DNA from: Pycnococcus provasolii
Lineage: Eukaryota > Chlorophyta > Pseudoscourfieldiophyceae > Pseudoscourfieldiales > Pycnococcaceae
Direction of reading: 5' to 3'
Assembly: GCA_938743325.2 (NCBI GenBank)
Contig: OW568862.1
Coordinates: 123,501 to 187,500 of the forward strand
Length of the DNA: 64,000 bases
The notes beneath the pieces were generated by a model. That model did not search any database, had not been told where the DNA came from, and saw only the letters and a list, made by a program, of their open reading frames with translations. Every line of letters starts with the position of its first letter. Positions within the stretch are counted from its first letter, which is position 1. Shown here one piece after another: positions 1 through 64,000 of the stretch. Both the position numbers and the translations under genes were made by a program.

Positions 1-3000
1 TGCCGCCGTCCTCCGGCGCCTGCATCGTCACGCCGCCATTCTCCGCAGTGGCTGTCAAGAGCACCGTCGACGCGTGCGTGCCCACGCCCTCGATCGTCAC
101 GCCGCCGCTCGCGTGCGTGTTACGCACGTGCACGGCGCTCGCGCTGTTCTGAGTCGACGCGACGTCAACCTTGCCGGTGCTCATCACACTCACGCCGCCC
201 GTGCCCGCGCCGACCGTCACAGAACCCGCCGCGTGCGTCGCCGCCTGGATCGTTACTCCGCCCTCGTCGTGCGACGCCTCGATGCTCACAGCCGCAGCGT
301 CCGCCTCGCCAGCCTGCACGTTCACGCTCGCGAGCGTACTGTGCAGCGCGATGTCGCCCGTGCCGCCCGGAGAGCCGTACGATGTCACAACCGCGCCGTA
401 GAAGCCGCCCACGAGAGCGCCTGTGCTGCTCATGTACGTGCCGCCCGTGCCAGACGCAACCTCGACGCTGCCGCTGCCGTGCGTGCCGCCTTGCACAGAC
501 ACGCCGCCGGACGCGCTCGTCGCCGTGATGCTCACCGCGCCGTCCTTCGCGCCCGCGCTCTCGATCGCCACGGTGTCTTGCGCGCCGACAAGCACGCCGC
601 CCTCCGCGTGGCTCGCCGTGACCTTCACCGAAGACGACGACGCCTGCGTGCTGTCGACGGCGACCGTGCCAGAGCTGCCCACGGACACGCCGCCCGTGCT
701 GCTCGACACCGTCACGCTGCCGCCGTCCTCCGGCGCCTGCATCGTCACGCCGCCATTCTCCGCAGTGGCTGCCAAGAGCACCGTCGACGCGTGCGTGCCC
801 ACGCCCTCGATCGTCACGCCGCCGCTCGCGTGCGTGTTACGTACGTGCACGGCGCTCGCGCTGTTCTGAGCCGACGCGACGTCAACCTTGCCGTCGCCGA
901 ACACGCTGATGGAGTCCGTACTCGTCACACTCACGCCGCCCGTGCCCGCGCCGACCGTCACAGAACCCGCCGCGTGCGTCGCCGCCTGGATCGTCACGCC
1001 GCCCTCGTCGTGCGACGCCTCGATGCTCACAGCCGCAGCGTCCGCCTCGCCAGCCTGCACGTTCACGCTCGCGAGCGAGCTGTGCAGCGTGATGTCGCCC
1101 GTGCCGCCCGGAGAGCCGTACGATGTCACAACCGCGCCGTAGAAGCCGCCCACGAGAGCGCCTGTGCTGCTCATGTACGTGCCGCCCGTGCCAGACGCAA
1201 TCTCGACGCTGCCGCTGCCGTGCGTGCCGCCTTGCACAGATACGCCGCCGGACGCGCTCGTCGCCGTGATGCTCACCGCGCCGTCCTTCGCGCCCGCGCT
1301 CTCGATCGCCACGGTGTCTTGCGCGCCGACAAGCACGCCGCCCTCCGCGTGGCTCGCCGTGATCTTCACCGACGACGACGACGCCTGCGTGCTGTCGACG
1401 GCGACCGTGCCAGAGCTGCCCACGGACACGCCGCCCGTGCTGCTCGACACCGTCACGCTGCCGCCGTCTTCCGGCGCCTGCATCGTCACGCCGCCATTCT
1501 CCGCAGTGGCTGTCAAGAGCACCGTCGACGCGTGCGTGCCCACGCCCTCGATCGTCACGCCGCCGCTCGCGTGCGTGTTACGTACGTGCACGGCGCTCGC
1601 GCTGTTCTGAGCCGACGCGACGTCAACCTTGCCGTCGCCGAACACGCTGATGGAGTCCGTACTCGTCACACTCACGCCGCCCGTGCCCGCGCCGACCGTC
1701 ACAGAACCCGCCGCGTGCGTCGCCGCCTGGATCATCACGCCGCCCTCGTCGTGCGACGCCTCGATGCTCACGGCCGCAGCGTCCGCCTCGCCAGCCTGCA
1801 CGTTCACGCTCGCGAGCGAGCTGTGCAGCGTGATGTCGCCCGTGCCGCCCGGAGAGCCGTACGATGTCACAACCGCGCCGTAGAAGCCGCCCACGAGAGC
1901 GCCTGTGCTGCTCATGTACGTGCCGCCCGTGCCAGACGCAACCTCGACGCTGCCGCTACCGTGCGTGCCGCCTTGCACAGATACGCCGCCGGACGCGCTC
2001 GTCGCCGTGATGCTCACCGCGCCGTCCTTCGCGCCCGCGCTCTCGATCGCCACGGTGTCTTGCGCGCCGACAAGCACGCCGCCCTCCGCGTGGCTCGCCG
2101 TGATCTTCACCGACGACGACGACGCCTGCGTGCTGTCGACGGCGACCGTGCCAGAGCTGCCCACGGACACGCCGCCCGTGCTGCTCGACACCGTCACGCT
2201 GCCGCCGTCCTCCGGCGCCTGCATCGTCACGCCGCCATTCTCCGCAGTGGCTGTCAAGAGCACCGTCGACGCGTGCGTGCCCACGCCCTCGATCGTCACG
2301 CCGCCGCTCGCGTGCGTGTTACGCACGTGCACGGCGCTCGCGCTGTTTTGAGCCGACGCGACGTCAACCTTGCCGTCGCCGAACACGCTGATGGAGTCCG
2401 TACTCGTCACACTCACGCCGCCCGTGCCCGCGCCGACCGTCACAGAACCCGCCGCGTGCGTCGCCGCCTGGATCATCACGCCGCCCTCGTCGTGCGACGC
2501 CTCGATGCTCACGGCCGCAGCGTCCGCCTCGCCAGCCTGCACGTTCACGCTCGCGAGCGAGCTGTGCAGCGTGATGTCGCCCGTGCCGCCCGGAGAGCCG
2601 TACGATGTCACAACCGCGCCGTAGAAGCCGCCCACGAGAGCGCCTGTGCTGCTCATGTACGTGCCGCCCGTGCCAGACGCAACCTCGACGCTGCCGCTAC
2701 CGTGCGTGCCGCCTTGCACAGATACGCCGCCGGACGCGCTCGTCGCCGTGATGCTCACCGCGCCGTCCTTCGCGCCCGCGCTCTCGATCGCCACGGTGTC
2801 TTGCGCACCGACGAGCACGCCGCCCTCCGCGTGGCTCGCCGTGATCTTCACCGACGACGACGACGCCTGCGTGCTGTCGACGGCGACCGTGCCAGAGCTG
2901 CCCACGGACACGCCGCCCGTGCTGCTCGACACCGTCACGCTGCCGCCGTCCTCCGGCGCCTGCATCGTCACGCCGCCATTCTCCGCAGTGGCTGTCAAGA

Positions 3001-6000
3001 GCACCGTCGACGCGTGCGTGCCCACGCCCTCGATCGTCACGCCGCCGCTCGCGTGCGTGTTACGTACGTGCACGGCGCTCGCGCTGTTCTGAGTCGACGC
3101 GACGTCAACCTTGCCGGTGCTCATCACACTCACGCCGCCCGTGCCCGCGCCGACCGTCACAGAACCCGCCGCGTGCGTCGCCGCCTGGATCATCACGCCG
3201 CCCTCGTCGTGCGACGCCTCGATGCTCACGGCCGCAGCGTCCGCCTCGCCAGCCTGCACGTTCACGCTCGCGAGCGAGCTGTGCAGCGTGATGTCGCCCG
3301 TGCCGCCCGGAGAGCCGTACGATGTCACAACCGCGCCGTAGAAGCCGCCCACGAGAGCGCCTGTGCTGCTCATGTACGTGCCGCCCGTGCCAGACGCAAC
3401 CTCGACGCTGCCGCTGCCGTGCGTGCCGCCTTGCACAGACACGCCGCCGGACGCGCTCGTCGCCGTGATGCTCACCGCGCCGTCCTTCGCGCCCGCGCTC
3501 TCGATCGCCACGGTGTCTTGCGCGCCGACAAGCACGCCGCCCTCCGCGTGGCTCGCCGTGATCTTCACCGACGACGACGACGCCTGCGTGCTGTCGACGG
3601 CGACCGTGCCAGAGCTGCCCACGGACACGCCGCCCGTGCTGCTCGACACCGTCACGCTGCCGCCGTCCTCCGGCGCCTGCATCGTCACGCCGCCATTCTC
3701 CGCAGAGGCTGTCAAGAGCACCGTCGACGCGTGCGTGCCCACGCCCTCGATCGTCACGCCGCCGCTCGCGTGCGTGTTACGTACGTGCACGGCGCTCGCG
3801 CTGTTCTGAGCCGACGCGACGTCAACCTTGCCGTCGCCGAACACGCTGATGGAGTCCGTACTCGTCACACTCACGCCGCCCGTGCCCGCGCCGACCGTCA
3901 CAGAACCCGCCGCGTGCGTCGCCGCCTGGATCATCACGCCGCCCTCGTCGTGCGACGCCTCGATGCTCACGGCCGCAGCGTCCGCCTCGCCAGCCTGCAC
4001 GTTCACGCTCGCGAGCGAGCTGTGCAGCGTGATGTCGCCCGTGCCGCCCGGAGAGCCGTACGATGTCACAACCGCGCCGTAGAAGCCGCCCACGAGAGCG
4101 CCTGTGCTGCTCATGTACGTGCCGCCCGTGCCAGACGCAACCTCGACGCTGCCGCTACCGTGCGTGCCGCCTTGCACAGATACGCCGCCGGACGCGCTCG
4201 TCGCCGTGATGCTCACCGCGCCGTCCTTCGCGCCCGCGCTCTCGATCGCCACGGTGTCTTGCGCGCCGACAAGCACGCCGCCCTCCGCGTGGCTCGCCGT
4301 GATCTTCACCGACGACGACGACGCCTGCGTGCTGTCGACGGCGACCGTGCCAGAGCTGCCCACGGACACGCCGCCCGTGCTGCTCGACACCGTCACGCTG
4401 CCGCCGTCCTCCGGCGCCTGCATCGTCACGCCGCCATTCTCCGCAGAGGCTGTCAAGAGCACCGTCGACGCGTGCGTGCCCACGCCCTCGATCGTCACGC
4501 CGCCGCTCGCGTGCGTGTTACGCACGTGCACGGCGCTCGCGCTGTTCTGAGCCGACGCGACGTCAACCTTGCCGTCGCCGAACACGCTGATGGAGTCCGT
4601 ACTCGTCACACTCACGCCGCCCGTGCCCGCGCCGACCGTCACAGAACCCGCCGCGTGCGTCGCCGCCTGGATCATCACGCCGCCCTCGTCGTGCGACGCC
4701 TCGATGCTCACGGCCGCAGCGTCCGCCTCGCCAGCCTGCACGTTCACGCTCGCGAGCGAGCTGTGCAGCGTGATGTCGCCCGTGCCGCCCGGAGAGCCGT
4801 ACGATGTCACAACCGCGCCGTAGAAGCCGCCCACGAGAGCGCCTGTGCTGCTCATGTACGTGCCGCCCGTGCCAGACGCAACCTCGACGCTGCCGCTGCC
4901 GTGCGTGCCGCCTTGCACAGATACGCCGCCGGACGCGCTCGTCGCCGTGATGCTCACCGCGCCGTCCTTCGCGCCCGCGCTCTCGATCGCCACGGTGTCT
5001 TGCGCGCCGACAAGCACGCCGCCCTCCGCGTGGCTCGCCGTGATCTTCACCGACGACGACGACGCCTGCGTGCTGTCGACGGCGACCGTGCCAGAGCTGC
5101 CCACGGACACGCCGCCCGTGCTGCTCGACACCGTCACGCTGCCGCCGTCCTCCGGCGCCTGCATCGTCACGCCGCCATTCTCCGCAGTGGCTGCCAAGAG
5201 CACCGTCGACGCGTGCGTGCCCACGCCCTCGATCGTCACGCCGCCGCTCGCGTGCGTGTTACGCACGTGCACGGCGCTCGCGCTGTTCTGAGCCGACGCG
5301 ACGTCAACCTTGCCGTCGCCGAACACGCTGATGGAGTCCGTACTCGTCACACTCACGCCGCCCGTGCCCGCGCCGACCGTCACAGAACCCGCCGCGTGCG
5401 TCGCCGCCTGGATCATCACGCCGCCCTCGTCGTGCGACGCCTCGATGCTCACGGCCGCAGCGTCCGCCTCGCCAGCCTGCACGTTCACGCTCGCGAGCGA
5501 GCTGTGCAGCGTGATGTCGCCCGTGCCGCCCGGAGAGCCGTACGATGTCACAACCGCGCCGTAGAAGCCGCCCACGAGAGCGCCTGTGCTGCTCATGTAC
5601 GTGCCGCCCGTGCCAGACGCAACCTCGACGCTGCCGCTGCCGTGCGTGCCGCCTTGCACAGATACGCCGCCGGACGCGCTCGTCGCCGTGATGCTCACCG
5701 CGCCGTCCTTCGCGCCCGCGCTCTCGATCGCCACGGTGTCTTGCGCGCCGACAAGCACGCCGCCCTCCGCGTGGCTCGCCGTGATCTTCACCGACGACGA
5801 CGACGCCTGCGTGCTGTCGACGGCGACCGTGCCAGAGCTGCCCACGGACACGCCGCCCGTGCTGCTCGACACCGTCACGCTGCCGCCGTCTTCCGGCGCC
5901 TGCATCGTCACGCCGCCATTCTCCGCAGTGGCTGCCAAGAGCACCGTCGACGCGTGCGTGCCCACGCCCTCGATCGTCACGCCGCCGCTAGCGTGCGTGT

Positions 6001-9000
6001 TACGTACGTGCACGGCGCTCGCGCTGTTCTGAGCCGACGCGACGTCAACCTTGCCGTCGCCGAACACGCTGATGGAGTCCGTACTCGTCACACTCACGCC
6101 GCCCGTGCCCGCGCCGACCGTCACAGAACCCGCCGCGTGCGTCGCCGCCTGGATCATCACGCCGCCCTCGTCGTGCGACGCCTCGATGCTCACGGCCGCA
6201 GCGTCCGCCTCGCCAGCCTGCACGTTCACGCTCGCGAGCGAGCTGTGCAGCGTGATGTCGCCCGTGCCGCCCGGAGAGCCGTACGATGTCACAACCGCGC
6301 CGTAGAAGCCGCCCACGAGAGCGCCTGTGCTGCTCATGTACGTGCCGCCCGTGCCAGACGCAACCTCGACGCTGCCGCTACCGTGCGTGCCGCCTTGCAC
6401 AGATACGCCGCCGGACGCGCTCGTCGCCGTGATGCTCACCGCGCCGTCCTTCGCGCCCGCGCTCTCGATCGCCACGGTGTCTTGCGCGCCGACAAGCACG
6501 CCGCCCTCCGCGTGGCTCGCCGTGATCTTCACCGACGACGACGACGCCTGCGTGCTGTCGACGGCGACCGTGCCAGAGCTGCCCACGGACACGCCGCCCG
6601 TGCTGCTCGACACCGTCACGCTGCCGCCGTCCTCCGGCGCCTGCATCGTCACGCCGCCATTCTCCGCAGTGGCTGTCAAGAGCACCGTCGACGCGTGCGT
6701 GCCCACGCCCTCGATCGTCACGCCGCCGCTCGCGTGCGTGTTACGTACGTGCACGGCGCTCGCGCTGTTCTGAGCCGACGCGACGTCAACCTTGCCGGTG
6801 CTCATCACACTCACGCCGCCCGTGCCCGCGCCGACCGTCACAGAACCCGCCGCGTGCGTCGCCGCCTGGATCATCACGCCGCCCTCGTCGTGCGACGCCT
6901 CGATGCTCACGGCCGCAGCGTCCGCCTCGCCAGCCTGCACGTTCACGCTCGCGAGCGAGCTGTGCAGCGTGATGTCGCCCGTGCCGCCCGGAGAGCCGTA
7001 CGATGTCACAACCGCGCCGTAGAAGCCGCCCACGAGAGCGCCTGTGCTGCTCATGTACGTGCCGCCCGTGCCAGACGCAACCTCGACGCTGCCGCTGCCG
7101 TGCGTGCCGCCTTGCACAGACACGCCGCCGGACGCGCTCGTCGCCGTGATGCTCACCGCGCCGTCCTTCGCGCCCGCGCTCTCGATCGCCACGGTGTCTT
7201 GCGCGCCGACAAGCACGCCGCCCTCCGCGTGGCTCGCCGTGATCTTCACCGACGACGACGACGCCTGCGTGCTGTCGACGGCGACCGTGCCAGAGCTGCC
7301 CACGGACACGCCGCCCGTGCTGCTCGACACCGTCACGCTGCCGCCGTCCTCCGGCGCCTGCATCGTCACGCCGCCATTCTCCGCAGAGGCTGTCAAGAGC
7401 ACCGTCGACGCGTGCGTGCCCACGCCCTCGATCGTCACGCCGCCGCTCGCGTGCGTGTTACGTACGTGCACGGCGCTCGCGCTGTTCTGAGCCGACGCGA
7501 CGTCAACCTTGCCGTCGCCGAACACGCTGATGGAGTCCGTACTCGTCACACTCACGCCGCCCGTGCCCGCGCCGACCGTCACAGAACCCGCCGCGTGCGT
7601 CGCCGCCTGGATCATCACGCCGCCCTCGTCGTGCGACGCCTCGATGCTCACGGCCGCAGCGTCCGCCTCGCCAGCCTGCACGTTCACGCTCGCGAGCGAG
7701 CTGTGCAGCGTGATGTCGCCCGTGCCGCCCGGAGAGCCGTACGATGTCACAACCGCGCCGTAGAAGCCGCCCACGAGAGCGCCTGTGCTGCTCATGTACG
7801 TGCCGCCCGTGCCAGACGCAACCTCGACGCTGCCGCTACCGTGCGTGCCGCCTTGCACAGATACGCCGCCGGACGCGCTCGTCGCCGTGATGCTCACCGC
7901 GCCGTCCTTCGCGCCCGCGCTCTCGATCGCCACGGTGTCTTGCGCGCCGACAAGCACGCCGCCCTCCGCGTGGCTCGCCGTGATCTTCACCGACGACGAC
8001 GACGCCTGCGTGCTGTCGACGGCGACCGTGCCAGAGCTGCCCACGGACACGCCGCCCGTGCTGCTCGACACCGTCACGCTGCCGCCGTCCTCCGGCGCCT
8101 GCATCGTCACGCCGCCATTCTCCGCAGAGGCTGTCAAGAGCACCGTCGACGCGTGCGTGCCCACGCCCTCGATCGTCACGCCGCCGCTCGCGTGCGTGTT
8201 ACGCACGTGCACGGCGCTCGCGCTGTTCTGAGCCGACGCGACGTCAACCTTGCCGTCGCCGAACACGCTGATGGAGTCCGTACTCGTCACACTCACGCCG
8301 CCCGTGCCCGCGCCGACCGTCACAGAACCCGCCGCGTGCGTCGCCGCCTGGATCATCACGCCGCCCTCGTCGTGCGACGCCTCGATGCTCACGGCCGCAG
8401 CGTCCGCCTCGCCAGCCTGCACGTTCACGCTCGCGAGCGAGCTGTGCAGCGTGATGTCGCCCGTGCCGCCCGGAGAGCCGTACGATGTCACAACCGCGCC
8501 GTAGAAGCCGCCCACGAGAGCGCCTGTGCTGCTCATGTACGTGCCGCCCGTGCCAGACGCAACCTCGACGCTGCCGCTGCCGTGCGTGCCGCCTTGCACA
8601 GATACGCCGCCGGACGCGCTCGTCGCCGTGATGCTCACCGCGCCGTCCTTCGCGCCCGCGCTCTCGATCGCCACGGTGTCTTGCGCGCCGACAAGCACGC
8701 CGCCCTCCGCGTGGCTCGCCGTGATCTTCACCGACGACGACGACGCCTGCGTGCTGTCGACGGCGACCGTGCCAGAGCTGCCCACGGACACGCCGCCCGT
8801 GCTGCTCGACACCGTCACGCTGCCGCCGTCCTCCGGCGCCTGCATCGTCACGCCGCCATTCTCCGCAGTGGCTGCCAAGAGCACCGTCGACGCGTGCGTG
8901 CCCACGCCCTCGATCGTCACGCCGCCGCTCGCGTGCGTGTTACGCACGTGCACGGCGCTCGCGCTGTTCTGAGCCGACGCGACGTCAACCTTGCCGTCGC

Positions 9001-12000
9001 CGAACACGCTGATGGAGTCCGTACTCGTCACACTCACGCCGCCCGTGCCCGCGCCGACCGTCACAGAACCCGCCGCGTGCGTCGCCGCCTGGATCATCAC
9101 GCCGCCCTCGTCGTGCGACGCCTCGATGCTCACGGCCGCAGCGTCCGCCTCGCCAGCCTGCACGTTCACGCTCGCGAGCGAGCTGTGCAGCGTGATGTCG
9201 CCCGTGCCGCCCGGAGAGCCGTACGATGTCACAACCGCGCCGTAGAAGCCGCCCACGAGAGCGCCTGTGCTGCTCATGTACGTGCCGCCCGTGCCAGACG
9301 CAACCTCGACGCTGCCGCTGCCGTGCGTGCCGCCTTGCACAGACACGCCGCCGGACGCGCTCGTCGCCGTGATGCTCACCGCGCCGTCCTTCGCGCCCGC
9401 GCTCTCGATCGCCACGGTGTCTTGCGCGCCGACAAGCACGCCGCCCTCCGCGTGGCTCGCCGTGATCTTCACCGACGACGACGACGCCTGCGTGCTGTCG
9501 ACGGCGACCGTGCCAGAGCTGCCCACGGACACGCCGCCCGTGCTGCTCGACACCGTCACGCTGCCGCCGTCCTCCGGCGCCTGCATCGTCACGCCGCCAT
9601 TCTCCGCAGTGGCTGCCAAGAGCACCGTCGACGCGTGCGTGCCCACGCCCTCGATCGTCACGCCGCCGCTCGCGTGCGTGTTACGCACGTGCACGGCGCT
9701 CGCGCTGTTCTGAGCCGACGCGACGTCAACCTTGCCGTCGCCGAACACGCTGATGGAGTCCGTACTCGTCACACTCACGCCGCCCGTGCCCGCGCCGACC
9801 GTCACAGAACCCGCCGCGTGCGTCGCCGCCTGGATCATCACGCCGCCCTCGTCGTGCGACGCCTCGATGCTCACGGCCGCAGCGTCCGCCTCGCCAGCCT
9901 GCACGTTCACGCTCGCGAGCGAGCTGTGCAGCGTGATGTCGCCCGTGCCGCCCGGAGAGCCGTACGATGTCACAACCGCGCCGTAGAAGCCGCCCACGAG
10001 AGCGCCTGTGCTGCTCATGTACGTGCCGCCCGTGCCAGACGCAACCTCGACGCTGCCGCTGCCGTGCGTGCCGCCTTGCACAGACACGCCGCCGGACGCG
10101 CTCGTCGCCGTGATGCTCACCGCGCCGTCCTTCGCGCCCGCGCTCTCGATCGCCACGGTGTCTTGCGCGCCGACAAGCACGCCGCCCTCCGCGTGGCTCG
10201 CCGTGATCTTCACCGACGACGACGACGCCTGCGTGCTGTCGACGGCGACCGTGCCAGAGCTGCCCACGGACACGCCGCCCGTGCTGCTCGACACCGTCAC
10301 GCTGCCGCCGTCCTCCGGCGCCTGCATCGTCACGCCGCCATTCTCCGCAGTGGCTGCCAAGAGCACCGTCGACGCGTGCGTGCCCACGCCCTCGATCGTC
10401 ACGCCGCCGCTCGCGTGCGTGTTACGCACGTGCACGGCGCTCGCGCTGTTCTGAGCCGACGCGACGTCAACCTTGCCGGTGCTCATCACACTCACGCCGC
10501 CCGTGCCCGCGCCGACCGTCACAGAACCCGCCGCGTGCGTCGCCGCCTGGATCATCACGCCGCCCTCGTCGTGCGACGCCTCGATGCTCACAGCCGCAGC
10601 GTCCGCCTCGCCAGCCTGCACGTTCACGCTCGCGAGCGAGCTGTGCAGCGTGATGTCGCCCGTGCCGCCCGGAGAGCCGTACGATGTCACAACCGCGCCG
10701 TAGAAGCCGCCCACGAGAGCGCCTGTGCTGCTCATGTACGTGCCGCCCGTGCCAGACGCAACCTCGACGCTGCCGCTGCCGTGCGTGCCGCCTTGCACAG
10801 ACACGCCGCCGGACGCGCTCGTCGCCGCGATGCTCACCGCGCCGTCCTTCGCGCCCGCGCTCTCGATCGCCACGGTGTCTTGCGCGCCGACAAGCACGCC
10901 GCCCTCCGCGTGGCTCGCCGTGATCTTCACCGACGACGACGACGCCTGCGTGCTGTCGACGGCGACCGTGCCAGAGCTGCCCACGGACACGCCGCCCGTG
11001 CTGCTCGACACCGTCACGCTGCCGCCGTCTTCCGGCGCCTGCATCGTCACGCCGCCATTCTCCGCAGTGGCTGTCAAGAGCACCGTCGACGCGTGCGTGC
11101 CCACGCCCTCGATCGTCACGCCGCCGCTCGCGTGCGTGTTACGTACGTGCACGGCGCTCGCGCTGTTCTGAGCCGACGCGACGTCAACCTTGCCGGTGCT
11201 CATCACACTCACGCCGCCCGTGCCCGCGCCGACCGTCACAGAACCCGCCGCGTGCGTCGCCCCTCGGATCGTTACGCCGCCCTCGTCGTGCGACGCCTCG
11301 ATGCTCACGGCCGCAGCGTCCGCCTCGCCAGCCTGCAAATTCAAGCTAGCTATAGAACTGTGCAGCGTGATGTCGCCCGTGCCGCCCGGAGAGCCGTACG
11401 ATGTCACAACCGCGCCGTAGAAGCCGCCCACGAGAGCGCCTGTGCTGCTCATGTACGTGCCGCCCGTGCCAGACGCAACCTCGACGCTGCCGCTGCCGTG
11501 CGTGCCGCCTTGCACAGATACGCCGCCGGACGCGCTCGTCGCCGTGATGCTCACCGCGCCGTCCTTCGCGCCCGCGCTCTCGATCGCCACGGTGTCTTGC
11601 GCGCCGACAAGCACGCCGCCCTCCGCGTGGCTCGCCGTGATCTTCACCGACGACGACGACGCCTGCGTGCTGTCGACGGCGACCGTGCCAGAGCTGCCCA
11701 CGGACACGCCGCCCGTGCTGCTCGACACCGTCACGCTGCCGCCGTCTTCCGGCGCCTGCATCGTCACGCCGCCATTCTCCGCAGAGGCTGTCAAGAGCAC
11801 CGTCGACGCGTGCGTGCCCACGCCCTCGATCGTCACGCCGCCGCTCGCGTGCGTGTTACGCACGTGCACGGCGCTCGCGCTGTTCTGAGTCGACGCGACG
11901 TCAACCTTGCCGGTGCTCATCACACTCACGCCGCCCGTGCCCGCGCCGACCGTCACAGAACCCGCCGCGTGCGTCGCCGCCTGGATCGTCACGCCGCCCT

Positions 12001-12140
12001 TGTCATGCGACGCCTCGATGCTCACGGCCGCAGCATCCGCCTCGCCAGCCTGCACGTTCACGCTCGCGAGCGTGCTGTGGAGCGAGATGTCACCTGTTCC
12101 TCCCGGGTTTCCGTACGATGATATGATGGCGCCATAAAAT
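1..12140 (-). repeat. Coding tandem repeat, 741/717-bp units, 16 units plus partial ends
   Basis: The same landmark recurs at 423, 1164, 1905, 2646, 3363, 4104, 4845, 5586, 6327, 7044, 7785, 8526, 9267, 10008, 10725 and 11442. Spacing is 741 bp except for four 717-bp units, which lack 24 bp (eight residues in one loop). Units differ by only a few substitutions. Both lengths are multiples of three, so the encoded solenoid stays in frame. The unit nearest 11.3 kb and the end at about 12.1 kb are more diverged, as expected at an array edge. Confidence 0.95.
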
Positions 12141-15100
12141 CCTCCAACATATGCACCAGTACTACTCAGGTATGTGCCACCTAGACCAGAGGCCATGCTA
12201 ATTTCTCCTGATCCATGAGTTCCCGCAGCTATCTCAATTCCTCCTCCAGCTGCAGTTGCAAGAATACTTACTGCGGATGTGACTTCATGCTTTGAATCAA
12301 CGATGATATTCTTTTCTGATGCAACGACTAAGTCACCTGTGATCGTTTCGAGAAGCATTTTACCCTCGCTTCGAGCGTGCACTCCGCCGTGAATCGACGA
12401 TGCGTGCACTTTCACAGCGTCATCTGCCTGCTGCTTGGATTGCATGTAGACGCGATTATCAGTACTATTGATTGTAAGCTGTCCTTCCAGTGTTCTGAGG
12501 TGCAGGGTTGACATCGACTGCACATCAATGCCACCGTATCCAGAGTCGATGTCCATAGATCCGGCGCCGTCGACACCAGCCTGCATTTTAATTCCGCCAT
12601 TTGGGCTACTTGCCTCAATACTCACCGCAGCTGCGTCAGCTTCGCCGCCATCGATATTTACGCTGGCAAGCGTCGCCTCAAGTGTAATGTCTCCTGTGGC
12701 ACCGGCAACGCCGTAGCTTGTGATCGCAGCGCCATAGAAAGATCCAAGTGCGGCACCCGTTGAGGATAGATACATACCCCCTGTGCCACTGTCAATGTCA
12801 ACTGTACCACTTCCATGTGTGCCAGCCTGAATGGCAACGCCACCGGTGAAGCTTGTTGCGACGATGCTCACAGCTCCCGTGTCGTCATCGCCTCCACTAA
12901 TACTAACACTCTTCAGCGTGGACTGCACAGCAATATCGCCAGTTGTGAGCAATCCGATGCCTCCGGCTCCAGATTCCATGCCGATACCACCAGCTGGGTG
13001 ACTAGCCTGCATGCTAATAGCATCCTTCACATCCTCCACACTTTGGATTAGCACTGAGTGATCCGTGCTATTCACCGTGATGTCGCCGTGCATCGTGCGA
13101 AGATCCATGGCGCCCATTGACTGCACGTCGATGCCACCCGTGCCACTGTCAACATCGATACCTCCCGCAGCGCCACTCGCGCGAAGAACCAGAGCATCGA
13201 CATCCTCCTTGTTAGAATCCACATGTAATGTATGATTCGTAGAGTTTGCCACTAGCCTTCCATCAAGTGTGCGTAGGTCCATTCCACCCGCACTTTGCAC
13301 ATCAATTCCACCTTTGCCGCTGTCGACGTCAAGCGTTCCATTTCCACGCACGCCTGCGTTAACAACGATGCCTCCGTCGCTTGCGCTTGCTTCGATTGAA
13401 ACGGCGTCGGCAATGTTCTCGCCGCCGTCAATGTTAACGCTAGCCAAACTTGCTTCGATGGTCACGTCACCAATTCCTCCAGCCGATCCGTACGAAGTGA
13501 CGAGCGCGCCGTAAAATCCTCCCACTAGTGCTCCCGTGCTTGACAAGCTGATTCCACCAGTGCCTGACCCCATGTCGATCGCGCCGGAACCATACGTTCC
13601 AGCTTGCACGGATACACCGCCACCAGCATGACTTGCGGTGATTGAAACTGCTGACTCGCTCTGCTCGCCGCCGTCAATGTTCACGCTGCTGCGCGTGCTC
13701 TGAATCATAGCATCTCCTACGCTTTCGACGTCAAAGCCACCTCGCCCCGCGTCAATATCAATGCCTCCCTCGTCGTGGTACGTATTCAGCCGAATCGCGT
13801 CGCTTGTTGGTTCACCGCTCATCAGACGCACGCTTGCCTTCCTAGCCTCCACCTTGATGTCACTGTCGCCGCCATCCTCCACAGTCGTCAGCGTTATCTG
13901 ACCTGTCGATAGAGCGTCGATATTTCCCTTGTTGGCATAGATGTCCACACCACCTCTTCGGTGTGTCGCTTGAATCTTCACGGCGTCATTTCCTGTGCCG
14001 TCAGACTGCACAATCACGCTCGAATCCGTTTTGCCAGAGACCTCAAGTATAAGATCGTCGTCCTTGCTGTCCGAGTGTACCTGGAAGTGACTTGGCACGC
14101 CACGACCATCCATATGAATAAAGCTTTGGCTGTCCACGTCGATGCCACCAAGACCAGCATCGACGTCGATGCCTCCTTTCTTATGCTCGGCAAGAAGACG
14201 AACGGCATCCGGAGCTGCCTCACCGCCAATCACCTGCACGCTCGCTTTTTGGCTGTGCACCGTGATGTCGCCAAAGCCCTCAGGGTCAGCCGAGCCCGTC
14301 GTGGTTAGAGTCGCGTGACTCTTCGACTTTGCGTGAATGCCGCCGGTGCCGCTGTCAATATCTATGCCGCCACCGTCATTGCATTCCGTTAGAATGCGCA
14401 CTGCATCAGCAACACACTCCCCAGCCATGATGTTCGCAGATCCGAAGTCAGTCCGCAGCGTAACATCGCCGTCAGAGAGTGGCTGAGCACCTGTGCTCCG
14501 AAACTGAATCGGACCTGTGGTGAGAGCGTCGATTCCCGCGGTACCCGCGTCAATATCAATTCCTCCACCCGCATGGCATGCGTGGATTCGTATGGCGTCT
14601 GGAGCTTCCTCGCAGCCAATCATGTTGACGGAAGATAATGTTGAATGGAGTGTTATATCGCCAAATGTTGCTGTGCCTGTCGTTATCATTTTGATGGTAC
14701 CTGCGGATTGCCCGTGAATGCCACCTGCGTCGACTGCCGGCGTGTTGATGTACACGGCATCGGGGACAGCTTCGTGGCCGATGATGTTAACGCTGGCAAC
14801 GGTCGACTCGATCGTAATGTCTCCCGGACCATTTGCGGCACCGGTTGTCTTGAGTCTGATATGCCCAGCCGACTCGGCGTGAATGCCTCCGGTGTTCGCG
14901 CATGGCGAGTATAGGTACACGGCGTCCGAAACGCACTCGCGGCCGATAATCTGCACACTTGCGAGCGTCGAGTCGAGAGTGATATCGCCCGCTCCTCCGG
15001 CGGCACCAGTGGTTGTCATCTTGATATGACCAGCTGACGTCCCGAGAATGCCACCAGTGTTCGCAGCCGTTGCATGCAGCTTCACCGCATCCGAGGCGCC

Positions 15101-17890
15101 TTCGTTGCTGACGATATTCACGCTCGCGACGTCGGCGAGCACGGTGATGTCGCCCGAGGCACCCACGGCACCGGTTGACTTGACCAAGATGTGCCCAGCC
15201 GACTCGGCGAAAATGCCTCCAGTATTGGCGGTAGATGCGTGTATGTACACGGCGTCGGATACACCCTCGCGGCCGATAATCTGCACACTTGCGAGCGTCG
15301 AGTCGAGAGTGATATCGCCCGCTCCTCCGGCGGCACCAGTGGTTGTCATCTTGATATGACCAGCTGACGTCCCGAGAATGCCACCAGTGTTCGCAGCCGT
15401 TGCGTGCAGCTTCACCGCATCCGAGGCGCCTTCGTTGCTGACGATATTCACGCTCGCGACGTCGGCGAGCACGGTGATGTCGCCCGAGGCACCCACGGCA
15501 CCGGTTGACTTGACCAAGATGTGCCCAGCCGACTCGGCGAAAATGCCTCCAGTATTGGCGGTAGATGCGTGTATGTACACGGCGTCGGATACACCCTCTC
15601 CGCCGCGTATTTTTACACTTTTCTGAACTGCGTGCAAGTCAATATCTCCAGTGGCGGAGTTGCCAAGTGACGTGAGGAGGATACCGCCGGCCGAAGTCTC
15701 CGCACGCACCGCGTCGATGCCTATTCCCTCGCTTTTTAGAACGACCGAGCTGTCCGTCGCTCCCGTAAGGATGAGTGATAGGTCGTCCGCAGGATCGTCT
15801 GAGATCACTCGGTATGTGCTCGGGTAGTGCTGACTGAAAAAGGACACGGTGCCAAGACTCTTGACGATCACGCCATCAGTTCCCACGTCAGCCTCGATAC
15901 CACCAGGTGAGCTCACGACACAGTCTCCGTTCGTGTCAGTATTGCATGCAATGAAACTGATCGCATCGACTGCAGGGTTCTGACTTCGGAGACTGACCCG
16001 TCCGCCCGGTGTCCAAAGTGTGATGTCACCACTGACGCCGGATCCCGTTGACTTGATCTGGACCGGGCCGCTGGTGTCCTGATAAATGCCTCTGCACCCC
16101 GCTTGGAGCTCAAGCTTGCCGCCGCCATTGATACCAGCCTGAATCGATAGAAGGCTTACCTGCGTGCACATGGTCGCTTCGATCCCGCTCCAGATGCGGA
16201 TTCCACCAAGCGGGTTCTGCGAGTAGAGAAAGATGGCATCGTCGCGTGGTGCATCGCTGACGAATCCTGGATCAAAGCCCAGCTTGACCGCCTTCGTTGT
16301 CGTTTTGCACATGAGAAGGCCCGTGTTCTTCGATTGAAATGTGACAAACTCGTTTGCGCACGAGATCTTGCTGTTGCAACATGCAATCTTAAGATCGAAG
16401 CCTCCATCGAAGGGAAGAATGTGAAAAATGCTTCCCTGCACAGCGTTATTAATGATAAGCTCGCGATCCGCTGTCAGAGTAACTGGCAGAATGAACGAGA
16501 ACGGCTCTGTGGAGAAGTCGACAATCACGTTAGCGTTCGTGAGCTGGTAAAATTCTGTGCCAGCGTAAGCTTTGCTCATGATGATGTTGTTCACAAACGA
16601 GGCACCTTCAGCGTAAAAGCCGCCCTTCAGGGTCACAGATCCCTGCGTATGGTCGGTGAAGTTTGCCCACTCTGGGTGAGTGCCAATGATGCGGCCATCC
16701 GTGTTGACTTGACCAGTCGTCTGCGTGATGCGAAACGGCGTGCCGCCCGTGCTATTGTACACATTAACGTCCGCGCGAATGTTGGCGGAAATCTGGTTCG
16801 ATCCCAGCGTTTCCTCGCTCATGCGCAGGACCTCCACCATCGGCTGCATGCCCGTTGCGTTGGCGGCGTGATTTGCCGCGGTGGTTGGCACGCGAACAAT
16901 GAACGACCCGCGATTTCCCGCACCTGTGCCAGCACCAGCCTCGAGAGCGAGGTCGACGCCTGGGGCATTGCTGCCCGTCGTTCGCGCGGATGTGATTGTG
17001 CGCCCGTCCGCCGGGCAAGTCGCGCCCGATCCGAGGCACCGCGTGAGAAGCAGCTGTGCGTCCAGCTCCAGAACGCCGTTGGATAGCGTCTCCGTCTGCG
17101 TTCCGGACGTTGAGCTCGTCTCGTCGCGGAGCGTGACCTTGCCCTTGGTCGGTGTCTGCAGTCTCACGGCTCCTGGCCCGGCGGTCCCACCGCCGGCACC
17201 TGAGCTCATGGTAAGGTCGCTGCCGCGCGCGCCATCCGCCGCCTGTGGGGCCATGCGAACGTTTCCGACGCCATCTGCATTCGCAAACTCGAGTGCCTTG
17301 GTGCTTTTGACGAGGTTCGCGGGGTTTAAGCTCACGTCTGTTCGGCTGACGACGTTGACGTCGCCCGCGGGCCCAATCAGCACAGGGTAGTTGTTCGCGC
17401 CCAGCGGCAGCGCCGCGAGAGCGAGTGCGGACAGCACGCCTCGCGTGACGGCGGAAATGCCGTCTGAACGCGCGTGTCTTCTTTGACGCCGAGATCTCGC
17501 CGACGTCGTCGCGCGCGCGGGCGGCGAGCGCCGGCACGGCTCATCCTCCGCCTTGCCTCCTCCTGCGCACCCGAGATCTCGCGCGTGCACGTCGTCGTGC
17601 GCAGTCTCTCTTCTCGCGCCTGGCACGGTTTGCGCCCAGTCCGGTGCACGAGCTGCACCGTGTCCGCCGCCTCTTCTGTCATGCCTGCACTCCTCCACGA
17701 GCACATCGTTTCGCCGCGACGTCCTACCTGCGTCGCCTTGTCTTAGTCGTTCGTGTTTTCTTCTCGACGAAAGCTTGCGCGCGTTGCCTTGTTGTTGTTG
17801 TTGTTGTTGAAGTTCTTCAGAGAGCGTCCACGCCGGGTTAGTCCACGCCGGTAGTGACGAGGACCGAGAAGGAGTAGACGAAGACGCCAT
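1..17890 (-). CDS. Giant membrane-anchored repeat protein (beta-solenoid-like), 3' end beyond the window
   Basis: One minus-strand frame appears open from an ATG at 17890 to the left edge (at least 5,963 codons). I translated sample segments near 17.1, 16.7, 15.6, 14.1, 13.1, 12.2 and 0.9 kb and all lie in the same frame. The N-terminus is Ser-rich, then a short Gln run (about residue 28), then about 100 basic residues, then one hydrophobic segment (residues 143-165, GVLSALALAALPLG), which suggests a type II signal anchor with the rest outside the cell or in the lumen. Residues 165-650 are non-repetitive. After that come Gly-Gly-Val/Ile motifs every 20-27 residues alternating with short V/I-rich strands, as in beta-solenoids. 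From about residue 1,917 the protein is 247/239-residue near-perfect repeats. I recognise no family; an adhesive or cell-coat role is inference. The start is chosen because it is in frame and follows long non-coding DNA. Confidence 0.8.
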   Translation of the reverse strand, partial: MASSSTPSRSSSLPAWTNPAWTLSEELQQQQQQQGNARKLSSRRKHERLRQGDAGRTSRRNDVLVEECRHDRRGGGHGAARAPDWAQTVPGARRETAHDDVHARDLGCAGGGKAEDEPCRRSPPARATTSARSRRQRRHARSDGISAVTRGVLSALALAALPLGANNYPVLIGPAGDVNVVSRTDVSLNPANLVKSTKALEFANADGVGNVRMAPQAADGARGSDLTMSSGAGGGTAGPGAVRLQTPTKGKVTLRDETSSTSGTQTETLSNGVLELDAQLLLTRCLGSGATCPADGRTITSARTTGSNAPGVDLALEAGAGTGAGNRGSFIVRVPTTAANHAANATGMQPMVEVLRMSEETLGSNQISANIRADVNVYNSTGGTPFRITQTTGQVNTDGRIIGTHPEWANFTDHTQGSVTLKGGFYAEGASFVNNIIMSKAYAGTEFYQLTNANVIVDFSTEPFSFILPVTLTADRELIINNAVQGSIFHILPFDGGFDLKIACCNSKISCANEFVTFQSKNTGLLMCKTTTKAVKLGFDPGFVSDAPRDDAIFLYSQNPLGGIRIWSGIEATMCTQVSLLSIQAGINGGGKLELQAGCRGIYQDTSGPVQIKSTGSGVSGDITLWTPGGRVSLRSQNPAVDAISFIACNTDTNGDCVVSSPGGIEADVGTDGVIVKSLGTVSFFSQHYPSTYRVISDDPADDLSLILTGATDSSVVLKSEGIGIDAVRAETSAGGILLTSLGNSATGDIDLHAVQKSVKIRGGEGVSDAVYIHASTANTGGIFAESAGHILVKSTGAVGASGDITVLADVASVNIVSNEGASDAVKLHATAANTGGILGTSAGHIKMTTTGAAGGAGDITLDSTLASVQIIGREGVSDAVYIHASTANTGGIFAESAGHILVKSTGAVGASGDITVLADVASVNIVSNEGASDAVKLHATAANTGGILGTSAGHIKMTTTGAAGGAGDITLDSTLASVQIIGRECVSDAVYLYSPCANTGGIHAESAGHIRLKTTGAANGPGDITIESTVASVNIIGHEAVPDAVYINTPAVDAGGIHGQSAGTIKMITTGTATFGDITLHSTLSSVNMIGCEEAPDAIRIHACHAGGGIDIDAGTAGIDALTTGPIQFRSTGAQPLSDGDVTLRTDFGSANIMAGECVADAVRILTECNDGGGIDIDSGTGGIHAKSKSHATLTTTGSADPEGFGDITVHSQKASVQVIGGEAAPDAVRLLAEHKKGGIDVDAGLGGIDVDSQSFIHMDGRGVPSHFQVHSDSKDDDLILEVSGKTDSSVIVQSDGTGNDAVKIQATHRRGGVDIYANKGNIDALSTGQITLTTVEDGGDSDIKVEARKASVRLMSGEPTSDAIRLNTYHDEGGIDIDAGRGGFDVESVGDAMIQSTRSSVNIDGGEQSESAVSITASHAGGGVSVQAGTYGSGAIDMGSGTGGISLSSTGALVGGFYGALVTSYGSAGGIGDVTIEASLASVNIDGGENIADAVSIEASASDGGIVVNAGVRGNGTLDVDSGKGGIDVQSAGGMDLRTLDGRLVANSTNHTLHVDSNKEDVDALVLRASGAAGGIDVDSGTGGIDVQSMGAMDLRTMHGDITVNSTDHSVLIQSVEDVKDAISMQASHPAGGIGMESGAGGIGLLTTGDIAVQSTLKSVSISGGDDDTGAVSIVATSFTGGVAIQAGTHGSGTVDIDSGTGGMYLSSTGAALGSFYGAAITSYGVAGATGDITLEATLASVNIDGGEADAAAVSIEASSPNGGIKMQAGVDGAGSMDIDSGYGGIDVQSMSTLHLRTLEGQLTINSTDNRVYMQSKQQADDAVKVHASSIHGGVHARSEGKMLLETITGDLVVASEKNIIVDSKHEVTSAVSILATAAGGGIEIAAGTHGSGEISMASGLGGTYLSSTGAYVGGFYGAIISSYGNPGGTGDISLHSTLASVNVQAGEADAAAVSIEASHDKGGVTIQAATHAAGSVTVGAGTGGVSVMSTGKVDVASTQNSASAVHVRNTHASGGVTIEGVGTHASTVLLTASAENGGVTMQAPEDGGSVTVSSSTGGVSVGSSGTVAVDSTQASSSSVKITASHAEGGVLVGAQDTVAIESAGAKDGAVSITATSASGGVSVQGGTHGSGSVEVASGTGGTYMSSTGALVGGFYGAVVTSYGSPGGTGDITLHSSIASLNLQAGEADAAAVSIEASHDEGGVTIRGATHAAGSVTVGAGTGGVSVMSTGKVDVASAQNSASAVHVRNTHASGGVTIEGVGTHASTVLLTATAENGGVTMQAPEDGGSVTVSSSTGGVSVGSSGTVAVDSTQASSSSVKITASHAEGGVLVGAQDTVAIESAGAKDGAVSIAATSASGGVSVQGGTHGSGSVEVASGTGGTYMSSTGALVGGFYGAVVTSYGSPGGTGDITLHSSLASVNVQAGEADAAAVSIEASHDEGGVMIQAATHAAGSVTVGAGTGGVSVMSTGKVDVASAQNSASAVHVRNTHASGGVTIEGVGTHASTVLLAATAENGGVTMQAPEDGGSVTVSSSTGGVSVGSSGTVAVDSTQASSSSVKITASHAEGGVLVGAQDTVAIESAGAKDGAVSITATSASGGVSVQGGTHGSGSVEVASGTGGTYMSSTGALVGGFYGAVVTSYGSPGGTGDITLHSSLASVNVQAGEADAAAVSIEASHDEGGVMIQAATHAAGSVTVGAGTGGVSVTSTDSISVFGDGKVDVASAQNSASAVHVRNTHASGGVTIEGVGTHASTVLLAATAENGGVTMQAPEDGGSVTVSSSTGGVSVGSSGTVAVDSTQASSSSVKITASHAEGGVLVGAQDTVAIESAGAKDGAVSITATSASGGVSVQGGTHGSGSVEVASGTGGTYMSSTGALVGGFYGAVVTSYGSPGGTGDITLHSSLASVNVQAGEADAAAVSIEASHDEGGVMIQAATHAAGSVTVGAGTGGVSVTSTDSISVFGDGKVDVASAQNSASAVHVRNTHASGGVTIEGVGTHASTVLLAATAENGGVTMQAPEDGGSVTVSSSTGGVSVGSSGTVAVDSTQASSSSVKITASHAEGGVLVGAQDTVAIESAGAKDGAVSITATSASGGVSVQGGTHGSGSVEVASGTGGTYMSSTGALVGGFYGAVVTSYGSPGGTGDITLHSSLASVNVQAGEADAAAVSIEASHDEGGVMIQAATHAAGSVTVGAGTGGVSVTSTDSISVFGDGKVDVASAQNSASAVHVRNTHASGGVTIEGVGTHASTVLLTASAENGGVTMQAPEDGGSVTVSSSTGGVSVGSSGTVAVDSTQASSSSVKITASHAEGGVLVGAQDTVAIESAGAKDGAVSITATSASGGVSVQGGTHGSGSVEVASGTGGTYMSSTGALVGGFYGAVVTSYGSPGGTGDITLHSSLASVNVQAGEADAAAVSIEASHDEGGVMIQAATHAAGSVTVGAGTGGVSVTSTDSISVFGDGKVDVASAQNSASAVHVRNTHASGGVTIEGVGTHASTVLLTASAENGGVTMQAPEDGGSVTVSSSTGGVSVGSSGTVAVDSTQASSSSVKITASHAEGGVLVGAQDTVAIESAGAKDGAVSITATSASGGVSVQGGTHGSGSVEVASGTGGTYMSSTGALVGGFYGAVVTSYGSPGGTGDITLHSSLASVNVQAGEADAAAVSIEASHDEGGVMIQAATHAAGSVTVGAGTGGVSVMSTGKVDVASAQNSASAVHVRNTHASGGVTIEGVGTHASTVLLTATAENGGVTMQAPEDGGSVTVSSSTGGVSVGSSGTVAVDSTQASSSSVKITASHAEGGVLVGAQDTVAIESAGAKDGAVSITATSASGGVSVQGGTHGSGSVEVASGTGGTYMSSTGALVGGFYGAVVTSYGSPGGTGDITLHSSLASVNVQAGEADAAAVSIEASHDEGGVMIQAATHAAGSVTVGAGTGGVSVTSTDSISVFGDGKVDVASAQNSASAVHVRNTHASGGVTIEGVGTHASTVLLAATAENGGVTMQAPEDGGSVTVSSSTGGVSVGSSGTVAVDSTQASSSSVKITASHAEGGVLVGAQDTVAIESAGAKDGAVSITATSASGGVSVQGGTHGSGSVEVASGTGGTYMSSTGALVGGFYGAVVTSYGSPGGTGDITLHSSLASVNVQAGEADAAAVSIEASHDEGGVMIQAATHAAGSVTVGAGTGGVSVTSTDSISVFGDGKVDVASAQNSASAVHVRNTHASGGVTIEGVGTHASTVLLAATAENGGVTMQAPEDGGSVTVSSSTGGVSVGSSGTVAVDSTQASSSSVKITASHAEGGVLVGAQDTVAIESAGAKDGAVSITATSASGGVSVQGGTHGSGSVEVASGTGGTYMSSTGALVGGFYGAVVTSYGSPGGTGDITLHSSLASVNVQAGEADAAAVSIEASHDEGGVMIQAATHAAGSVTVGAGTGGVSVTSTDSISVFGDGKVDVASAQNSASAVHVRNTHASGGVTIEGVGTHASTVLLTASAENGGVTMQAPEDGGSVTVSSSTGGVSVGSSGTVAVDSTQASSSSVKITASHAEGGVLVGAQDTVAIESAGAKDGAVSITATSASGGVSVQGGTHGSGSVEVASGTGGTYMSSTGALVGGFYGAVVTSYGSPGGTGDITLHSSLASVNVQAGEADAAAVSIEASHDEGGVMIQAATHAAGSVTVGAGTGGVSVTSTDSISVFGDGKVDVASAQNSASAVHVRNTHASGGVTIEGVGTHASTVLLTASAENGGVTMQAPEDGGSVTVSSSTGGVSVGSSGTVAVDSTQASSSSVKITASHAEGGVLVGAQDTVAIESAGAKDGAVSITATSASGGVSVQGGTHGSGSVEVASGTGGTYMSSTGALVGGFYGAVVTSYGSPGGTGDITLHSSLASVNVQAGEADAAAVSIEASHDEGGVMIQAATHAAGSVTVGAGTGGVSVMSTGKVDVASTQNSASAVHVRNTHASGGVTIEGVGTHASTVLLTATAENGGVTMQAPEDGGSVTVSSSTGGVSVGSSGTVAVDSTQASSSSVKITASHAEGGVLVGAQDTVAIESAGAKDGAVSITATSASGGVSVQGGTHGSGSVEVASGTGGTYMSSTGALVGGFYGAVVTSYGSPGGTGDITLHSSLASVNVQAGEADAAAVSIEASHDEGGVMIQAATHAAGSVTVGAGTGGVSVTSTDSISVFGDGKVDVASAQNSASAVHVRNTHASGGVTIEGVGTHASTVLLTATAENGGVTMQAPEDGGSVTVSSSTGGVSVGSSGTVAVDSTQASSSSVKITASHAEGGVLVGAQDTVAIESAGAKDGAVSITATSASGGVSVQGGTHGSGSVEVASGTGGTYMSSTGALVGGFYGAVVTSYGSPGGTGDITLHSSLASVNVQAGEADAAAVSIEASHDEGGVMIQAATHAAGSVTVGAGTGGVSVTSTDSISVFGDGKVDVASAQNSASAVHVRNTHASGGVTIEGVGTHASTVLLTATAENGGVTMQAPEDGGSVTVSSSTGGVSVGSSGTVAVDSTQASSSSVKITASHAEGGVLVGAQDTVAIESAGAKDGAVSITATSASGGVSVQGGTHGSGSVEIASGTGGTYMSSTGALVGGFYGAVVTSYGSPGGTGDITLHSSLASVNVQAGEADAAAVSIEASHDEGGVTIQAATHAAGSVTVGAGTGGVSVTSTDSISVFGDGKVDVASAQNSASAVHVRNTHASGGVTIEGVGTHASTVLLAATAENGGVTMQAPEDGGSVTVSSSTGGVSVGSSGTVAVDSTQASSSSVKVTASHAEGGVLVGAQDTVAIESAGAKDGAVSITATSASGGVSVQGGTHGSGSVEVASGTGGTYMSSTGALVGGFYGAVVTSYGSPGGTGDIALHSTLASVNVQAGEADAAAVSIEASHDEGGVTIQAATHAAGSVTVGAGTGGVSVMSTGKVDVASTQNSASAVHVRNTHASGGVTIEGVGTHASTVLLTATAENGGVTMQAPEDGG
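14950..15630 (-). repeat. Second, smaller coding repeat (330 bp, about two copies)
   Basis: Within the same giant gene, the segment near 15048-15359 is repeated almost identically 330 bp further on (15378-15626). It encodes a 110-residue unit made of two similar sub-units of about 55 residues, with the motifs TANTGGIF/TAANTGGIL, SAGHI and SDAV. It belongs to the diverged part of the solenoid and shows duplication outside the main array. Confidence 0.85.
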
Positions 17891-19059
17891 ACTGCTTCGA
17901 GCGCTTCCTTGAACGAGCAAGAGCTCAATACCAGAGTCGTGTATGCGTGCGTCTCGTGCGTCTCGTGCACGACCTCCCTTCCAAGCAGAGAACTCAAGCA
18001 AGACTCGAGACTCGACGCCGGTATTCCCTTAAGAACCAGACCCAGAGCCAACCAGCTTAAAACCAGCCGGACGAGCCAACAAGGCCACAGAGCCAACCAG
18101 GTGAAAGCTTAAGGCGACACACTTAAGGCACAATTGATGGCTGTGATTGGTCGCCCTGTTTGTGTGTGCCGACGACTGCGACGTGCGTGCGTGAGAGAGC
18201 ACGAGACTACAGGGATACCCTCTATTAAAAAATTCTCACGCCTGCCAGTAGGTATCGCCCTCCAGGGGGAATTGTCCCTGTAATTAATTTCACCAACTCT
18301 TCACCGGTCGAGGTAGTACTATTGAGGTTATTGATGCAGCAGACTCTGTCCAAGAGACTCTGTCCTTGCTCTCCCTTCCCTTCCCGGCCCCTTGCCCCTT
18401 GCCCCTTGCCCCTTGCCAGGGTCTTTGCAAGTGGCAGAGCTCGTCTGTATTAGGTCCCGCGGCCATCAAAGGTCTCTGCCTGTGTCTCTGGGTGGGTCCC
18501 GTTAACCCTCGAAATCAACCCTCTCGAATCTCGATCGATGAGGACCCGCCTTTCTGGGACGTTTACTACCAGCTCTGGCGGGAAGAAGAATCAATCAACG
18601 CATGTTCCTCGCCTTGTTCACAGCTCGTCGTTTTTAGCCGCCAAAAATGACGACTTCGAAACCATCGTTGCATCACGCATCAGGGACGGCTGCGAAACTC
18701 GCTCCGCCTGCCACCTGCCAAAAATATGCGCGCCAAACTTGTTCCGGGGTTGCGCTTTTCGTTACCGGCCTCCCCATCCGTTTGGGGGTTGGGGGGGGGA
18801 GGAAAAAGGCGGAAAACGAAGCCGAAGGCGTGGCGTCTGTGACGCAAGACACGCGTGCGCACACAAATTTTTGCACGTACTGTGCGTAGTTCTTACTGTA
18901 TCGAAACAGGGCTCCGCTTTTCACCTTGACGTTGTTCAGGAGCACGATGGCAAGACAACAAAACTGCAGGGAGGTGGAGATGGGTGGGTGGGCCATATAT
19001 AGCATGGGAAATAAATCCACTATATTTTTATTGTTCGTGTGTAGGGTAGGTTATTTTAA
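17891..19059. other. Intergenic region upstream of the giant gene
   Basis: No convincing gene is seen. The first few hundred bases should hold the promoter and 5' leader of the giant minus-strand gene. A short CCCCTTG-type tandem lies at 18387-18419. A TATATA element sits near 18996. The part next to 19060 would be the 3' UTR of the WW/IQ gene. Confidence 0.6.
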
Positions 19060-20493
19060 TTAAACCACGGTCAGCGAAACAGCCTCCTCGCGATCGGGAA
19101 TCATCGCCGCGAACATGTCCATCGCCGCAACAAGGTCCATGGGCAAGGGGGCCACCGCGCGTCCGCCGAACCCCTTGAGATTCGGCTCGTGCTGCTCGCG
19201 CAGGCGCTTCCGAGAGATCGCGCCTCTCCAGTACGCTTGGATCAGCAATGCGGACGTCTCCTCCTTGCTTCGCTTGATGGTCGTGCGGCTCGCCTTGCCG
19301 CGGAACACCGCCTGGATTTTCGTCGCGGCATCGTCGAGAGGTCGCGAAATGCTCTTCGCGACTCCCTTTCTCGCTCGGTATCCCCGGAAATTTCTCTGAA
19401 TGGCGGTGGCGGCTAGGTACTCGACGAGCTTCTTGTTCGCAGCCCTGACCATGTTCCCGCGGCAGCAAGCCTGCATGCGCACGACCGCGAGTAGCCGGAG
19501 CTTCGCCCTGATGAGCTCGCTTGGGTGCTGGTAGCACGTCTCCGACGTCGTGAAGTCGTAGTAGTAGTGCTTGCCCGTCTTCGGGTCCGTGAACTCCATC
19601 CAAGGCAGTGGCACAAAGCTTTCGTCGAACAGGTCGTAGTCGCTGAGTTTGTAGTTCCTATCCTCCTTCGTTCGCTTCAGCAGCTCGACGCGTCTTTGCC
19701 TGACGAGCTCGAGGAAGTAGCCGTCGAGGGGGTGGTGCTCCGACGTCTTTTTCGTCAGCTTGTTGTAGAAGTACACCTCCCCGTCGTCGTCTTCGTACTC
19801 CTCCCACTCTGGCGGAAGCGGGGCGTTCACCGCCGCCTTGGCAACGTCCATGAGTTCCACCTCGTCTCGCGCTTGAATTCCAAAGTACTTGGCCATTTCG
19901 CGCACTTCCTCTGGCGTTGGCGGACTGTCCTTCGCCTTTTGTTCGAGGTGCACGTCACCCTCCTTTCTCATGAACACGACGCCTCGGTAGTACTCCTCGA
20001 GCGGGTGTGCCCACTGCGTCGTCCCGCTTTCCGCGTGGTGGTAGTACGCGCGTGCTTCGTCGTCGTAGAACTCCTCCCATCCTTGCGGCAACGCCACCTT
20101 GAGAAACTCCTCCGCGACGCCGAGCAGGTCCGCGTCGAAGACGAGGTCAATGTTCAGGCGTCGTGCGGCGGCCGCGACGTCTCTTCCCGACGGCCCCGGC
20201 CGCGACGGCGACGTTCCTGGCGCCTCCACCTCCTCGCCTTGGTTTGTGAACCGCACTCCTCCTCCACCTCCTGCTGCTGCCGCGGAGGAGTCTGCTTGCA
20301 GCGGCGGTGCTTCTATTTGCAGGAGGGGTCCACCGGGGGCAGCGGCAGAGAGCGGCGTGCCGTGGCCTTGCATGTTCGACGGCACGTACGCCTTGGCGGC
20401 GTCCATGGTTTTGTAGCTTGAGGAGAGCACGCGACGGCTATTCGGACCCCCCGGGGGTTGCTGCGCGGGCATGGCGGAGAGCAGCGTCGCCAT
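19060..20493 (-). CDS. Triple-WW, multi-IQ protein (CEP164-like WW region)
   Basis: The product is 477 residues from ATG at 20493 (the next Met is at 20472). A low-complexity N-terminus (1-100) is followed by three WW-type modules at about 135-165 (LPQGWEEFYDD...YYHH...TQWAHP), 226-256 (LPPEWEEYEDDDGEVYFYN) and 295-324. Only the first keeps both tryptophans; in the second and third the second Trp is His or Tyr. Four IQ-like helices follow at about 338-350, 363-376, 391-404 and 416-430 (AIQRNFRGYRARKG, KIQAVFRGKASR), predicted to bind calmodulin. The residues after each WW (HPLEEYYRG, HPLDGYF) resemble the WW region of centriolar CEP164 and related ciliary proteins. A centrosome/cilium role is inference; it is shorter than CEP164. 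Confidence 0.85.
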   Translation of the reverse strand: MATLLSAMPAQQPPGGPNSRRVLSSSYKTMDAAKAYVPSNMQGHGTPLSAAAPGGPLLQIEAPPLQADSSAAAAGGGGGVRFTNQGEEVEAPGTSPSRPGPSGRDVAAAARRLNIDLVFDADLLGVAEEFLKVALPQGWEEFYDDEARAYYHHAESGTTQWAHPLEEYYRGVVFMRKEGDVHLEQKAKDSPPTPEEVREMAKYFGIQARDEVELMDVAKAAVNAPLPPEWEEYEDDDGEVYFYNKLTKKTSEHHPLDGYFLELVRQRRVELLKRTKEDRNYKLSDYDLFDESFVPLPWMEFTDPKTGKHYYYDFTTSETCYQHPSELIRAKLRLLAVVRMQACCRGNMVRAANKKLVEYLAATAIQRNFRGYRARKGVAKSISRPLDDAATKIQAVFRGKASRTTIKRSKEETSALLIQAYWRGAISRKRLREQHEPNLKGFGGRAVAPLPMDLVAAMDMFAAMIPDREEAVSLTVV

Positions 20494-21731
20494 AGCGAGG
20501 TGGACGGGAAAGACGGGGGGGCGGGGGAGGGAGACTGGGAGACTCGGAGGGGCAACGAACGTTCGTTGTGGGACTCGCTGTGGGGGTCGCGGCTTTGCCG
20601 TATGTATGGGAAGAACTATGTATGGGATTGCCGGTCGGGGGGCGAGAGGGCCCCCTTTAGCAGCCTAGGGACTAGCCTTGAGCGTTCCTTCCATTCCCCT
20701 CGTGGTCGGTCGGCCGATTTGGTCGGGCATCTCCACTCCCACCGCCACACCGCCTTCCTAGTTCTCTATCGTAGGTAGGACTTATTACGAGTGAGTGGAG
20801 TGGGCAGTCACTCCACCTACTATGAGTAGGGGTCCCACAGGCAGACAGGGGTGGTCAGTCAGGGAGGTTGTTGGCTGAGGGGGGGGGGGGGGGGGGGGGG
20901 TGTTCCCACTCCCTATTCTATTCCCAGTATTATCAGATGTCAGAGGGGACTTCCCAGTCACACCGTTCAGCCGTGTCGTTTGGAGTTTGGCTTTCAGGCC
21001 TTCAGCAACGGAAACGAAAGCTTTGCCCTATTGGCTATTCCAAGCTCCTTCGGCTGATGCGGATTGCGGAAAGGCCTTGGATGAAAGGACCTTACTGTAG
21101 ACTAGGGTTGTGTGAGCTCACGAAACACCGTTGTCTAAAGCTTAAATTTCCTAGACCAAGAGTTAAGGTTATGATATGGTTCAGAATATTATAGCTCATG
21201 CATGACTCAAGAGGCGTGAGCTGCGCATAGGGGTAGACCGATTCTATTGATTCCAATTCACAGGGGGGTCCCAAGCAGAGGACCAGAAGAAGCGAGCAAA
21301 GAAGAAGAAGCGTCTTTCTTCTTCCCCCAGACACCCAGATGCACATGCCAGAGCAGAATGCCAAAAAGCCCCGGGCCCCCTCAGCAACACCTGGAGGAAG
21401 GGGGGTGGGGATACCGGTTCCCACCCCAAGCCCAACCAACCCCCCTTCCCGAAACCTAGGTTTCGGGGAATGTGGTTCTAAAGAACAACTTTTCTTCCTA
21501 CCACTCTACCAGGCGGCCGAAGCTGTAAACTGAACCACCGAAGCTGAAACCTGACAGGGCCACACCGATCCATCCGATCGCAGGAAACTAAACCCCGTGA
21601 AAAAAGAACACGGGGGATACCGGTGGCACTTTGCTGGGGGGCCTTTCCTCCCCTGGGGTTCCTCCCCCCCAGTCCCAGTCCCTCCTCCCCCCCCGGGCCC
21701 CCTCCAGGTCCAGGTTCCAAAGAAAGCATCC
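20494..21731. other. Divergent intergenic region with a G22 tract
   Basis: This is the shared upstream region of the minus-strand WW/IQ gene and the plus-strand MORN gene. It contains an uninterrupted run of 22 G at 20879-20900 and a 20-bp perfect palindrome centred on CCTAGG at 21448-21467. An open frame extends upstream of the MORN ATG to 21597 but has no ATG. I see no RNA gene. Confidence 0.6.
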
Positions 21732-24700
21732 ATGGTGCCGATGCCCGGGTCCATGGACAATGGCCCTCCACCCCCCTCGCAGCAGCAGGTACCTGTATCT
21801 ATGCCGCCCATGAACATGAACATGAACGGATACGTACCTGGTCATACCTTTGGTGGTGTACCTGGTCCTGTCCCTGAGGGTTCGGGGTCGCCGGACTCGG
21901 GGGCAGGTGCAGGTGCACTAGCATCAGGCGCTGGTTCATCTGGCGGCGAGTTCTCATCATCGGCACCTCACCTTCCTGCGGCAGATACCTATAACTCACA
22001 GCCAGGTGCAGCAGCAGTTGGAGTGGCGCACACCCAACCACCAGTTAGCAGAGGAGGAGGAGGAGGAGGAGCAGCAGCAGCAGCAGCAGCAGCAAAACAC
22101 GCGATGCCGCACCATAGCAGCAGCAGCCAACACTTTGCTTCAGGGTCGGCAGCAGCAACAGCACCGCCACCGCCACCGCCTGCTGGAGCAGCAGCAGCAG
22201 CAGCAGCAGCGCAGCCTACGCAGGCACACCAAGCGGCAACACAAAGAGGCAACGAAAGCACGCGAAAAAGAGCGGCGAACGACTCGGCTTCAGGAGGAAG
22301 CAGGGCAGGATCAGAAGCATCGGCACCCGCACCAACGCGAAATAGCGACGGGGGCAGCATACCGCAAGGACGAGCGGGACCGCTGCGAGACGACGGGCCC
22401 GCTCCTGTCGGCGACGTCTCCTCCGCGACAGCGACCAAACCGCCGCCGCCGCAGAACAACGTAGACCCGCCAAACTGCAACAACTCCACCACGGCAGGTA
22501 ACAAGGGCGACGCGGCGTCGCACGGCGCGTCACTCGCGCCGCCAACGCCGGCAGCCCCGGCAGTGCTAAGCTCAACCGAAGGATGGACGACGCTCGAGGA
22601 TGGCTCAAGGTACAAGGGCCAAATAGGCGGAGACGGAAAGCGAGAGGGCCACGGCGAGTGCGTCTGGCCAAACGGCGACCGGTATCAGGGCGAGTTTAGC
22701 GGAGACGTTCGAGAGGGACAAGGGTCGTACGTGTGGACGAACGGAAACCAGTACCGAGGCAGCTGGTCGCGCGGCGAGCGAGATGGCAAGGGCGTCATGG
22801 TGTGGCTGAACGGAGACATCTACACAGGATCGTGGAGGCAGGGAAAGCGACACGGCCAGGGCGTCTGCAAGTACGCGAAGGGCACCGTGAGGCTGCACAG
22901 CGGCGACTGGGCGGACGATCGCCCGCACGGCGAGGTGGAAGTCGTTGACCGCGACGGCAGCCGCTACAAGGGTGGCTGGGCAGCCGGAAAGAAGGAAGGA
23001 TTCGGGCGCCAGCAGCTCGCCAGCGGCGAGGTGTACGAAGGCGGCTGGAAGGGTGGCTGGCGAGACGGACACGGCACGTGCATATGGCCCAACGGAGACC
23101 GCTACGAAGGCGAGTGGAAGGAAGGACGCAAGGACGGCTTTGGAAGACTCGTCTGGGCTGCCGGCGACGTGTACGACGGACGGTGGCAGAGCGGTCTCAA
23201 GGAGGGACGCGGGCGCCTAACCTGGCCCAACGGCGACACGTACGACGGCGAGTGGCGTGCCGACAAGCGAGAAGGATGGGGCACGTACACGTACGCCTTC
23301 GAGGGCGACGTGTGGGAGGGCGAGTGGAAGGCAAATCGCCGACACGGATCTGGCACGCTTACCAAGGCGGACGGGCGAGTCATTCGTGGCGCCTGGGAGC
23401 GAGATCGGCGCGTCAGCCGAGACTCGTCGACACGAAGCCGCCTTGCCGCTCGTCTCGCTCGCACCAATGCAAGCGAGGGTGGCAAGGATGCCTCCGCCGC
23501 CGCCGCCGCCGTCGATGGCGATCCGCCAGCACTACCAGCCTCCTCAGCACCAGCTTTCACATCCGCCGCTGTCGCAAACGGGGGAACGCCGCGTCGACGC
23601 GGCGGTCCCGGAGCCGGCGCGGCGGGCGACGCCCTCGACAACGGCGACGCACCACCCATGTCCGCTCCCGCGTCCGCTCCAAACGACGACGACGACGACG
23701 AGATTGGAGATCCCGTGGTGGCGGCGGCGCCGCCGCCGCCGTTAGCTGACGATGCACCCTCTGGATCGCGGCCAGGTAGCGCGGGATCCGCCGGCGCAGG
23801 CGGCGGATCGTCCGCCCGAGGCAAGGATCGTGCGGATGCAGATGCCGTGGCGGCCGCCCTGCTCGAGGAGGAGGAAGCTGCGGAGAAGAAGCGAGTGGCA
23901 GAGGCTGAGGAACGCAAGAAGGCGGAGGCGGAGCGCAAGAAGAAGCGCGAGCGCGAGAAGTGGGAGTCCAAAAAGGCGAAGGAACGCGAGGCAAAGGAGC
24001 GCGAGCTTGCTCTGAAGCGCGAGGCTGAGGAAAAGGCTCGCAGAGAAGAGGAGCGGCAACGCAAGCGCAAGGAGGAGGAGCGCCTTCGTCGCGCTGCCGA
24101 GGAGAAGCAGCGCCGCGACGATGCCGAACGCCGGCGCAAGGAGCAGGTTGAGGCTGAAAAGGCACGGAAGGAGACGGAGAAGAGGGTAAAGGCTGAGGAG
24201 GAGGAGCGGAAGCGCGTTGCACGCAAGGAGCGTCGCGATCCTGCGACTGCTGCAAGTCCCGCGGCAGCTTCCCCAACCTCAGATGCTGTGGCGATGCCGG
24301 CGAGCGTTGACGCACCCAACAGCAAGGGTGCTGCATCGTCGGCACAGCCAAGGCATGCCCCGGCCCCTGCACCACCGGCAGCCCCCTCCACCACCACCTC
24401 CTCTTCACCGTCAGCAGCGGCGGCTGCAGCGACGGCGGCTGCGTCAGTTGCGGCGCCCGCGCCGTTGCCGGCAGAGGCTGCCGCGGCGAGCAGCGCACCA
24501 CCCCGCGCACCCGAGCCGAAGCATCAGCAGTTGCCGGCAACGGCAGCAGCATCCGCGGCAGCTCCTTCCCCCCCTGCACCCTCCAGCAGCCAGCAAACGG
24601 TGGCTCCAGGCGTCTTAGCGGACTCAGCACCGGCTGGTCCAGCCTCTGGTGCGGCTGCAGGCGCAGCAGCAGCAGCAGCAGCTGGGGGCGCGCAGGCGGC

Positions 24701-25355
24701 ACCAGGTGTTGGCGGAGGCGGCATCTGGGGCTGGGGCTGGGGAGGTGGTGGCGGCGGCGATGACATGTTTGGTCGCGGTGCCATTCGGTCGTCATTTGGC
24801 CCGTCAACCGCCGGCTTGTACGATGCCTTTGGCGGAAGCGTGCCATCTAGCCATGCAACATCCATGGGCAGCGCAGGCGTGTTCTCGCCACACGGCGGCG
24901 ACGCGAACCGAAGCGCGGGCCCCGCAGCTGCCGCTTCCCCATCCGCAGATGCCGAGCCACCATCCCAGCTGCTGCAGGGACTTTCGCTCGACTTTCTCGA
25001 CGACATGACCGGAGGTGGCAGTCCCGCGGACAATGGAAATCTCGGTGCTGGCTATGGCGCGCCGTCGGCGCCAGTCTCGTCTCTCGGTGCATTCGGCGCG
25101 CCGCCGATGGCACACCACGCCGCCGCCTTGTTCGACGCGCCTGGTGCTCCCAAGGCTTCGACAGCGGCGAGCGGCGGCGCAGGCGCCTCGGGCACGAACG
25201 GCTGGCGAGGCACAGGAGCTGACCTAGGCACGTTCCTGCCGTCCGGTGGCTCAGGCTACGCAGAGGCACCAGGCGTCGTCGACGACGCGGTGCCTCCAGG
25301 CGGTCGTTCCGCCGCGCCGCCTGGCTCGTACGCGTCTCGTCTGAAGCGTGGCTGA
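21732..25355 (+). CDS. MORN-repeat protein with charged coiled coil and Ala/Pro-rich tail
   Basis: The product is about 1,207 residues from ATG at 21732. Residues 1-280 are Pro/Ala/Gln/Gly-rich low complexity. Residues 282-560 contain about a dozen MORN repeats of the form W-NGD-Y-GEW-xG-x-G-G (e.g. WPNGDRYEGEWKEGRKDGFG), which in known proteins bind membrane lipids or act as scaffolds. Residues 710-835 are a highly charged Glu/Lys/Arg single helix or coiled coil. The rest is an Ala/Pro/Ser/Gly-rich tail. No kinase, SET or other enzymatic domain follows the MORN array, so it is not a PIP5-kinase or SET7-type protein. A cortical scaffold is the best guess. Confidence 0.88.
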   Translation: MVPMPGSMDNGPPPPSQQQVPVSMPPMNMNMNGYVPGHTFGGVPGPVPEGSGSPDSGAGAGALASGAGSSGGEFSSSAPHLPAADTYNSQPGAAAVGVAHTQPPVSRGGGGGGAAAAAAAAKHAMPHHSSSSQHFASGSAAATAPPPPPPAGAAAAAAAAQPTQAHQAATQRGNESTRKRAANDSASGGSRAGSEASAPAPTRNSDGGSIPQGRAGPLRDDGPAPVGDVSSATATKPPPPQNNVDPPNCNNSTTAGNKGDAASHGASLAPPTPAAPAVLSSTEGWTTLEDGSRYKGQIGGDGKREGHGECVWPNGDRYQGEFSGDVREGQGSYVWTNGNQYRGSWSRGERDGKGVMVWLNGDIYTGSWRQGKRHGQGVCKYAKGTVRLHSGDWADDRPHGEVEVVDRDGSRYKGGWAAGKKEGFGRQQLASGEVYEGGWKGGWRDGHGTCIWPNGDRYEGEWKEGRKDGFGRLVWAAGDVYDGRWQSGLKEGRGRLTWPNGDTYDGEWRADKREGWGTYTYAFEGDVWEGEWKANRRHGSGTLTKADGRVIRGAWERDRRVSRDSSTRSRLAARLARTNASEGGKDASAAAAAVDGDPPALPASSAPAFTSAAVANGGTPRRRGGPGAGAAGDALDNGDAPPMSAPASAPNDDDDDEIGDPVVAAAPPPPLADDAPSGSRPGSAGSAGAGGGSSARGKDRADADAVAAALLEEEEAAEKKRVAEAEERKKAEAERKKKREREKWESKKAKEREAKERELALKREAEEKARREEERQRKRKEEERLRRAAEEKQRRDDAERRRKEQVEAEKARKETEKRVKAEEEERKRVARKERRDPATAASPAAASPTSDAVAMPASVDAPNSKGAASSAQPRHAPAPAPPAAPSTTTSSSPSAAAAAATAAASVAAPAPLPAEAAAASSAPPRAPEPKHQQLPATAAASAAAPSPPAPSSSQQTVAPGVLADSAPAGPASGAAAGAAAAAAAGGAQAAPGVGGGGIWGWGWGGGGGGDDMFGRGAIRSSFGPSTAGLYDAFGGSVPSSHATSMGSAGVFSPHGGDANRSAGPAAAASPSADAEPPSQLLQGLSLDFLDDMTGGGSPADNGNLGAGYGAPSAPVSSLGAFGAPPMAHHAAALFDAPGAPKASTAASGGAGASGTNGWRGTGADLGTFLPSGGSGYAEAPGVVDDAVPPGGRSAAPPGSYASRLKRG

Positions 25356-25769
25356 TTGAGATTTCCCACACAGCCTTCCTCCTTCCTCTGCTAGAGCTTG
25401 CTTTGGTGCTATGATGCTTACTTGTTTTCCTTTTTCGCGAACAGGGGCGCGATATCGTCTGTTCCTCTCTCTTCGCTCTTCTTGTGTTGACGTGCAGGAG
25501 AGCGGTGTGTACGGTGGTGGGTGGGTGAAATACAACAAGAGACTGATAAGAAAACTGAAAGGTGTTGTAACGAACCGCCGCACCGCCCTCCTGGGTGGTT
25601 TTGTCAACTGGTCTATTAAAAAATGGTCTAAGAAAGGCCGCCGCCGTACTTACCGTAGGACTATCCCACGACAGGTAGGTGGTATTTGGCCGGCGGGAAA
25701 TCACCCCAACAAGTCCCAACCGGTCGCCGGGCCGGGGATAGTAGTCGAAGATACCTTTTCCCATCCGTC
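25356..25769. other. Intergenic region between MORN and sialyltransferase-like genes
   Basis: Co-directional spacer of 414 bp: 3' UTR of the MORN gene, then the promoter of the next gene. Short frames crossing it are non-ATG extensions. No structured element is recognised. Confidence 0.6.
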
Positions 25770-27443
25770 ATGATGCGGCCCGCGCCGGCATACGCGTCAC
25801 CGTCGTTAGGCTCGCTCGCGCGGCGCCTGCTTCTGCTCGCAGGCGTCGCCGTACAGCTGACCGTGCTCCTGCGACTCGTCTATGTCGACTACTTCGGCTC
25901 CTCAGCGGTGGTTCTCACGACACAGGAGCAGGAGGTGGGCGCGGCGGCCCGTTCGCGTGCGGACGAGTCGGTTTGGGCCGCCGCGGCGTCGGCGGCGGCG
26001 GAAGAGTCAGAAGAGTTCGGAGAACACGATGATGGCGGCGGCTTGCAAAGCGAGCCTGACACCGGCTATACCACGTCACAACGCACGCCGACGGCAACCG
26101 CCACCGCCGCCGTGTCCCAAGCTCGCGCGGTCAGCTTTGAGACGCACCCGCTGTGCCCGCGTGCACGATCACTGCCGGCACTGCCAAAAGCCGAGCATAG
26201 AAGAGCTGCCGCTATGCAGGGGCACGTCCGCCGACGACTAAGGCGCAGGCTGATGCAGGCGATGGGAGAGTCGAAAGATCACATCAACAAGCTAGGCAAG
26301 AAGGAGCGCCTGGAGGCGAAGAGGCTGATCGCGCTCGAGGACGAGAAGTCATCCGTGAGCTGGCGCACGCAGTGGTGTGCGGCAGAGAAGGCGGCGTCTA
26401 AGGCAAGTCCAGTGCCGCCGGCCGCAGCCAAGGAGATCAGAGGCTGCCTGCGAGCAGGTGGCGACGCGTGCGACGCGCCAGGTGCTCGGCAGGCTATATC
26501 ACGACTCGCGAGCGTGGTCGGTATTCGCCAGCACGCGCGCGGCGCTGGTGGCAACTTCCCCTGCATATTTGCTAACCGCGCACTATGTCCTGTGAATCGC
26601 ACGGTGCGTGCCAAGGAGACGGGCGTCAGCTACGAGAGCGTGGCATTCGACCTGCCTCTTCCGGACACGGACGCCGACGATTTGTTCGACACGTGCGCTG
26701 TCGTCGGCAACGGCGCACGCACGGAGTCTGTCGCCGATGCCGCGCGCCTGATTGACGCGCATGATGCCGTGATTCGCATGAACGACATGATGCGATTTGG
26801 ATGTGGTGGTGCCGGTGCGGCGTCGGATGGCGTGAAGCTATGCGGCCAAGGCGAGCGTAGCTGGGCGAATGCCACGGCAAGCCAGCGGCGACGAGGAGGA
26901 GGAGGCGACGGAAGTGTGGACACCCTCGCATCCGTGTGGGGAACGAAGACGACATTTCGCATGTTGAATAAAAAGCACGCCGAGAAGCTCGTTAAGCTAG
27001 GTGTGAGCGCGCGTGCGGCTGGCCACGCCGCGTACACGCCGTCGGCTGGCGAGAGTCTCGTCTTCTGGAATCACGCGACGGTGAAGCTTCTTCCCGAGCT
27101 TGGCCACGAGTTTGCGTCAACGCGCCTGTATTTGCTTTCCGCGGATGCTCTCGACTGGATGGTATCGAGCTACGCGAGCCTTCGCACGGATGCTCACCGC
27201 CTCGGTCTCGGGCCACCGAGCTGCTATGTGACGCTGTCCACTGGCATGCACGCCGTTCTCTTTGCGGCGCAGATGTGTCGTCGCATTCACCTGTACGGCT
27301 TCAGCTTGACAGAGTCTGAGGTGTACGATCGCGTTCATCTGCGCGATGTGGCTGAGACGCCGTCGATCGCACACGACTGGTGGTTCGATGCGCTCACCTT
27401 GAGGGTCTTGCATGCCGCCGGAGTCGTAAGTCTGTGCTCTTAA
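25770..27443 (+). CDS. GT29 sialyltransferase-like type II membrane protein
   Basis: The product is about 557 residues from ATG at 25770. A short basic N-terminus is followed by one membrane helix (about 16-38), then a 270-residue stem, then a GT29-type catalytic region. Sialylmotif L is at about 308-342 (DTCAVVGNGARTES...LIDAHDAVIRMN), including its conserved Cys and Arg-Met-Asn end. Sialylmotif S is at about 485-511 (LSTGMHAVLFAAQMC...LYGF). A late His (about 535) sits where motif III/VS is expected. The known family transfers CMP-sialic acid to glycans in the Golgi. Many algae and plants carry such proteins without clear sialic acid, and their donor (sialic acid or KDO/DHA-type sugar) is uncertain, so the acceptor and donor here are unknown. 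Confidence 0.85.
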   Translation: MMRPAPAYASPSLGSLARRLLLLAGVAVQLTVLLRLVYVDYFGSSAVVLTTQEQEVGAAARSRADESVWAAAASAAAEESEEFGEHDDGGGLQSEPDTGYTTSQRTPTATATAAVSQARAVSFETHPLCPRARSLPALPKAEHRRAAAMQGHVRRRLRRRLMQAMGESKDHINKLGKKERLEAKRLIALEDEKSSVSWRTQWCAAEKAASKASPVPPAAAKEIRGCLRAGGDACDAPGARQAISRLASVVGIRQHARGAGGNFPCIFANRALCPVNRTVRAKETGVSYESVAFDLPLPDTDADDLFDTCAVVGNGARTESVADAARLIDAHDAVIRMNDMMRFGCGGAGAASDGVKLCGQGERSWANATASQRRRGGGGDGSVDTLASVWGTKTTFRMLNKKHAEKLVKLGVSARAAGHAAYTPSAGESLVFWNHATVKLLPELGHEFASTRLYLLSADALDWMVSSYASLRTDAHRLGLGPPSCYVTLSTGMHAVLFAAQMCRRIHLYGFSLTESEVYDRVHLRDVAETPSIAHDWWFDALTLRVLHAAGVVSLCS

Positions 27444-27508
27444 ATAGCAATGCTTGTGTAACACTATTGAAACAAAGAAAGTGAAGTGCACTTCAATATC
27501 ACACTTCA

Positions 27509-28141
27509 TTACTGAACGAGGGATCTCAGCTCCATGCGTACAGTCTCGTACGAACGGCGCAACAAGTCGCGCGTCTTCTCGAACCTCGCGTCGAGTGCAC
27601 GCGCGCTATTCCGTCGCATCCAAAGTTCAAGCAAGATAAGCGCAAGCATACCCTGCGCGTTGTCAAACCAGGCATCTGCGTTGGTTAATTTCGACGCTAG
27701 ATACGCGCATGCCGTCGCTACCTCCTGCCGCAAGAAGTTGACGTCGTCAAGTAAACGCTGCTGGTAATCCGTGGCCCACATGTACAGATTATTACATTTG
27801 ACGATTTGTTCAACGATGCATGGGTCGAGGTTTACCTCCTGCATCTCACGTGCAAGTGGCGAGATTATGCTTGTTGACATATACGTCTCAGGTGTGACCG
27901 GAGTCGGCGGCGGTCTCACGCTTGACGTTGTCGCGACCGTTGGTTGACGATTGTTGTGGGTCGGAGGTTTGGGAGAGGATGACGATGCCTGCGCCGCCTT
28001 CGCCTTTTGCTCCTGCGCCTTGAGTTGACTGTACTCTCTCGAGTAGCACCGATGGCACAGCTTGCGCACCCGGTCGCGCTTCGACCTCGCCGCGGCCGGC
28101 CGCTCGGCGCACTCTTCGCAGAGCTGCTTGATTGGCGCCAT
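27509..28141 (-). CDS. Small protein with N-terminal CxxC zinc-ribbon-like motif
   Basis: The product is 210 residues from ATG at 28141. It begins MAPIKQLCEECAERPAAARS and a second pair, LCHRCYSREY, follows within 25 residues, so two CxxC pairs about 20 residues apart could bind one zinc. Then come a Ser/Pro/Thr-rich linker (about 50-90) and an all-helical C-terminal half (about 100-210) with heptad-like leucines. The stop lies 65 bp from the stop of the convergent sialyltransferase-like gene, so the 3' UTRs probably overlap. No family is recognised; a nucleic-acid or protein-binding adaptor is only a guess. Confidence 0.7.
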   Translation of the reverse strand: MAPIKQLCEECAERPAAARSKRDRVRKLCHRCYSREYSQLKAQEQKAKAAQASSSSPKPPTHNNRQPTVATTSSVRPPPTPVTPETYMSTSIISPLAREMQEVNLDPCIVEQIVKCNNLYMWATDYQQRLLDDVNFLRQEVATACAYLASKLTNADAWFDNAQGMLALILLELWMRRNSARALDARFEKTRDLLRRSYETVRMELRSLVQ

Positions 28142-28425
28142 CGGCCCGCCGGCGGACTGCACCGGAGCGACCGGCGCGCTTGGAAGGTGCGCTTGGACGT
28201 GAAAGCTTAAAACCCCAACCGTTCAATGCCTCGCTGGGGTGGATCCCAAACTTCACGGACCAAAGTCAAAGTCGTGGGACTGCCCAAAGATTAAGGCACC
28301 CGCATGTGCGTGCGTGTGTGTACACGTGTAGGCTGTGCGCGACTATACATAATTATAGTCTACAGTATCTTAAGTACTCTACTCCGTTACAAATAATTAC
28401 AGTGTTGGTGTTTTCTTTTGCTTTG

Positions 28426-30141
28426 TCACCGTCTCAGCTCGGCGGCAAGCACGCGTGCAACCACCTGGGGGGACAGCCACAAGGTTCTCAACGGCTCGAG
28501 CAAAGAGAACGCGCGGTCAACTTGCCATCGCACAGTTCGATCCACCAAGCCAGCGCGAGAGCATGCCGTGAGATATCTATCGAGCAGCGTGACGCCACCC
28601 ATGCGTGAGCGGTCAAAGCTCGTCGCACGAATCCATGCGCCATCCACGGAGCGCGCGAGAACGCCGTGCATGCATCGGCACGTTTCTGCGTTAAACACGA
28701 GAGTTCCGCCAGCTCCAGTCAAATGTGCGCCAATGGCCCTTGCACTGATTGCTGCCATGCTCACGCCCTGGCCGTATATGGGATTAGGGGCGCACAGCGC
28801 ATCGCCGAATGCGAGATATCCGGGTACTGGCCGATCCACCGACTCCCATCGTCTCCTTTGGTTCCGCGTTGAAGATATGCGCGCCGCGCGCTGCTGAACG
28901 GCTTCGGCGGCGCAGACGAGATCGCCGATGAGCGGATCGGGCAAACTCCTCGCGTACTCGAAAAACCCATCCAAGTCCGATGGTGGTCGTTCGCCTTTGA
29001 CACCAGCGAGGCACACGAGCCAGAGATTGGATTCAACTGGATACAGCAAACCGTACCGCCGCCCTTTCTCGGGCGAATGTTCGCATCGCAGAACGGCACG
29101 ACGGTGCCATGCGACATCTTCGCTGCTCTTTGCGAAGATGCGTTCCATAGCCGCCGACGCCGCTGCTTTGGGCATGTCGTCCGGTGGCTTCATGAGCAAC
29201 GTTGCCTCGGTGATTCCAACGTCGAGAATCTCAAGCTGAGGCACGTCGGCGCTGATATTTCCGCACGCCGCGGCGTCGCCAATCCAGCGCGCGAACCTCG
29301 AGCCTCTTCCACTCGCGTCGATGACGAGGCTCGCCTTGATATCTCGTGTGCTTCCACCTCGTCGCTTACTGCTCCTTACGGTGATACCAGTCGCTGCACC
29401 ATTTTCGATGATGAGGCTCGTCGCCTTGCATCCACTCTCAATCGAGATGCCTGGCATTTGCAGCACGCGCGAGCGCACGGTCGCCTCGAGGAGGGGTCTT
29501 GAGCAGAGCACGGTGTCGCTCCGCACTCCCTCATCTGAGCTTGGTAGCCACTGGCCGTCGACGTTGACGTGGAAGATCTTGGTGAGGTCAGCCTTAACAG
29601 CGTGTTGGTGTTCAATTTCGCGTACTATTCCTGGCAAGAGGTCGTCGAGAGCGCAAGCTCCGCCCGCAAGCAGTGTGTGAACGTGCCTCGCCTGTGGCGT
29701 CCCTGCTCGCGTTCGTCGTAGGCGTGCGAGCGCCGTCCTCTGGCCGTTATCTATGTCTATGTTGTTGTTGCTGTTGCTGTTGCTGCACCCATCTTCTTCG
29801 TCGTCGTCTTTTTCGATGACCTTGGCGTAGTATCCCGCGCGTGCGAATGCCACAGCCACGAGGAGTCCCGCGAGCGACGCGCCGACGACCACGACATTTT
29901 CCCTATTACTAAGGTTATTATGAAGTTCTACATCTTCACGACTCTCGCGCGTAACTCCATCGGAACCACCACACAGTGCAAGAAAAAGAATCTGACGAGG
30001 GGTGGTAATGGAAGGGTACCTATAATGCGAAGGATAATGCGGCACAAAGCTACGGTTACTGCTATTAAGCCTAGCCTTGTAGTACCGGCCTCGAGGAAGT
30101 AACATGCGAGTCCGAAGAACGTGGCTTGCACATGGCGCCAT
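28426..30141 (-). CDS. FAD-dependent monooxygenase/halogenase-type oxidoreductase
   Basis: The product is about 571 residues from ATG at 30141; another Met at 30105 is possible. A basic/aromatic N-terminal extension of about 80 residues with a hydrophobic stretch could be a targeting peptide. A Rossmann dinucleotide motif follows (VVVVGASLAGLLVAVAFARAG, near residue 87; the loop is GASLAG). The middle has the SLVIDASGRGSRF motif and the C-terminal third a flavin GD-type motif (YLAFGDALCAPNPIYGQG). Together these indicate a group A flavoprotein monooxygenase, or one of the halogenase-like relatives common in bacteria. I do not see the WxWxIP motif of tryptophan halogenases. The substrate is unknown. 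Confidence 0.83.
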   Translation of the reverse strand: MAPCASHVLRTRMLLPRGRYYKARLNSSNRSFVPHYPSHYRYPSITTPRQILFLALCGGSDGVTRESREDVELHNNLSNRENVVVVGASLAGLLVAVAFARAGYYAKVIEKDDDEEDGCSNSNSNNNIDIDNGQRTALARLRRTRAGTPQARHVHTLLAGGACALDDLLPGIVREIEHQHAVKADLTKIFHVNVDGQWLPSSDEGVRSDTVLCSRPLLEATVRSRVLQMPGISIESGCKATSLIIENGAATGITVRSSKRRGGSTRDIKASLVIDASGRGSRFARWIGDAAACGNISADVPQLEILDVGITEATLLMKPPDDMPKAAASAAMERIFAKSSEDVAWHRRAVLRCEHSPEKGRRYGLLYPVESNLWLVCLAGVKGERPPSDLDGFFEYARSLPDPLIGDLVCAAEAVQQRAARISSTRNQRRRWESVDRPVPGYLAFGDALCAPNPIYGQGVSMAAISARAIGAHLTGAGGTLVFNAETCRCMHGVLARSVDGAWIRATSFDRSRMGGVTLLDRYLTACSRAGLVDRTVRWQVDRAFSLLEPLRTLWLSPQVVARVLAAELRR

Positions 30142-30596
30142 CGTCACCACCTGATAGCAGTCCCCCCCTAAGGGTTGCACATGTGTGGAACGAACGAACC
30201 CACCCGCCAACAAAAAAGGAAGGGAGGAGGAGGACTGGTAATTAAAGGGATCTCCCAAGAAACAGTCGGGCCAAACGCATGCCGAAGCCATAGGGTTAGA
30301 CCACTGTACTGTAAGGTGTGATGTCACATATGTACATACAGTATGTACATGCATGCTGTGGGGAGTGTGGGCACGGCACTGCACTGCACAGTAGGGTAGT
30401 GCACACCCACAAGGTCAAGGGGAATCGTCATTACGGCCTTACTTAACTTACGGGCAGACGGAACGGGGAGGATTGCCCATTTGATTTGGGGGAGAGGAGA
30501 GGCCGTCTAAGGTGAGGCTCGTCTTTCCCGCCCCTGGCTGCCTGGCATTCTCTCAAAAAAATCAACTCCACTGCAACGACACGTGTGCTCGACCTC
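30142..30596. other. Divergent promoter region
   Basis: Shared upstream region of the FAD oxidoreductase (minus) and the repeat protein (plus). It holds a GTACAT-rich, partly palindromic stretch near 30328-30355 and a single TAGGGTTAG element at about 30292. The upstream extension of the FAD frame into this region has only short Met-containing, unconserved-looking sequence and is treated as non-coding. Confidence 0.5.
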
Positions 30597-33026
30597 ATGC
30601 ACACCTCACGAGCTGTCTCTTACGTGCCGGCCGCGGTCACCTCGCCGGTGCAAGGATCGGCCATACCGGCCGAACCTTCCACGGCGATCAGCGGCAAGGT
30701 TTCTGGCTCGTATCGTTGCTTCGAGGTTGCGCGCGCGTACGTGCGCACGCTCGGCCTCAAGAGCTGGAAGGATTGGCAGGCGTGGAGTAAGTCAGGCGCG
30801 AGGCCGCACGACATTCCGGGCCATCCTCATACGATGTACAAGCAATCAGGCTGGCTATCGTACGGCGACTTCCTCGGATTTGCGGAGGGCCAAGGTGCGC
30901 GTGGCTCGTTTCGCAGCTTCGAGGATGCGCGCGCGTACGTGCGCACGCTCGGCCTGAAGAGCGCGAGGGAGTGGGAGGCGTGGAGGAAGTCAGGCGCGCG
31001 TCCGCACGACATTCCGAGCGATCCTTATGCGACGTACGCGTCATCCGGCTGGATGTCTTACGACGACTTCCTCGGATTTGCGGAGGGCAAGGTGGCTCGC
31101 TCGTTTCGCAGCTTCGAGGATGCCCGCGCGTACGTGCACACGCTCGGTCTGAAGAGCGCGAGGGAGTGGGAGGCGTGGAGGAAGTCAGGCGCGCGTCCGC
31201 ACGACATTCCGAGCGATCCTTATGCGACGTACGCGTCATCCGGCTGGATGTCTTACGACGACTTCCTCGGATTTGCGGAGGGCAAGGTGGCTCGCTCGTT
31301 TCGCAGCTTCGAGGTTGCGCGCGCGTACGTGCGCACGCTCGGTCTGAAGAGCGCGAGGGATTGGGAGGCGTGGAGCTCGTCAGGCGCGAGGCCTCACGAC
31401 ATTCCGAGCTCACCTGAGATGATGTACAGGTCATCGGGCTGGACGTCTTACGGCGACTTCCTCGGATACGCGGAGGGCAAGGTGGTGGCTGGCCGGTTTC
31501 GCTGCTTCGAGGATGCCCGCGCGTACGTGCACACGCTCGGTCTGAAGAGCGCGAGGGAGTGGGAGGCGTGGAGGAAGTCAGGCGCGCGTCCGCACGACAT
31601 TCCGAGCGATCCTTATGCGACGTACGCGTCATCCGGCTGGATGTCTTACGACGACTTCCTCGGATTTGCGGAGGGCAAGGTGGCTCGCTCGTTTCGCAGC
31701 TTCGAGGATGCCCGCGCGTACGTGCACACGCTCGGTCTGAAGAGCGCGAGGGAGTGGGAGGCGTGGAGGAAGTCAGGCGCGCGTCCGCACGACATTCCGA
31801 GCGATCCTTATGCGACGTACGCGTCATCCGGCTGGATGTCTTACGACGACTTCCTCGGATTTGCGGAGGGCAAGGTGGCTCGCTCGTTTCGCAGCTTCGA
31901 GGTTGCGCGCGCGTACGTGCGCACGCTCGGTCTGAAGAGCGCGAGGGATTGGGAGGCGTGGAGCTCGTCAGGCGCGAGGCCTCACGACATACCGAGCTCA
32001 CCTGAGATGATGTACGCATCATCGGGCTGGACGTCTTACGGCGACTTCGTCGGATACGCGGAGGGCAAGGTGGCTCGCTCGTTTCGCAGCTTCGAGGAAG
32101 CGCGTACGTATGTGCGCACGCTCGGCCTCAAGAGCTGGAAGGATTGGGAGGCGTGGAAGTCGTCAGGCGCGCGACCGCCCGACATTCCGAGCATTCCTGA
32201 GCAGGCGTACGCATCATCGGGCTGGCTATCTTACGGCGACTTCCTCGGATACGCGGACGGCAAGGTGGCTCGCTCGTTTCGCTCGTTCGAAGGCGCGCGC
32301 GCGTACGTGCATACGCTCGGTCTGAAGAGCACGGATGAGTGGCATGCGTGGAGTAAGTCATCCGCGCGCCCGCACGACATTCCGAGCTGTCCTTATGTGA
32401 CGTACAAGTCATCGGGCTGGACGTCTTGGGGCGACTTCATCGGATACGCGGAGGGAAAGGTCGCTCGCTCGTTTCGCAGCTTCCTCGACTTCGAGGATGC
32501 GCGTGCGTATGTGCGCTCGCTCGGTTTGAAGAGCTATAAGGCGTGGAGGGAGTGGAGCAGCAAGTCAGGCGCGCGCCCGCATAACATTCCGAGCATTCCT
32601 GAGAAGGCGTACAAGTCATCGGGCTGGACGTCGTACGGCGACTTCCTCGGATACGCGGTGGGCGAGGAAGCGCGGGTTAGACAACGTACGAACTTTCGCA
32701 GCTTCGAGGATGCGCGTGCGCACGTGCGCACGCTCGGTCTGAAGAGCGCGGAGGAGTGGCGCGCGTGGAGTGCGTCAGGCAAGCGACCGCACGACATTCC
32801 GAGCAATCCTGATAGGACGTACGCGTCATCGGGCTGGACGTCTATTGGCGACTTCCTCGGATTTGCGGGAGGCAAAGTGACTGGCGCGTATAAGCGCAAC
32901 GCTGCCGCGGCGGGTTTGCGGGCGCTGTTGGACAACGGCGCGGACAACGACGAAAAGGATGAGCAAGATGGAGATGACGAGGACGCACGCCGTCGCAAAC
33001 AGGCGAAGCGTCCACGCGGCGGATAA
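30597..33026 (+). CDS. Protein of 11 tandem ~65-residue repeats (phage-integrase-repeat-like) with basic tail
   Basis: The product is 809 residues from ATG at 30597. After about 35 residues there are 11 repeats with the pattern F-RSFEDARAYVRTLGLKS--EWEAW-KSG-RPHDIPS-P---Y-SSGW-SY-DFLG-AEGK. The spaced aromatic residues, the IPS-P and the GW--W/Y-DFLG end match, from memory, the short Phage-integrase repeat unit (INT_rpt) seen in bacteria and algae. Here it is repeated without any tyrosine-recombinase catalytic domain. The C-terminus is acidic and then basic (RRRKQAKRPRGG), a likely nuclear localisation signal. A DNA-binding array is a reasonable inference but unproven. Confidence 0.85.
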   Translation: MHTSRAVSYVPAAVTSPVQGSAIPAEPSTAISGKVSGSYRCFEVARAYVRTLGLKSWKDWQAWSKSGARPHDIPGHPHTMYKQSGWLSYGDFLGFAEGQGARGSFRSFEDARAYVRTLGLKSAREWEAWRKSGARPHDIPSDPYATYASSGWMSYDDFLGFAEGKVARSFRSFEDARAYVHTLGLKSAREWEAWRKSGARPHDIPSDPYATYASSGWMSYDDFLGFAEGKVARSFRSFEVARAYVRTLGLKSARDWEAWSSSGARPHDIPSSPEMMYRSSGWTSYGDFLGYAEGKVVAGRFRCFEDARAYVHTLGLKSAREWEAWRKSGARPHDIPSDPYATYASSGWMSYDDFLGFAEGKVARSFRSFEDARAYVHTLGLKSAREWEAWRKSGARPHDIPSDPYATYASSGWMSYDDFLGFAEGKVARSFRSFEVARAYVRTLGLKSARDWEAWSSSGARPHDIPSSPEMMYASSGWTSYGDFVGYAEGKVARSFRSFEEARTYVRTLGLKSWKDWEAWKSSGARPPDIPSIPEQAYASSGWLSYGDFLGYADGKVARSFRSFEGARAYVHTLGLKSTDEWHAWSKSSARPHDIPSCPYVTYKSSGWTSWGDFIGYAEGKVARSFRSFLDFEDARAYVRSLGLKSYKAWREWSSKSGARPHNIPSIPEKAYKSSGWTSYGDFLGYAVGEEARVRQRTNFRSFEDARAHVRTLGLKSAEEWRAWSASGKRPHDIPSNPDRTYASSGWTSIGDFLGFAGGKVTGAYKRNAAAAGLRALLDNGADNDEKDEQDGDDEDARRRKQAKRPRGG
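30905..32085 (+). repeat. 588-bp internal segmental duplication in the repeat protein gene
   Basis: A block spanning three protein repeats is present twice. The sequence at 30971-31417 recurs at 31559-32005 (offset 588 bp, about 3 x 196) with very few differences. The gene therefore grew recently by in-frame unequal exchange, as did the giant gene at the left end. Confidence 0.9.
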
Positions 33027-33632
33027 GGAAATGTTCCTGTAAATTACAACACGATGTAAATCATGTCACAGTGCCGGACATATAAGGTACCTCAATCAAA
33101 CTCGATGCATCTGAATGAATACACCGCCAAATGCAGGACCAAACTGAGACATGCCTCGTGACGTTTGTTTCTTTTCCAAGCATGCAAGAAACACGCACGT
33201 ACCTACTATACTGATCGTGCGCAATGTTCATCGTGAACATTGTCACATACATACAGTAGTAAGTATGTAATCCTTCTGAACTACATAACCTTATGTACAT
33301 ACCCAGACAGGTAAAGAAAGGTAACTTAAGGTTAGGATGTGGATGTGGATGTGGATGCGGGCGTTAGGGTTTAAGGGAATTGCATAAGAGTAACTAGGGT
33401 TAACCATTATTAAGGGCATAGACTAGGGACAGGCCCCTCAATGCCGGCCCGGGATCCCGGGGGGGATCCCCTTCCCTTCTTGTCCCCTCAACTCCTCACT
33501 CCCCCGGATTTCACCCGGTAATGCGGACAGCCTGCCTTAACTTCCCGTACAGTGGGGAAAAGTAAAGTCAACAACCCCCCCTCCTTGCCTATCATCGCGA
33601 TCCCAGAGCTCGCTCGAGAGATATCAATAATA
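33027..33632. other. Intergenic region upstream of lipase-like gene
   Basis: About 600 bp without a gene. It contains a short GGATGT tandem (33336-33360), a GTTAGGGTTTAAGGG telobox-like stretch (33362-33376), a GATCCCGGGGGGGATCC inverted sequence near 33450, and a lower-GC part near 33030-33310. This is the presumed promoter of the next plus-strand gene. Confidence 0.5.
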
Positions 33633-36600
33633 ATGTCGGCGCCGTCCACGTCCACGTCCACGTCCACGGCTCCTTTAAGAAGGGAAGTTGGTGGTGTTGA
33701 GGAGTCGAAGTCCTCTCGATCTCTTGAATACGAGAATACAAATAAGACCTTTGTGAGTCCTTCCGTCCCTCCTGAAGTACAGCTTGCTGGTCAGCCTGAT
33801 GGCCGTCGTCTTTCTGCGCCGGCCGTGCTGCCGCCCCTGAACATCGCACCGGGTTCATATGGAGATCGAGGCGGGACAACAACAACAGCAGCAGGAGGAG
33901 GAGGAGGAGGAGGAGGAGGAGGAGTGCGCAGTGCAGCGGGGTCAAGAAGAACGTCGAGGGAAATTGGAGTCAGGCAAGATAGTCAGGATGATCACCACCA
34001 ACACAACACAGTACGGGTAAGAAGTGCAGCAACCCAAGGTGCAACAGAACACGCGGAAGTCGAACAAGGACTCGTCATGGCCAAAATTGCGCAAAACACG
34101 ACGATGCAGCCAAAACGAACGTCCAGAGACCTCAGCATATATGCTGGCAGCAGTACACACACAACAACAACAACCAACTCCGCAACAGCTGTACAGCTCG
34201 TAGCGACGTTCGAGGTGGCAATCTACGTCAACGACTTCTTCAACGTAGACCTCTTCCAGCAAGGCCACTACGCGATCCGTCTGTCTGTAACCGGTGCGGT
34301 GGACTGTGGTGGTCAAGCGGCGGCGCCAGACACGACGACAAACTCGACACCTTGCTCGACGCCAAGGGCGAGCAGCGACAAGGGAACGGCGGCAGCCGCC
34401 GTCGCACGAAGTCCAACGGAGCGTGTCGTCGAAGCTAGACCAATCCGTGTGGTGGGCGATGTTAAGACGAAGGACAAGGCGTCGACGCACGTCGGCGATC
34501 GCTCCGTTCGTGTTCGACCTGTACGTATCAAGTACACGCACGAAAATCACAACATCGACGAGCTCGTCTGCTTTGAGCTCAACTTGCCCGTGCCAAATGC
34601 CGACGCGTGGAAAAGCGCATCTGCCACGGTGAAGGTGGAGCTGCTCTTCTTACCCGCAGGCAAAGACAGGGCATCGTCGGAAGCGCCGTGCGATCCAGAC
34701 AAGCTTGAGGTGGTAGCAACCAGCCACCTGCGCGTGCCAAACATTGCTGATGGCGTGCATGCCTTCTTTCCCATGAACTTTGACGAGTGGCACTTTGCGC
34801 GAAGCCAGCTTGTCATACACGCGGTTCCCGTCGGCGCGAGGGCACAGACGGCGACGGAAGCGGCGACGGTGGCTGCCCAGGCTGCGGCGATGGCATCGCC
34901 GCGGCCGAGATCAAGTCTCCCCGCCTCACCTCTGGCATTCTTCCAGCGGCGCAGCACGGCATACGCACCGAGTCCCGCACCCGCGACGCCGATGAACATG
35001 GGCGGAGATTTCGAGGAGGACGGGCGACGTGACCTTGATCCTTACCAAGCGAACGTATGCATGGATATGCTCGCGTCAGCCACGAGTGCAACTGCCGCCT
35101 ACCTCTCCGCGCTCCCTTCTTCAACCTTCGCCGACGCCGCGCAGACGGCATCGGCGCTCGCCGCGTCGACGCGCGACACGTGCGATGCCGCAGCGGGTGG
35201 CTTTGGCGGGTCGGATCCAGCGACGCCCGTGCCACCGCACAAGCTTCGCAAGTACCTGCGCGACGTGTCGCAAGGTGCCGGGAACGCGTGGAGGGCATTT
35301 CTCGCCGCCCACGAGCAGAGCGCGGCGACGTGCCTTTCGTTTCACAAGCAAGCGTGGAAGGAAAGCCGCGGAGATGAGTGGGCACCGCTCGTCGTCAAGA
35401 TGCCCGTCGACGGCAGCGATCCACCTGTGCCAGAGATGAGCACCACCGAAGTTCTCTTCGCCGCGCATTCCATCTCGACGAAGCGCCGCCGCGAGGCGGT
35501 GGCACTTCGTCGGAACTCTCTGCGCACGTCGCCGAATCCACCACCTCCGATTGAGGACCTACAAATCTTTGGAAGCAACACCGAAACGCAGCCCATCATT
35601 TGTCTGGAGAAGCTGACGATCGGGCCCAAAACTTTCACGGAAAGCCGGACGCCTCGCTCGTCGGCGACGAACGGCGTGTTCTTGGATGTTGACGATGCCT
35701 CCCCCACGCTGTCGCGCTCGAATAGTTCGTCTAACCTTGGCGGGCATCACCATGGCCACCTTGTCGTCTTCGTGCACGGTTTTCAGGGTGCGCCGACGGA
35801 CTTGAGGCTGGTTCGCAATCACATGATGAGTGCGATGCCCGGCATCGACAGCCTGATGTCCAGCAGCAATCGCGGGAAGACGTTCGACGATCTCAGCGAG
35901 ATGGGCAGTCGACTCGCGCAGGAGGTGAACGCGTACGTGTCGTCCAAGTACAAGACGGGCAGTGCGCATCCGCTGCGCGCCATATCGTTCGTGGGACATT
36001 CGATCGGCAACATTATCACTCGAGCTGCGGTGAGCGACGAGCTGTTCGCGCCGCTTCGCCAGCACCTTGGATTCTTTTTGAGCATCTCCGGCCCTCACCT
36101 TGGGTACATGTTCAGCACGAACGTTTTGTTCGACAGCGGTATGTGGCTTTTGAAAAATGTGCGGAGGAGCAAGAGTCTTCATCAGATTGCTCTGACGGAC
36201 GCGCGCGACCCTCGCGACAGCTACCTCTACCGTTTGGCGTCACGCGACTCGCTCCCAAATCTCTTCCGGCACATCATCTTCGTGAGCAGTCCTCAGGATC
36301 GCTACGTTCCGTACCACAGCGCTCGCGTGGAGACATCTTCGCAGATGAGCGGCAGCGCGACGGAGCCAAATGGATGTGCATCTGCCTCAGGTGGTAATTC
36401 GTCGCCACGCAAGATGGGCCGTTCTCGCTCGCAGATTCTCAGCGAGCTGCGTCGCCTTACGATGATCCCTCATGCGACACGCGCGTGCGACGTGACTCGC
36501 GTGGACGTTCACTTCCACGTTCCTAAGAAGATGTCGCTCGATCGGCTCGTGGGACGTGCAGCTCACATCGACTTCCTGGAGACGGACGTGTGGGCGCGCA

Positions 36601-36644
36601 TGGTGATGTGGCTCGTGATGCCAAAGGTTGCGAGCGCCATCTAA
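33633..36644 (+). CDS. FAM135/DUF676-type serine esterase (lipase-like)
   Basis: The product is about 1,003 residues from ATG at 33633. Residues 1-190 are disordered, with a Gly run. Residues 195-430 resemble the FAM135 N-terminal domain (AIYVNDFFNVDLFQQGHYAIRLS), with low-complexity insertions. The C-terminal 300 residues are an alpha/beta-hydrolase of the DUF676 type. They show an oxyanion-loop motif LVVFVHGFQG (about 712), the nucleophile elbow VGHSIGN (about 788, where GHSLG is usual), an acid candidate in SSPQDRYVPYHSARV (about 888) and late histidines in VHFHVPKK/HIDFLE (about 958-978). All triad candidates are present, so an active lipase or esterase is likely. Substrate and location are unknown. 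Confidence 0.88.
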   Translation: MSAPSTSTSTSTAPLRREVGGVEESKSSRSLEYENTNKTFVSPSVPPEVQLAGQPDGRRLSAPAVLPPLNIAPGSYGDRGGTTTTAAGGGGGGGGGGVRSAAGSRRTSREIGVRQDSQDDHHQHNTVRVRSAATQGATEHAEVEQGLVMAKIAQNTTMQPKRTSRDLSIYAGSSTHTTTTTNSATAVQLVATFEVAIYVNDFFNVDLFQQGHYAIRLSVTGAVDCGGQAAAPDTTTNSTPCSTPRASSDKGTAAAAVARSPTERVVEARPIRVVGDVKTKDKASTHVGDRSVRVRPVRIKYTHENHNIDELVCFELNLPVPNADAWKSASATVKVELLFLPAGKDRASSEAPCDPDKLEVVATSHLRVPNIADGVHAFFPMNFDEWHFARSQLVIHAVPVGARAQTATEAATVAAQAAAMASPRPRSSLPASPLAFFQRRSTAYAPSPAPATPMNMGGDFEEDGRRDLDPYQANVCMDMLASATSATAAYLSALPSSTFADAAQTASALAASTRDTCDAAAGGFGGSDPATPVPPHKLRKYLRDVSQGAGNAWRAFLAAHEQSAATCLSFHKQAWKESRGDEWAPLVVKMPVDGSDPPVPEMSTTEVLFAAHSISTKRRREAVALRRNSLRTSPNPPPPIEDLQIFGSNTETQPIICLEKLTIGPKTFTESRTPRSSATNGVFLDVDDASPTLSRSNSSSNLGGHHHGHLVVFVHGFQGAPTDLRLVRNHMMSAMPGIDSLMSSSNRGKTFDDLSEMGSRLAQEVNAYVSSKYKTGSAHPLRAISFVGHSIGNIITRAAVSDELFAPLRQHLGFFLSISGPHLGYMFSTNVLFDSGMWLLKNVRRSKSLHQIALTDARDPRDSYLYRLASRDSLPNLFRHIIFVSSPQDRYVPYHSARVETSSQMSGSATEPNGCASASGGNSSPRKMGRSRSQILSELRRLTMIPHATRACDVTRVDVHFHVPKKMSLDRLVGRAAHIDFLETDVWARMVMWLVMPKVASAI

Positions 36645-37560
36645 GCTAACTAAGAAGGCTGCCGATCCGATGGGACCTCAACAAAGAGCGATCATTTTTA
36701 AGGTGGACTTGCTTCCATGCCATTTCCAAAGGTACCTATCTCTTTTTTACTATAGTAACTTACTAGTACAGTATTTGCCTAATATCCAGACTACATGACT
36801 TGTTTTCTCCCATACAGGTACAGGTACCTATCGTAGTGTATTTGCATGCAGTGCACGCTGAATCGCACACGTGGTCCATTCGTACTACTTATGGCAAAGC
36901 TGCCGTGTCTCGCCTAGCCTACTACCTTAGTTGGTAGTCGGTATGTATGTTTTTCTTTCCCTGGACTTTTGCAGTCACGAGTTGAGTGCTTTACAGTACC
37001 CGCCCTGTAAAGGTAGGTCCACTTGGTTCTGCCTTCGAGCCCGTGACCGTAAGTTACCTAACCTTACAGTAGTTCTTACTATCGTAAGCAGTACAGTACC
37101 GTACTACACTTTTACCCCCCCCCCCCCCCCCGGCGGGGAACCACCCTTTGTTGTCAACCACACATGCCACAATCGTCCAGCTAAAGGTAAGATAGGGCAG
37201 TAGACCTACTAAGGTAGGAAGCCTACGGAGGCCCTCCACCGGCTCCACAACAAAAAACGCCCAATCAAACCCCGATTAAGGGCGTTCCTTGCTCCAAAGC
37301 AAGACGATGTAGAGGTAATTGGCAACCAACCCCCTGGGGCTCCCTGGGGCCGGATTATCAAGGGCGGATTAATATGCCCTTGGGATTATCCCCCCCCCCC
37401 CCCCGACAGCCCGATGCCTGGACTGCCTGAGCCCCCCTTCCCTTCGGCCCTTCCGCGCCTTGCTTTTGGAACCGTTCTCGGAGCAGAAGGGAAGCGAAAA
37501 GTTGCCCCGATCACAATCCCAATCCCAATCCCAATCACAACAGTGTCTTGCAGATACAAG
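36645..37560. other. Intergenic region with C17 and C15 tracts
   Basis: About 900 bp. It holds runs of 17 C (37115-37131) and 15 C (37390-37404) and several GGTACCT/GTAGGTA short repeats. An in-frame ATG at 37414 extends the next gene, but the added 49 residues are low complexity (repeated Ile-Pro), so the downstream ATG is preferred. Confidence 0.5.
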
Positions 37561-38982
37561 ATGGAGGCTTTCTTCTACGTGCTGTTCGCCTTCTGCCTCC
37601 TGGGCGTGGGAGCGATGGAGGCGCGCAAGTACAGGTCGTCCGGTTCGTCAGGTTCGGGATCAGAGTCATCGTCGAAGGGTGCAGTCCCCTCAGGCTCGTT
37701 CCTGTCGTTTCGAAACAACTACCTCTTCGTCTACTGCCTCATGATGGCGGGAGACTGGCTGCAGGGACCGTACGTCTACGCGCTCTACTCGCACTACGGA
37801 TACGGAGTCGGAGATATAGGACAGCTCTTCATCGCAGGTTTCGGAAGCTCGATGATCTTCGGAACCGTCGTCGGATCGCTCGCCGACAAACACGGGCGAA
37901 AAATGGCCGCACTGTGCTACGTCGTCACGTACGTCGCGTCGTGCATCACTAAGCACTGGTCGGACTACGGCGTGCTCATGCTCGGACGCTTCTTCGGGGG
38001 CATCGCAACCTCGCTTCTGTTCAGCGCGTTCGAGTCGTGGTACATCGCAGAACACACGCGACGTGGATACGACGACGAGTGGCTCGGCGGAACGTTCACC
38101 AAGCAGGTGTTCCTTGGAAACGGTCTCGTCGCAATCCTATCTGGACTGCTCGCTAACACGCTCGTCACAAACTTCGAAATGGGACCCGTCGCGCCGTTCG
38201 ACGCCGCCGCCTTCTTCCTGACCATCGGGGGAGGCGTCATCTTCATGACGTGGTCGGAGAACTACGGTGCGTCGGAAGGCGGCGGCGAGAACTCCTCGTT
38301 CGCCGTGCAGTTCCGCAACGCCATGGAGGCGATCAAGAATGACAAAAAGGTTGCTCTCCTCGGTGCTATCCAGTCCATGTTCGAGGCGTCCATGTACACG
38401 TTCGTTTTCCTGTGGACACCCGCGCTGTCTCCGCACGGCGAGAACATCCCGCACGGATTCATCTTCGCCACATTCATGCTCGCCTCCATGGGAGGAAGCT
38501 CGATCGCCGATCGCCTCATGAGCTTGCCAGGAATGCCGCCCATAGAGTCGTACATGCAGATTGTCTTCGTCGTGTCGGCAGGAACGCTCGCCGTCCCGGT
38601 GATTCTTAAGCCGTTCAACACACCGCCGGACCCGAATGCACATGCGGGATTCACGGGAAGTGGACCTGGCATCAGCCGCATCGGCGAGGTGCAGATGGTC
38701 GCCTTCTGCCTCTTCGAAGTGTGCGTTGGCGTCTTCTGGCCGAGCATTATGCGCATGCGCGCAAAGTACATCCCAGAGGAGGTGCGCGCAACCATCATGA
38801 ACATCTTCCGCATCCCGCTTAACCTTTTCGTGTGCATTGTCCTGTACAACGTTGCCGCCTTCCCGCTCGAGCTGATGTTCGCCATGTGCGCACTCTTCCT
38901 CATGGGATCTGCCTTCTGCCAGCGTATGCTCGCGGCGATGGCTGGTGTGAGGGACAACGGCGAGATGAAGACGGAGGTTTAG
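37561..38982 (+). CDS. MFS transporter of the MFSD5/MOT2 (molybdate-anion) type
   Basis: The product is 473 residues from ATG at 37561; a start at 37414 would add 49 low-complexity residues. The N-terminus MEAFFYVLFAFCLLGVGAM is the first membrane helix, matching the family's habit of starting in TM1. Then come a Ser-rich loop and the signature NYLFVYCLMMAGDWLQGPYVYALY. MFS motif A between TM2 and TM3 is GSLADKHGRKMAAL. About 12 hydrophobic segments follow, with FESWYIAEH in TM5 and RAKYIPEEVRATIMNIFRIPLN near the end, all typical of MFSD5/MOT2. In algae, MOT2 is a high-affinity molybdate importer. The family assignment is firm; the substrate is inferred. Confidence 0.9.
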   Translation: MEAFFYVLFAFCLLGVGAMEARKYRSSGSSGSGSESSSKGAVPSGSFLSFRNNYLFVYCLMMAGDWLQGPYVYALYSHYGYGVGDIGQLFIAGFGSSMIFGTVVGSLADKHGRKMAALCYVVTYVASCITKHWSDYGVLMLGRFFGGIATSLLFSAFESWYIAEHTRRGYDDEWLGGTFTKQVFLGNGLVAILSGLLANTLVTNFEMGPVAPFDAAAFFLTIGGGVIFMTWSENYGASEGGGENSSFAVQFRNAMEAIKNDKKVALLGAIQSMFEASMYTFVFLWTPALSPHGENIPHGFIFATFMLASMGGSSIADRLMSLPGMPPIESYMQIVFVVSAGTLAVPVILKPFNTPPDPNAHAGFTGSGPGISRIGEVQMVAFCLFEVCVGVFWPSIMRMRAKYIPEEVRATIMNIFRIPLNLFVCIVLYNVAAFPLELMFAMCALFLMGSAFCQRMLAAMAGVRDNGEMKTEV

Positions 38983-39019
38983 CTTTTATTTATGGAAAAG
39001 GTGATATGGGGGAGGTGGC

Positions 39020-39115
<96 letters not shown>

Positions 39116-39286
39116 TGGTGGTGGTGGTGTGTGGTGGGTCTTGGTGGTTTTATAAACATAATTTAAAGAAACAGAGAGTGCTGCTGTAAATGATTGAAGA
39201 AAACTTTTTTTTTTTCATTTCAAACAAGTTTCAAAACAGAACAAACAACAAATTTGGGGGAGGGGATTGAGAAGAAGAAAGCATTC
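38983..39286. other. Convergent 3' region dominated by (GA)44
   Basis: This spacer between the convergent transporter and SUN genes is mostly a perfect (GA)n microsatellite followed by T- and A-rich DNA, presumably both 3' UTRs. No gene is seen. Confidence 0.7.
39023..39110. repeat. (GA)44 microsatellite
   Basis: 88 bp of uninterrupted GA dinucleotides immediately downstream of the transporter stop codon. Confidence 0.98.
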
Positions 39287-40618
39287 TCAATCTAAATCCG
39301 CCAAAGCGCTAGTCTGCTTGCCGTGAACGCGCAGGCGGTATAAACAGGCGTACGTTGCATCCTGCGATTGAGCATTTATAACAGAGAGGCGAACATGGTC
39401 GACAACGCGAGGTCGTGACACGCTGAATGTTTGTACAGCACGTCCAGAACGTTCGTACGAGAAAGATCCAAGTGCAATTCGCCCAGATGCAGGCTCTGCC
39501 GCATCCTCAGCAGCACGATTCATCGACGATGTGAAGAGCGAGGAGAGCCACGACGACAACGACGACGACTGCTTTTCTGCCTTCTTTGCATTGGCGAAGG
39601 CGCCCTGCGCTGATAGCCAGCCGTGTACGTCGATGTCACGTGGCGCGGTACCAAAGTGGAACGCTACCCGCCGAGGCAAGTGCTCGATGGTTATCGCATT
39701 CACGGCGACGGGTTCTCGGAGCCTGACGTCGACGAACGCAGTCGCGTTGGAACCAGCACGAGGCACACGCAGAGGGAGGCAGTCTCCCGGTGTCTCCATA
39801 CGCGGTGTCAGCAGCCAGTCATTCGCCTGAGGATGCGTGATCCATCCGAGGCAGTTAAGCATATTGACCGGATTCCACGCACCAAACGACGTGATGGGCT
39901 TTGCACATGCGCGAGGGTGTAGTGCGGAGTGTGCGACGACAGTCGCGCCTCCGGGCGCCATGGCGTAGTCTGGACGCCCGACGCGATCTGCGGCATAGGC
40001 GTCGAGCTCGCCCAGCAGGTCGTCGTGTGTCACCACGGATTCGAAGAGCGCTTTCACGCGACAGTCTGTAGCTGCGACATGAGTCGTCGCGGTAATGATG
40101 GCGGCGGTGAGCAGTACCGCCGCGACGATGGCGACAGCGAGGTGGAGGGGAAAGAACAGCGGCACGTCGGTTAGGTTTGTTTGCGTGACGTTGCAGAAGA
40201 CTTTGTGCGTGCCAACGGCAAGACGTTGCAGAGTTGACGACGTCTTTGAGGCGGCAACTGTTTTGTGAGGGGCTGACGTCTTCTTGACTTTCGAGGCGAA
40301 TTGCGCGTGAGCGCGCTGGAGGAGGGACGCCTCGATACTAGCCGCCTGCTGGTTAGCCTGCTCCTGCTGCTCCGGGCTTTGCTCACCGGCGGGCTGCAAG
40401 GTCTCAAGCGCGTCTCCCCCAGAGTTCACGAGATGTGCAGGTGCGTGTGCTGGTGGCGGGATCCCTCCTCCTCCTCCTCCTCGCGACGGCGGCGGGGACG
40501 GCGAGCGCAGCGACACACCACCACCACCACCACCACCACGGGTCCCCACCCCCACGGTCGCACCTGCACCTGCACCTGCAGAAGCAGAGGCAGAAGCGCG
40601 ATTTCTTCGTCCCGGCAT
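39287..40618 (-). CDS. SUN-domain protein
   Basis: The product is 443 residues from ATG at 40618. Residues 1-60 are a Gly/Ala/Ser-rich nucleoplasmic-type N-terminus. One strong membrane helix lies at about 155-180 (HLAVAIVAAVLLTAAIITA), and a short helix follows. The SUN domain occupies about 215-435, with DYAMAPGGATVV, NCLGW, DWLLTPRMETPGDCLPL, VDVRLREPVAVNAITIEHLPR, APRDIDVHGW, a split YERSGRAVQTFSV and the closing CLYRLRVHG. SUN proteins sit in the inner nuclear membrane and bind KASH proteins in the perinuclear space. An insertion of about 35 Ser/Ala-rich residues lies between DVHGW and the next strand. The coiled coil before the SUN domain is very short compared with animal SUN1/2, closer to plant SUN proteins. 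Confidence 0.9.
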   Translation of the reverse strand: MPGRRNRASASASAGAGAGATVGVGTRGGGGGGGVSLRSPSPPPSRGGGGGGIPPPAHAPAHLVNSGGDALETLQPAGEQSPEQQEQANQQAASIEASLLQRAHAQFASKVKKTSAPHKTVAASKTSSTLQRLAVGTHKVFCNVTQTNLTDVPLFFPLHLAVAIVAAVLLTAAIITATTHVAATDCRVKALFESVVTHDDLLGELDAYAADRVGRPDYAMAPGGATVVAHSALHPRACAKPITSFGAWNPVNMLNCLGWITHPQANDWLLTPRMETPGDCLPLRVPRAGSNATAFVDVRLREPVAVNAITIEHLPRRVAFHFGTAPRDIDVHGWLSAQGAFANAKKAEKQSSSLSSWLSSLFTSSMNRAAEDAAEPASGRIALGSFSYERSGRAVQTFSVSRPRVVDHVRLSVINAQSQDATYACLYRLRVHGKQTSALADLD

Positions 40619-40756
40619 CTATCTTGATGGCAAACTGAGGGAATGAGGTTTGAAAAATACGAACACGATAAAATCTCCACATCTGGTTCTGAGGGGGAGG
40701 GGATCCCCTAAAATGCATGTAGTACTACCCATATAAGGAGTTTAACACCTGCTCAA

Positions 40757-41131
40757 AACCCCTAAACGAAACGAAACGAAACGAAACCCCTAAAAGAAAC
40801 GAAACCCCTAAACCCCTAAACGAAACGAAACCCCTAAACGAAACGAAACGAAACCCCTAAACCGGCAAAACTAAACGAAACCCCTAAAGGCCTAAAAGAA
40901 ACGGAACCCCTAAACGAAACGAAACGAAACCCCTAAAAGAAACGAAACGGAACCCCTAAAAGAAACGAAACGGAACCCCTAAACGAAACGAAACGAAACC
41001 CCTAAAAGAAACGAAACGGAACCCCTAAAAGAAACGAAACGAAACCCCTAAACCGGCTAAAAGAAACGAAACGAAACGAAACCCCTAAACGAAACGAAAC
41101 CCCTAAACTAAACGAAACCCCTAAACGAAAC
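40757..41131. repeat. Minisatellite of CCCCTAAA and CGAAA words
   Basis: 375 bp built from CCCCTAAA joined to one to three CGAAA words (for example CCCCTAAACGAAACGAAA), with variants in which CTAAAAG or GGAACC replaces a word. It fills the interval between the divergent SUN gene and the coiled-coil gene. It looks like telomere-derived DNA mixed with a second 5-bp unit. Confidence 0.95.
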
Positions 41132-41360
41132 TGCCCCTGTCCCCTCCAGTGGGGTGTCTACGGCGATCGGAGATCTCTGCGGGCAATTCTGTTTTGTTTT
41201 CAAATCTCAACTTCCCTTCCCTTCCCTTCCCTTCCCTTCCCTCCCCTTCCCTTCCCTTCCGCCAACAACTACGACGGCTGAAGGGCGAGCGAGGGGCCTT
41301 ATACCCCGCGGGGCCCCTTCCTTCCTTAAGAAAAGAAACTGACAGATAGAATATCCCACC

Positions 41361-42824
41361 ATGTCGTACCTCCCAGATAATAGTAGTAGTAGTACTATAG
41401 GGACACACGGTGTGGCCATGGCGCCTTTGTCGTGTTACCCTCAGGCTCTCAGGGAGGCCAACATCAATCCTGGGTCCGAGGCTCGAGCTGGATTGCAGAA
41501 CCTTACCAACACTTACCAAGCTTATGGGATGAACCACAACCACGGGGGGGCTTCGGCGGTGCAAGGCATGATGATGCAAGGCGGGTTGCCTTCACATACC
41601 AATAATAACACGAGTCAGAGTGGTGCGCACGCGGCGTTCGCACCCGCCTACGACACGTCAGGGCCGACGCCGAACGTTTACGCGAGCGTCGAGAACGCGC
41701 ACATGCCGACGCACGCATCCATGCCGGCACAAACAAATGCGCCGCACGTCGTCTCGCTCGGGGCTTCTTCAGAACAGCACTACCACCACCGCCACCACCA
41801 CGCACAACAGCAACAGCAACAGCAACCGCCGCCGCCGCCGCCGCCAAACGCAACGACGCCTCACGCAGCAATGACCACGTCGCACTCAGGCGCGTACGTG
41901 CGCGCGTTCGACGACACCAGCGGGCAGCCGCTCCTCGCTGACAGCAGCATACTCGAGGAACTCAGGCGAAACGGGCACGTCATCGTAGACCTCATGGATG
42001 CTTACAGGAGCAAACTCAGCGCTATGCAAAACAAAATCAACGGGTCACTCATGGCCAAGAGAGACCGAATCCTCAGGCAGCTCGCACGCGTTCAGGCGAA
42101 AAAGGACGAGGTGACGTACCACAGGCAGGCGACGGAGAGGGCGCGAACAGCCGCTCTGCAGGAACACGTCGAAAGCCTCAGAAGCGCGGAGAGGCTCAAG
42201 CTTCTGCTCCTCGCGCGCGACCACGAGGAGCTCAGCAGGGACGTCGATCACATACAGAGATTCATCGCAGAGGTGGCGTCGTGCTCGTCCACGAACGATC
42301 CTGTGCACTTCCTCACGCAGTTTCGGGCACTCGACGACGCGTGCGAACGGCTGTGTGCCAAGCCATTCAAGGAGGGAGAGATTGCAGTCGACGTCAAAGC
42401 GGACGGCGGTGCCAGCATCGCGCCGCCCAACCTCTCAACAAATGCGCCCGCGTCGTCCGCGCAACAGCCGCAGCCGCCCATGGACGCGGCGGAGGAGCTT
42501 AAGGACCTGCAGCAGCGTCATGCCGCGCTCAAGCGCCTGCTTGCGGCGAAGGACGAGATGATTTGGCACCTTCTCGACGAGCGAAAGGGGCGCGACGCGG
42601 TGACGGACGCGCTGCTCGATGAGGCGAATGGAAGGCTCGATGGCATGCACCGCACTTGCGTGGACCTGTATGCCGCCGCCACGGAGCTGAAGGCGAAGGT
42701 GACGGGTGTTGTGGGTGAGGTGCCCGCGATGCCTGAGGCACCGAAGCACATCAAGCGACCTCCGCCAGCCGCACCTCCTCCGGCGCTCGCTGCACTGCTC
42801 GCGGATGCAGGCAAGGGCGCGTGA
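41361..42824 (+). CDS. Coiled-coil protein with TRIM-like helical region
   Basis: The product is 487 residues from ATG at 41361 (context ACCATGT). Residues 1-190 are His/Gln/Asn/Pro-rich and disordered, with a His-Gln-Pro run at about 135-165. Residues 195-335 form a long amphipathic helix (ILEELRRNGHVIVDLMDAYR, then KLLLLARDHEELSRDVDHIQ) ending in NDPVHFLTQFRALDDACERL, which resembles the coiled coil that follows B-boxes in TRIM proteins. No RING or B-box cysteines are present here. A second coiled coil (about 375-465) precedes a Pro-rich C-terminus. Function unknown. A cytosine-rich CTTCC run lies in the leader at 41212-41260. Confidence 0.75.
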   Translation: MSYLPDNSSSSTIGTHGVAMAPLSCYPQALREANINPGSEARAGLQNLTNTYQAYGMNHNHGGASAVQGMMMQGGLPSHTNNNTSQSGAHAAFAPAYDTSGPTPNVYASVENAHMPTHASMPAQTNAPHVVSLGASSEQHYHHRHHHAQQQQQQQPPPPPPPNATTPHAAMTTSHSGAYVRAFDDTSGQPLLADSSILEELRRNGHVIVDLMDAYRSKLSAMQNKINGSLMAKRDRILRQLARVQAKKDEVTYHRQATERARTAALQEHVESLRSAERLKLLLLARDHEELSRDVDHIQRFIAEVASCSSTNDPVHFLTQFRALDDACERLCAKPFKEGEIAVDVKADGGASIAPPNLSTNAPASSAQQPQPPMDAAEELKDLQQRHAALKRLLAAKDEMIWHLLDERKGRDAVTDALLDEANGRLDGMHRTCVDLYAAATELKAKVTGVVGEVPAMPEAPKHIKRPPPAAPPPALAALLADAGKGA

Positions 42825-43012
42825 GTGTGCACGGAAGAAAAAAGAAAAGTCAGAGGGAAGCCATTCAATGGGAGAGGGGGAAACAAACAAACACACACAC
42901 ACACACACACACATGCTGGACATTTTGAGTAATGCAAAAAAGAAAACACGTGAAGTTGTCTTGAGGAAAGAAGTCGTTACACACACGCACACTTATAATT
43001 AATAACGGATCA

Positions 43013-44320
43013 TCATGTTGCGGTGAGATGCTCGAGAAGTGCGAGCGCGCTGTCCAGACCGCCCGTGGGAAAGTCCTTGAAGGCGATGTACTGCTCCTCC
43101 GCGCCCGTGCTCTCCTCCACGCCATCCTCCGGTCGCGTTACAATCTTCAGCGCATCACCCCCTTCTCCTCTGCGCTGCAGGCGTAGTCGCTCGACGCTCT
43201 TCGCGCGCGCGTGTGATACCTTGATTGGCAGTTTCCTCCCCCGTTCCTCCACCTGGAAGCACGTGTGTTTGTCCGTGACGTACAGCGTTCCCTCGAACGC
43301 CATCTGAATGTCCGGCGTGCACGAGTTGTGCGCGCACCGGTACGTCTGCAGCAGCTTGCATGGAAAGCTCTCGACGAGTGACTCCGTGGAAGGCAGCTGG
43401 AAGAGGCTTTGTACGAGCTTCGCCGCCTCCGGCGACGCCGACGCGTCGGCGGAAAAGCTCCGTGTACTAGCGCTTTCCTGCCCTGCGCCTTCGTTTGGCG
43501 TGGCACCCGCGAGTGTGTCGAGGCTATTCCACCAGGTGCCTAAAGTTTTGCCCACATCCTGTATTTTGTTTGCGGTTTCCGCAATCTGTTGCTTCGCTGC
43601 GTTCTGCGAGATGCTTCCAAATCCAAATCCCAAGCTGTTGAATCCCTGTGTAAGTCCTTGCGTCATTTCCGACATGGCATCTACGATGATATCCTGAGCC
43701 TCGCCACTTTTATCTGCTGCACTTGTATTCGGCTGAGACGAAGCAGGGTCGAGGTCGTTTGTTTCGTTTGCGGTGTCGTTGTCAACGTCAGCGGTTCGTG
43801 TGCCTTCGTTCGTGTTCTCCGACGAAGTCGCCACAGCCTGTGTATCGTCCTTGCTTGTCGAAGTAAGTTGGCTCGCTGGTAAGCTGCTATCATCAGGTTC
43901 CCCAGGCTGCATATTATTTGCATGAGACTGCTTAGCACCCCCACCACTTCTTTCAGCAACAGCGTCCTCCTCTTCAGGCTTATCCTCGTGAACTTCCACC
44001 TCTTCCCCAAGCTCCTCCTCTTCCACTTCATACTCGACTTCCTCTACATACTCGACTTCTTCGACATACTCGACTTCCTCCTCGACTTCTTCATACTCCT
44101 CTTCGACTTCCCCAAGCTCTTCCTCTTCGACGACGACGGTTTCCTCGACAAGCAACGACGACGACTCCGACTCCTCCACTTCCACTTCAAGCCGAAGATC
44201 CCCCAACCGAGCATGTGGAGGATCCCCCGATGATCCTACTGCCGAAGCCACAGGAGCAGGAGCAGGCGACGAGGCCGGGGAAGAGGCAGAACCGCTGCTC
44301 TTATTCTTCTTGCGCGCCAT
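43013..44320 (-). CDS. GRAM-domain protein with acidic N-terminus
   Basis: The product is 435 residues from ATG at 44320. The N-terminal 110 residues are Ser/Pro-rich and then an extreme Glu/Val run (repeats of EEVEYVEEVEYV). Residues 120-270 are disordered. A GRAM domain covers about 290-430: LVESFPCKLLQTYRC, DIQMAFEGTLYVTDKHTCFQ, LPIKVSHARAKSVERL, then DALKIVT and YIAFKDFP, ending with the C-terminal helix GGLDSALALLEHL. GRAM domains are PH-like and bind phosphoinositides or sterol-rich membranes at contact sites. No VASt/StART or Rab-GAP domain follows, so this is a minimal GRAM protein. Confidence 0.87.
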   Translation of the reverse strand: MARKKNKSSGSASSPASSPAPAPVASAVGSSGDPPHARLGDLRLEVEVEESESSSLLVEETVVVEEEELGEVEEEYEEVEEEVEYVEEVEYVEEVEYEVEEEELGEEVEVHEDKPEEEDAVAERSGGGAKQSHANNMQPGEPDDSSLPASQLTSTSKDDTQAVATSSENTNEGTRTADVDNDTANETNDLDPASSQPNTSAADKSGEAQDIIVDAMSEMTQGLTQGFNSLGFGFGSISQNAAKQQIAETANKIQDVGKTLGTWWNSLDTLAGATPNEGAGQESASTRSFSADASASPEAAKLVQSLFQLPSTESLVESFPCKLLQTYRCAHNSCTPDIQMAFEGTLYVTDKHTCFQVEERGRKLPIKVSHARAKSVERLRLQRRGEGGDALKIVTRPEDGVEESTGAEEQYIAFKDFPTGGLDSALALLEHLTAT

Positions 44321-44440
44321 TTCTTACTTCGAGGAAAAATGAATGACAACGGCTGGAACTCTGGAAGACAAAAGTCAACCCTAGGGTACCTGTAGTCTCG
44401 CAACGACGAACGCGCCTTTCAACGTGCTTGCCGGGACCAG

Positions 44441-44603
44441 CCCTAACCCCTACATCACTACATGAAGGAAAGGAACCACCTGCCCTAACCCCTACCTCTA
44501 ACCACCTGCCCTAAAAGGCTAAAACCCAACCACCTGCCCTAACCCCTAACCCGACGTAGCACCTGGACCTGCCCTACGATAATCCTAAGGACTACCCTAA
44601 CCC
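44441..44603. repeat. Degenerate CCCTAA-rich tract in a divergent promoter
   Basis: Irregular copies of CCCTAACCCC with inserts such as ACCACCTG lie between the GRAM gene (start 44320, minus) and the PET117-like gene (start 44671, plus). They resemble the C-rich telomere strand. Confidence 0.8.
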
Positions 44604-44670
44604 ACTGGCATTCTTGTCACCGGCAACTGGCAACTGGTAATTTTACCACAGAAGTGAAGTTGAGTTCAGG

Positions 44671-44958
44671 ATGGACACGCGTCGTTCTTCTGAGTCGTCG
44701 TCGTCGTCGTCGTCGTCGTCGTTTAGTAGAAAACAAATCAAGCCACTGAAGCAAGGAATGCCCCCGTCCTTGGGGGGATCCATGCCCATGTACACGCTAT
44801 TCGGAATCACAGCCTTGAGCTTGCTTGGAATCGTTCTAGTGCACAACCAGCAGAACGTCGAAAAACAACAACTCCATAGTGGCGTCGTGCGCGACATCGA
44901 AAGACTCAGATTACGCGAAGAACGCGAGAGAATCACCAAACAACAGTCCAGGTCGTGA
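44671..44958 (+). CDS. PET117: PET117-like cytochrome c oxidase assembly factor
   Basis: The product is 95 residues from ATG at 44671. A Ser-rich N-terminus of about 37 residues (a run of nine serines) precedes a single hydrophobic segment (MYTLFGITALSLLGIVLVHN), then QQNVEKQQLHSGVVRDIERL and a charged tail. The order membrane helix, VH-Q, E--LH-GV-RD, then basic/acidic helix is the PET117 signature. In yeast and animals PET117 is a small mitochondrial inner-membrane protein needed for complex IV assembly with the COX15 heme A synthase. The N-terminal extension could aid import but is unusually Ser-rich. Assignment is by short motif only. Confidence 0.75.
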   Translation: MDTRRSSESSSSSSSSSFSRKQIKPLKQGMPPSLGGSMPMYTLFGITALSLLGIVLVHNQQNVEKQQLHSGVVRDIERLRLREERERITKQQSRS

Positions 44959-45057
44959 GTGATCAAGACAATAACAGTCTATGTATGATGTAGGTATGGA
45001 CCTTTGTATTTAACTTTTGTATTTCACTCAGTAAAGAATACCGTGCACCGTTCACAT

Positions 45058-45837
45058 TCACACGTGGTCGAGCTCGCGAGCTTGAAGCACCTTCAGCACA
45101 ATCACGAGCGCGGTTTTCAGCGAACGCGCCGCGGCTGACAAGTTTTCAAGAAACTCAGACTCGCCGGGCGCAGTTCCTTCCTCGCGGTCGACGATGTCCG
45201 TGACGGACTTTATCCCAATGAGCTTCGTGTGCGTGATGTGGCACGTCCAAGCCACCGCCTGTCCCTCCATGTCCTTGACGTGCGCGCCGAAGCTCTCCAT
45301 CACCTCCACGCATCTGTCCGTGTTTGCAAACGAGTTTCCAGTCGTCAAGAGTCCTTGCTTCACGGCACCTTTCGCCTCCGGTCCCTTTTCGACGTCCCAC
45401 GACTCTTTCAGGGCGTCGACGAGAAGCGCCGTTTGCGTGCTCGCCTCCATCGACCCGTCGGCGTACGACGCGAAGGCCGGAATAGGAATGCGCCGGTCGT
45501 GTCGTCGAAACTCGTCCACGAGGTAGACGTCTCCGATTGCGGCGCCGCGTTTCTGGAATCCTCCGCACGTTCCTGCGTTGATGACGACGTCAGGTTCGTA
45601 CGTCTGCACGCCGATGTACGTCGCGAGGGAAGCGGCTTCCGTTCCAACGGCGTCGACGCCGTGGATGGGGCAGGGTCCCGGGCACACGATCGTCACGTTC
45701 AGGGCGCCTTGGAACGTTCCCGCGAACGCCTTGAATGGCGACGGCATTTTGTCGGAGGGCGTCAATCTCAGGTGTTCGACGATGGGCGCCGCCTCCGCCT
45801 CCATGGCGATGACGATCAAAACCGAAGACACGGGCAT
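45058..45837 (-). CDS. 5'-methylthioadenosine nucleosidase (plant MTN-like)
   Basis: The product is 259 residues from ATG at 45837; an upstream open extension has no ATG. It is a purine nucleoside phosphorylase-fold enzyme. The N-terminus VLIVIAMEAEAAPIVEHL carries the catalytic-type Glu. INAGTCGGF is the phosphate/ribose loop equivalent. KDMEGQAVAW holds the MEx(3)A ribose-binding Met-Glu. KSVTDIVD carries the catalytic Asp. The shape and the insertion around RRIPIPAFASYADG are closer to plant MTN than to bacterial MTA/SAH nucleosidase, so MTA is the likelier substrate (methionine salvage). Length is normal for the family and all key residues are present. Confidence 0.9.
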   Translation of the reverse strand: MPVSSVLIVIAMEAEAAPIVEHLRLTPSDKMPSPFKAFAGTFQGALNVTIVCPGPCPIHGVDAVGTEAASLATYIGVQTYEPDVVINAGTCGGFQKRGAAIGDVYLVDEFRRHDRRIPIPAFASYADGSMEASTQTALLVDALKESWDVEKGPEAKGAVKQGLLTTGNSFANTDRCVEVMESFGAHVKDMEGQAVAWTCHITHTKLIGIKSVTDIVDREEGTAPGESEFLENLSAAARSLKTALVIVLKVLQARELDHV

Positions 45838-46283
45838 TGCGAATGAAAGGAGGTTAGAAGCACGCGGATCTGGATCGGCCGCCGCTGACGGAAGTGATGG
45901 GGAACCTGTGTTCGATAGTCTATACTGCAGTCGGCTTGATCGGATCAACCAGACACCCAAAAGAAGAGGACAAGCAGGACAAGGGATTAGGGATTAGGGT
46001 TCGCAAAATGGCCGGACCTCGGAGGGGTAGGAAGTAGGGATTAGGGATTAGGGTTAGGGTTAGGGTTAGGAGCTCTTCAGTTGGGGTTATCTTATCTTAT
46101 CGTCTTTCCATTCGTTTCTTGGGTTCTTGGAGAAATCACGCACACTTCATTTTGTTCGTTCGTTCGGGGCTCTGGCATCTGGCTTTTATACAAGTTCGTC
46201 CTTCTCAAGCAGCTTCAACTTCACTTGTCATATAATATATCGCCTTTATAAGCCACTGCTGCGCTGCATATCATCATAGGCAT
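45838..46283. other. Divergent promoter region with TTAGGG-like tracts
   Basis: 446-bp interval between the MTA nucleosidase gene (minus) and the two-exon gene (plus). Two short TTAGGG/GATTAGGG tracts occupy 45982-46001 and 46034-46070. A TATAATATAT element lies near 46231. Confidence 0.6.
45982..46070. repeat. Short TTAGGG/GGATTAGGG tracts
   Basis: Two clusters, each with three to five units of GGATTAGG or GGGTTA, separated by about 30 bp of unrelated sequence. They are telomere-like and lie in the shared upstream region of two divergent genes. Confidence 0.85.
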
Positions 46284-47374
46284 ATGCCTCCTCCTCTCCA
46301 TGTCACAGCACCGCAATTCGGTGCTGTTTTCGGGGTAGGGGCTGGTGCTGTACTTGCCTTGAAAACCATAGGGTCATGTGTGAACCTTGTGCGTCGACGT
46401 CGACAGCATAAGAGAAGAAATAGACACAACAACGACAATTCAACCCTTTCAACGGCGAACCCCTTTGAGGATGATGATGATGGGCATCATCATCAGAGGG
46501 GAACGATGCACGTCATGAACAACCAGTCAAAAGGACGAATTCGCGGTGGGGACAGTACAAGCGCACAACAACAGACGTCGTCAGCTGCAGGAGACATGCG
46601 GGCGACGGCATGGATGACGCCTGCCATACTCCTGACGCTTCTCGTCGTCGCGACGCTCGTATACACTGGAAGAACCGCACGCGTGCCTGCAGCTTGCGCG
46701 CTCGGCGCGATCGGCGCGTACATCCTGCGTGCGTTCGCGAAGGAGGTGCGTAACAACGAAGGTGCCGCAGCCACCGGCGACGCGGGCGGCGTCGTGCTCA
46801 CGCCGCACGCAGACACGGGACTCGCAACAAGTGGGGACTGGAGGGCGAGCCTTCCAGGCACATGGAGAAAGGACAGGGCAGCCTCGGAGTCGATGGATCT
46901 CGCTTGCGATGGTACGTCTATCTCTAACCATCCCGTGGCTGAGAAAACAGCATGCGCTAACCTAACACAATAAACAATACAGCCATCAAACTCAACGGAC
47001 TTCTCAGACGCGCCACCGTGCTCATCAACGGACTCGAGCTGGAGGTGCGCGACAACAACGTGTTGCGCTTCTCCGTGACGAGCGTCATTCCCTTCTACAA
47101 GGTCACGGAGTGGTACACGGTTGACGGGGTCACCGTGTCGCGCGGTAACAGGCGGGATATGCGGCGAGGAGGTTACACGGGAACAGCAACCGCGAGGCGC
47201 GGTGGCGATGGCGTGGACTTGCGCGTCAAGTGGGGTGACCCTCATGGTGGTGAGGTCATCGACGAGCTGCGCGTGTCTGCGGATGGACAAAAGCTCTTCG
47301 TCACGTCCAGCATGCGGATGAAATCTGGCTTGGTTGTGCCGCCGTACACTGCCGTGTACCACCGAGTGAGGTGA
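46284..47374 (+). CDS. Two-exon membrane protein with lipocalin-like C-terminal domain
   Basis: Spliced CDS: 46284-46911 joined to 46983-47374 (339 residues), with a 71-bp intron GTACGT...CTAAC...ACAG. Without splicing the first frame ends 62 bp into the intron, and the join restores a continuous domain. Residues 8-30 and about 108-150 are hydrophobic and likely membrane segments, separated by a basic and His/Asp-rich loop. From about 185 the sequence reads W...LPGTWRKDRAASESMDLAC, joined to AIKLNGLLRRATVLINGLEL, then EWYTVDGVTVSRG, RGGYTGTA and DELRVSADGQKL. This pattern of short beta strands around a GTW start suggests a lipocalin/FABP-like barrel, inferred from pattern only. Function unknown. 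Confidence 0.78.
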
Positions 47375-47398
47375 TGCACATATGCTAAGATTGCTCAT

Positions 47399-47617
47399 TC
47401 AGTAATGTGGAATGTACTTTACTTTGTCCAACGGTCGTCCATTCACACCATTCGCATTCGAGCTCCGCTTGCACTTGTTGTCGTTGCTGTCGTCGCCATC
47501 GAGACTATCATGGTCAGACGGGCTGGGTGGGGACCCGTTGTAGATCCGTCCACCCTCTTTCCATAAGCAGTGGGGAAAATGTGTGGGATCCCAGTCGTGC
47601 TGCCACATCAAAACCAT
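47399..47617 (-). CDS. Possible small protein (72 residues)
   Basis: A frame starting at ATG 47617 encodes a hydrophobic start (MVLMW) and then QHDWDPTHFPHCLWKEGG and an Asp/Ser/Asn-rich tail. Upstream in the same frame is a hydrophobic run (FIEFLIVF) without an ATG. It lies between two convergent genes and may simply be 3' UTR of the minus-strand gene or an exon whose partner I cannot see. No family is recognised. Confidence 0.25.
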   Translation of the reverse strand: MVLMWQHDWDPTHFPHCLWKEGGRIYNGSPPSPSDHDSLDGDDSNDNKCKRSSNANGVNGRPLDKVKYIPHY

Positions 47618-47660
47618 GAAGACAATCAAAAATTCAATGAATCCTATTTCGGTATGTTAC

Positions 47661-49667
47661 TTACTTCGTCACAGCCTTCTTCAAAGCGTGGCTCGCCATG
47701 ATCCAAGAATCGAGCGTCTTGATGACGTGAGGTGGCGCGGCACCCTGGCGCTGCAACGCAACCTTTAGCAAGTACGCTTCGCCCATGAGTGTGCGCAATT
47801 GTCCAAGCGCGGAACCTCCGGAGCTGCGCATGGCTGCAGCGGATGCGGCGGGTGCGGGAGGAGGAGGCGGAGGTGCTGCCGTAGCCGCGAAGGTTCGGTG
47901 GAACATGGCGTCTGCCAAGCTCTCTTCGTAAGCAGCTAGCTGATTATCCTTCGCTCTCACGTCATGCTCGAGCTGTTCGACGCGACGCTGCAATCCCCAC
48001 GTGTCAGGCGTGGCGTGAGGTCGTTCCGTGAAAGTTCGCGCCGCAGACGTTGGTGGCGAAGAGTGAGGAGCTGGGATGACCTGAACACCCTCCGTATCCA
48101 CCGCAAATGGATGCGGTGGGACGGGTGTGGTAGGCGGCATGGCCGCACTTGGTGAGGACACCGGCTCGTGCTCAAGTTGCTCGAGGCGTGAGCGGAGCTG
48201 CATGATTTCGAGCTCCCTTGCGCTCGGAAGTGGCGGCGGCTGTGGCTGTGGCGGCGGCGGTGCCTCGATCTGGGGCGTGGTGCGTATCATTGACATCTCA
48301 TCGCGAAGGCGACGTATGCCGTCTTGGAGTACCTCGAAGTCCGCTCGCGAGATTTCAGAAGCCGGTGGAGCGGCAGGTGCGGGCGACTGAGACGGAGGAG
48401 CTGCCGCAAGCTCGGCGCGCGCCGCCTCGGCGCGTGCTACTCGTTCCCTCGCTTCCGAGGCGGCACGCTCAGCACGCTCCGCGCGAAGCGTCGCCTCCTC
48501 CTCGCGCTCACGCGCGCGTATGAGGTCATGGTCACGCGTTGAGAGCGCTTCGCGCATCCGGGTGTTAAATTCGCGCTGCATGTCCAGCTGCTGCTGCATC
48601 GCCACCGCGTCAACCTGCATGCGTTGCAATGCCATCGGCATGGCGCCAGCGGCGCCGGGGTGGATGTCGTAAGCTGGTTGCACAGTCACTCCCTGCGTAA
48701 ATGGCTGCGGGCTCGCCGCAGGGCTTCCGGCTGATGAGGTGGCAGGGAATGAAAATGAGGACGGTGGCGGTTCGGGGGGTAGCGCGTGTGCTTGAGCCAT
48801 TGGCATTTGCTGAGAGTGTTGTTGTGGCGGTGGTGGCGGTGGTGGAGCTGGTCGCGGCTGCTGTGCATTCGCGTACGGACCCGGTGGTGGCGGCGGCGGA
48901 GGAGGAGGGGGCGGAGTTCCAGGGCGTGGCGGCGGCGGCGGCGGCGTTGGTGGTGGCATAGCTGACGAGCCCGGCGGCGGAGGAGGAGGTGGTGGGGGTG
49001 GGGGTGGTGGAGGGGCTGGTTGACCGAAGCTTGAAGGCGGCGATGCGGGCATCGAGTTTGCCGCCATCTTGTTGAACACGGAGCTTGCAGTTGCAGCCTC
49101 GGGCGCAGCCATCGGCGGCGGCGGCGGCGGCGGCGACATCATGGGCGACTGGCCACCTGGCGACGTTGGGTTTGCGCCAGCCCCCTTTTTTTTGCTTCCC
49201 CCGAACGAGATTCCCAAGCTCTTAAGCAGCCCACTCTTTCCTCTCGCGCTTACCGGCGCCCCACCTGGCTGCATCGCAGGCGGCGACGTGGGTCCGTTCT
49301 GTGCGAAGTTCGGCGGCGGCCCTGGTGTTGCGGCGTGCACGGGCGGCTGGCCTCCTCCCTGGTTGTCGACGATGCTCGCGACCGTGCTTTCGACTGCGTT
49401 AAGGAGGCTCTTGATGGTTCTCGGGTCGCTGTACAGCCATATGTCCTTCGGCCCCGCCGTTTGCTCCGTTTGCACGGTGAATACGAAGCAGTTATTTCCC
49501 TCGAGCGCCCACTGCAGTATGCGCGCGAACCCGAACTTGCCGAGCGGCCCTCTGTTTCCCTGCAGGTTGAGTCCTGATGGCGAGACTTCGACCCACACGT
49601 CGGCGGCGTGCCTGCCCTGCTTGTCGCGTATGTGCGTCTTGAAGCGCTGAGCCTGGGGAGCGTCCAT
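47661..49667 (-). CDS. PH/PTB-like N-terminus, polyproline and coiled-coil protein (possible actin regulator)
   Basis: The product is 668 residues from ATG at 49667. Residues 1-110 look like a PH/PTB/WH1-type beta sandwich: ADVWVEVSPSGLNLQG, KFGFARILQWALEG, CFVFTVQTEQTAGPKDIWLY and a final helix (TIKSLLNAVESTVASIVD). Residues 115-330 are extremely Pro-rich, with several runs of 6-13 prolines separated by Gly, as in formin FH1 or VASP. Residues 370-450 are a charged coiled coil (Arg/Glu/Ala), and a second coiled coil lies at about 565-600. No FH2 domain is present. The layout suggests a profilin-binding adaptor rather than a formin. Family assignment is uncertain. Confidence 0.78.
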   Translation of the reverse strand: MDAPQAQRFKTHIRDKQGRHAADVWVEVSPSGLNLQGNRGPLGKFGFARILQWALEGNNCFVFTVQTEQTAGPKDIWLYSDPRTIKSLLNAVESTVASIVDNQGGGQPPVHAATPGPPPNFAQNGPTSPPAMQPGGAPVSARGKSGLLKSLGISFGGSKKKGAGANPTSPGGQSPMMSPPPPPPPMAAPEAATASSVFNKMAANSMPASPPSSFGQPAPPPPPPPPPPPPPPGSSAMPPPTPPPPPPRPGTPPPPPPPPPPPGPYANAQQPRPAPPPPPPPQQHSQQMPMAQAHALPPEPPPSSFSFPATSSAGSPAASPQPFTQGVTVQPAYDIHPGAAGAMPMALQRMQVDAVAMQQQLDMQREFNTRMREALSTRDHDLIRAREREEEATLRAERAERAASEARERVARAEAARAELAAAPPSQSPAPAAPPASEISRADFEVLQDGIRRLRDEMSMIRTTPQIEAPPPPQPQPPPLPSARELEIMQLRSRLEQLEHEPVSSPSAAMPPTTPVPPHPFAVDTEGVQVIPAPHSSPPTSAARTFTERPHATPDTWGLQRRVEQLEHDVRAKDNQLAAYEESLADAMFHRTFAATAAPPPPPPAPAASAAAMRSSGGSALGQLRTLMGEAYLLKVALQRQGAAPPHVIKTLDSWIMASHALKKAVTK

Positions 49668-49872
49668 CAAAGTGAGACGCCGATGATGTTTGCCGAAAGA
49701 TGATGATGACACAAGGATGACACGGGAAAAAGCTCTTTTTTAAGGCTTAAGAGGCGAAACACGACAGTCGTCCCGTTCCGTCTGTCGTTCCCTCAACACA
49801 CCACAACCCAAACGAGTCGGTCGGCCGCAGTAAGTACTTCACATGCGTTTCCTTATAATGAGCTCCTCCTTT

Positions 49873-49922
49873 TTAGGGGTTCGAACTCGGGGTTGGGCTG
49901 GGGTTTAAGGGTTAGGGGTTGG
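49873..49922. repeat. Short TTAGGG-like stretch in divergent promoter
   Basis: TTTTAGGGGTT and, 25 bp on, GGGTTTAAGGGTTAGGGG lie between the proline-rich gene (minus) and the FAD monooxygenase gene (plus), 44 bp before the latter's ATG. Confidence 0.6.
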
Positions 49923-49965
49923 TTATTTTCAACACTTTCGTTGTGCTTGTGCGTTTACATTTTAT

Positions 49966-51138
49966 ATGCGCGTCGCCGTCGTCGGCGCGGGCGTCGGCGC
50001 GCTCGCGATGCGCAGACGACTCCTGAGCGCGAGGCCGAACTGGGACGTCGTCGTCTACGCCGCAGATCAAGAACCGCCAGAAAACACGCCGCCGGAAAGC
50101 GACCGGGCACTCGGCATATGGCCGCGCGCGTGGAACGCCATCGCAGACGTGCACGATAGACTGGAACCGCTCGCGACAGTACTGCCACCTGCGGCGTACA
50201 GGAACATCAACGGGACGTGGCTGTCACAAGCTCCCCCGAACGCGCCTGAACGCGTCGCTGCGGTGAGAGAGTCCGACCTCAGGTCAGCGCTGCTTCGCAC
50301 GCCGACGACGACGGATTCGGACGTGCGTTGGGGATGCCGTGTCGCTGGCGTGGATGTCGACGAAGGCAACGCCAGAAAACTCGTCGTGCGAATCGACGGT
50401 GGAGAACGCGAAGGCCCATTTGACGTGTGCGTCGGTGCTGATGGCGCAAGGTCCGTCGTTCGGCTCAGCGTTGCCGGTGAAGTCAGCACGCCGGTCGGCA
50501 CGGTGAGCGAAGCGGGTTGGGTATCGGCTGACGACGTTCGCAGCTTGCAGCTAGACGGTGTACCTCCTTTCGAAGTGCTCGCTGGACGCGGTCGACGACT
50601 GGCGTTCGTGCCCGCGGGCGGTCACGGCGACGCGTCGTTCTTCGCCACATTTCCCCTCGCCAGTGCACACGACGAGGTTGCGCCGATGTACGCCGACGTC
50701 TTCCACCCGGTTCCTGACCTCTTCGCGCGTGCCGTGCACGCGCTTCGTCGAGATGTTCACTTTGAGCATGCCAGGCCGATGTATGCACCTCGTCAGAATG
50801 TCGCACTCGTCGGCGACGCGGCGAATTCAGTCGGCCCAAACCTTGCACAGGGAGCAGCTGCAGCCATCGAAGACGCCTCCGTACTTGCTCGACTACTTGC
50901 TCGCTGCGACGACGACAAAGACGTTGGTGCGGCACTTCAGGAATATTCAGCCGCGCGCAGTCGTCGTGCCGCGCGCCATCGTCGCGTCACGGCATTTACG
51001 GCCATGCTCGCTCATCGGGCTCTGGATGGTTGGAGAGACATCATGGCTCTCGTTCCACAACCAATCAACGGCGCGATCTTCCGTGCGGCTCTTACACATA
51101 GCTTAGGCCCAGACTTGGACGACAACGACGACTTGTAA
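49966..51138 (+). CDS. FAD-dependent monooxygenase (salicylate/PHBH-like)
   Basis: The product is 390 residues from ATG at 49966. A Rossmann motif starts at once (MRVAVVGAGVGALAMRRRLL; GxGxxG at residues 7-12). The mid-protein DG motif is DVCVGADGARSVVRL (about 153-167), which contacts both FAD and NAD(P)H. The GD motif is NVALVGDAANSVGPNLAQGA (about 278-297), and a helical C-terminal end follows. All three motifs define group A flavoprotein hydroxylases. The family usually hydroxylates aromatic or terpenoid-like substrates; the one here is unknown. There is no transit peptide, so it is probably cytosolic. It is unrelated at motif level to the FAD enzyme at 28426-30141 and no biosynthetic neighbours are evident. 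Confidence 0.88.
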   Translation: MRVAVVGAGVGALAMRRRLLSARPNWDVVVYAADQEPPENTPPESDRALGIWPRAWNAIADVHDRLEPLATVLPPAAYRNINGTWLSQAPPNAPERVAAVRESDLRSALLRTPTTTDSDVRWGCRVAGVDVDEGNARKLVVRIDGGEREGPFDVCVGADGARSVVRLSVAGEVSTPVGTVSEAGWVSADDVRSLQLDGVPPFEVLAGRGRRLAFVPAGGHGDASFFATFPLASAHDEVAPMYADVFHPVPDLFARAVHALRRDVHFEHARPMYAPRQNVALVGDAANSVGPNLAQGAAAAIEDASVLARLLARCDDDKDVGAALQEYSAARSRRAARHRRVTAFTAMLAHRALDGWRDIMALVPQPINGAIFRAALTHSLGPDLDDNDDL

Positions 51139-52242
51139 ATTATAAGGTTGCTCATTAAGCTGCCTAAGAATGTAAAAAATACCTGAATGATGTTTGATGA
51201 TACAATAAGTATGAAGTATGTGCGCCATGCGTGTCGCGTCTTCCGTCGTCGACCGCTGAAACAATTCAATGTTGAAACAGTTTTGAACAACTTTTTCTGG
51301 TGAATGTCACATGTGCGTCACTGCGTCACGTTATTTCTTGTTAAATTAGTTGTTATTACTTTAGTTTTTTACTACTTATTAATTATTATTAGTTATTTAA
51401 AAATCACGAGACGATGACAATTATAATGGTATCAATAATTGCTTGTATTATTATTTCCCTTGACGTCCGTGTGCCGTGGCAGACGAAGGGACACCCACTT
51501 CATTCGTCGGTCGTTCCGTTTACGGAGTCAAATTAAACGTGAACGTATCCGCGGGTCCATTCCACCTCTCGATGGCGTACTACGCCGTGGCCGGCGCTTG
51601 ACAAATTCATAAAGTTTGTTTCTGATTCCTCGATCAAACAAACACGACGATCCTTTATGGTTGATTGTATACATAAATGCGATGGAAATTTTCTAACACA
51701 ACACTTTCTTTCTTTCGAAACACACACGCCAATATTATAAAATTAAAATCAGGTGTTTCATACTTCTTGCGCATCATCGTGTGCAAGATAGAGATGCGCC
51801 GCCACTGTGTGTTCTACTACTAGAGAGAGAGAGAGACACCTGCTGTAACTAGTTTTGTAAGATTCGAATGTAGTTGAAATTTTGATGTTGTTGATTGGTG
51901 ATTACACACAAAACAAAACACAAACTGTGGTGATTCTTTTCTTGGCTGCAAGAAATTTCAAAAAACAAAAAGTGTTTGTCACCAAACTCTCGAGCTCTGT
52001 GTGTGTGTGTGTGTGTGTTCTCTCTCTCTCTCTCTGCTAGCATTCCTTCTGCTATTGTGCTTATTCCTGCTCAGTAGTAGTGGATGAGGACGGCAAAACT
52101 GGTCAAAAATTGCTGACTACTACTCGCTCGTCGTCAGCGGATTATTATCCATCCTCACGTAGGTCGTGATTTAAGGCTTGTTTTTTTTTTCCTTTTTGGG
52201 TTTCTTCTCTTAGGGGGTCTCGGGGCATCCAGCTGACGATGC
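51139..52242. other. AT-rich gene-free spacer
   Basis: About 1.1 kb without credible genes. The stretch 51330-51440 is strongly AT-rich. GA, TG and TC microsatellites sit at about 51821-51836 and 51997-52036. It separates the 3' ends of two convergent genes, and the composition shift starts here. Confidence 0.65.
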
Positions 52243-54714
52243 TCATTGACGGCATCCGAAATCGGAGAAGAGGCCATTGCCTTCTTTTCCGCAGACTGTG
52301 GTGGCATTCAGTTGGTTGGTAGGAGGATCGGTTCCTCCATAGCAAATCCCGGTAGCAAACCCAGAGGTGAACGATCCAGTCACCAACGAACTCAGGTCCG
52401 CGTCGAGCGATGGTTGGTTGCTTTCGTTGCCGATGCACACGCCGTCAAAGTCACCACCAGAACCTCCATCTCTAAGGTTGGGTGCGCAGAGTGTCTGGAG
52501 AGCGGGATTGCGGTAAACCTGTAAGGTTGGAGGAGGATAGATTGTCAGAGGGAAAAAGGATGGAGGGTAGGAGGTGAGTTTGGTGTTGTTGTGACGATGA
52601 ATGTATCTGCTGTGTTGGTTGCGTACCTGGAATTCGCGGCTCGATGTCTCCAGCACAGGAATGCTGATGCCGACGAGGTTCTCGTTGTCTCTGATCTGTT
52701 GTTGTTTCGTTTGTATTGAATGGTGGATTGGTTGGTACTGTAAGTTTTGGTGCTGTTGTTCTTGTGACGACGATGAATCCATTTGATGATGGGTTGTCAC
52801 GTACCCTGAGGGAATTGAACAATGTCGTCAACTCAGGGAGCTTGACGTCGACGAGTTCAGGATTGGTGACGATCTGTTGTTTTGTTTGTAGTTGGAGTTT
52901 TGTAGGAAAGAAGAGTGAGTGAGTAAATTTTATACGCAGTGCGTGATACGATTTGTTATGGAAGAACACACAAAAAACAAGGAATAAAAAGACAAAAGTG
53001 AAGAGTGTGAGACGTACCGTGATCTCTCCCGCCGCCTTCAGCGCAGACAAGTCCACGCTCGTGAGCATCGGGTTGCCTCCGATCTGTGTGTTCAGGGAGG
53101 GGTGTTGTTTTGTATGTGTCGTTGGTGGTGAGTACATGGTGAGTTTTGTGCAATCAGTTGAAAAGTCGATTATGGCTCTTCAAAGCGGATACGTACGAGG
53201 ATGTCCAGGTTCGAGTTACCCTCAAGACGAGGCGCGTAGATACTCGTCAAAGAGGCAGAGTTTATGAACTATTGTTGTTGTTGTTATTTGTTGTTTGATG
53301 ATACGAATGGTTGTTGTGTTGTTGTGAATATGTGATTTGGTTTGTTAGTGAGGTGCTACCAAATGGAATGTGTGTGTTCTGTCGAAGACACGCCATATTA
53401 TTGTAGAAGAACATAAGGCAGAGCACCAAGAAGAAGGTGGGAAAGGAAAGGAAGGAGGAGCGTACGTACGAAGAATCGACCGTCCGGTCCTGTCACCGAG
53501 TTGGCGAAGCGAACCTCCGCAAGATTTGGGAATTCTCCAGATCGAAAGTTAAAATCCACCTCCTGGGACGAGGTAGTGATGCATGGGAACGAGGTGATGG
53601 TGACGTTGGTAGGATCGCCGCTGAGAACATCCCTGATGTCATCCGCGACATTGGAGAGGGTGATCTTTTGTCCTCCGAATGGCTCGGGGTTGCACGAGGT
53701 ATACTTGGTACCACCAAGCGACAGCAAGGTACTTCCATCACAAGTATTGCACTCCTCGAGATCTTGCTGAATGATGTCCTTGTGGGGAATGTCACGGTAG
53801 TCAATCTTGCTGAATTTGCTCGTTGAAACGTACGGTGGCTTCCCACAGTCGAGTTCCATGTGGTGTGGAATGCACTTTCCACCCTTTTGATGCGTTTTAA
53901 ACGTAAGGATGCACTTTTCAGGTGTAGAATAGCTTCCTCCAAAGTGTCCAGCCATCGTACAAATTGCACTCTTGCGGCTGATATCGTCAATCGCACATAC
54001 CCACTTTTCATTGTTGTAGTAGTAATTCGTGAGAGTGAACGTCAAGCCATGCGCTTCTGACTTCGCATAGAAGTATTTATTTTTGGCACCACCATGGCAC
54101 CCACCACCACCAGAAGCGTGAGTGACAGTGTACCAAGTAGCTTCACTCGCATCATCAGGAAGATCTTTTCCCCAGAAGGGAAGACAGTGTTCTTCCTTCT
54201 TTACTTCGCAAGGACCAGAGTAGTAGTCAAACTTGGCATACTTGCGATACTTCCATGTAAACGGCGAGTACCACTTCGGCTTGGGGTAGAACGTGTCGCA
54301 CGGGTAGTGCTCGTCCCGCTCGTACTGCTTCCCATAGTACGGCCCAACTCCATATTTAGAGTCGTACTTGCTGTATCCAGAGTCGTACTTGCTGTATCCA
54401 GAGCCGTACTTGCTGTATCCAGAATCGTATCCAGAGTCGTACTTGTTGTCATTGTACTTGTTGCTGCTGTACTTCCACGTCCACGGCGCCCACCACTTGT
54501 ACTTGGGATAGTAGCCTGATTTGTATTCATCACCGTAGTAGCCTGAGTTGTATTCATCAACGTACTTCGTCGTCTCATAAGTCGTCGTCGTCGATTTGTC
54601 TGCGCTCACACCACTCACGGCACTTAGCATTACGACGACAGCAAGCAGAGCGACCAGAACGGCTGATGACGCCGTGACGATCGATCGCATGTTCCTGACA
54701 TTCGTCGTCATCAT
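52243..54714 (-). CDS. Secreted Tyr/Lys-rich protein with leucine-rich repeats, six exons
   Basis: Minus-strand exons: 54714-53470, 53268-53197, 53083-53018, 52873-52805, 52695-52627 and 52518-52243 (598 residues). All five introns (201, 113, 144, 109 and 108 bp) start GTACG, end AG and lie in phase 0. Residues 1-40 form a signal peptide (VLVALLAVVVMLSAVSGVSA). Residues 45-160 are Tyr/Lys/Ser/Gly repeats (SGYSKYDSGYSKYDS) with two KW-x-P-x-TWKY motifs. A Cys-rich middle follows. Exons 2 to 5 encode 24, 22, 23 and 23 residues, each one leucine-rich repeat of the form I--NP-L--V-LP-L; the last exon ends the repeat series and adds a Cys-containing tail. A secreted wall or adhesive protein is inferred. 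Confidence 0.85.
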
Positions 54715-56495
54715 CTTCGTTACTACCACTATTATGGTATACTGTTTTATATGAGCCAATCAACAAACGCCTGCGCGCTGCCAATCTATCAGGTATGATG
54801 AGGACCAACCGACCAACGTGTGCAGTGATTGATGAGGACCAATCAATGAGCGAGCCAATCAATGAACGAAAGGAGCCAAGGTGTACTAAAAACGCCAACG
54901 AGCCAATAAGTAAAAAAGACTGTACCTGTAGAAGAGGCACAACCATAGACCTCTCACAAAGACCATACCACAAAGACCATACAAGCCTGCAAAAAAGCTG
55001 CACTGACTACTCCGAACCACCACTGGGCACCACATTCACAGCGTGACATGTTTCGCATGAGCCGGGAATGGCGATTGGCGAACAAATAACGGGCGGAGGG
55101 GCCGAGGGTGAAAAGGTCCTCGGCCAAACAAACTCCCCCTTGTTCCCGGCTTGGGGGATACACCGTTGCTTGGTGCATGGCCTGTCCTGTCCTTTGGGGT
55201 CCGGTTTGGGTTTTTGGTTTCCCAACGTCCGGACCATCCAACCTCTCGGCACGCACGCCCGCATGCTGGCTGAAACCAAGGGGAAATAACATGGGGTGGC
55301 AACTTCTTGGTTTGGGGGTTCCACATGTTGAGGAGTTAGGATAAGGTGGCCGGGGGCCTAGAGCTGAAACCCCCATTTTTTAGAGACATTCCCCCTCCTC
55401 GACTACACCACCCTGCGAATTCACACGACTGCGAATTCACCCATCGCAACAAAGGCGCGATGAGCGGCAACGCCTCCCGACCTTGGCGCCGACCAACAAA
55501 ATTTGCCCACCTCCCTCCGACCTGGTCACCTGGAGCCCCGATCAAAAAAAAGGTTGCCAATGCAAGGCATGGAGAAAAAGGTTGCCCGACCTTAGGCCCC
55601 GAACAATCCCGCAATTTTTCAAACTCCCCATGAAGCGCCCCCTCCACCGACCTGTAGCCACCGACCAAGGTGTCCTCATCCATCTGTCAATTGCCCAACG
55701 GGGTTCAAAAAAAGGGGGGATGTTCCATTCTTTCTTCGACCAAAATCTCCGTTATGAGGCGCCCCTCCTCCGACCTAAATCTCCGTTATGAGGCGCCTCA
55801 TCCTCCGACCTAAATCTCCGTTATGAGGCGCCTCATCCTCCGACCTAAATCTCCGTTAAAAAGCGCAATTAGGAGATGCATGTTCAACCATAAAACCAAA
55901 AGAAAAGCATGTTTAGTAAGTCCAGTCTCAAGACGGAAAGACATCATTCAAGAGAGGGTCCTGAAAATAACAAGAAAAGAAACCAAGAAAAAGAAAAGAA
56001 AAAGAAAAGGTAGGGTTATGAGCACCGCAGAATGGGATGTCACAGCTGCATACCTACATTGCTCCAAAATTTCAGCGTGCGACGTGTTAGCACTACTATC
56101 ACGTAATCGAGACCAATAATTGGTCCCGATATCGAGCGTAAATTAGGTATCATTCATTGCCGGTGTCGGTCCGTACGAGGTCGCATTCGAGGCTACTTCT
56201 TGTGAAGCCGCCATGATCGGTGGTGGGAGGAGGGAAAATGATCAAATTTAGTAGTAGTTCAACCTATCGTAGTCTCAGGGACAACAATCCATCAAAATTC
56301 AAGTGGTCATCATCAAATAGGGGTCTTTATCACAAAAAAACCTAAAATTCCAAACCCCGAACTTTTACTGGCGTTTGAAAAAATACTGGCAACTGGGGCG
56401 TCTTTTTCCCGTCCCCCTTTCTTTTTCCTTTCCTGCGGTGATTCATTCTTCCCTCCCCGTCTTGGTCGTCGTCGAGCAGTCCGCCAGCCATAGTC
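54715..56495. other. Gene-poor region, repeats and short unsupported frames
   Basis: About 1.8 kb. Short overlapping frames on both strands near 55000-55800 have no recognisable domain and look like degenerate repeat DNA. A 34-35-bp tandem repeat lies at 55743-55862. A lysine-rich frame at 55823-56119 has no support. The first few hundred bases should contain the promoter of the Tyr/LRR gene (repeated CAATCAATGA-like words at 54760-54890). Confidence 0.55.
55743..55862. repeat. 34-35-bp tandem repeat, 3.4 copies
   Basis: The word ATCTCCGTTATGAGGCGCC recurs at 55745, 55779, 55814 and 55849 (the last copy degenerates). Each copy is followed by the same CCTCCGACCTAA end. There are no spacers, so this is a minisatellite, not a CRISPR array. 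Confidence 0.93.
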
Positions 56496-56699
56496 ATGCT
56501 GCAGTTTGACGCAGTGGTGGACGGCGTCGGCGTCGGCACATCCGCGACTGTGAACGACCGTGCGCTCAACCAGGAGGCGGTGGAGGAGCACGACGCGAGC
56601 GTGCGTCGGGGCGCGGCGGCGCGCGTGCGTGAGCTCGTGCGACAACTCGACGATGACGCTTGGCTCTTCGAGGTGCCTCGCACGTCGCGAAGAGTGTAG
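56496..56699 (+). CDS. Small protein, possible ANAPC16-like
   Basis: The product is 67 residues from ATG at 56496 with the strong third-position GC typical of neighbouring genes. A helical second half, HDASVRRGAAARVRELVRQL, runs into DDDAWLFEVPR. From memory, animal APC/C subunit 16 ends in a similar pattern: a helix, then LV-EL--D-W-F-P. The match is short and the assignment tentative. The stop is 64 bp from the stop of the convergent ankyrin gene. The opposite strand also has a frame here but with Ser/Arg/Thr-rich shadow composition. Confidence 0.5.
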   Translation: MLQFDAVVDGVGVGTSATVNDRALNQEAVEEHDASVRRGAAARVRELVRQLDDDAWLFEVPRTSRRV

Positions 56700-56763
56700 C
56701 AGTTCTTGTTGTAAAGAAGATTGAAAAATAAAGTCTGGTTCAAAACAGCAGTCAAGCTTATCT

Positions 56764-57519
56764 TTACTTCGCGCCAGCTGCCACCCTCCTACGCGCGGCG
56801 GCACTCGCGTCAAGCTGCTTCTCATCTCCTGGTCGCAATCCCGCGTGAACACCCTCCCCACGACTTCGAAACACCTCCTTCACCTCCTCGTCGAGTTCGG
56901 GGTCCATTCCGCCGCCCGTCATGCGCCCACGTCCAATGAGCTGGTGCACTGTGAACCTCGTCGCGGACGTGTCCGACTTGACCGTCTTGGCATCGTCCGC
57001 TCCGTGCTGCAGGAGCACGGCGCACGTCGTCGCGTGGCCTCCGTTTGCCGCGAGCATGAGCGGCGTCCACCCTTGCTCGGCGACAGGCGCGTCGACGACC
57101 GCGTTGTGCCTGCAAAGCAGGTCGCACACCTTGTCGAGTCCCTCCCTCGCGGCGATGTGCAGGCACGTGAACTGCGAGAGGTCCCTGGTGTCTGGGTTGG
57201 CTCCACACCTGAGTAGCGCATCCGCGGCGGCGAGTCGCCCTTGTCGGCACGCGACGTGCAGCGCGGTCCTGCCGTGTATGTCCCTTTCCCTGACGTCCGC
57301 GCCTGCATCCACGAGAGCGTCTATGCACGCGGCGTGGTCGGCCGCCGCCGCGAGCATGAGCGGCGTTTCTCCCGCCGAGTTTCTGTCTGCGGGCGTGCAC
57401 CCAGGTTTTTTCGCCTTGAGGAGTTTCGCGAGCGCCTCGGAGTCGCCGTTGTGCACGGCGTTAACGAGCGCGAGGTGCAGGGTACCTGGCCGAGGCTTGT
57501 CCGTCACGGGGTCCCACAT
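56764..57519 (-). CDS. Ankyrin-repeat protein
   Basis: The product is 251 residues from ATG at 57519; the upstream in-frame residues are hydrophobic, low complexity and lack ATG. About five ankyrin repeats span residues 12-190: TLHLALVNAVHNGDSEALAK, GETPLMLAAAADHAACIDAL, GRTALHVACRQGRLAAADAL, QFTCLHIAAREGLDKVCDLL and GWTPLMLAANGGHATTCAVL. A basic/acidic C-terminal tail (about 195-251) follows. It is a protein-protein interaction module with an unknown partner. A TATATATATA element at 57545-57555, 25-35 bp upstream of the ATG, could be a TATA box. Confidence 0.88.
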   Translation of the reverse strand: MWDPVTDKPRPGTLHLALVNAVHNGDSEALAKLLKAKKPGCTPADRNSAGETPLMLAAAADHAACIDALVDAGADVRERDIHGRTALHVACRQGRLAAADALLRCGANPDTRDLSQFTCLHIAAREGLDKVCDLLCRHNAVVDAPVAEQGWTPLMLAANGGHATTCAVLLQHGADDAKTVKSDTSATRFTVHQLIGRGRMTGGGMDPELDEEVKEVFRSRGEGVHAGLRPGDEKQLDASAAARRRVAAGAK

Positions 57520-57877
57520 GATGATGATAATGATCAGGTTAAGGATATATATATAGTAAGACACGCAAGACACGCACACACACAGTCACTCCAACCTGTT
57601 ATTAACAAGGCAATGAAAGAAACACCTTGCAATGAAAGTTGGTTGGAGCCTGGACGAAGAACGAAAAGAAAAGAAAGCGCCTTACCAAACCAAACCAAAA
57701 CAGGGGACCCAAACAAAAGGGACCGTAAGGTTAAGTCGGACTGACTATGAAGGTGAACGGTGAGCCCTGGAAAAAGTCAAACTTAATTTTTTAACGGGTT
57801 CCCTTCCACTCATAAGATCGGTCAACGCGACAGGCTCGGTCAACACTCGCCGACTGTGTAGTACTATAGGTTGGACA
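57520..57877. other. Divergent upstream region before the telomeric array
   Basis: Upstream DNA of the ankyrin gene. It includes a TATATATATA element (57545-57555), a short CA run and no recognisable gene. Confidence 0.5.
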
Positions 57878-58350
57878 TTAGGGTTAGGGTAGGGTTAGGG
57901 CTAGGGTTAGGATTAGGGCTACTGGGTTAGGGTTAGGGCTACTGGGTTAGGGTTAGGGTACCTGGGTTAGGGCTAGGGTACCTGGGTTAGGGCTAGGGCT
58001 ACTGGGTTAGGGCTAGGGTACCTGGGTTAGGGTTAGGGCTACTGGGTTATCGTAGGGCTAGGGCTACTGGGTTAGGGTTAGGGTTAGGGCTACTGGGTTA
58101 GGGTTAGGGCTACTGGGTTAGGGTTAGGGTACCTGGGTTAGGGCTAGGGTACCTGGGTTAGGGCTAGGGCTACTGGGTTAGGGCTAGGGTACCTGGGTTA
58201 GGGTTAGGGCTACTGGGTTATCGTAGGGCTAGGGCTACTGGGTTAGGGTTAGGGTTAGGGCTACTGGGTTAGGGCTAGGGCTACTGGGTTAGGGTTAGGG
58301 TACCTGGGTTAGGATTAGGGCTACTGGGTTAGGGTTAGCCGGTTAGGGTT
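57878..58350. repeat. Interstitial telomere-like array with 171-bp higher-order period
   Basis: 473 bp of TTAGGG and variant units (CTAGGG, TACTGGG, TACCTGGG). A rare marker, GGTTATCGTAGGG, occurs at about 58046 and again 171 bp later, and the order of variants between the markers is conserved. The array is therefore made of about 2.8 copies of a 171-bp block. It sits between two divergent genes and ends about 75 bp before the ATG of the Rad60-SLD-like gene. It is interstitial, because genes flank it on both sides. Confidence 0.95.
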
Positions 58351-58424
58351 TCTCCTTGTTCTTTCCCGCCTCCTCTCCCGTCCCCTGTTCTCTCGAGCCT
58401 CCTTCCAGTCTACGTCTCGTCTCC

Positions 58425-59155
58425 ATGGCGACGCCCCATGGCGACTCCTCTTCAGACGACAGTGATGGCCTGTTCGAGTACGCGCCTTTGAACTTAACTT
58501 CTGAAGCTCCTGCTGCTGCTGAAGCTCCTGCTGCTGCTGCGGGTTCCGGTCTTCCTCCTCCTCGTGGTGGTGGTGGTGGTGGTGCTTCCCCGTCAGCTCC
58601 TGAGGGTGATGGTGGGCTTGGCGGGGGTGGTTTGGGTGGTCCTGGTGGTTTGGGTCCTGGTCCTGAGGGTTCGTCTCGTCGTCATGAGGGCTTGTCAGAG
58701 GGTGATGGTGGGCTTGGCGTTGGGGGTGGTGCTTCTGGCATTGGCGGTGGTGGGTCCCTGAAGAAAAAAAAGAAACGTCATCGGTCGTCCATGATGAACG
58801 CGGATGACTCCGATGACGACGACGACGATTTTGGTGCCTCCTCGTCCGCGGAGGATGGGGAAGGTGAAAATCGGAGACATCGTTCCCAGAAGAAGTCAAA
58901 AAAAGTCACGGATCCCAACGCACTGGGTGGTGGTGGTCACCACGATAACAATACGGATAGCAGCGACGACGAGTTTGCATTCAAACCGACGAAAGAGTAC
59001 CGCAGCACGTCGAACAATGCAAAACAAACCAAGAAAAGAAGTAACGCGCTCGACAACAACAAGGAAGTGGCGAGGGCGCTCCTACAGGCGACGGTCGCTG
59101 ATGACGACGACGACGACGAAGAAGAAGAAGAAGAAGGAGCAGATGTCGTCGAAAT

Positions 59156-59186
<31 letters not shown>

Positions 59187-59483
59187 TTCGAACACCTGCT
59201 TGGAAAAAATGCAAGCGGCGATAAAACAACGACAACAACAACAGCAGCACAACTCCAAGTCAACATGCAAGCGCAGGGCACAAAGCCATTCAAGCTCGAA
59301 ATTGGAAAGCAGGAAACGTTTGCGAAGCTGCACGCGGCAGCTCACAAAAATCTTGTCGAGCTTGGCGTCATCAAAAAGTCGGCAAAGATTAAGCTTCTCT
59401 TCGACGGCGACGCGCTGGAGCTCGACGATACGCCTGCGTCATTGGACATGGAGGACGGCGATACCGTCGACATCGCAACCTAA
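58425..59483 (+). CDS. Acidic protein with C-terminal Rad60-SLD/SUMO-like domain
   Basis: The product is 352 residues from ATG at 58425. Residues 1-120 are Ala/Gly/Pro-rich with a KKKKKR basic patch (possible nuclear signal). Residues 125-265 are acidic (two long Asp/Glu runs). The last 75 residues form a ubiquitin-like fold of the Rad60-SLD type: KPFKLEIGKQETFAKL, IKLLFDGDALELDDTPASLD and the closing MEDGDTVDIAT. It ends in DIAT without a Gly-Gly, so it is not conjugated like SUMO. Rad60/Esc2/NIP45 proteins act with the SUMO pathway in genome stability. Here only one SUMO-like domain is present, against two in Rad60. Confidence 0.82.
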
Positions 59484-59550
59484 AGTCTTCAATCTATAAG
59501 TTTTCTCTGTAACATGCGTTCTGTTTTTCAGTTAAAAAAGTCTGGCGGCG

Positions 59551-62500
59551 TCATCTCGAAGGTTCGCTGTCCAGCAGCGCCTCCACATTCGCCACGAATT
59601 CCGCACGACGAACAATGTCAGGATACCTCGGATTTGCAAGGCCCATCAGCGCGTCGCCGCTCATGCCCGACAGCGCGCGAAGCGGTGCACCAGCAGCCTG
59701 CGCATCCGCAACCGCGAAATATGCCGCCGTCTCAAGCTCCATAGGACCGAGATGGCCATCGCCATCGACGTCGCCATACGCAAATGCCGCGTGCACGGCG
59801 TTCAACCGTGCAAGCCGCACGAGCCGTGCCGACATCGTGTCGCGATAGGCTGCGACATAAGCCGCTGCAGTGGACGAGTTTGTCGTCACCACCGCGTCCG
59901 CCAGTGCCTTGGCATCTGGAATGGGCACAGATGCAGCCCGACCCGACGCAAGGTACCCCACGGACCTCAGGCGCACGCACTGAGGCTCGAGCGGCGAAGC
60001 CGCGCACCGCGCTAGCGCCGCAGCCCACGGGCACGTCATCCCGTTGTACGGCAGCACGGCACCTCGCAGCGGGCCGCCGTATCCGCGCGCCAGGCACTCC
60101 ACGTCAGTCACGACGCCTCCCGATGGTACGGACGTGCAGTATCGTTCGATCGTCTTAGTGCACGTCGCCCCAGACAACTTGGCGTCGTAGTGCGGTGCAC
60201 ATGTCGCCTCAAGACACGGTGCGGAACCGGATTCGAACGGGCAGCCGTCACCGAGCTGCACTGCGTCGCAGGCACGATCGCTCGGGTGCTTCGAAAAGCA
60301 GTGCTCGTCGACAAGCAACCTGCACGCACCGGACGTTGCGAAGAGCGCCCCCTCCACCTGGCACGCCGGACTTGCGCACGGGTCGCTGCCACCTTTCGCC
60401 TCAAACGCGCACACGCCATCCGGCGCAGCCACGCTCTGGCAGAGTGGATCGGTGCTCAGAGACTTACCTCCCGCCATTGTGCAGTGTTGGAGTGCAAGCT
60501 CGTACGGACAGAAGCCGGTTGGCAACGGCAGCGGAAGGAATGGGTGGCACGCCGCCTCGCCAGGGTGCATTAAGCAGAACTCGCTGATAGCGGCAAGGCA
60601 ACTGCCCGACGGCGTTTCGCCTCGCCAAACACCAACGGCGCACGCGCTGCATGGCGCGCTATTCGATGACGCAAATGGACATGCCGGCTCGGTGGATGGA
60701 CGGCAGCACGTCTGAATCTTCGGGAATGCGGCGCATCCGAGCTCGTTGCCGTCCGACACTCCGCTGCCGCACGCCAGACCCTGCGGGAGTATGCCGTCGC
60801 CGCGATTCAAGTTGCCCTCATCTTCGGTATTCAGCACGAACGTGCCAGCATCGAAGCCCGCACGGCACGTGCCATCGAAGGACAAGTAGCAGTCACCCTG
60901 CTTTCCGCTGCAATCACGGCCATCGTAACCAGTCGCGCACACGCACGTTCCTGTGAACTTATCGCACATGCCCGCAAAGCCGCCGGCTCGGATAGTCCCT
61001 GTGCAGTTGTTGGGGCAGTGCAGGAACTCACAGGCTGTGCCGTACGCGCCGGGAAGGCAGCGGCAAACGGCGGGTTGGTCAGCGCGCTCCTGCACAGCCA
61101 CGCCGTGGTAGCACGACACTTCCGCAGCCGCGCTGCCATGTCCAGGCATCGCCATCGCGGTCACGCGAAACGTCGCGACTGGCAGGGATCCAGACTTTGC
61201 GAAACGGTTGAATACACCAAACATTGCCATCGTGTGGGGGAAGTTGCCAGCCATCTGCATCTCCGTGGCATTTGCGGTAATGTTGAGCGTAAGGGACGAC
61301 GAACCCCTCAGCACGCCGTGCGTCGCGCTGGGATGTAAGCCTGTGCTGAAGCCGCTGACTTGCCGAAGCTCCCAGACGAGCAGGCTTGTTCCCTGGTTCG
61401 TGACTTTCAATGAATCGTGCGCAACGCCCCCAACCTGAACCGCGATGTGCAGCCCCCCACCCAGAACTTCCAGTTTTGGTGGCATCTCGCGGTCGCCCAA
61501 CATGCGAACCGCGTCAATCTCCGCCCACGGAGGTGCACGAAACGAGACACGAAGCTTGCGCGTGCGTGTCCCGGTCGAGCGCAGCAGCTCGGAGTACGGC
61601 GTGACCGTCGCGCCGAGTTTCGGAACAACGAGGGGCGGAGACTCCGCCCTTCCTTCCCACAGCTGCACAACTCCCTCTGCGGCATTGTCCGCGATAGCGC
61701 TGACCGCTGACAGCGCTTTTCCCGCACCGAAGCTTTGCCACACGTCGATTTGCTTTGGATAGCAGCTGCGCTCGAAGCTGAGATCCACCGTTTCGGAAGT
61801 GCCCTGAGCAGATAAGCTGAGAATCGTCCACGCCGCGGCACTCGAGCCGTACCCCGTGGAATCCGGTGGACCCACGAGCGCGCCTACGAGCCTTGCAGGC
61901 GATACATCGGGAATTTCGACATATTCGCTGCTCACATTGCTAATCGACGACACAAACATTTGAATCGAGTTGGTCACGGTGAGCGAAACTTCCTTCGCAG
62001 CCACCGTCGCATGCGTTTCCGCTGAGACGAGCTCGAAGCGCAGAACGATCGGAGCTTCGGCAAAAGGAAGCTGCACGTTCACAGCCTTAATGATGGATGC
62101 GGGGCTAGGATCTACCGTCACCTCGGCGATGATATCCGCATCGTCGCCCATGCCGCCCGCGGATATTCGCATAGTGCCGCTCGCGCCAATCGCGAAATTC
62201 GCAAGCTCAAAGCTGACGACGGTGTCGATAGGGGCAATGGAATTGGGTGTGGGAGAAAGCACCACGATATCGGGCTGCATTTCCGTCCAGCGCTCGCACA
62301 GCTCGTATGACGATGGACAGTTGATGACGAGAGCCTCGGATTGCACTTCGAGCGAGCCGCCAAGTTGCGGGCACACACGCCAGCTCCCTGCGACGAAGAT
62401 TGACAGGTCACCTGTCGCACTGCAGTGGTGCTTGAGGCACGCGGGATGCTCGACGCGCGCACGAGTCACGTCGAAGCACCGGCTTGTCACTTCCTTCGTC

Positions 62501-64000
62501 TCCAGATACCCCAAGGCTGTTCGACTTGCCACTCCAGTGCTGCGACAATCTTCCACCGCGTCGGCGATCCCGTCGCTCCACGGAAGGCTAGCGGAATCCT
62601 CGGCGGAAGCTGGGTAGAGCGAGTACGGGAAAGTTATCGGGCAGAAGTCGTGCAGCTCCGAGTATCCGCCGAGATGCGCCTCGGCTGGCCGGGTAAAGTA
62701 TTGGAACGCCGGCGGAAGCGTGCGCGTGAAGCCCGCTGGGTGGTCCGCCACGAGGCACTTTCCCTTGTGAGTGCGGTCGGCGTTGCAGCGCAACTTTGTC
62801 GCTGCATCACCGCTGTCAAATACCCGTCCAGAGAGAGCATTTGCAGTGCGAGGGCACACGTACGCGCGCGCCGTTTCTGGCCAGAGGTTGCACTTGTTAA
62901 GAACAAACTCAGCGCCGAGCTTGCGACCCCACGGGAGCACATCCGCCTTCGAGTAGTCAGGAAAGTACCAGCCTGTATCCTGCAGCAAACCCATGCTGAT
63001 GGCAGACTTGGCGAGAGGCGTGACTATGCTCGTGGACGTAGGAAATTTCCAATCCGACCCCGACGATGCGTTCGTCGTGGCGAGCGCGGCGTAGGCTGGC
63101 AGCGTCATAATCTCGCCGGCGAATAGACGATGCTCAAGGAGGATTCCCTTGCCACCCTCGCCATTCCACTCGTCGAACACGCGATTGATGTGACTCTCCT
63201 CCATGTTTGATACACCATTCTCAAGCTCGACGAACAGCATTGTCGGCAGGTTGAAATGCTCCTGCGCATTTGCCAGCAGGTTAGGCGTCGCCTGCGTTAC
63301 GAGGTAGCGTTCTTCCCAAGCTGCGGTGCATGCCATATCATTCTTCGAGCACTTTACGAGCTGCTCAGTTCTCACGTCTTTTCCCGGCGAGATCATGAAG
63401 TTTGATCGCAGCTTGCCCGAAAATCCAATGGCCAGGTAGAGGAAGTGCGTAACTGCGTCCACGGCCGCCTGCTTCACCGCCTCCGAATTTGCTGCGTGCG
63501 CGGCGAGGCCAAAGCTCGGCACCATGTTGAGGTGCACGGCAAGCGGCCGTCCCTTGGAGCGAGCGGAGGCGTCGTAGCGGCATGCAGCTGCGCGCAAAGC
63601 CTGCCGTGGGTCGGGCCGCGACGTGACGAAGATCACGAGTCGCGTGCTCGCGGCAATTCCGGTTGTCTGGTACCTCGGCGGCACCGGAATGCCTTCCAAA
63701 CCCCCGCAGAACGGCGCGCTGACATCCTCGTCGGCAATCGCGGGCAGCTTGAAGGGCGCACTGCCGCTTCCGCGCACCTTCAGCGCGCGCGAGATCCACC
63801 GTGTGGCTTCTGAAAGCAAGCGAAGGTTCGCGGCAGCAGAGTCGCCTTTCACAACGTCGCTCTGCGTGCACGTGTGATAGCAGTCTTTGTCAGCGGCGGA
63901 TGTGCACACGGGCGTCAGCTCGCGCACCGGATGGCCAGACTCTGTATCCCCGAATACCTTCACGGCGTCAATGGCGTTGTATCCGGGGACGAGAGCCGTG
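59551..64000 (-). CDS. Leishmanolysin-like (M8) protein with EGF and EF-hand parts; 5' end beyond window; HExxH missing
   Basis: At least 1,482 residues, open to the right edge (the start lies outside the window). The N-terminal third follows the M8 metallopeptidase layout: STRLVIFVTSRPDP, CRYDASARSKGRPL, then LEHRLFAGEIMTL, TPLAKSAISMGLLQDTGWY and DYSKADVLPWGRKLG. The catalytic segment, normally HExxHxxGF, here reads THFLYLAIGF, so the Glu and second His are absent and it is probably not an active protease. The middle (about 560-960) is beta-rich. EGF-like repeats follow at about 990-1050 (CRCLPGAYGTACEF, CVCATGYDGRDCSG), then a Cys-rich region. Near the C-terminus is an EF-hand loop (DVDGDGHLGPME). 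It is extracellular by domain content. The signal peptide is not visible. Confidence 0.85.
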   Translation of the reverse strand, partial: TALVPGYNAIDAVKVFGDTESGHPVRELTPVCTSAADKDCYHTCTQSDVVKGDSAAANLRLLSEATRWISRALKVRGSGSAPFKLPAIADEDVSAPFCGGLEGIPVPPRYQTTGIAASTRLVIFVTSRPDPRQALRAAACRYDASARSKGRPLAVHLNMVPSFGLAAHAANSEAVKQAAVDAVTHFLYLAIGFSGKLRSNFMISPGKDVRTEQLVKCSKNDMACTAAWEERYLVTQATPNLLANAQEHFNLPTMLFVELENGVSNMEESHINRVFDEWNGEGGKGILLEHRLFAGEIMTLPAYAALATTNASSGSDWKFPTSTSIVTPLAKSAISMGLLQDTGWYFPDYSKADVLPWGRKLGAEFVLNKCNLWPETARAYVCPRTANALSGRVFDSGDAATKLRCNADRTHKGKCLVADHPAGFTRTLPPAFQYFTRPAEAHLGGYSELHDFCPITFPYSLYPASAEDSASLPWSDGIADAVEDCRSTGVASRTALGYLETKEVTSRCFDVTRARVEHPACLKHHCSATGDLSIFVAGSWRVCPQLGGSLEVQSEALVINCPSSYELCERWTEMQPDIVVLSPTPNSIAPIDTVVSFELANFAIGASGTMRISAGGMGDDADIIAEVTVDPSPASIIKAVNVQLPFAEAPIVLRFELVSAETHATVAAKEVSLTVTNSIQMFVSSISNVSSEYVEIPDVSPARLVGALVGPPDSTGYGSSAAAWTILSLSAQGTSETVDLSFERSCYPKQIDVWQSFGAGKALSAVSAIADNAAEGVVQLWEGRAESPPLVVPKLGATVTPYSELLRSTGTRTRKLRVSFRAPPWAEIDAVRMLGDREMPPKLEVLGGGLHIAVQVGGVAHDSLKVTNQGTSLLVWELRQVSGFSTGLHPSATHGVLRGSSSLTLNITANATEMQMAGNFPHTMAMFGVFNRFAKSGSLPVATFRVTAMAMPGHGSAAAEVSCYHGVAVQERADQPAVCRCLPGAYGTACEFLHCPNNCTGTIRAGGFAGMCDKFTGTCVCATGYDGRDCSGKQGDCYLSFDGTCRAGFDAGTFVLNTEDEGNLNRGDGILPQGLACGSGVSDGNELGCAAFPKIQTCCRPSTEPACPFASSNSAPCSACAVGVWRGETPSGSCLAAISEFCLMHPGEAACHPFLPLPLPTGFCPYELALQHCTMAGGKSLSTDPLCQSVAAPDGVCAFEAKGGSDPCASPACQVEGALFATSGACRLLVDEHCFSKHPSDRACDAVQLGDGCPFESGSAPCLEATCAPHYDAKLSGATCTKTIERYCTSVPSGGVVTDVECLARGYGGPLRGAVLPYNGMTCPWAAALARCAASPLEPQCVRLRSVGYLASGRAASVPIPDAKALADAVVTTNSSTAAAYVAAYRDTMSARLVRLARLNAVHAAFAYGDVDGDGHLGPMELETAAYFAVADAQAAGAPLRALSGMSGDALMGLANPRYPDIVRRAEFVANVEALLDSEPSR

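What the first reader, a model, noticed from the sequence alone, without database searches (positions are those of the whole stretch)
1..17890. Single open frame of at least 5,963 codons: a giant anchored solenoid protein
The minus frame from ATG 17890 shows no stop in any segment I translated and runs off the left edge. It starts with a basic cytosolic-type segment, one membrane helix, a unique head domain, then solenoid-type repeats for the rest. This architecture (head near the membrane, very long repeat stalk outward) would make a filament or coat protein. I know no family that matches, so it may be undescribed.
Basis: partly seen in the sequence, partly recalled or inferred. Interest (0 to 1): 0.75.

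Follow-up and report, generated by a model that had tools for sequence, protein, structure and literature searches.

The report
Giant algal protein of phage-fibre repeats
A tiny marine green alga carries a gene with a single reading frame of about 8,300 codons, built largely from repeat types otherwise found here in virus tail-fibre proteins and some bacterial surface proteins, which suggests the alga uses virus-style fibres as a giant cell-surface filament.

Summary
The frame is real and longer than reported: 5,963 codons in the window plus 2,311 outside, giving 8,274 codons from ATG 17890. The assembly matches the published genome of the green alga Pycnococcus provasolii, chromosome 2. A second database sequence has the same gene with fewer repeat units. 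The solenoid reading is supported: the repeats are modelled as all-beta, and the low-confidence model resembles beta-helices, phage tailspikes first. It is not without relatives. Residues ~690-2000, and array A more weakly, are related in sequence to repeat proteins on viral contigs and in some bacteria. The C-terminal part, outside the window, matches a repeat of phage tail fibres. Two paralogues exist; cellular genes lie beside all three. Best explanation: a secreted or membrane-anchored giant surface fibre built from phage-type modules. Surface location and function are inferred.

The parts
2..17890 (-). window part of the giant frame (residues 1-5963 of 8,274 from ATG 17890); it continues outside to C2:116566
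17402..17458 (-). residues 145-163, hydrophobic segment: signal peptide or signal anchor, undecided
   Evidence: Kyte-Doolittle peak 1.69
15824..17398 (-). 'head', residues 165-689, no family or usable model; holds 10 of the 21 cysteines
   Evidence: residues 481-690 match viral repeats weakly (1.4 to 20.3 bits over eight ORFs, controls up to 4.1)
16079..16159 (-). possible 81-base in-frame intron (GTAAGC...ATCAG), absent from the second sequence P0005
11888..15823 (-). divergent solenoid repeats, residues 690-2001, related to viral and bacterial repeat proteins
2..11887 (-). array A: near-identical units of 239 or 247 codons, 17 marks in all, running past the left edge
2..12121 (+). antisense open frame, a by-product of the GC-rich third positions of array A, not a gene

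Best explanation
A nuclear gene of the green alga Pycnococcus provasolii (or its near twin Pseudoscourfieldia) encodes a giant extracellular fibre protein. Shown: one frame of 8,274 codons in the order hydrophobic segment, head, beta-rich solenoid-type repeats (divergent, then array A, then array B of 115-residue units), tail-fibre modules, tail that looks like a coiled coil by eye; sequence kinship of the divergent solenoid and tail-fibre parts to virus proteins; two paralogues; unit-number differences in arrays A and B between two sequences. Inferred: the N-terminus carries it into the secretory route, the solenoid forms a beta-helical stalk of the order of 0.1 micrometre (about 27 residues per turn and 0.48 nm rise, recalled), and the fibre modules and tail form an outward, perhaps oligomeric tip. 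It would then serve as a coat or adhesive filament of the cell wall, with repeat number setting its length. The modules were probably acquired from viruses or bacteria and then expanded in the alga.
For: Frame and extent. Algal location: cellular genes beside it, chromosome-scale assembly (PMC11130579, outline and sections 4 and 5 read). Solenoid kinship: residues 691-1440 against viral ORF L183 give 210 bits (blastp 33% identity over 578 columns), with 8 reversed, 200 shuffled and 200 five-residue-block-shuffled controls below 0 bits; a profile of modules from the viral set, without algal rows, gives 607.6 bits on the giant and 71.4 on the C43 paralogue, nothing on C29, 3 reversed and 60 shuffled controls. 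Fibre module: a profile of 22 viral modules (19 distinct) hits the C-terminus at domain E down to 2e-21, with no hit on 3 reversed and 40 shuffled sequences and the other window frames of 60 residues or more. 74 long proteins match the C29 paralogue, 23 of 74 with Peptidase_S74. Two viral ORFs (L150, L163) hold both module kinds. Paralogue C29 begins with a signal-peptide-like stretch (by eye); C43 has one strong hydrophobic helix (2.26) before its solenoid.
Against: No transcript, peptide or localisation was available. The N-terminal ~70 codons lack coding signal and the hydrophobic segment is short. The viral loci and modules were picked with algal motifs or profiles, so selection is partly circular. 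Array B hardly matches the viral proteins (best 13 bits) and array A unevenly (-1 to 54 bits). The structural model is of low confidence and Foldseek gave nothing at E 0.001 or better. Searches of the phages collection with algal sequence found nothing significant (low-complexity filter on), and pattern-based viral scans with the head, C43, C-terminus and FYG-unit queries found no relative (28, 29, 49, 69).
Confidence: 0.6

Rival explanations
1. An endogenous viral element: the attachment-fibre gene of an integrated polinton-like or large DNA virus, carried along and serving the virus, not the alga.
For: Fibre modules are viral in type. A paper on polinton-like viruses of protists reports bacteriophage-like fibre proteins and long multi-domain proteins over 1,000 residues (PMC12220804, four passages seen), and a prasinovirus paper names a putative tail fibre gene (PMC12584671, one passage).
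Against: Cellular gene families lie near all three loci on three contigs, though at C29 only 2 of the 5 neighbour frames scanned matched Pfam. No match to the Pox_A32 packaging ATPase family in the genome, control rang in 2 of 14. The NCLDV capsid search was silent, but so was its control. No Peptidase_S74 match in the genome, control rang in 1 of 14. Codon usage of the window part from 17681 down is that of neighbouring genes.
Confidence: 0.15
2. A bacterial-type adhesin (two-partner or Patescibacteria-like surface protein) acquired from bacteria; the similarity to viruses reflects a repeat shared by phages and their hosts.
For: 12 of 60 bacterial loci picked by a DNA pattern carry the solenoid repeat by profile, 5 of 60 by single-sequence search; 7 of the 12 are titled Uhrbacteria, Gracilibacteria or Patescibacteria, and the three printed ORFs (L249, L258, L260) start with signal-like segments (no reversed control). 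Foldseek and VIA rows include EtpA and HxuA.
Against: The fibre module was found in 0 of those 60 bacterial loci but in many viral ones; the loci were chosen for the solenoid motif, so this is a weak test. No filamentous-haemagglutinin Pfam family matched the four pieces scanned.
Confidence: 0.2
3. Not a working gene: a tandem-repeat expansion in a decaying acquired gene, with the open frame kept by composition.
For: The 247-codon units of array A are at least 99% identical, so recent amplification; both strands are open there; the 239-codon units show no synonymous bias; the fibre-module region differs strongly between the two sequences.
Against: About 3,200 non-array codons are open too. Arrays A and B differ between two sequences by whole units, with 1 substitution in 1,963 aligned residues at the N-terminal end. 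Synonymous bias in the 247-codon units.
Confidence: 0.05

Closest known systems
Virion structural and tail-fibre proteins of marine cyanophages and other viruses (module '...DN..AF.I.EG.N.Y..FDT...TGALVVTGGVGI..NLNVGG')
   Same: The C-terminal modules of the giant and most of paralogue C29 match a profile of these viral modules.
   Different: Encoded in an algal chromosome; no Peptidase_S74 chaperone found; fused behind a solenoid of about 6,500 residues; RRRLL-type dibasic motifs and a tail that matched none of the viral set.
Unnamed solenoid repeat proteins on environmental viral contigs (L183, L181, L172, L229, L163)
   Same: Same repeat pattern, 33% identity over 578 columns to L183; two viral ORFs also hold the fibre half-module.
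   Different: The viral frames looked at are about 460-1,580 residues, most of them cut by the end of the stretch; the algal one is 8,274 with near-identical arrays.
Repeat proteins of Patescibacteria (Uhrbacteria, Gracilibacteria MAGs)
   Same: Same solenoid repeat, in three printed cases behind a signal-like N-terminus.
   Different: No tail-fibre module found in those loci.
Beta-helix proteins (fold class recalled): cyanophage Pam1 tailspike, phi29 gp12, HxuA/EtpA adhesins
   Different: No PDB sequence match; model pLDDT 51.

Membership tests
Phage/virus tail-fibre protein | tail-fibre repeat module | tested here: met
   viral-only profile, domain E down to 2e-21, clean controls; modules were selected with an algal profile
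Phage/virus tail-fibre protein | C-terminal Peptidase_S74 chaperone (present in 23 of 74 relatives) | tested here: not met
   no match in the genome; control rang in E. coli
Phage/virus tail-fibre protein | gene lies in a virus genome | tested here: not met
   cellular gene families near all three loci
Endogenous polinton-like or giant virus | packaging ATPase or capsid gene nearby | tested here: inconclusive
   Pox_A32 not found genome-wide; capsid search silent with silent control; polinton-like families not searched
Two-partner secretion / filamentous haemagglutinin adhesins | haemagglutinin Pfam domains | tested here: not met
   none in Pfam scans of four pieces of the giant at E 0.1 (residues 3001-5963, near-identical array, not scanned)
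Parallel beta-helix fold | helical coil of short parallel strands | tested here: inconclusive
   all-beta, pLDDT 51, pTM 0.42; VIA best rows are beta-helix proteins, Foldseek none at E 0.001
Algal mastigoneme or scale proteins (recalled) | sequence kinship to named mastigoneme or scale proteins | not tested
   no such reference sequences were searched; one paper says no flagellate stage has been reported for Pycnococcus (PMC10495350, passage)

The most novel reading that the evidence does not exclude
A eukaryote has domesticated phage-type fibre modules: a small family of nuclear genes in a picoplanktonic green alga (8,274, ~3,260 and 1,285 codons) makes its cell-surface filaments from the building blocks of virus tail fibres, with filament length tuned by expansion of near-identical repeat units.
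Probability: 0.4. Interest if true: 0.8.

Novelty: new variant of a known kind. Interest (0 to 1): 0.6.

Why it matters
If expressed, this would be one of the longer single-frame proteins known from an alga (my impression, not searched for). It would show that fibre modules that phages use to hold on to cells can become structural surface parts of a eukaryote. It also gives a solenoid repeat that matched no Pfam family here a distribution across viral contigs, some bacteria and a green alga, and it is testable in a cultured strain with a chromosome-level genome.

Tried and rejected
Rejected: the plus-strand ORF 2-12121 as a gene (codon-register by-product); contamination (cellular neighbours, chromosome-scale contig, codon usage); Pfam scores on the repeats as real domains (KH_GLD-3_2nd 31.0 and RavZ_cat 28.8 bits, above cut-off but no single stretch passes). 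Led nowhere: Rfam and tRNA scans; PDB by sequence; viral contigs with the head, C43, C-terminus and FYG-unit queries; genome contigs with the FYG-unit alignment; phages tblastn with four algal pieces and L183 (47, 48, 59, 66, 100; one search gave only six matches at E 4-6, all cyanophages by name); head model; PHROGs on L181 and L183 and on ten other frames of viral stretches L172, L181 and L183, of which 3 of 10 matched a family, none of them a tail or fibre family. One weak control hit: a reversed frame matched the FYG-unit profile at E 0.09. Families not listed by VIA-align are not excluded. Printed papers: the listings showed, by title and start of abstract, no paper on this gene (one search listed 10 of 29, 8 of 13); only open-licence PMC texts are held.

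Full report
What was claimed and what is there. The claimed frame exists at the stated coordinates. The minus strand is open from TTG 18001, with the first ATG at 17890, to the left edge, exactly 5,963 codons from that ATG. Neighbouring sequence of the same genome shows 2,311 further codons and a stop at C2:116566. Total: 8,274 codons. Chance is excluded even for the part outside the arrays. Codon usage supports the minus frame in every block from 17681 down to 11922, the end of that scan, and no frame clearly above it. The N-terminal ~70 codons are therefore doubtful.

Where it lies. A paralogue on C43 is 100% (rounded) by local alignment over 98% to an NCBI protein called 'adhesin domain-containing protein' of Pseudoscourfieldia marina. 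The published Pycnococcus provasolii CCAP190/2 assembly has 44 chromosomes plus mitochondrion and plastid, a figure legend giving 32,253,916 bp (79,984 less than here, near the plastid's 80.2 kb), chromosome 2 of 1.45 Mb, chromosomes 29 and 43 of 0.60 and 0.30 Mb (PMC11130579, outline and sections 4 and 5 read). These figures fit closely; the identification is by size, count and name, not by sequence accession. That paper states 100% 18S identity of the two species and 444-fold HiFi coverage.

Anatomy. Residues 1-164: basic, low-complexity, with a hydrophobic stretch 145-163 (peak 1.69). Residues 165-689: 'head', with 10 of the 21 cysteines. Residues 690-2001: divergent solenoid repeats, hydrophobic autocorrelation at 23, 34 and 55, glycine at 55, 49 and 110. 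Array A: 17 marks spaced 239 or 247, the 11 units of 247 codons at 99.1-100% pairwise DNA identity. Array B: 8 marks spaced 115. Then an RRRLLQ motif at 7195, tail-fibre modules 7264-8109, two more dibasic motifs, and a tail that looks like a coiled coil by eye and ends in cysteine. The reading of the dibasic motifs as processing sites is recalled, not tested.

A second sequence. Database protein P0005 (7,162 residues, source not given) is the same protein: 1 substitution in 1,963 aligned residues at the N-terminal end, 14 against 17 array-A marks, 5 against 8 array-B marks, 2 substitutions in the last 105 residues, but a much rearranged fibre-module region (192 substitutions and 151 gapped columns in the alignment). 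It lacks 27 residues in the head and 46 at the array-B junction. In our DNA both stretches can be read as bounded by GT and AG and in frame (81 and 138 bases), so they may be introns of a gene model. The second looks like coding repeat sequence and may be a mis-prediction or a real deletion.

Strand. Array A is open on both strands. The plus ORF is in codon register, and its stops would need TTA, CTA or TCA codons in the minus frame, of which there are 4 in 4,160. Variable codons in the 247-codon units are 9 synonymous of 13 in the minus frame and 3 of 13 in the plus frame, P 0.0015-0.004 against neutral expectation. The five 239-codon units give 10 synonymous of 23, no clear bias; many of these changes sit in one unit, which looks like conversion.

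Paralogues. Own-genome searches with the first 2,000 residues of the frame, the head, the C-terminal 1,244 residues and C43 found only this gene and two others. C29 has a 3,288-codon frame beginning with a signal-peptide-like stretch, mostly fibre modules. C43 has a 1,306-codon frame (1,285 from its ATG) with a strong hydrophobic helix and a solenoid. The tool says such counts are lower bounds. Frames near the three loci include cellular families: WW/IQ, MORN, MFS, DUF676, SUN-domain, leishmanolysin and a glycine transporter on C2, amino-acid permease, P450 and KH on C43 (86, 91), DUF726 and a 2OG-Fe oxygenase on C29, where 3 of 5 scanned frames had no match (86, 91).

Relatives: the tail-fibre module. 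Four long frames with the complete module (L063-L066) were printed. A 742-residue piece of the L063 protein matches 66 phage records, 65 of them cyanophages by name (Synechococcus, Prochlorococcus, Cyanophage); of the 20 listed, 17 are annotated as structural or tail fibre. A profile from 22 viral modules (19 distinct) hits the giant (314 bits) and C29 (1,016 bits) and none of 3 reversed, 40 shuffled or other window frames. A search of 5.8 billion proteins with C29 residues 60-480 gave 74 proteins of 2,434 candidates scored, 23 of 74 with Peptidase_S74; the nine I looked at are long fibre-like repeat proteins.

Relatives: the solenoid. tblastn and exact-word tools found none, perhaps because low-complexity filters remove the repeats. 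A degenerate pattern for its core motif returned 85 viral stretches. Against 7,150 frames and proteins of the viral set, residues 691-1440 matched 50 at E 10 or better, the best at 2.6e-62, and reversed frames none; one reversed frame matched the FYG-unit profile at E 0.09. With eight of these ORFs, scores were 74-210 bits for residues 691-1440 and 27-90 for 1440-1990, weaker for array A (-1 to 54) and near nothing for array B (best 13); 8 reversed, 200 shuffled and 200 block-shuffled controls all stayed below 0 bits for those pieces. Residues 165-480 did not match at all; 481-690 gave 1.4-20.3 bits against controls up to 4.1. A profile of modules from the viral set alone gave the giant 607.6 bits with 21 modules, C43 71.4 bits with 3, C29 nothing. 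Two viral ORFs carry both module kinds; in L163 the fibre half-module directly precedes the solenoid. The loci were chosen by a 12-residue motif of the algal protein; that explains why they were found, not a 578-column alignment. Of 60 bacterial loci with the same pattern, 12 carry the repeat by profile, 7 of these Uhrbacteria, Gracilibacteria or Patescibacteria by title; none carries the fibre module (no reversed control). MAG contigs may be misbinned phages.

What kind of viruses. Of 20 records searched (of 195 viral loci held then), 4 have a tailed-phage terminase family, 0 the NCLDV capsid family, whose control was silent. Some of the long proteins lie on contigs of 250-400 kb and may be of giant viruses; not tested.

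Reading. The simplest account is a giant secreted or anchored fibre of the algal surface assembled from virus-type fibre modules and lengthened by unit duplication. Shown: frame, repeats, kinship, paralogues, genomic setting. Inferred: entry into the secretory route, outward orientation, trimeric tip, function as coat or adhesive filament, direction of transfer. Viruses of protists are reported to carry phage-like fibres (PMC12220804, four passages seen; PMC12584671, one passage), which gives a plausible route. A flagellar role is less likely in this species, since one paper says no flagellate stage has been reported for Pycnococcus (PMC10495350, passages seen), though the twin Pseudoscourfieldia is a flagellate (recalled).

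Verdict. Observation confirmed and extended; interpretation partly right. The thing is not without kin: it is a new, very large, eukaryotic variant of fibre-type repeat proteins.

Noticed in passing
window 30585-33026 (+): 813-codon frame with 11 tandem copies of 195 bases and a Pfam 'integrase repeat unit' match (PF14882)
   Followed up: no
window 57890-58338 and 40769-41131: internal arrays of TAGGGT-type (telomere-like) and AAACGAAACCCCT-type repeats
   Followed up: no
window 22001-24000: strong AT skew (0.405) over a MORN-repeat frame
   Followed up: no
window 59551-63999 (-): leishmanolysin-like (Peptidase_M8) frame open at the right edge
   Followed up: no
L249, L258, L260, L263, L244, L272, L294: Patescibacteria MAG contigs carry the solenoid repeat, the three printed ones behind signal-like segments
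   Followed up: partly
L150:1-4737 and L163:1-3006: viral frames that hold both the solenoid and the tail-fibre half-module
   Followed up: partly
L032:67-9930 (C29): paralogue of 3,288 codons made mostly of phage-type fibre modules behind a signal-peptide-like start
   Followed up: partly
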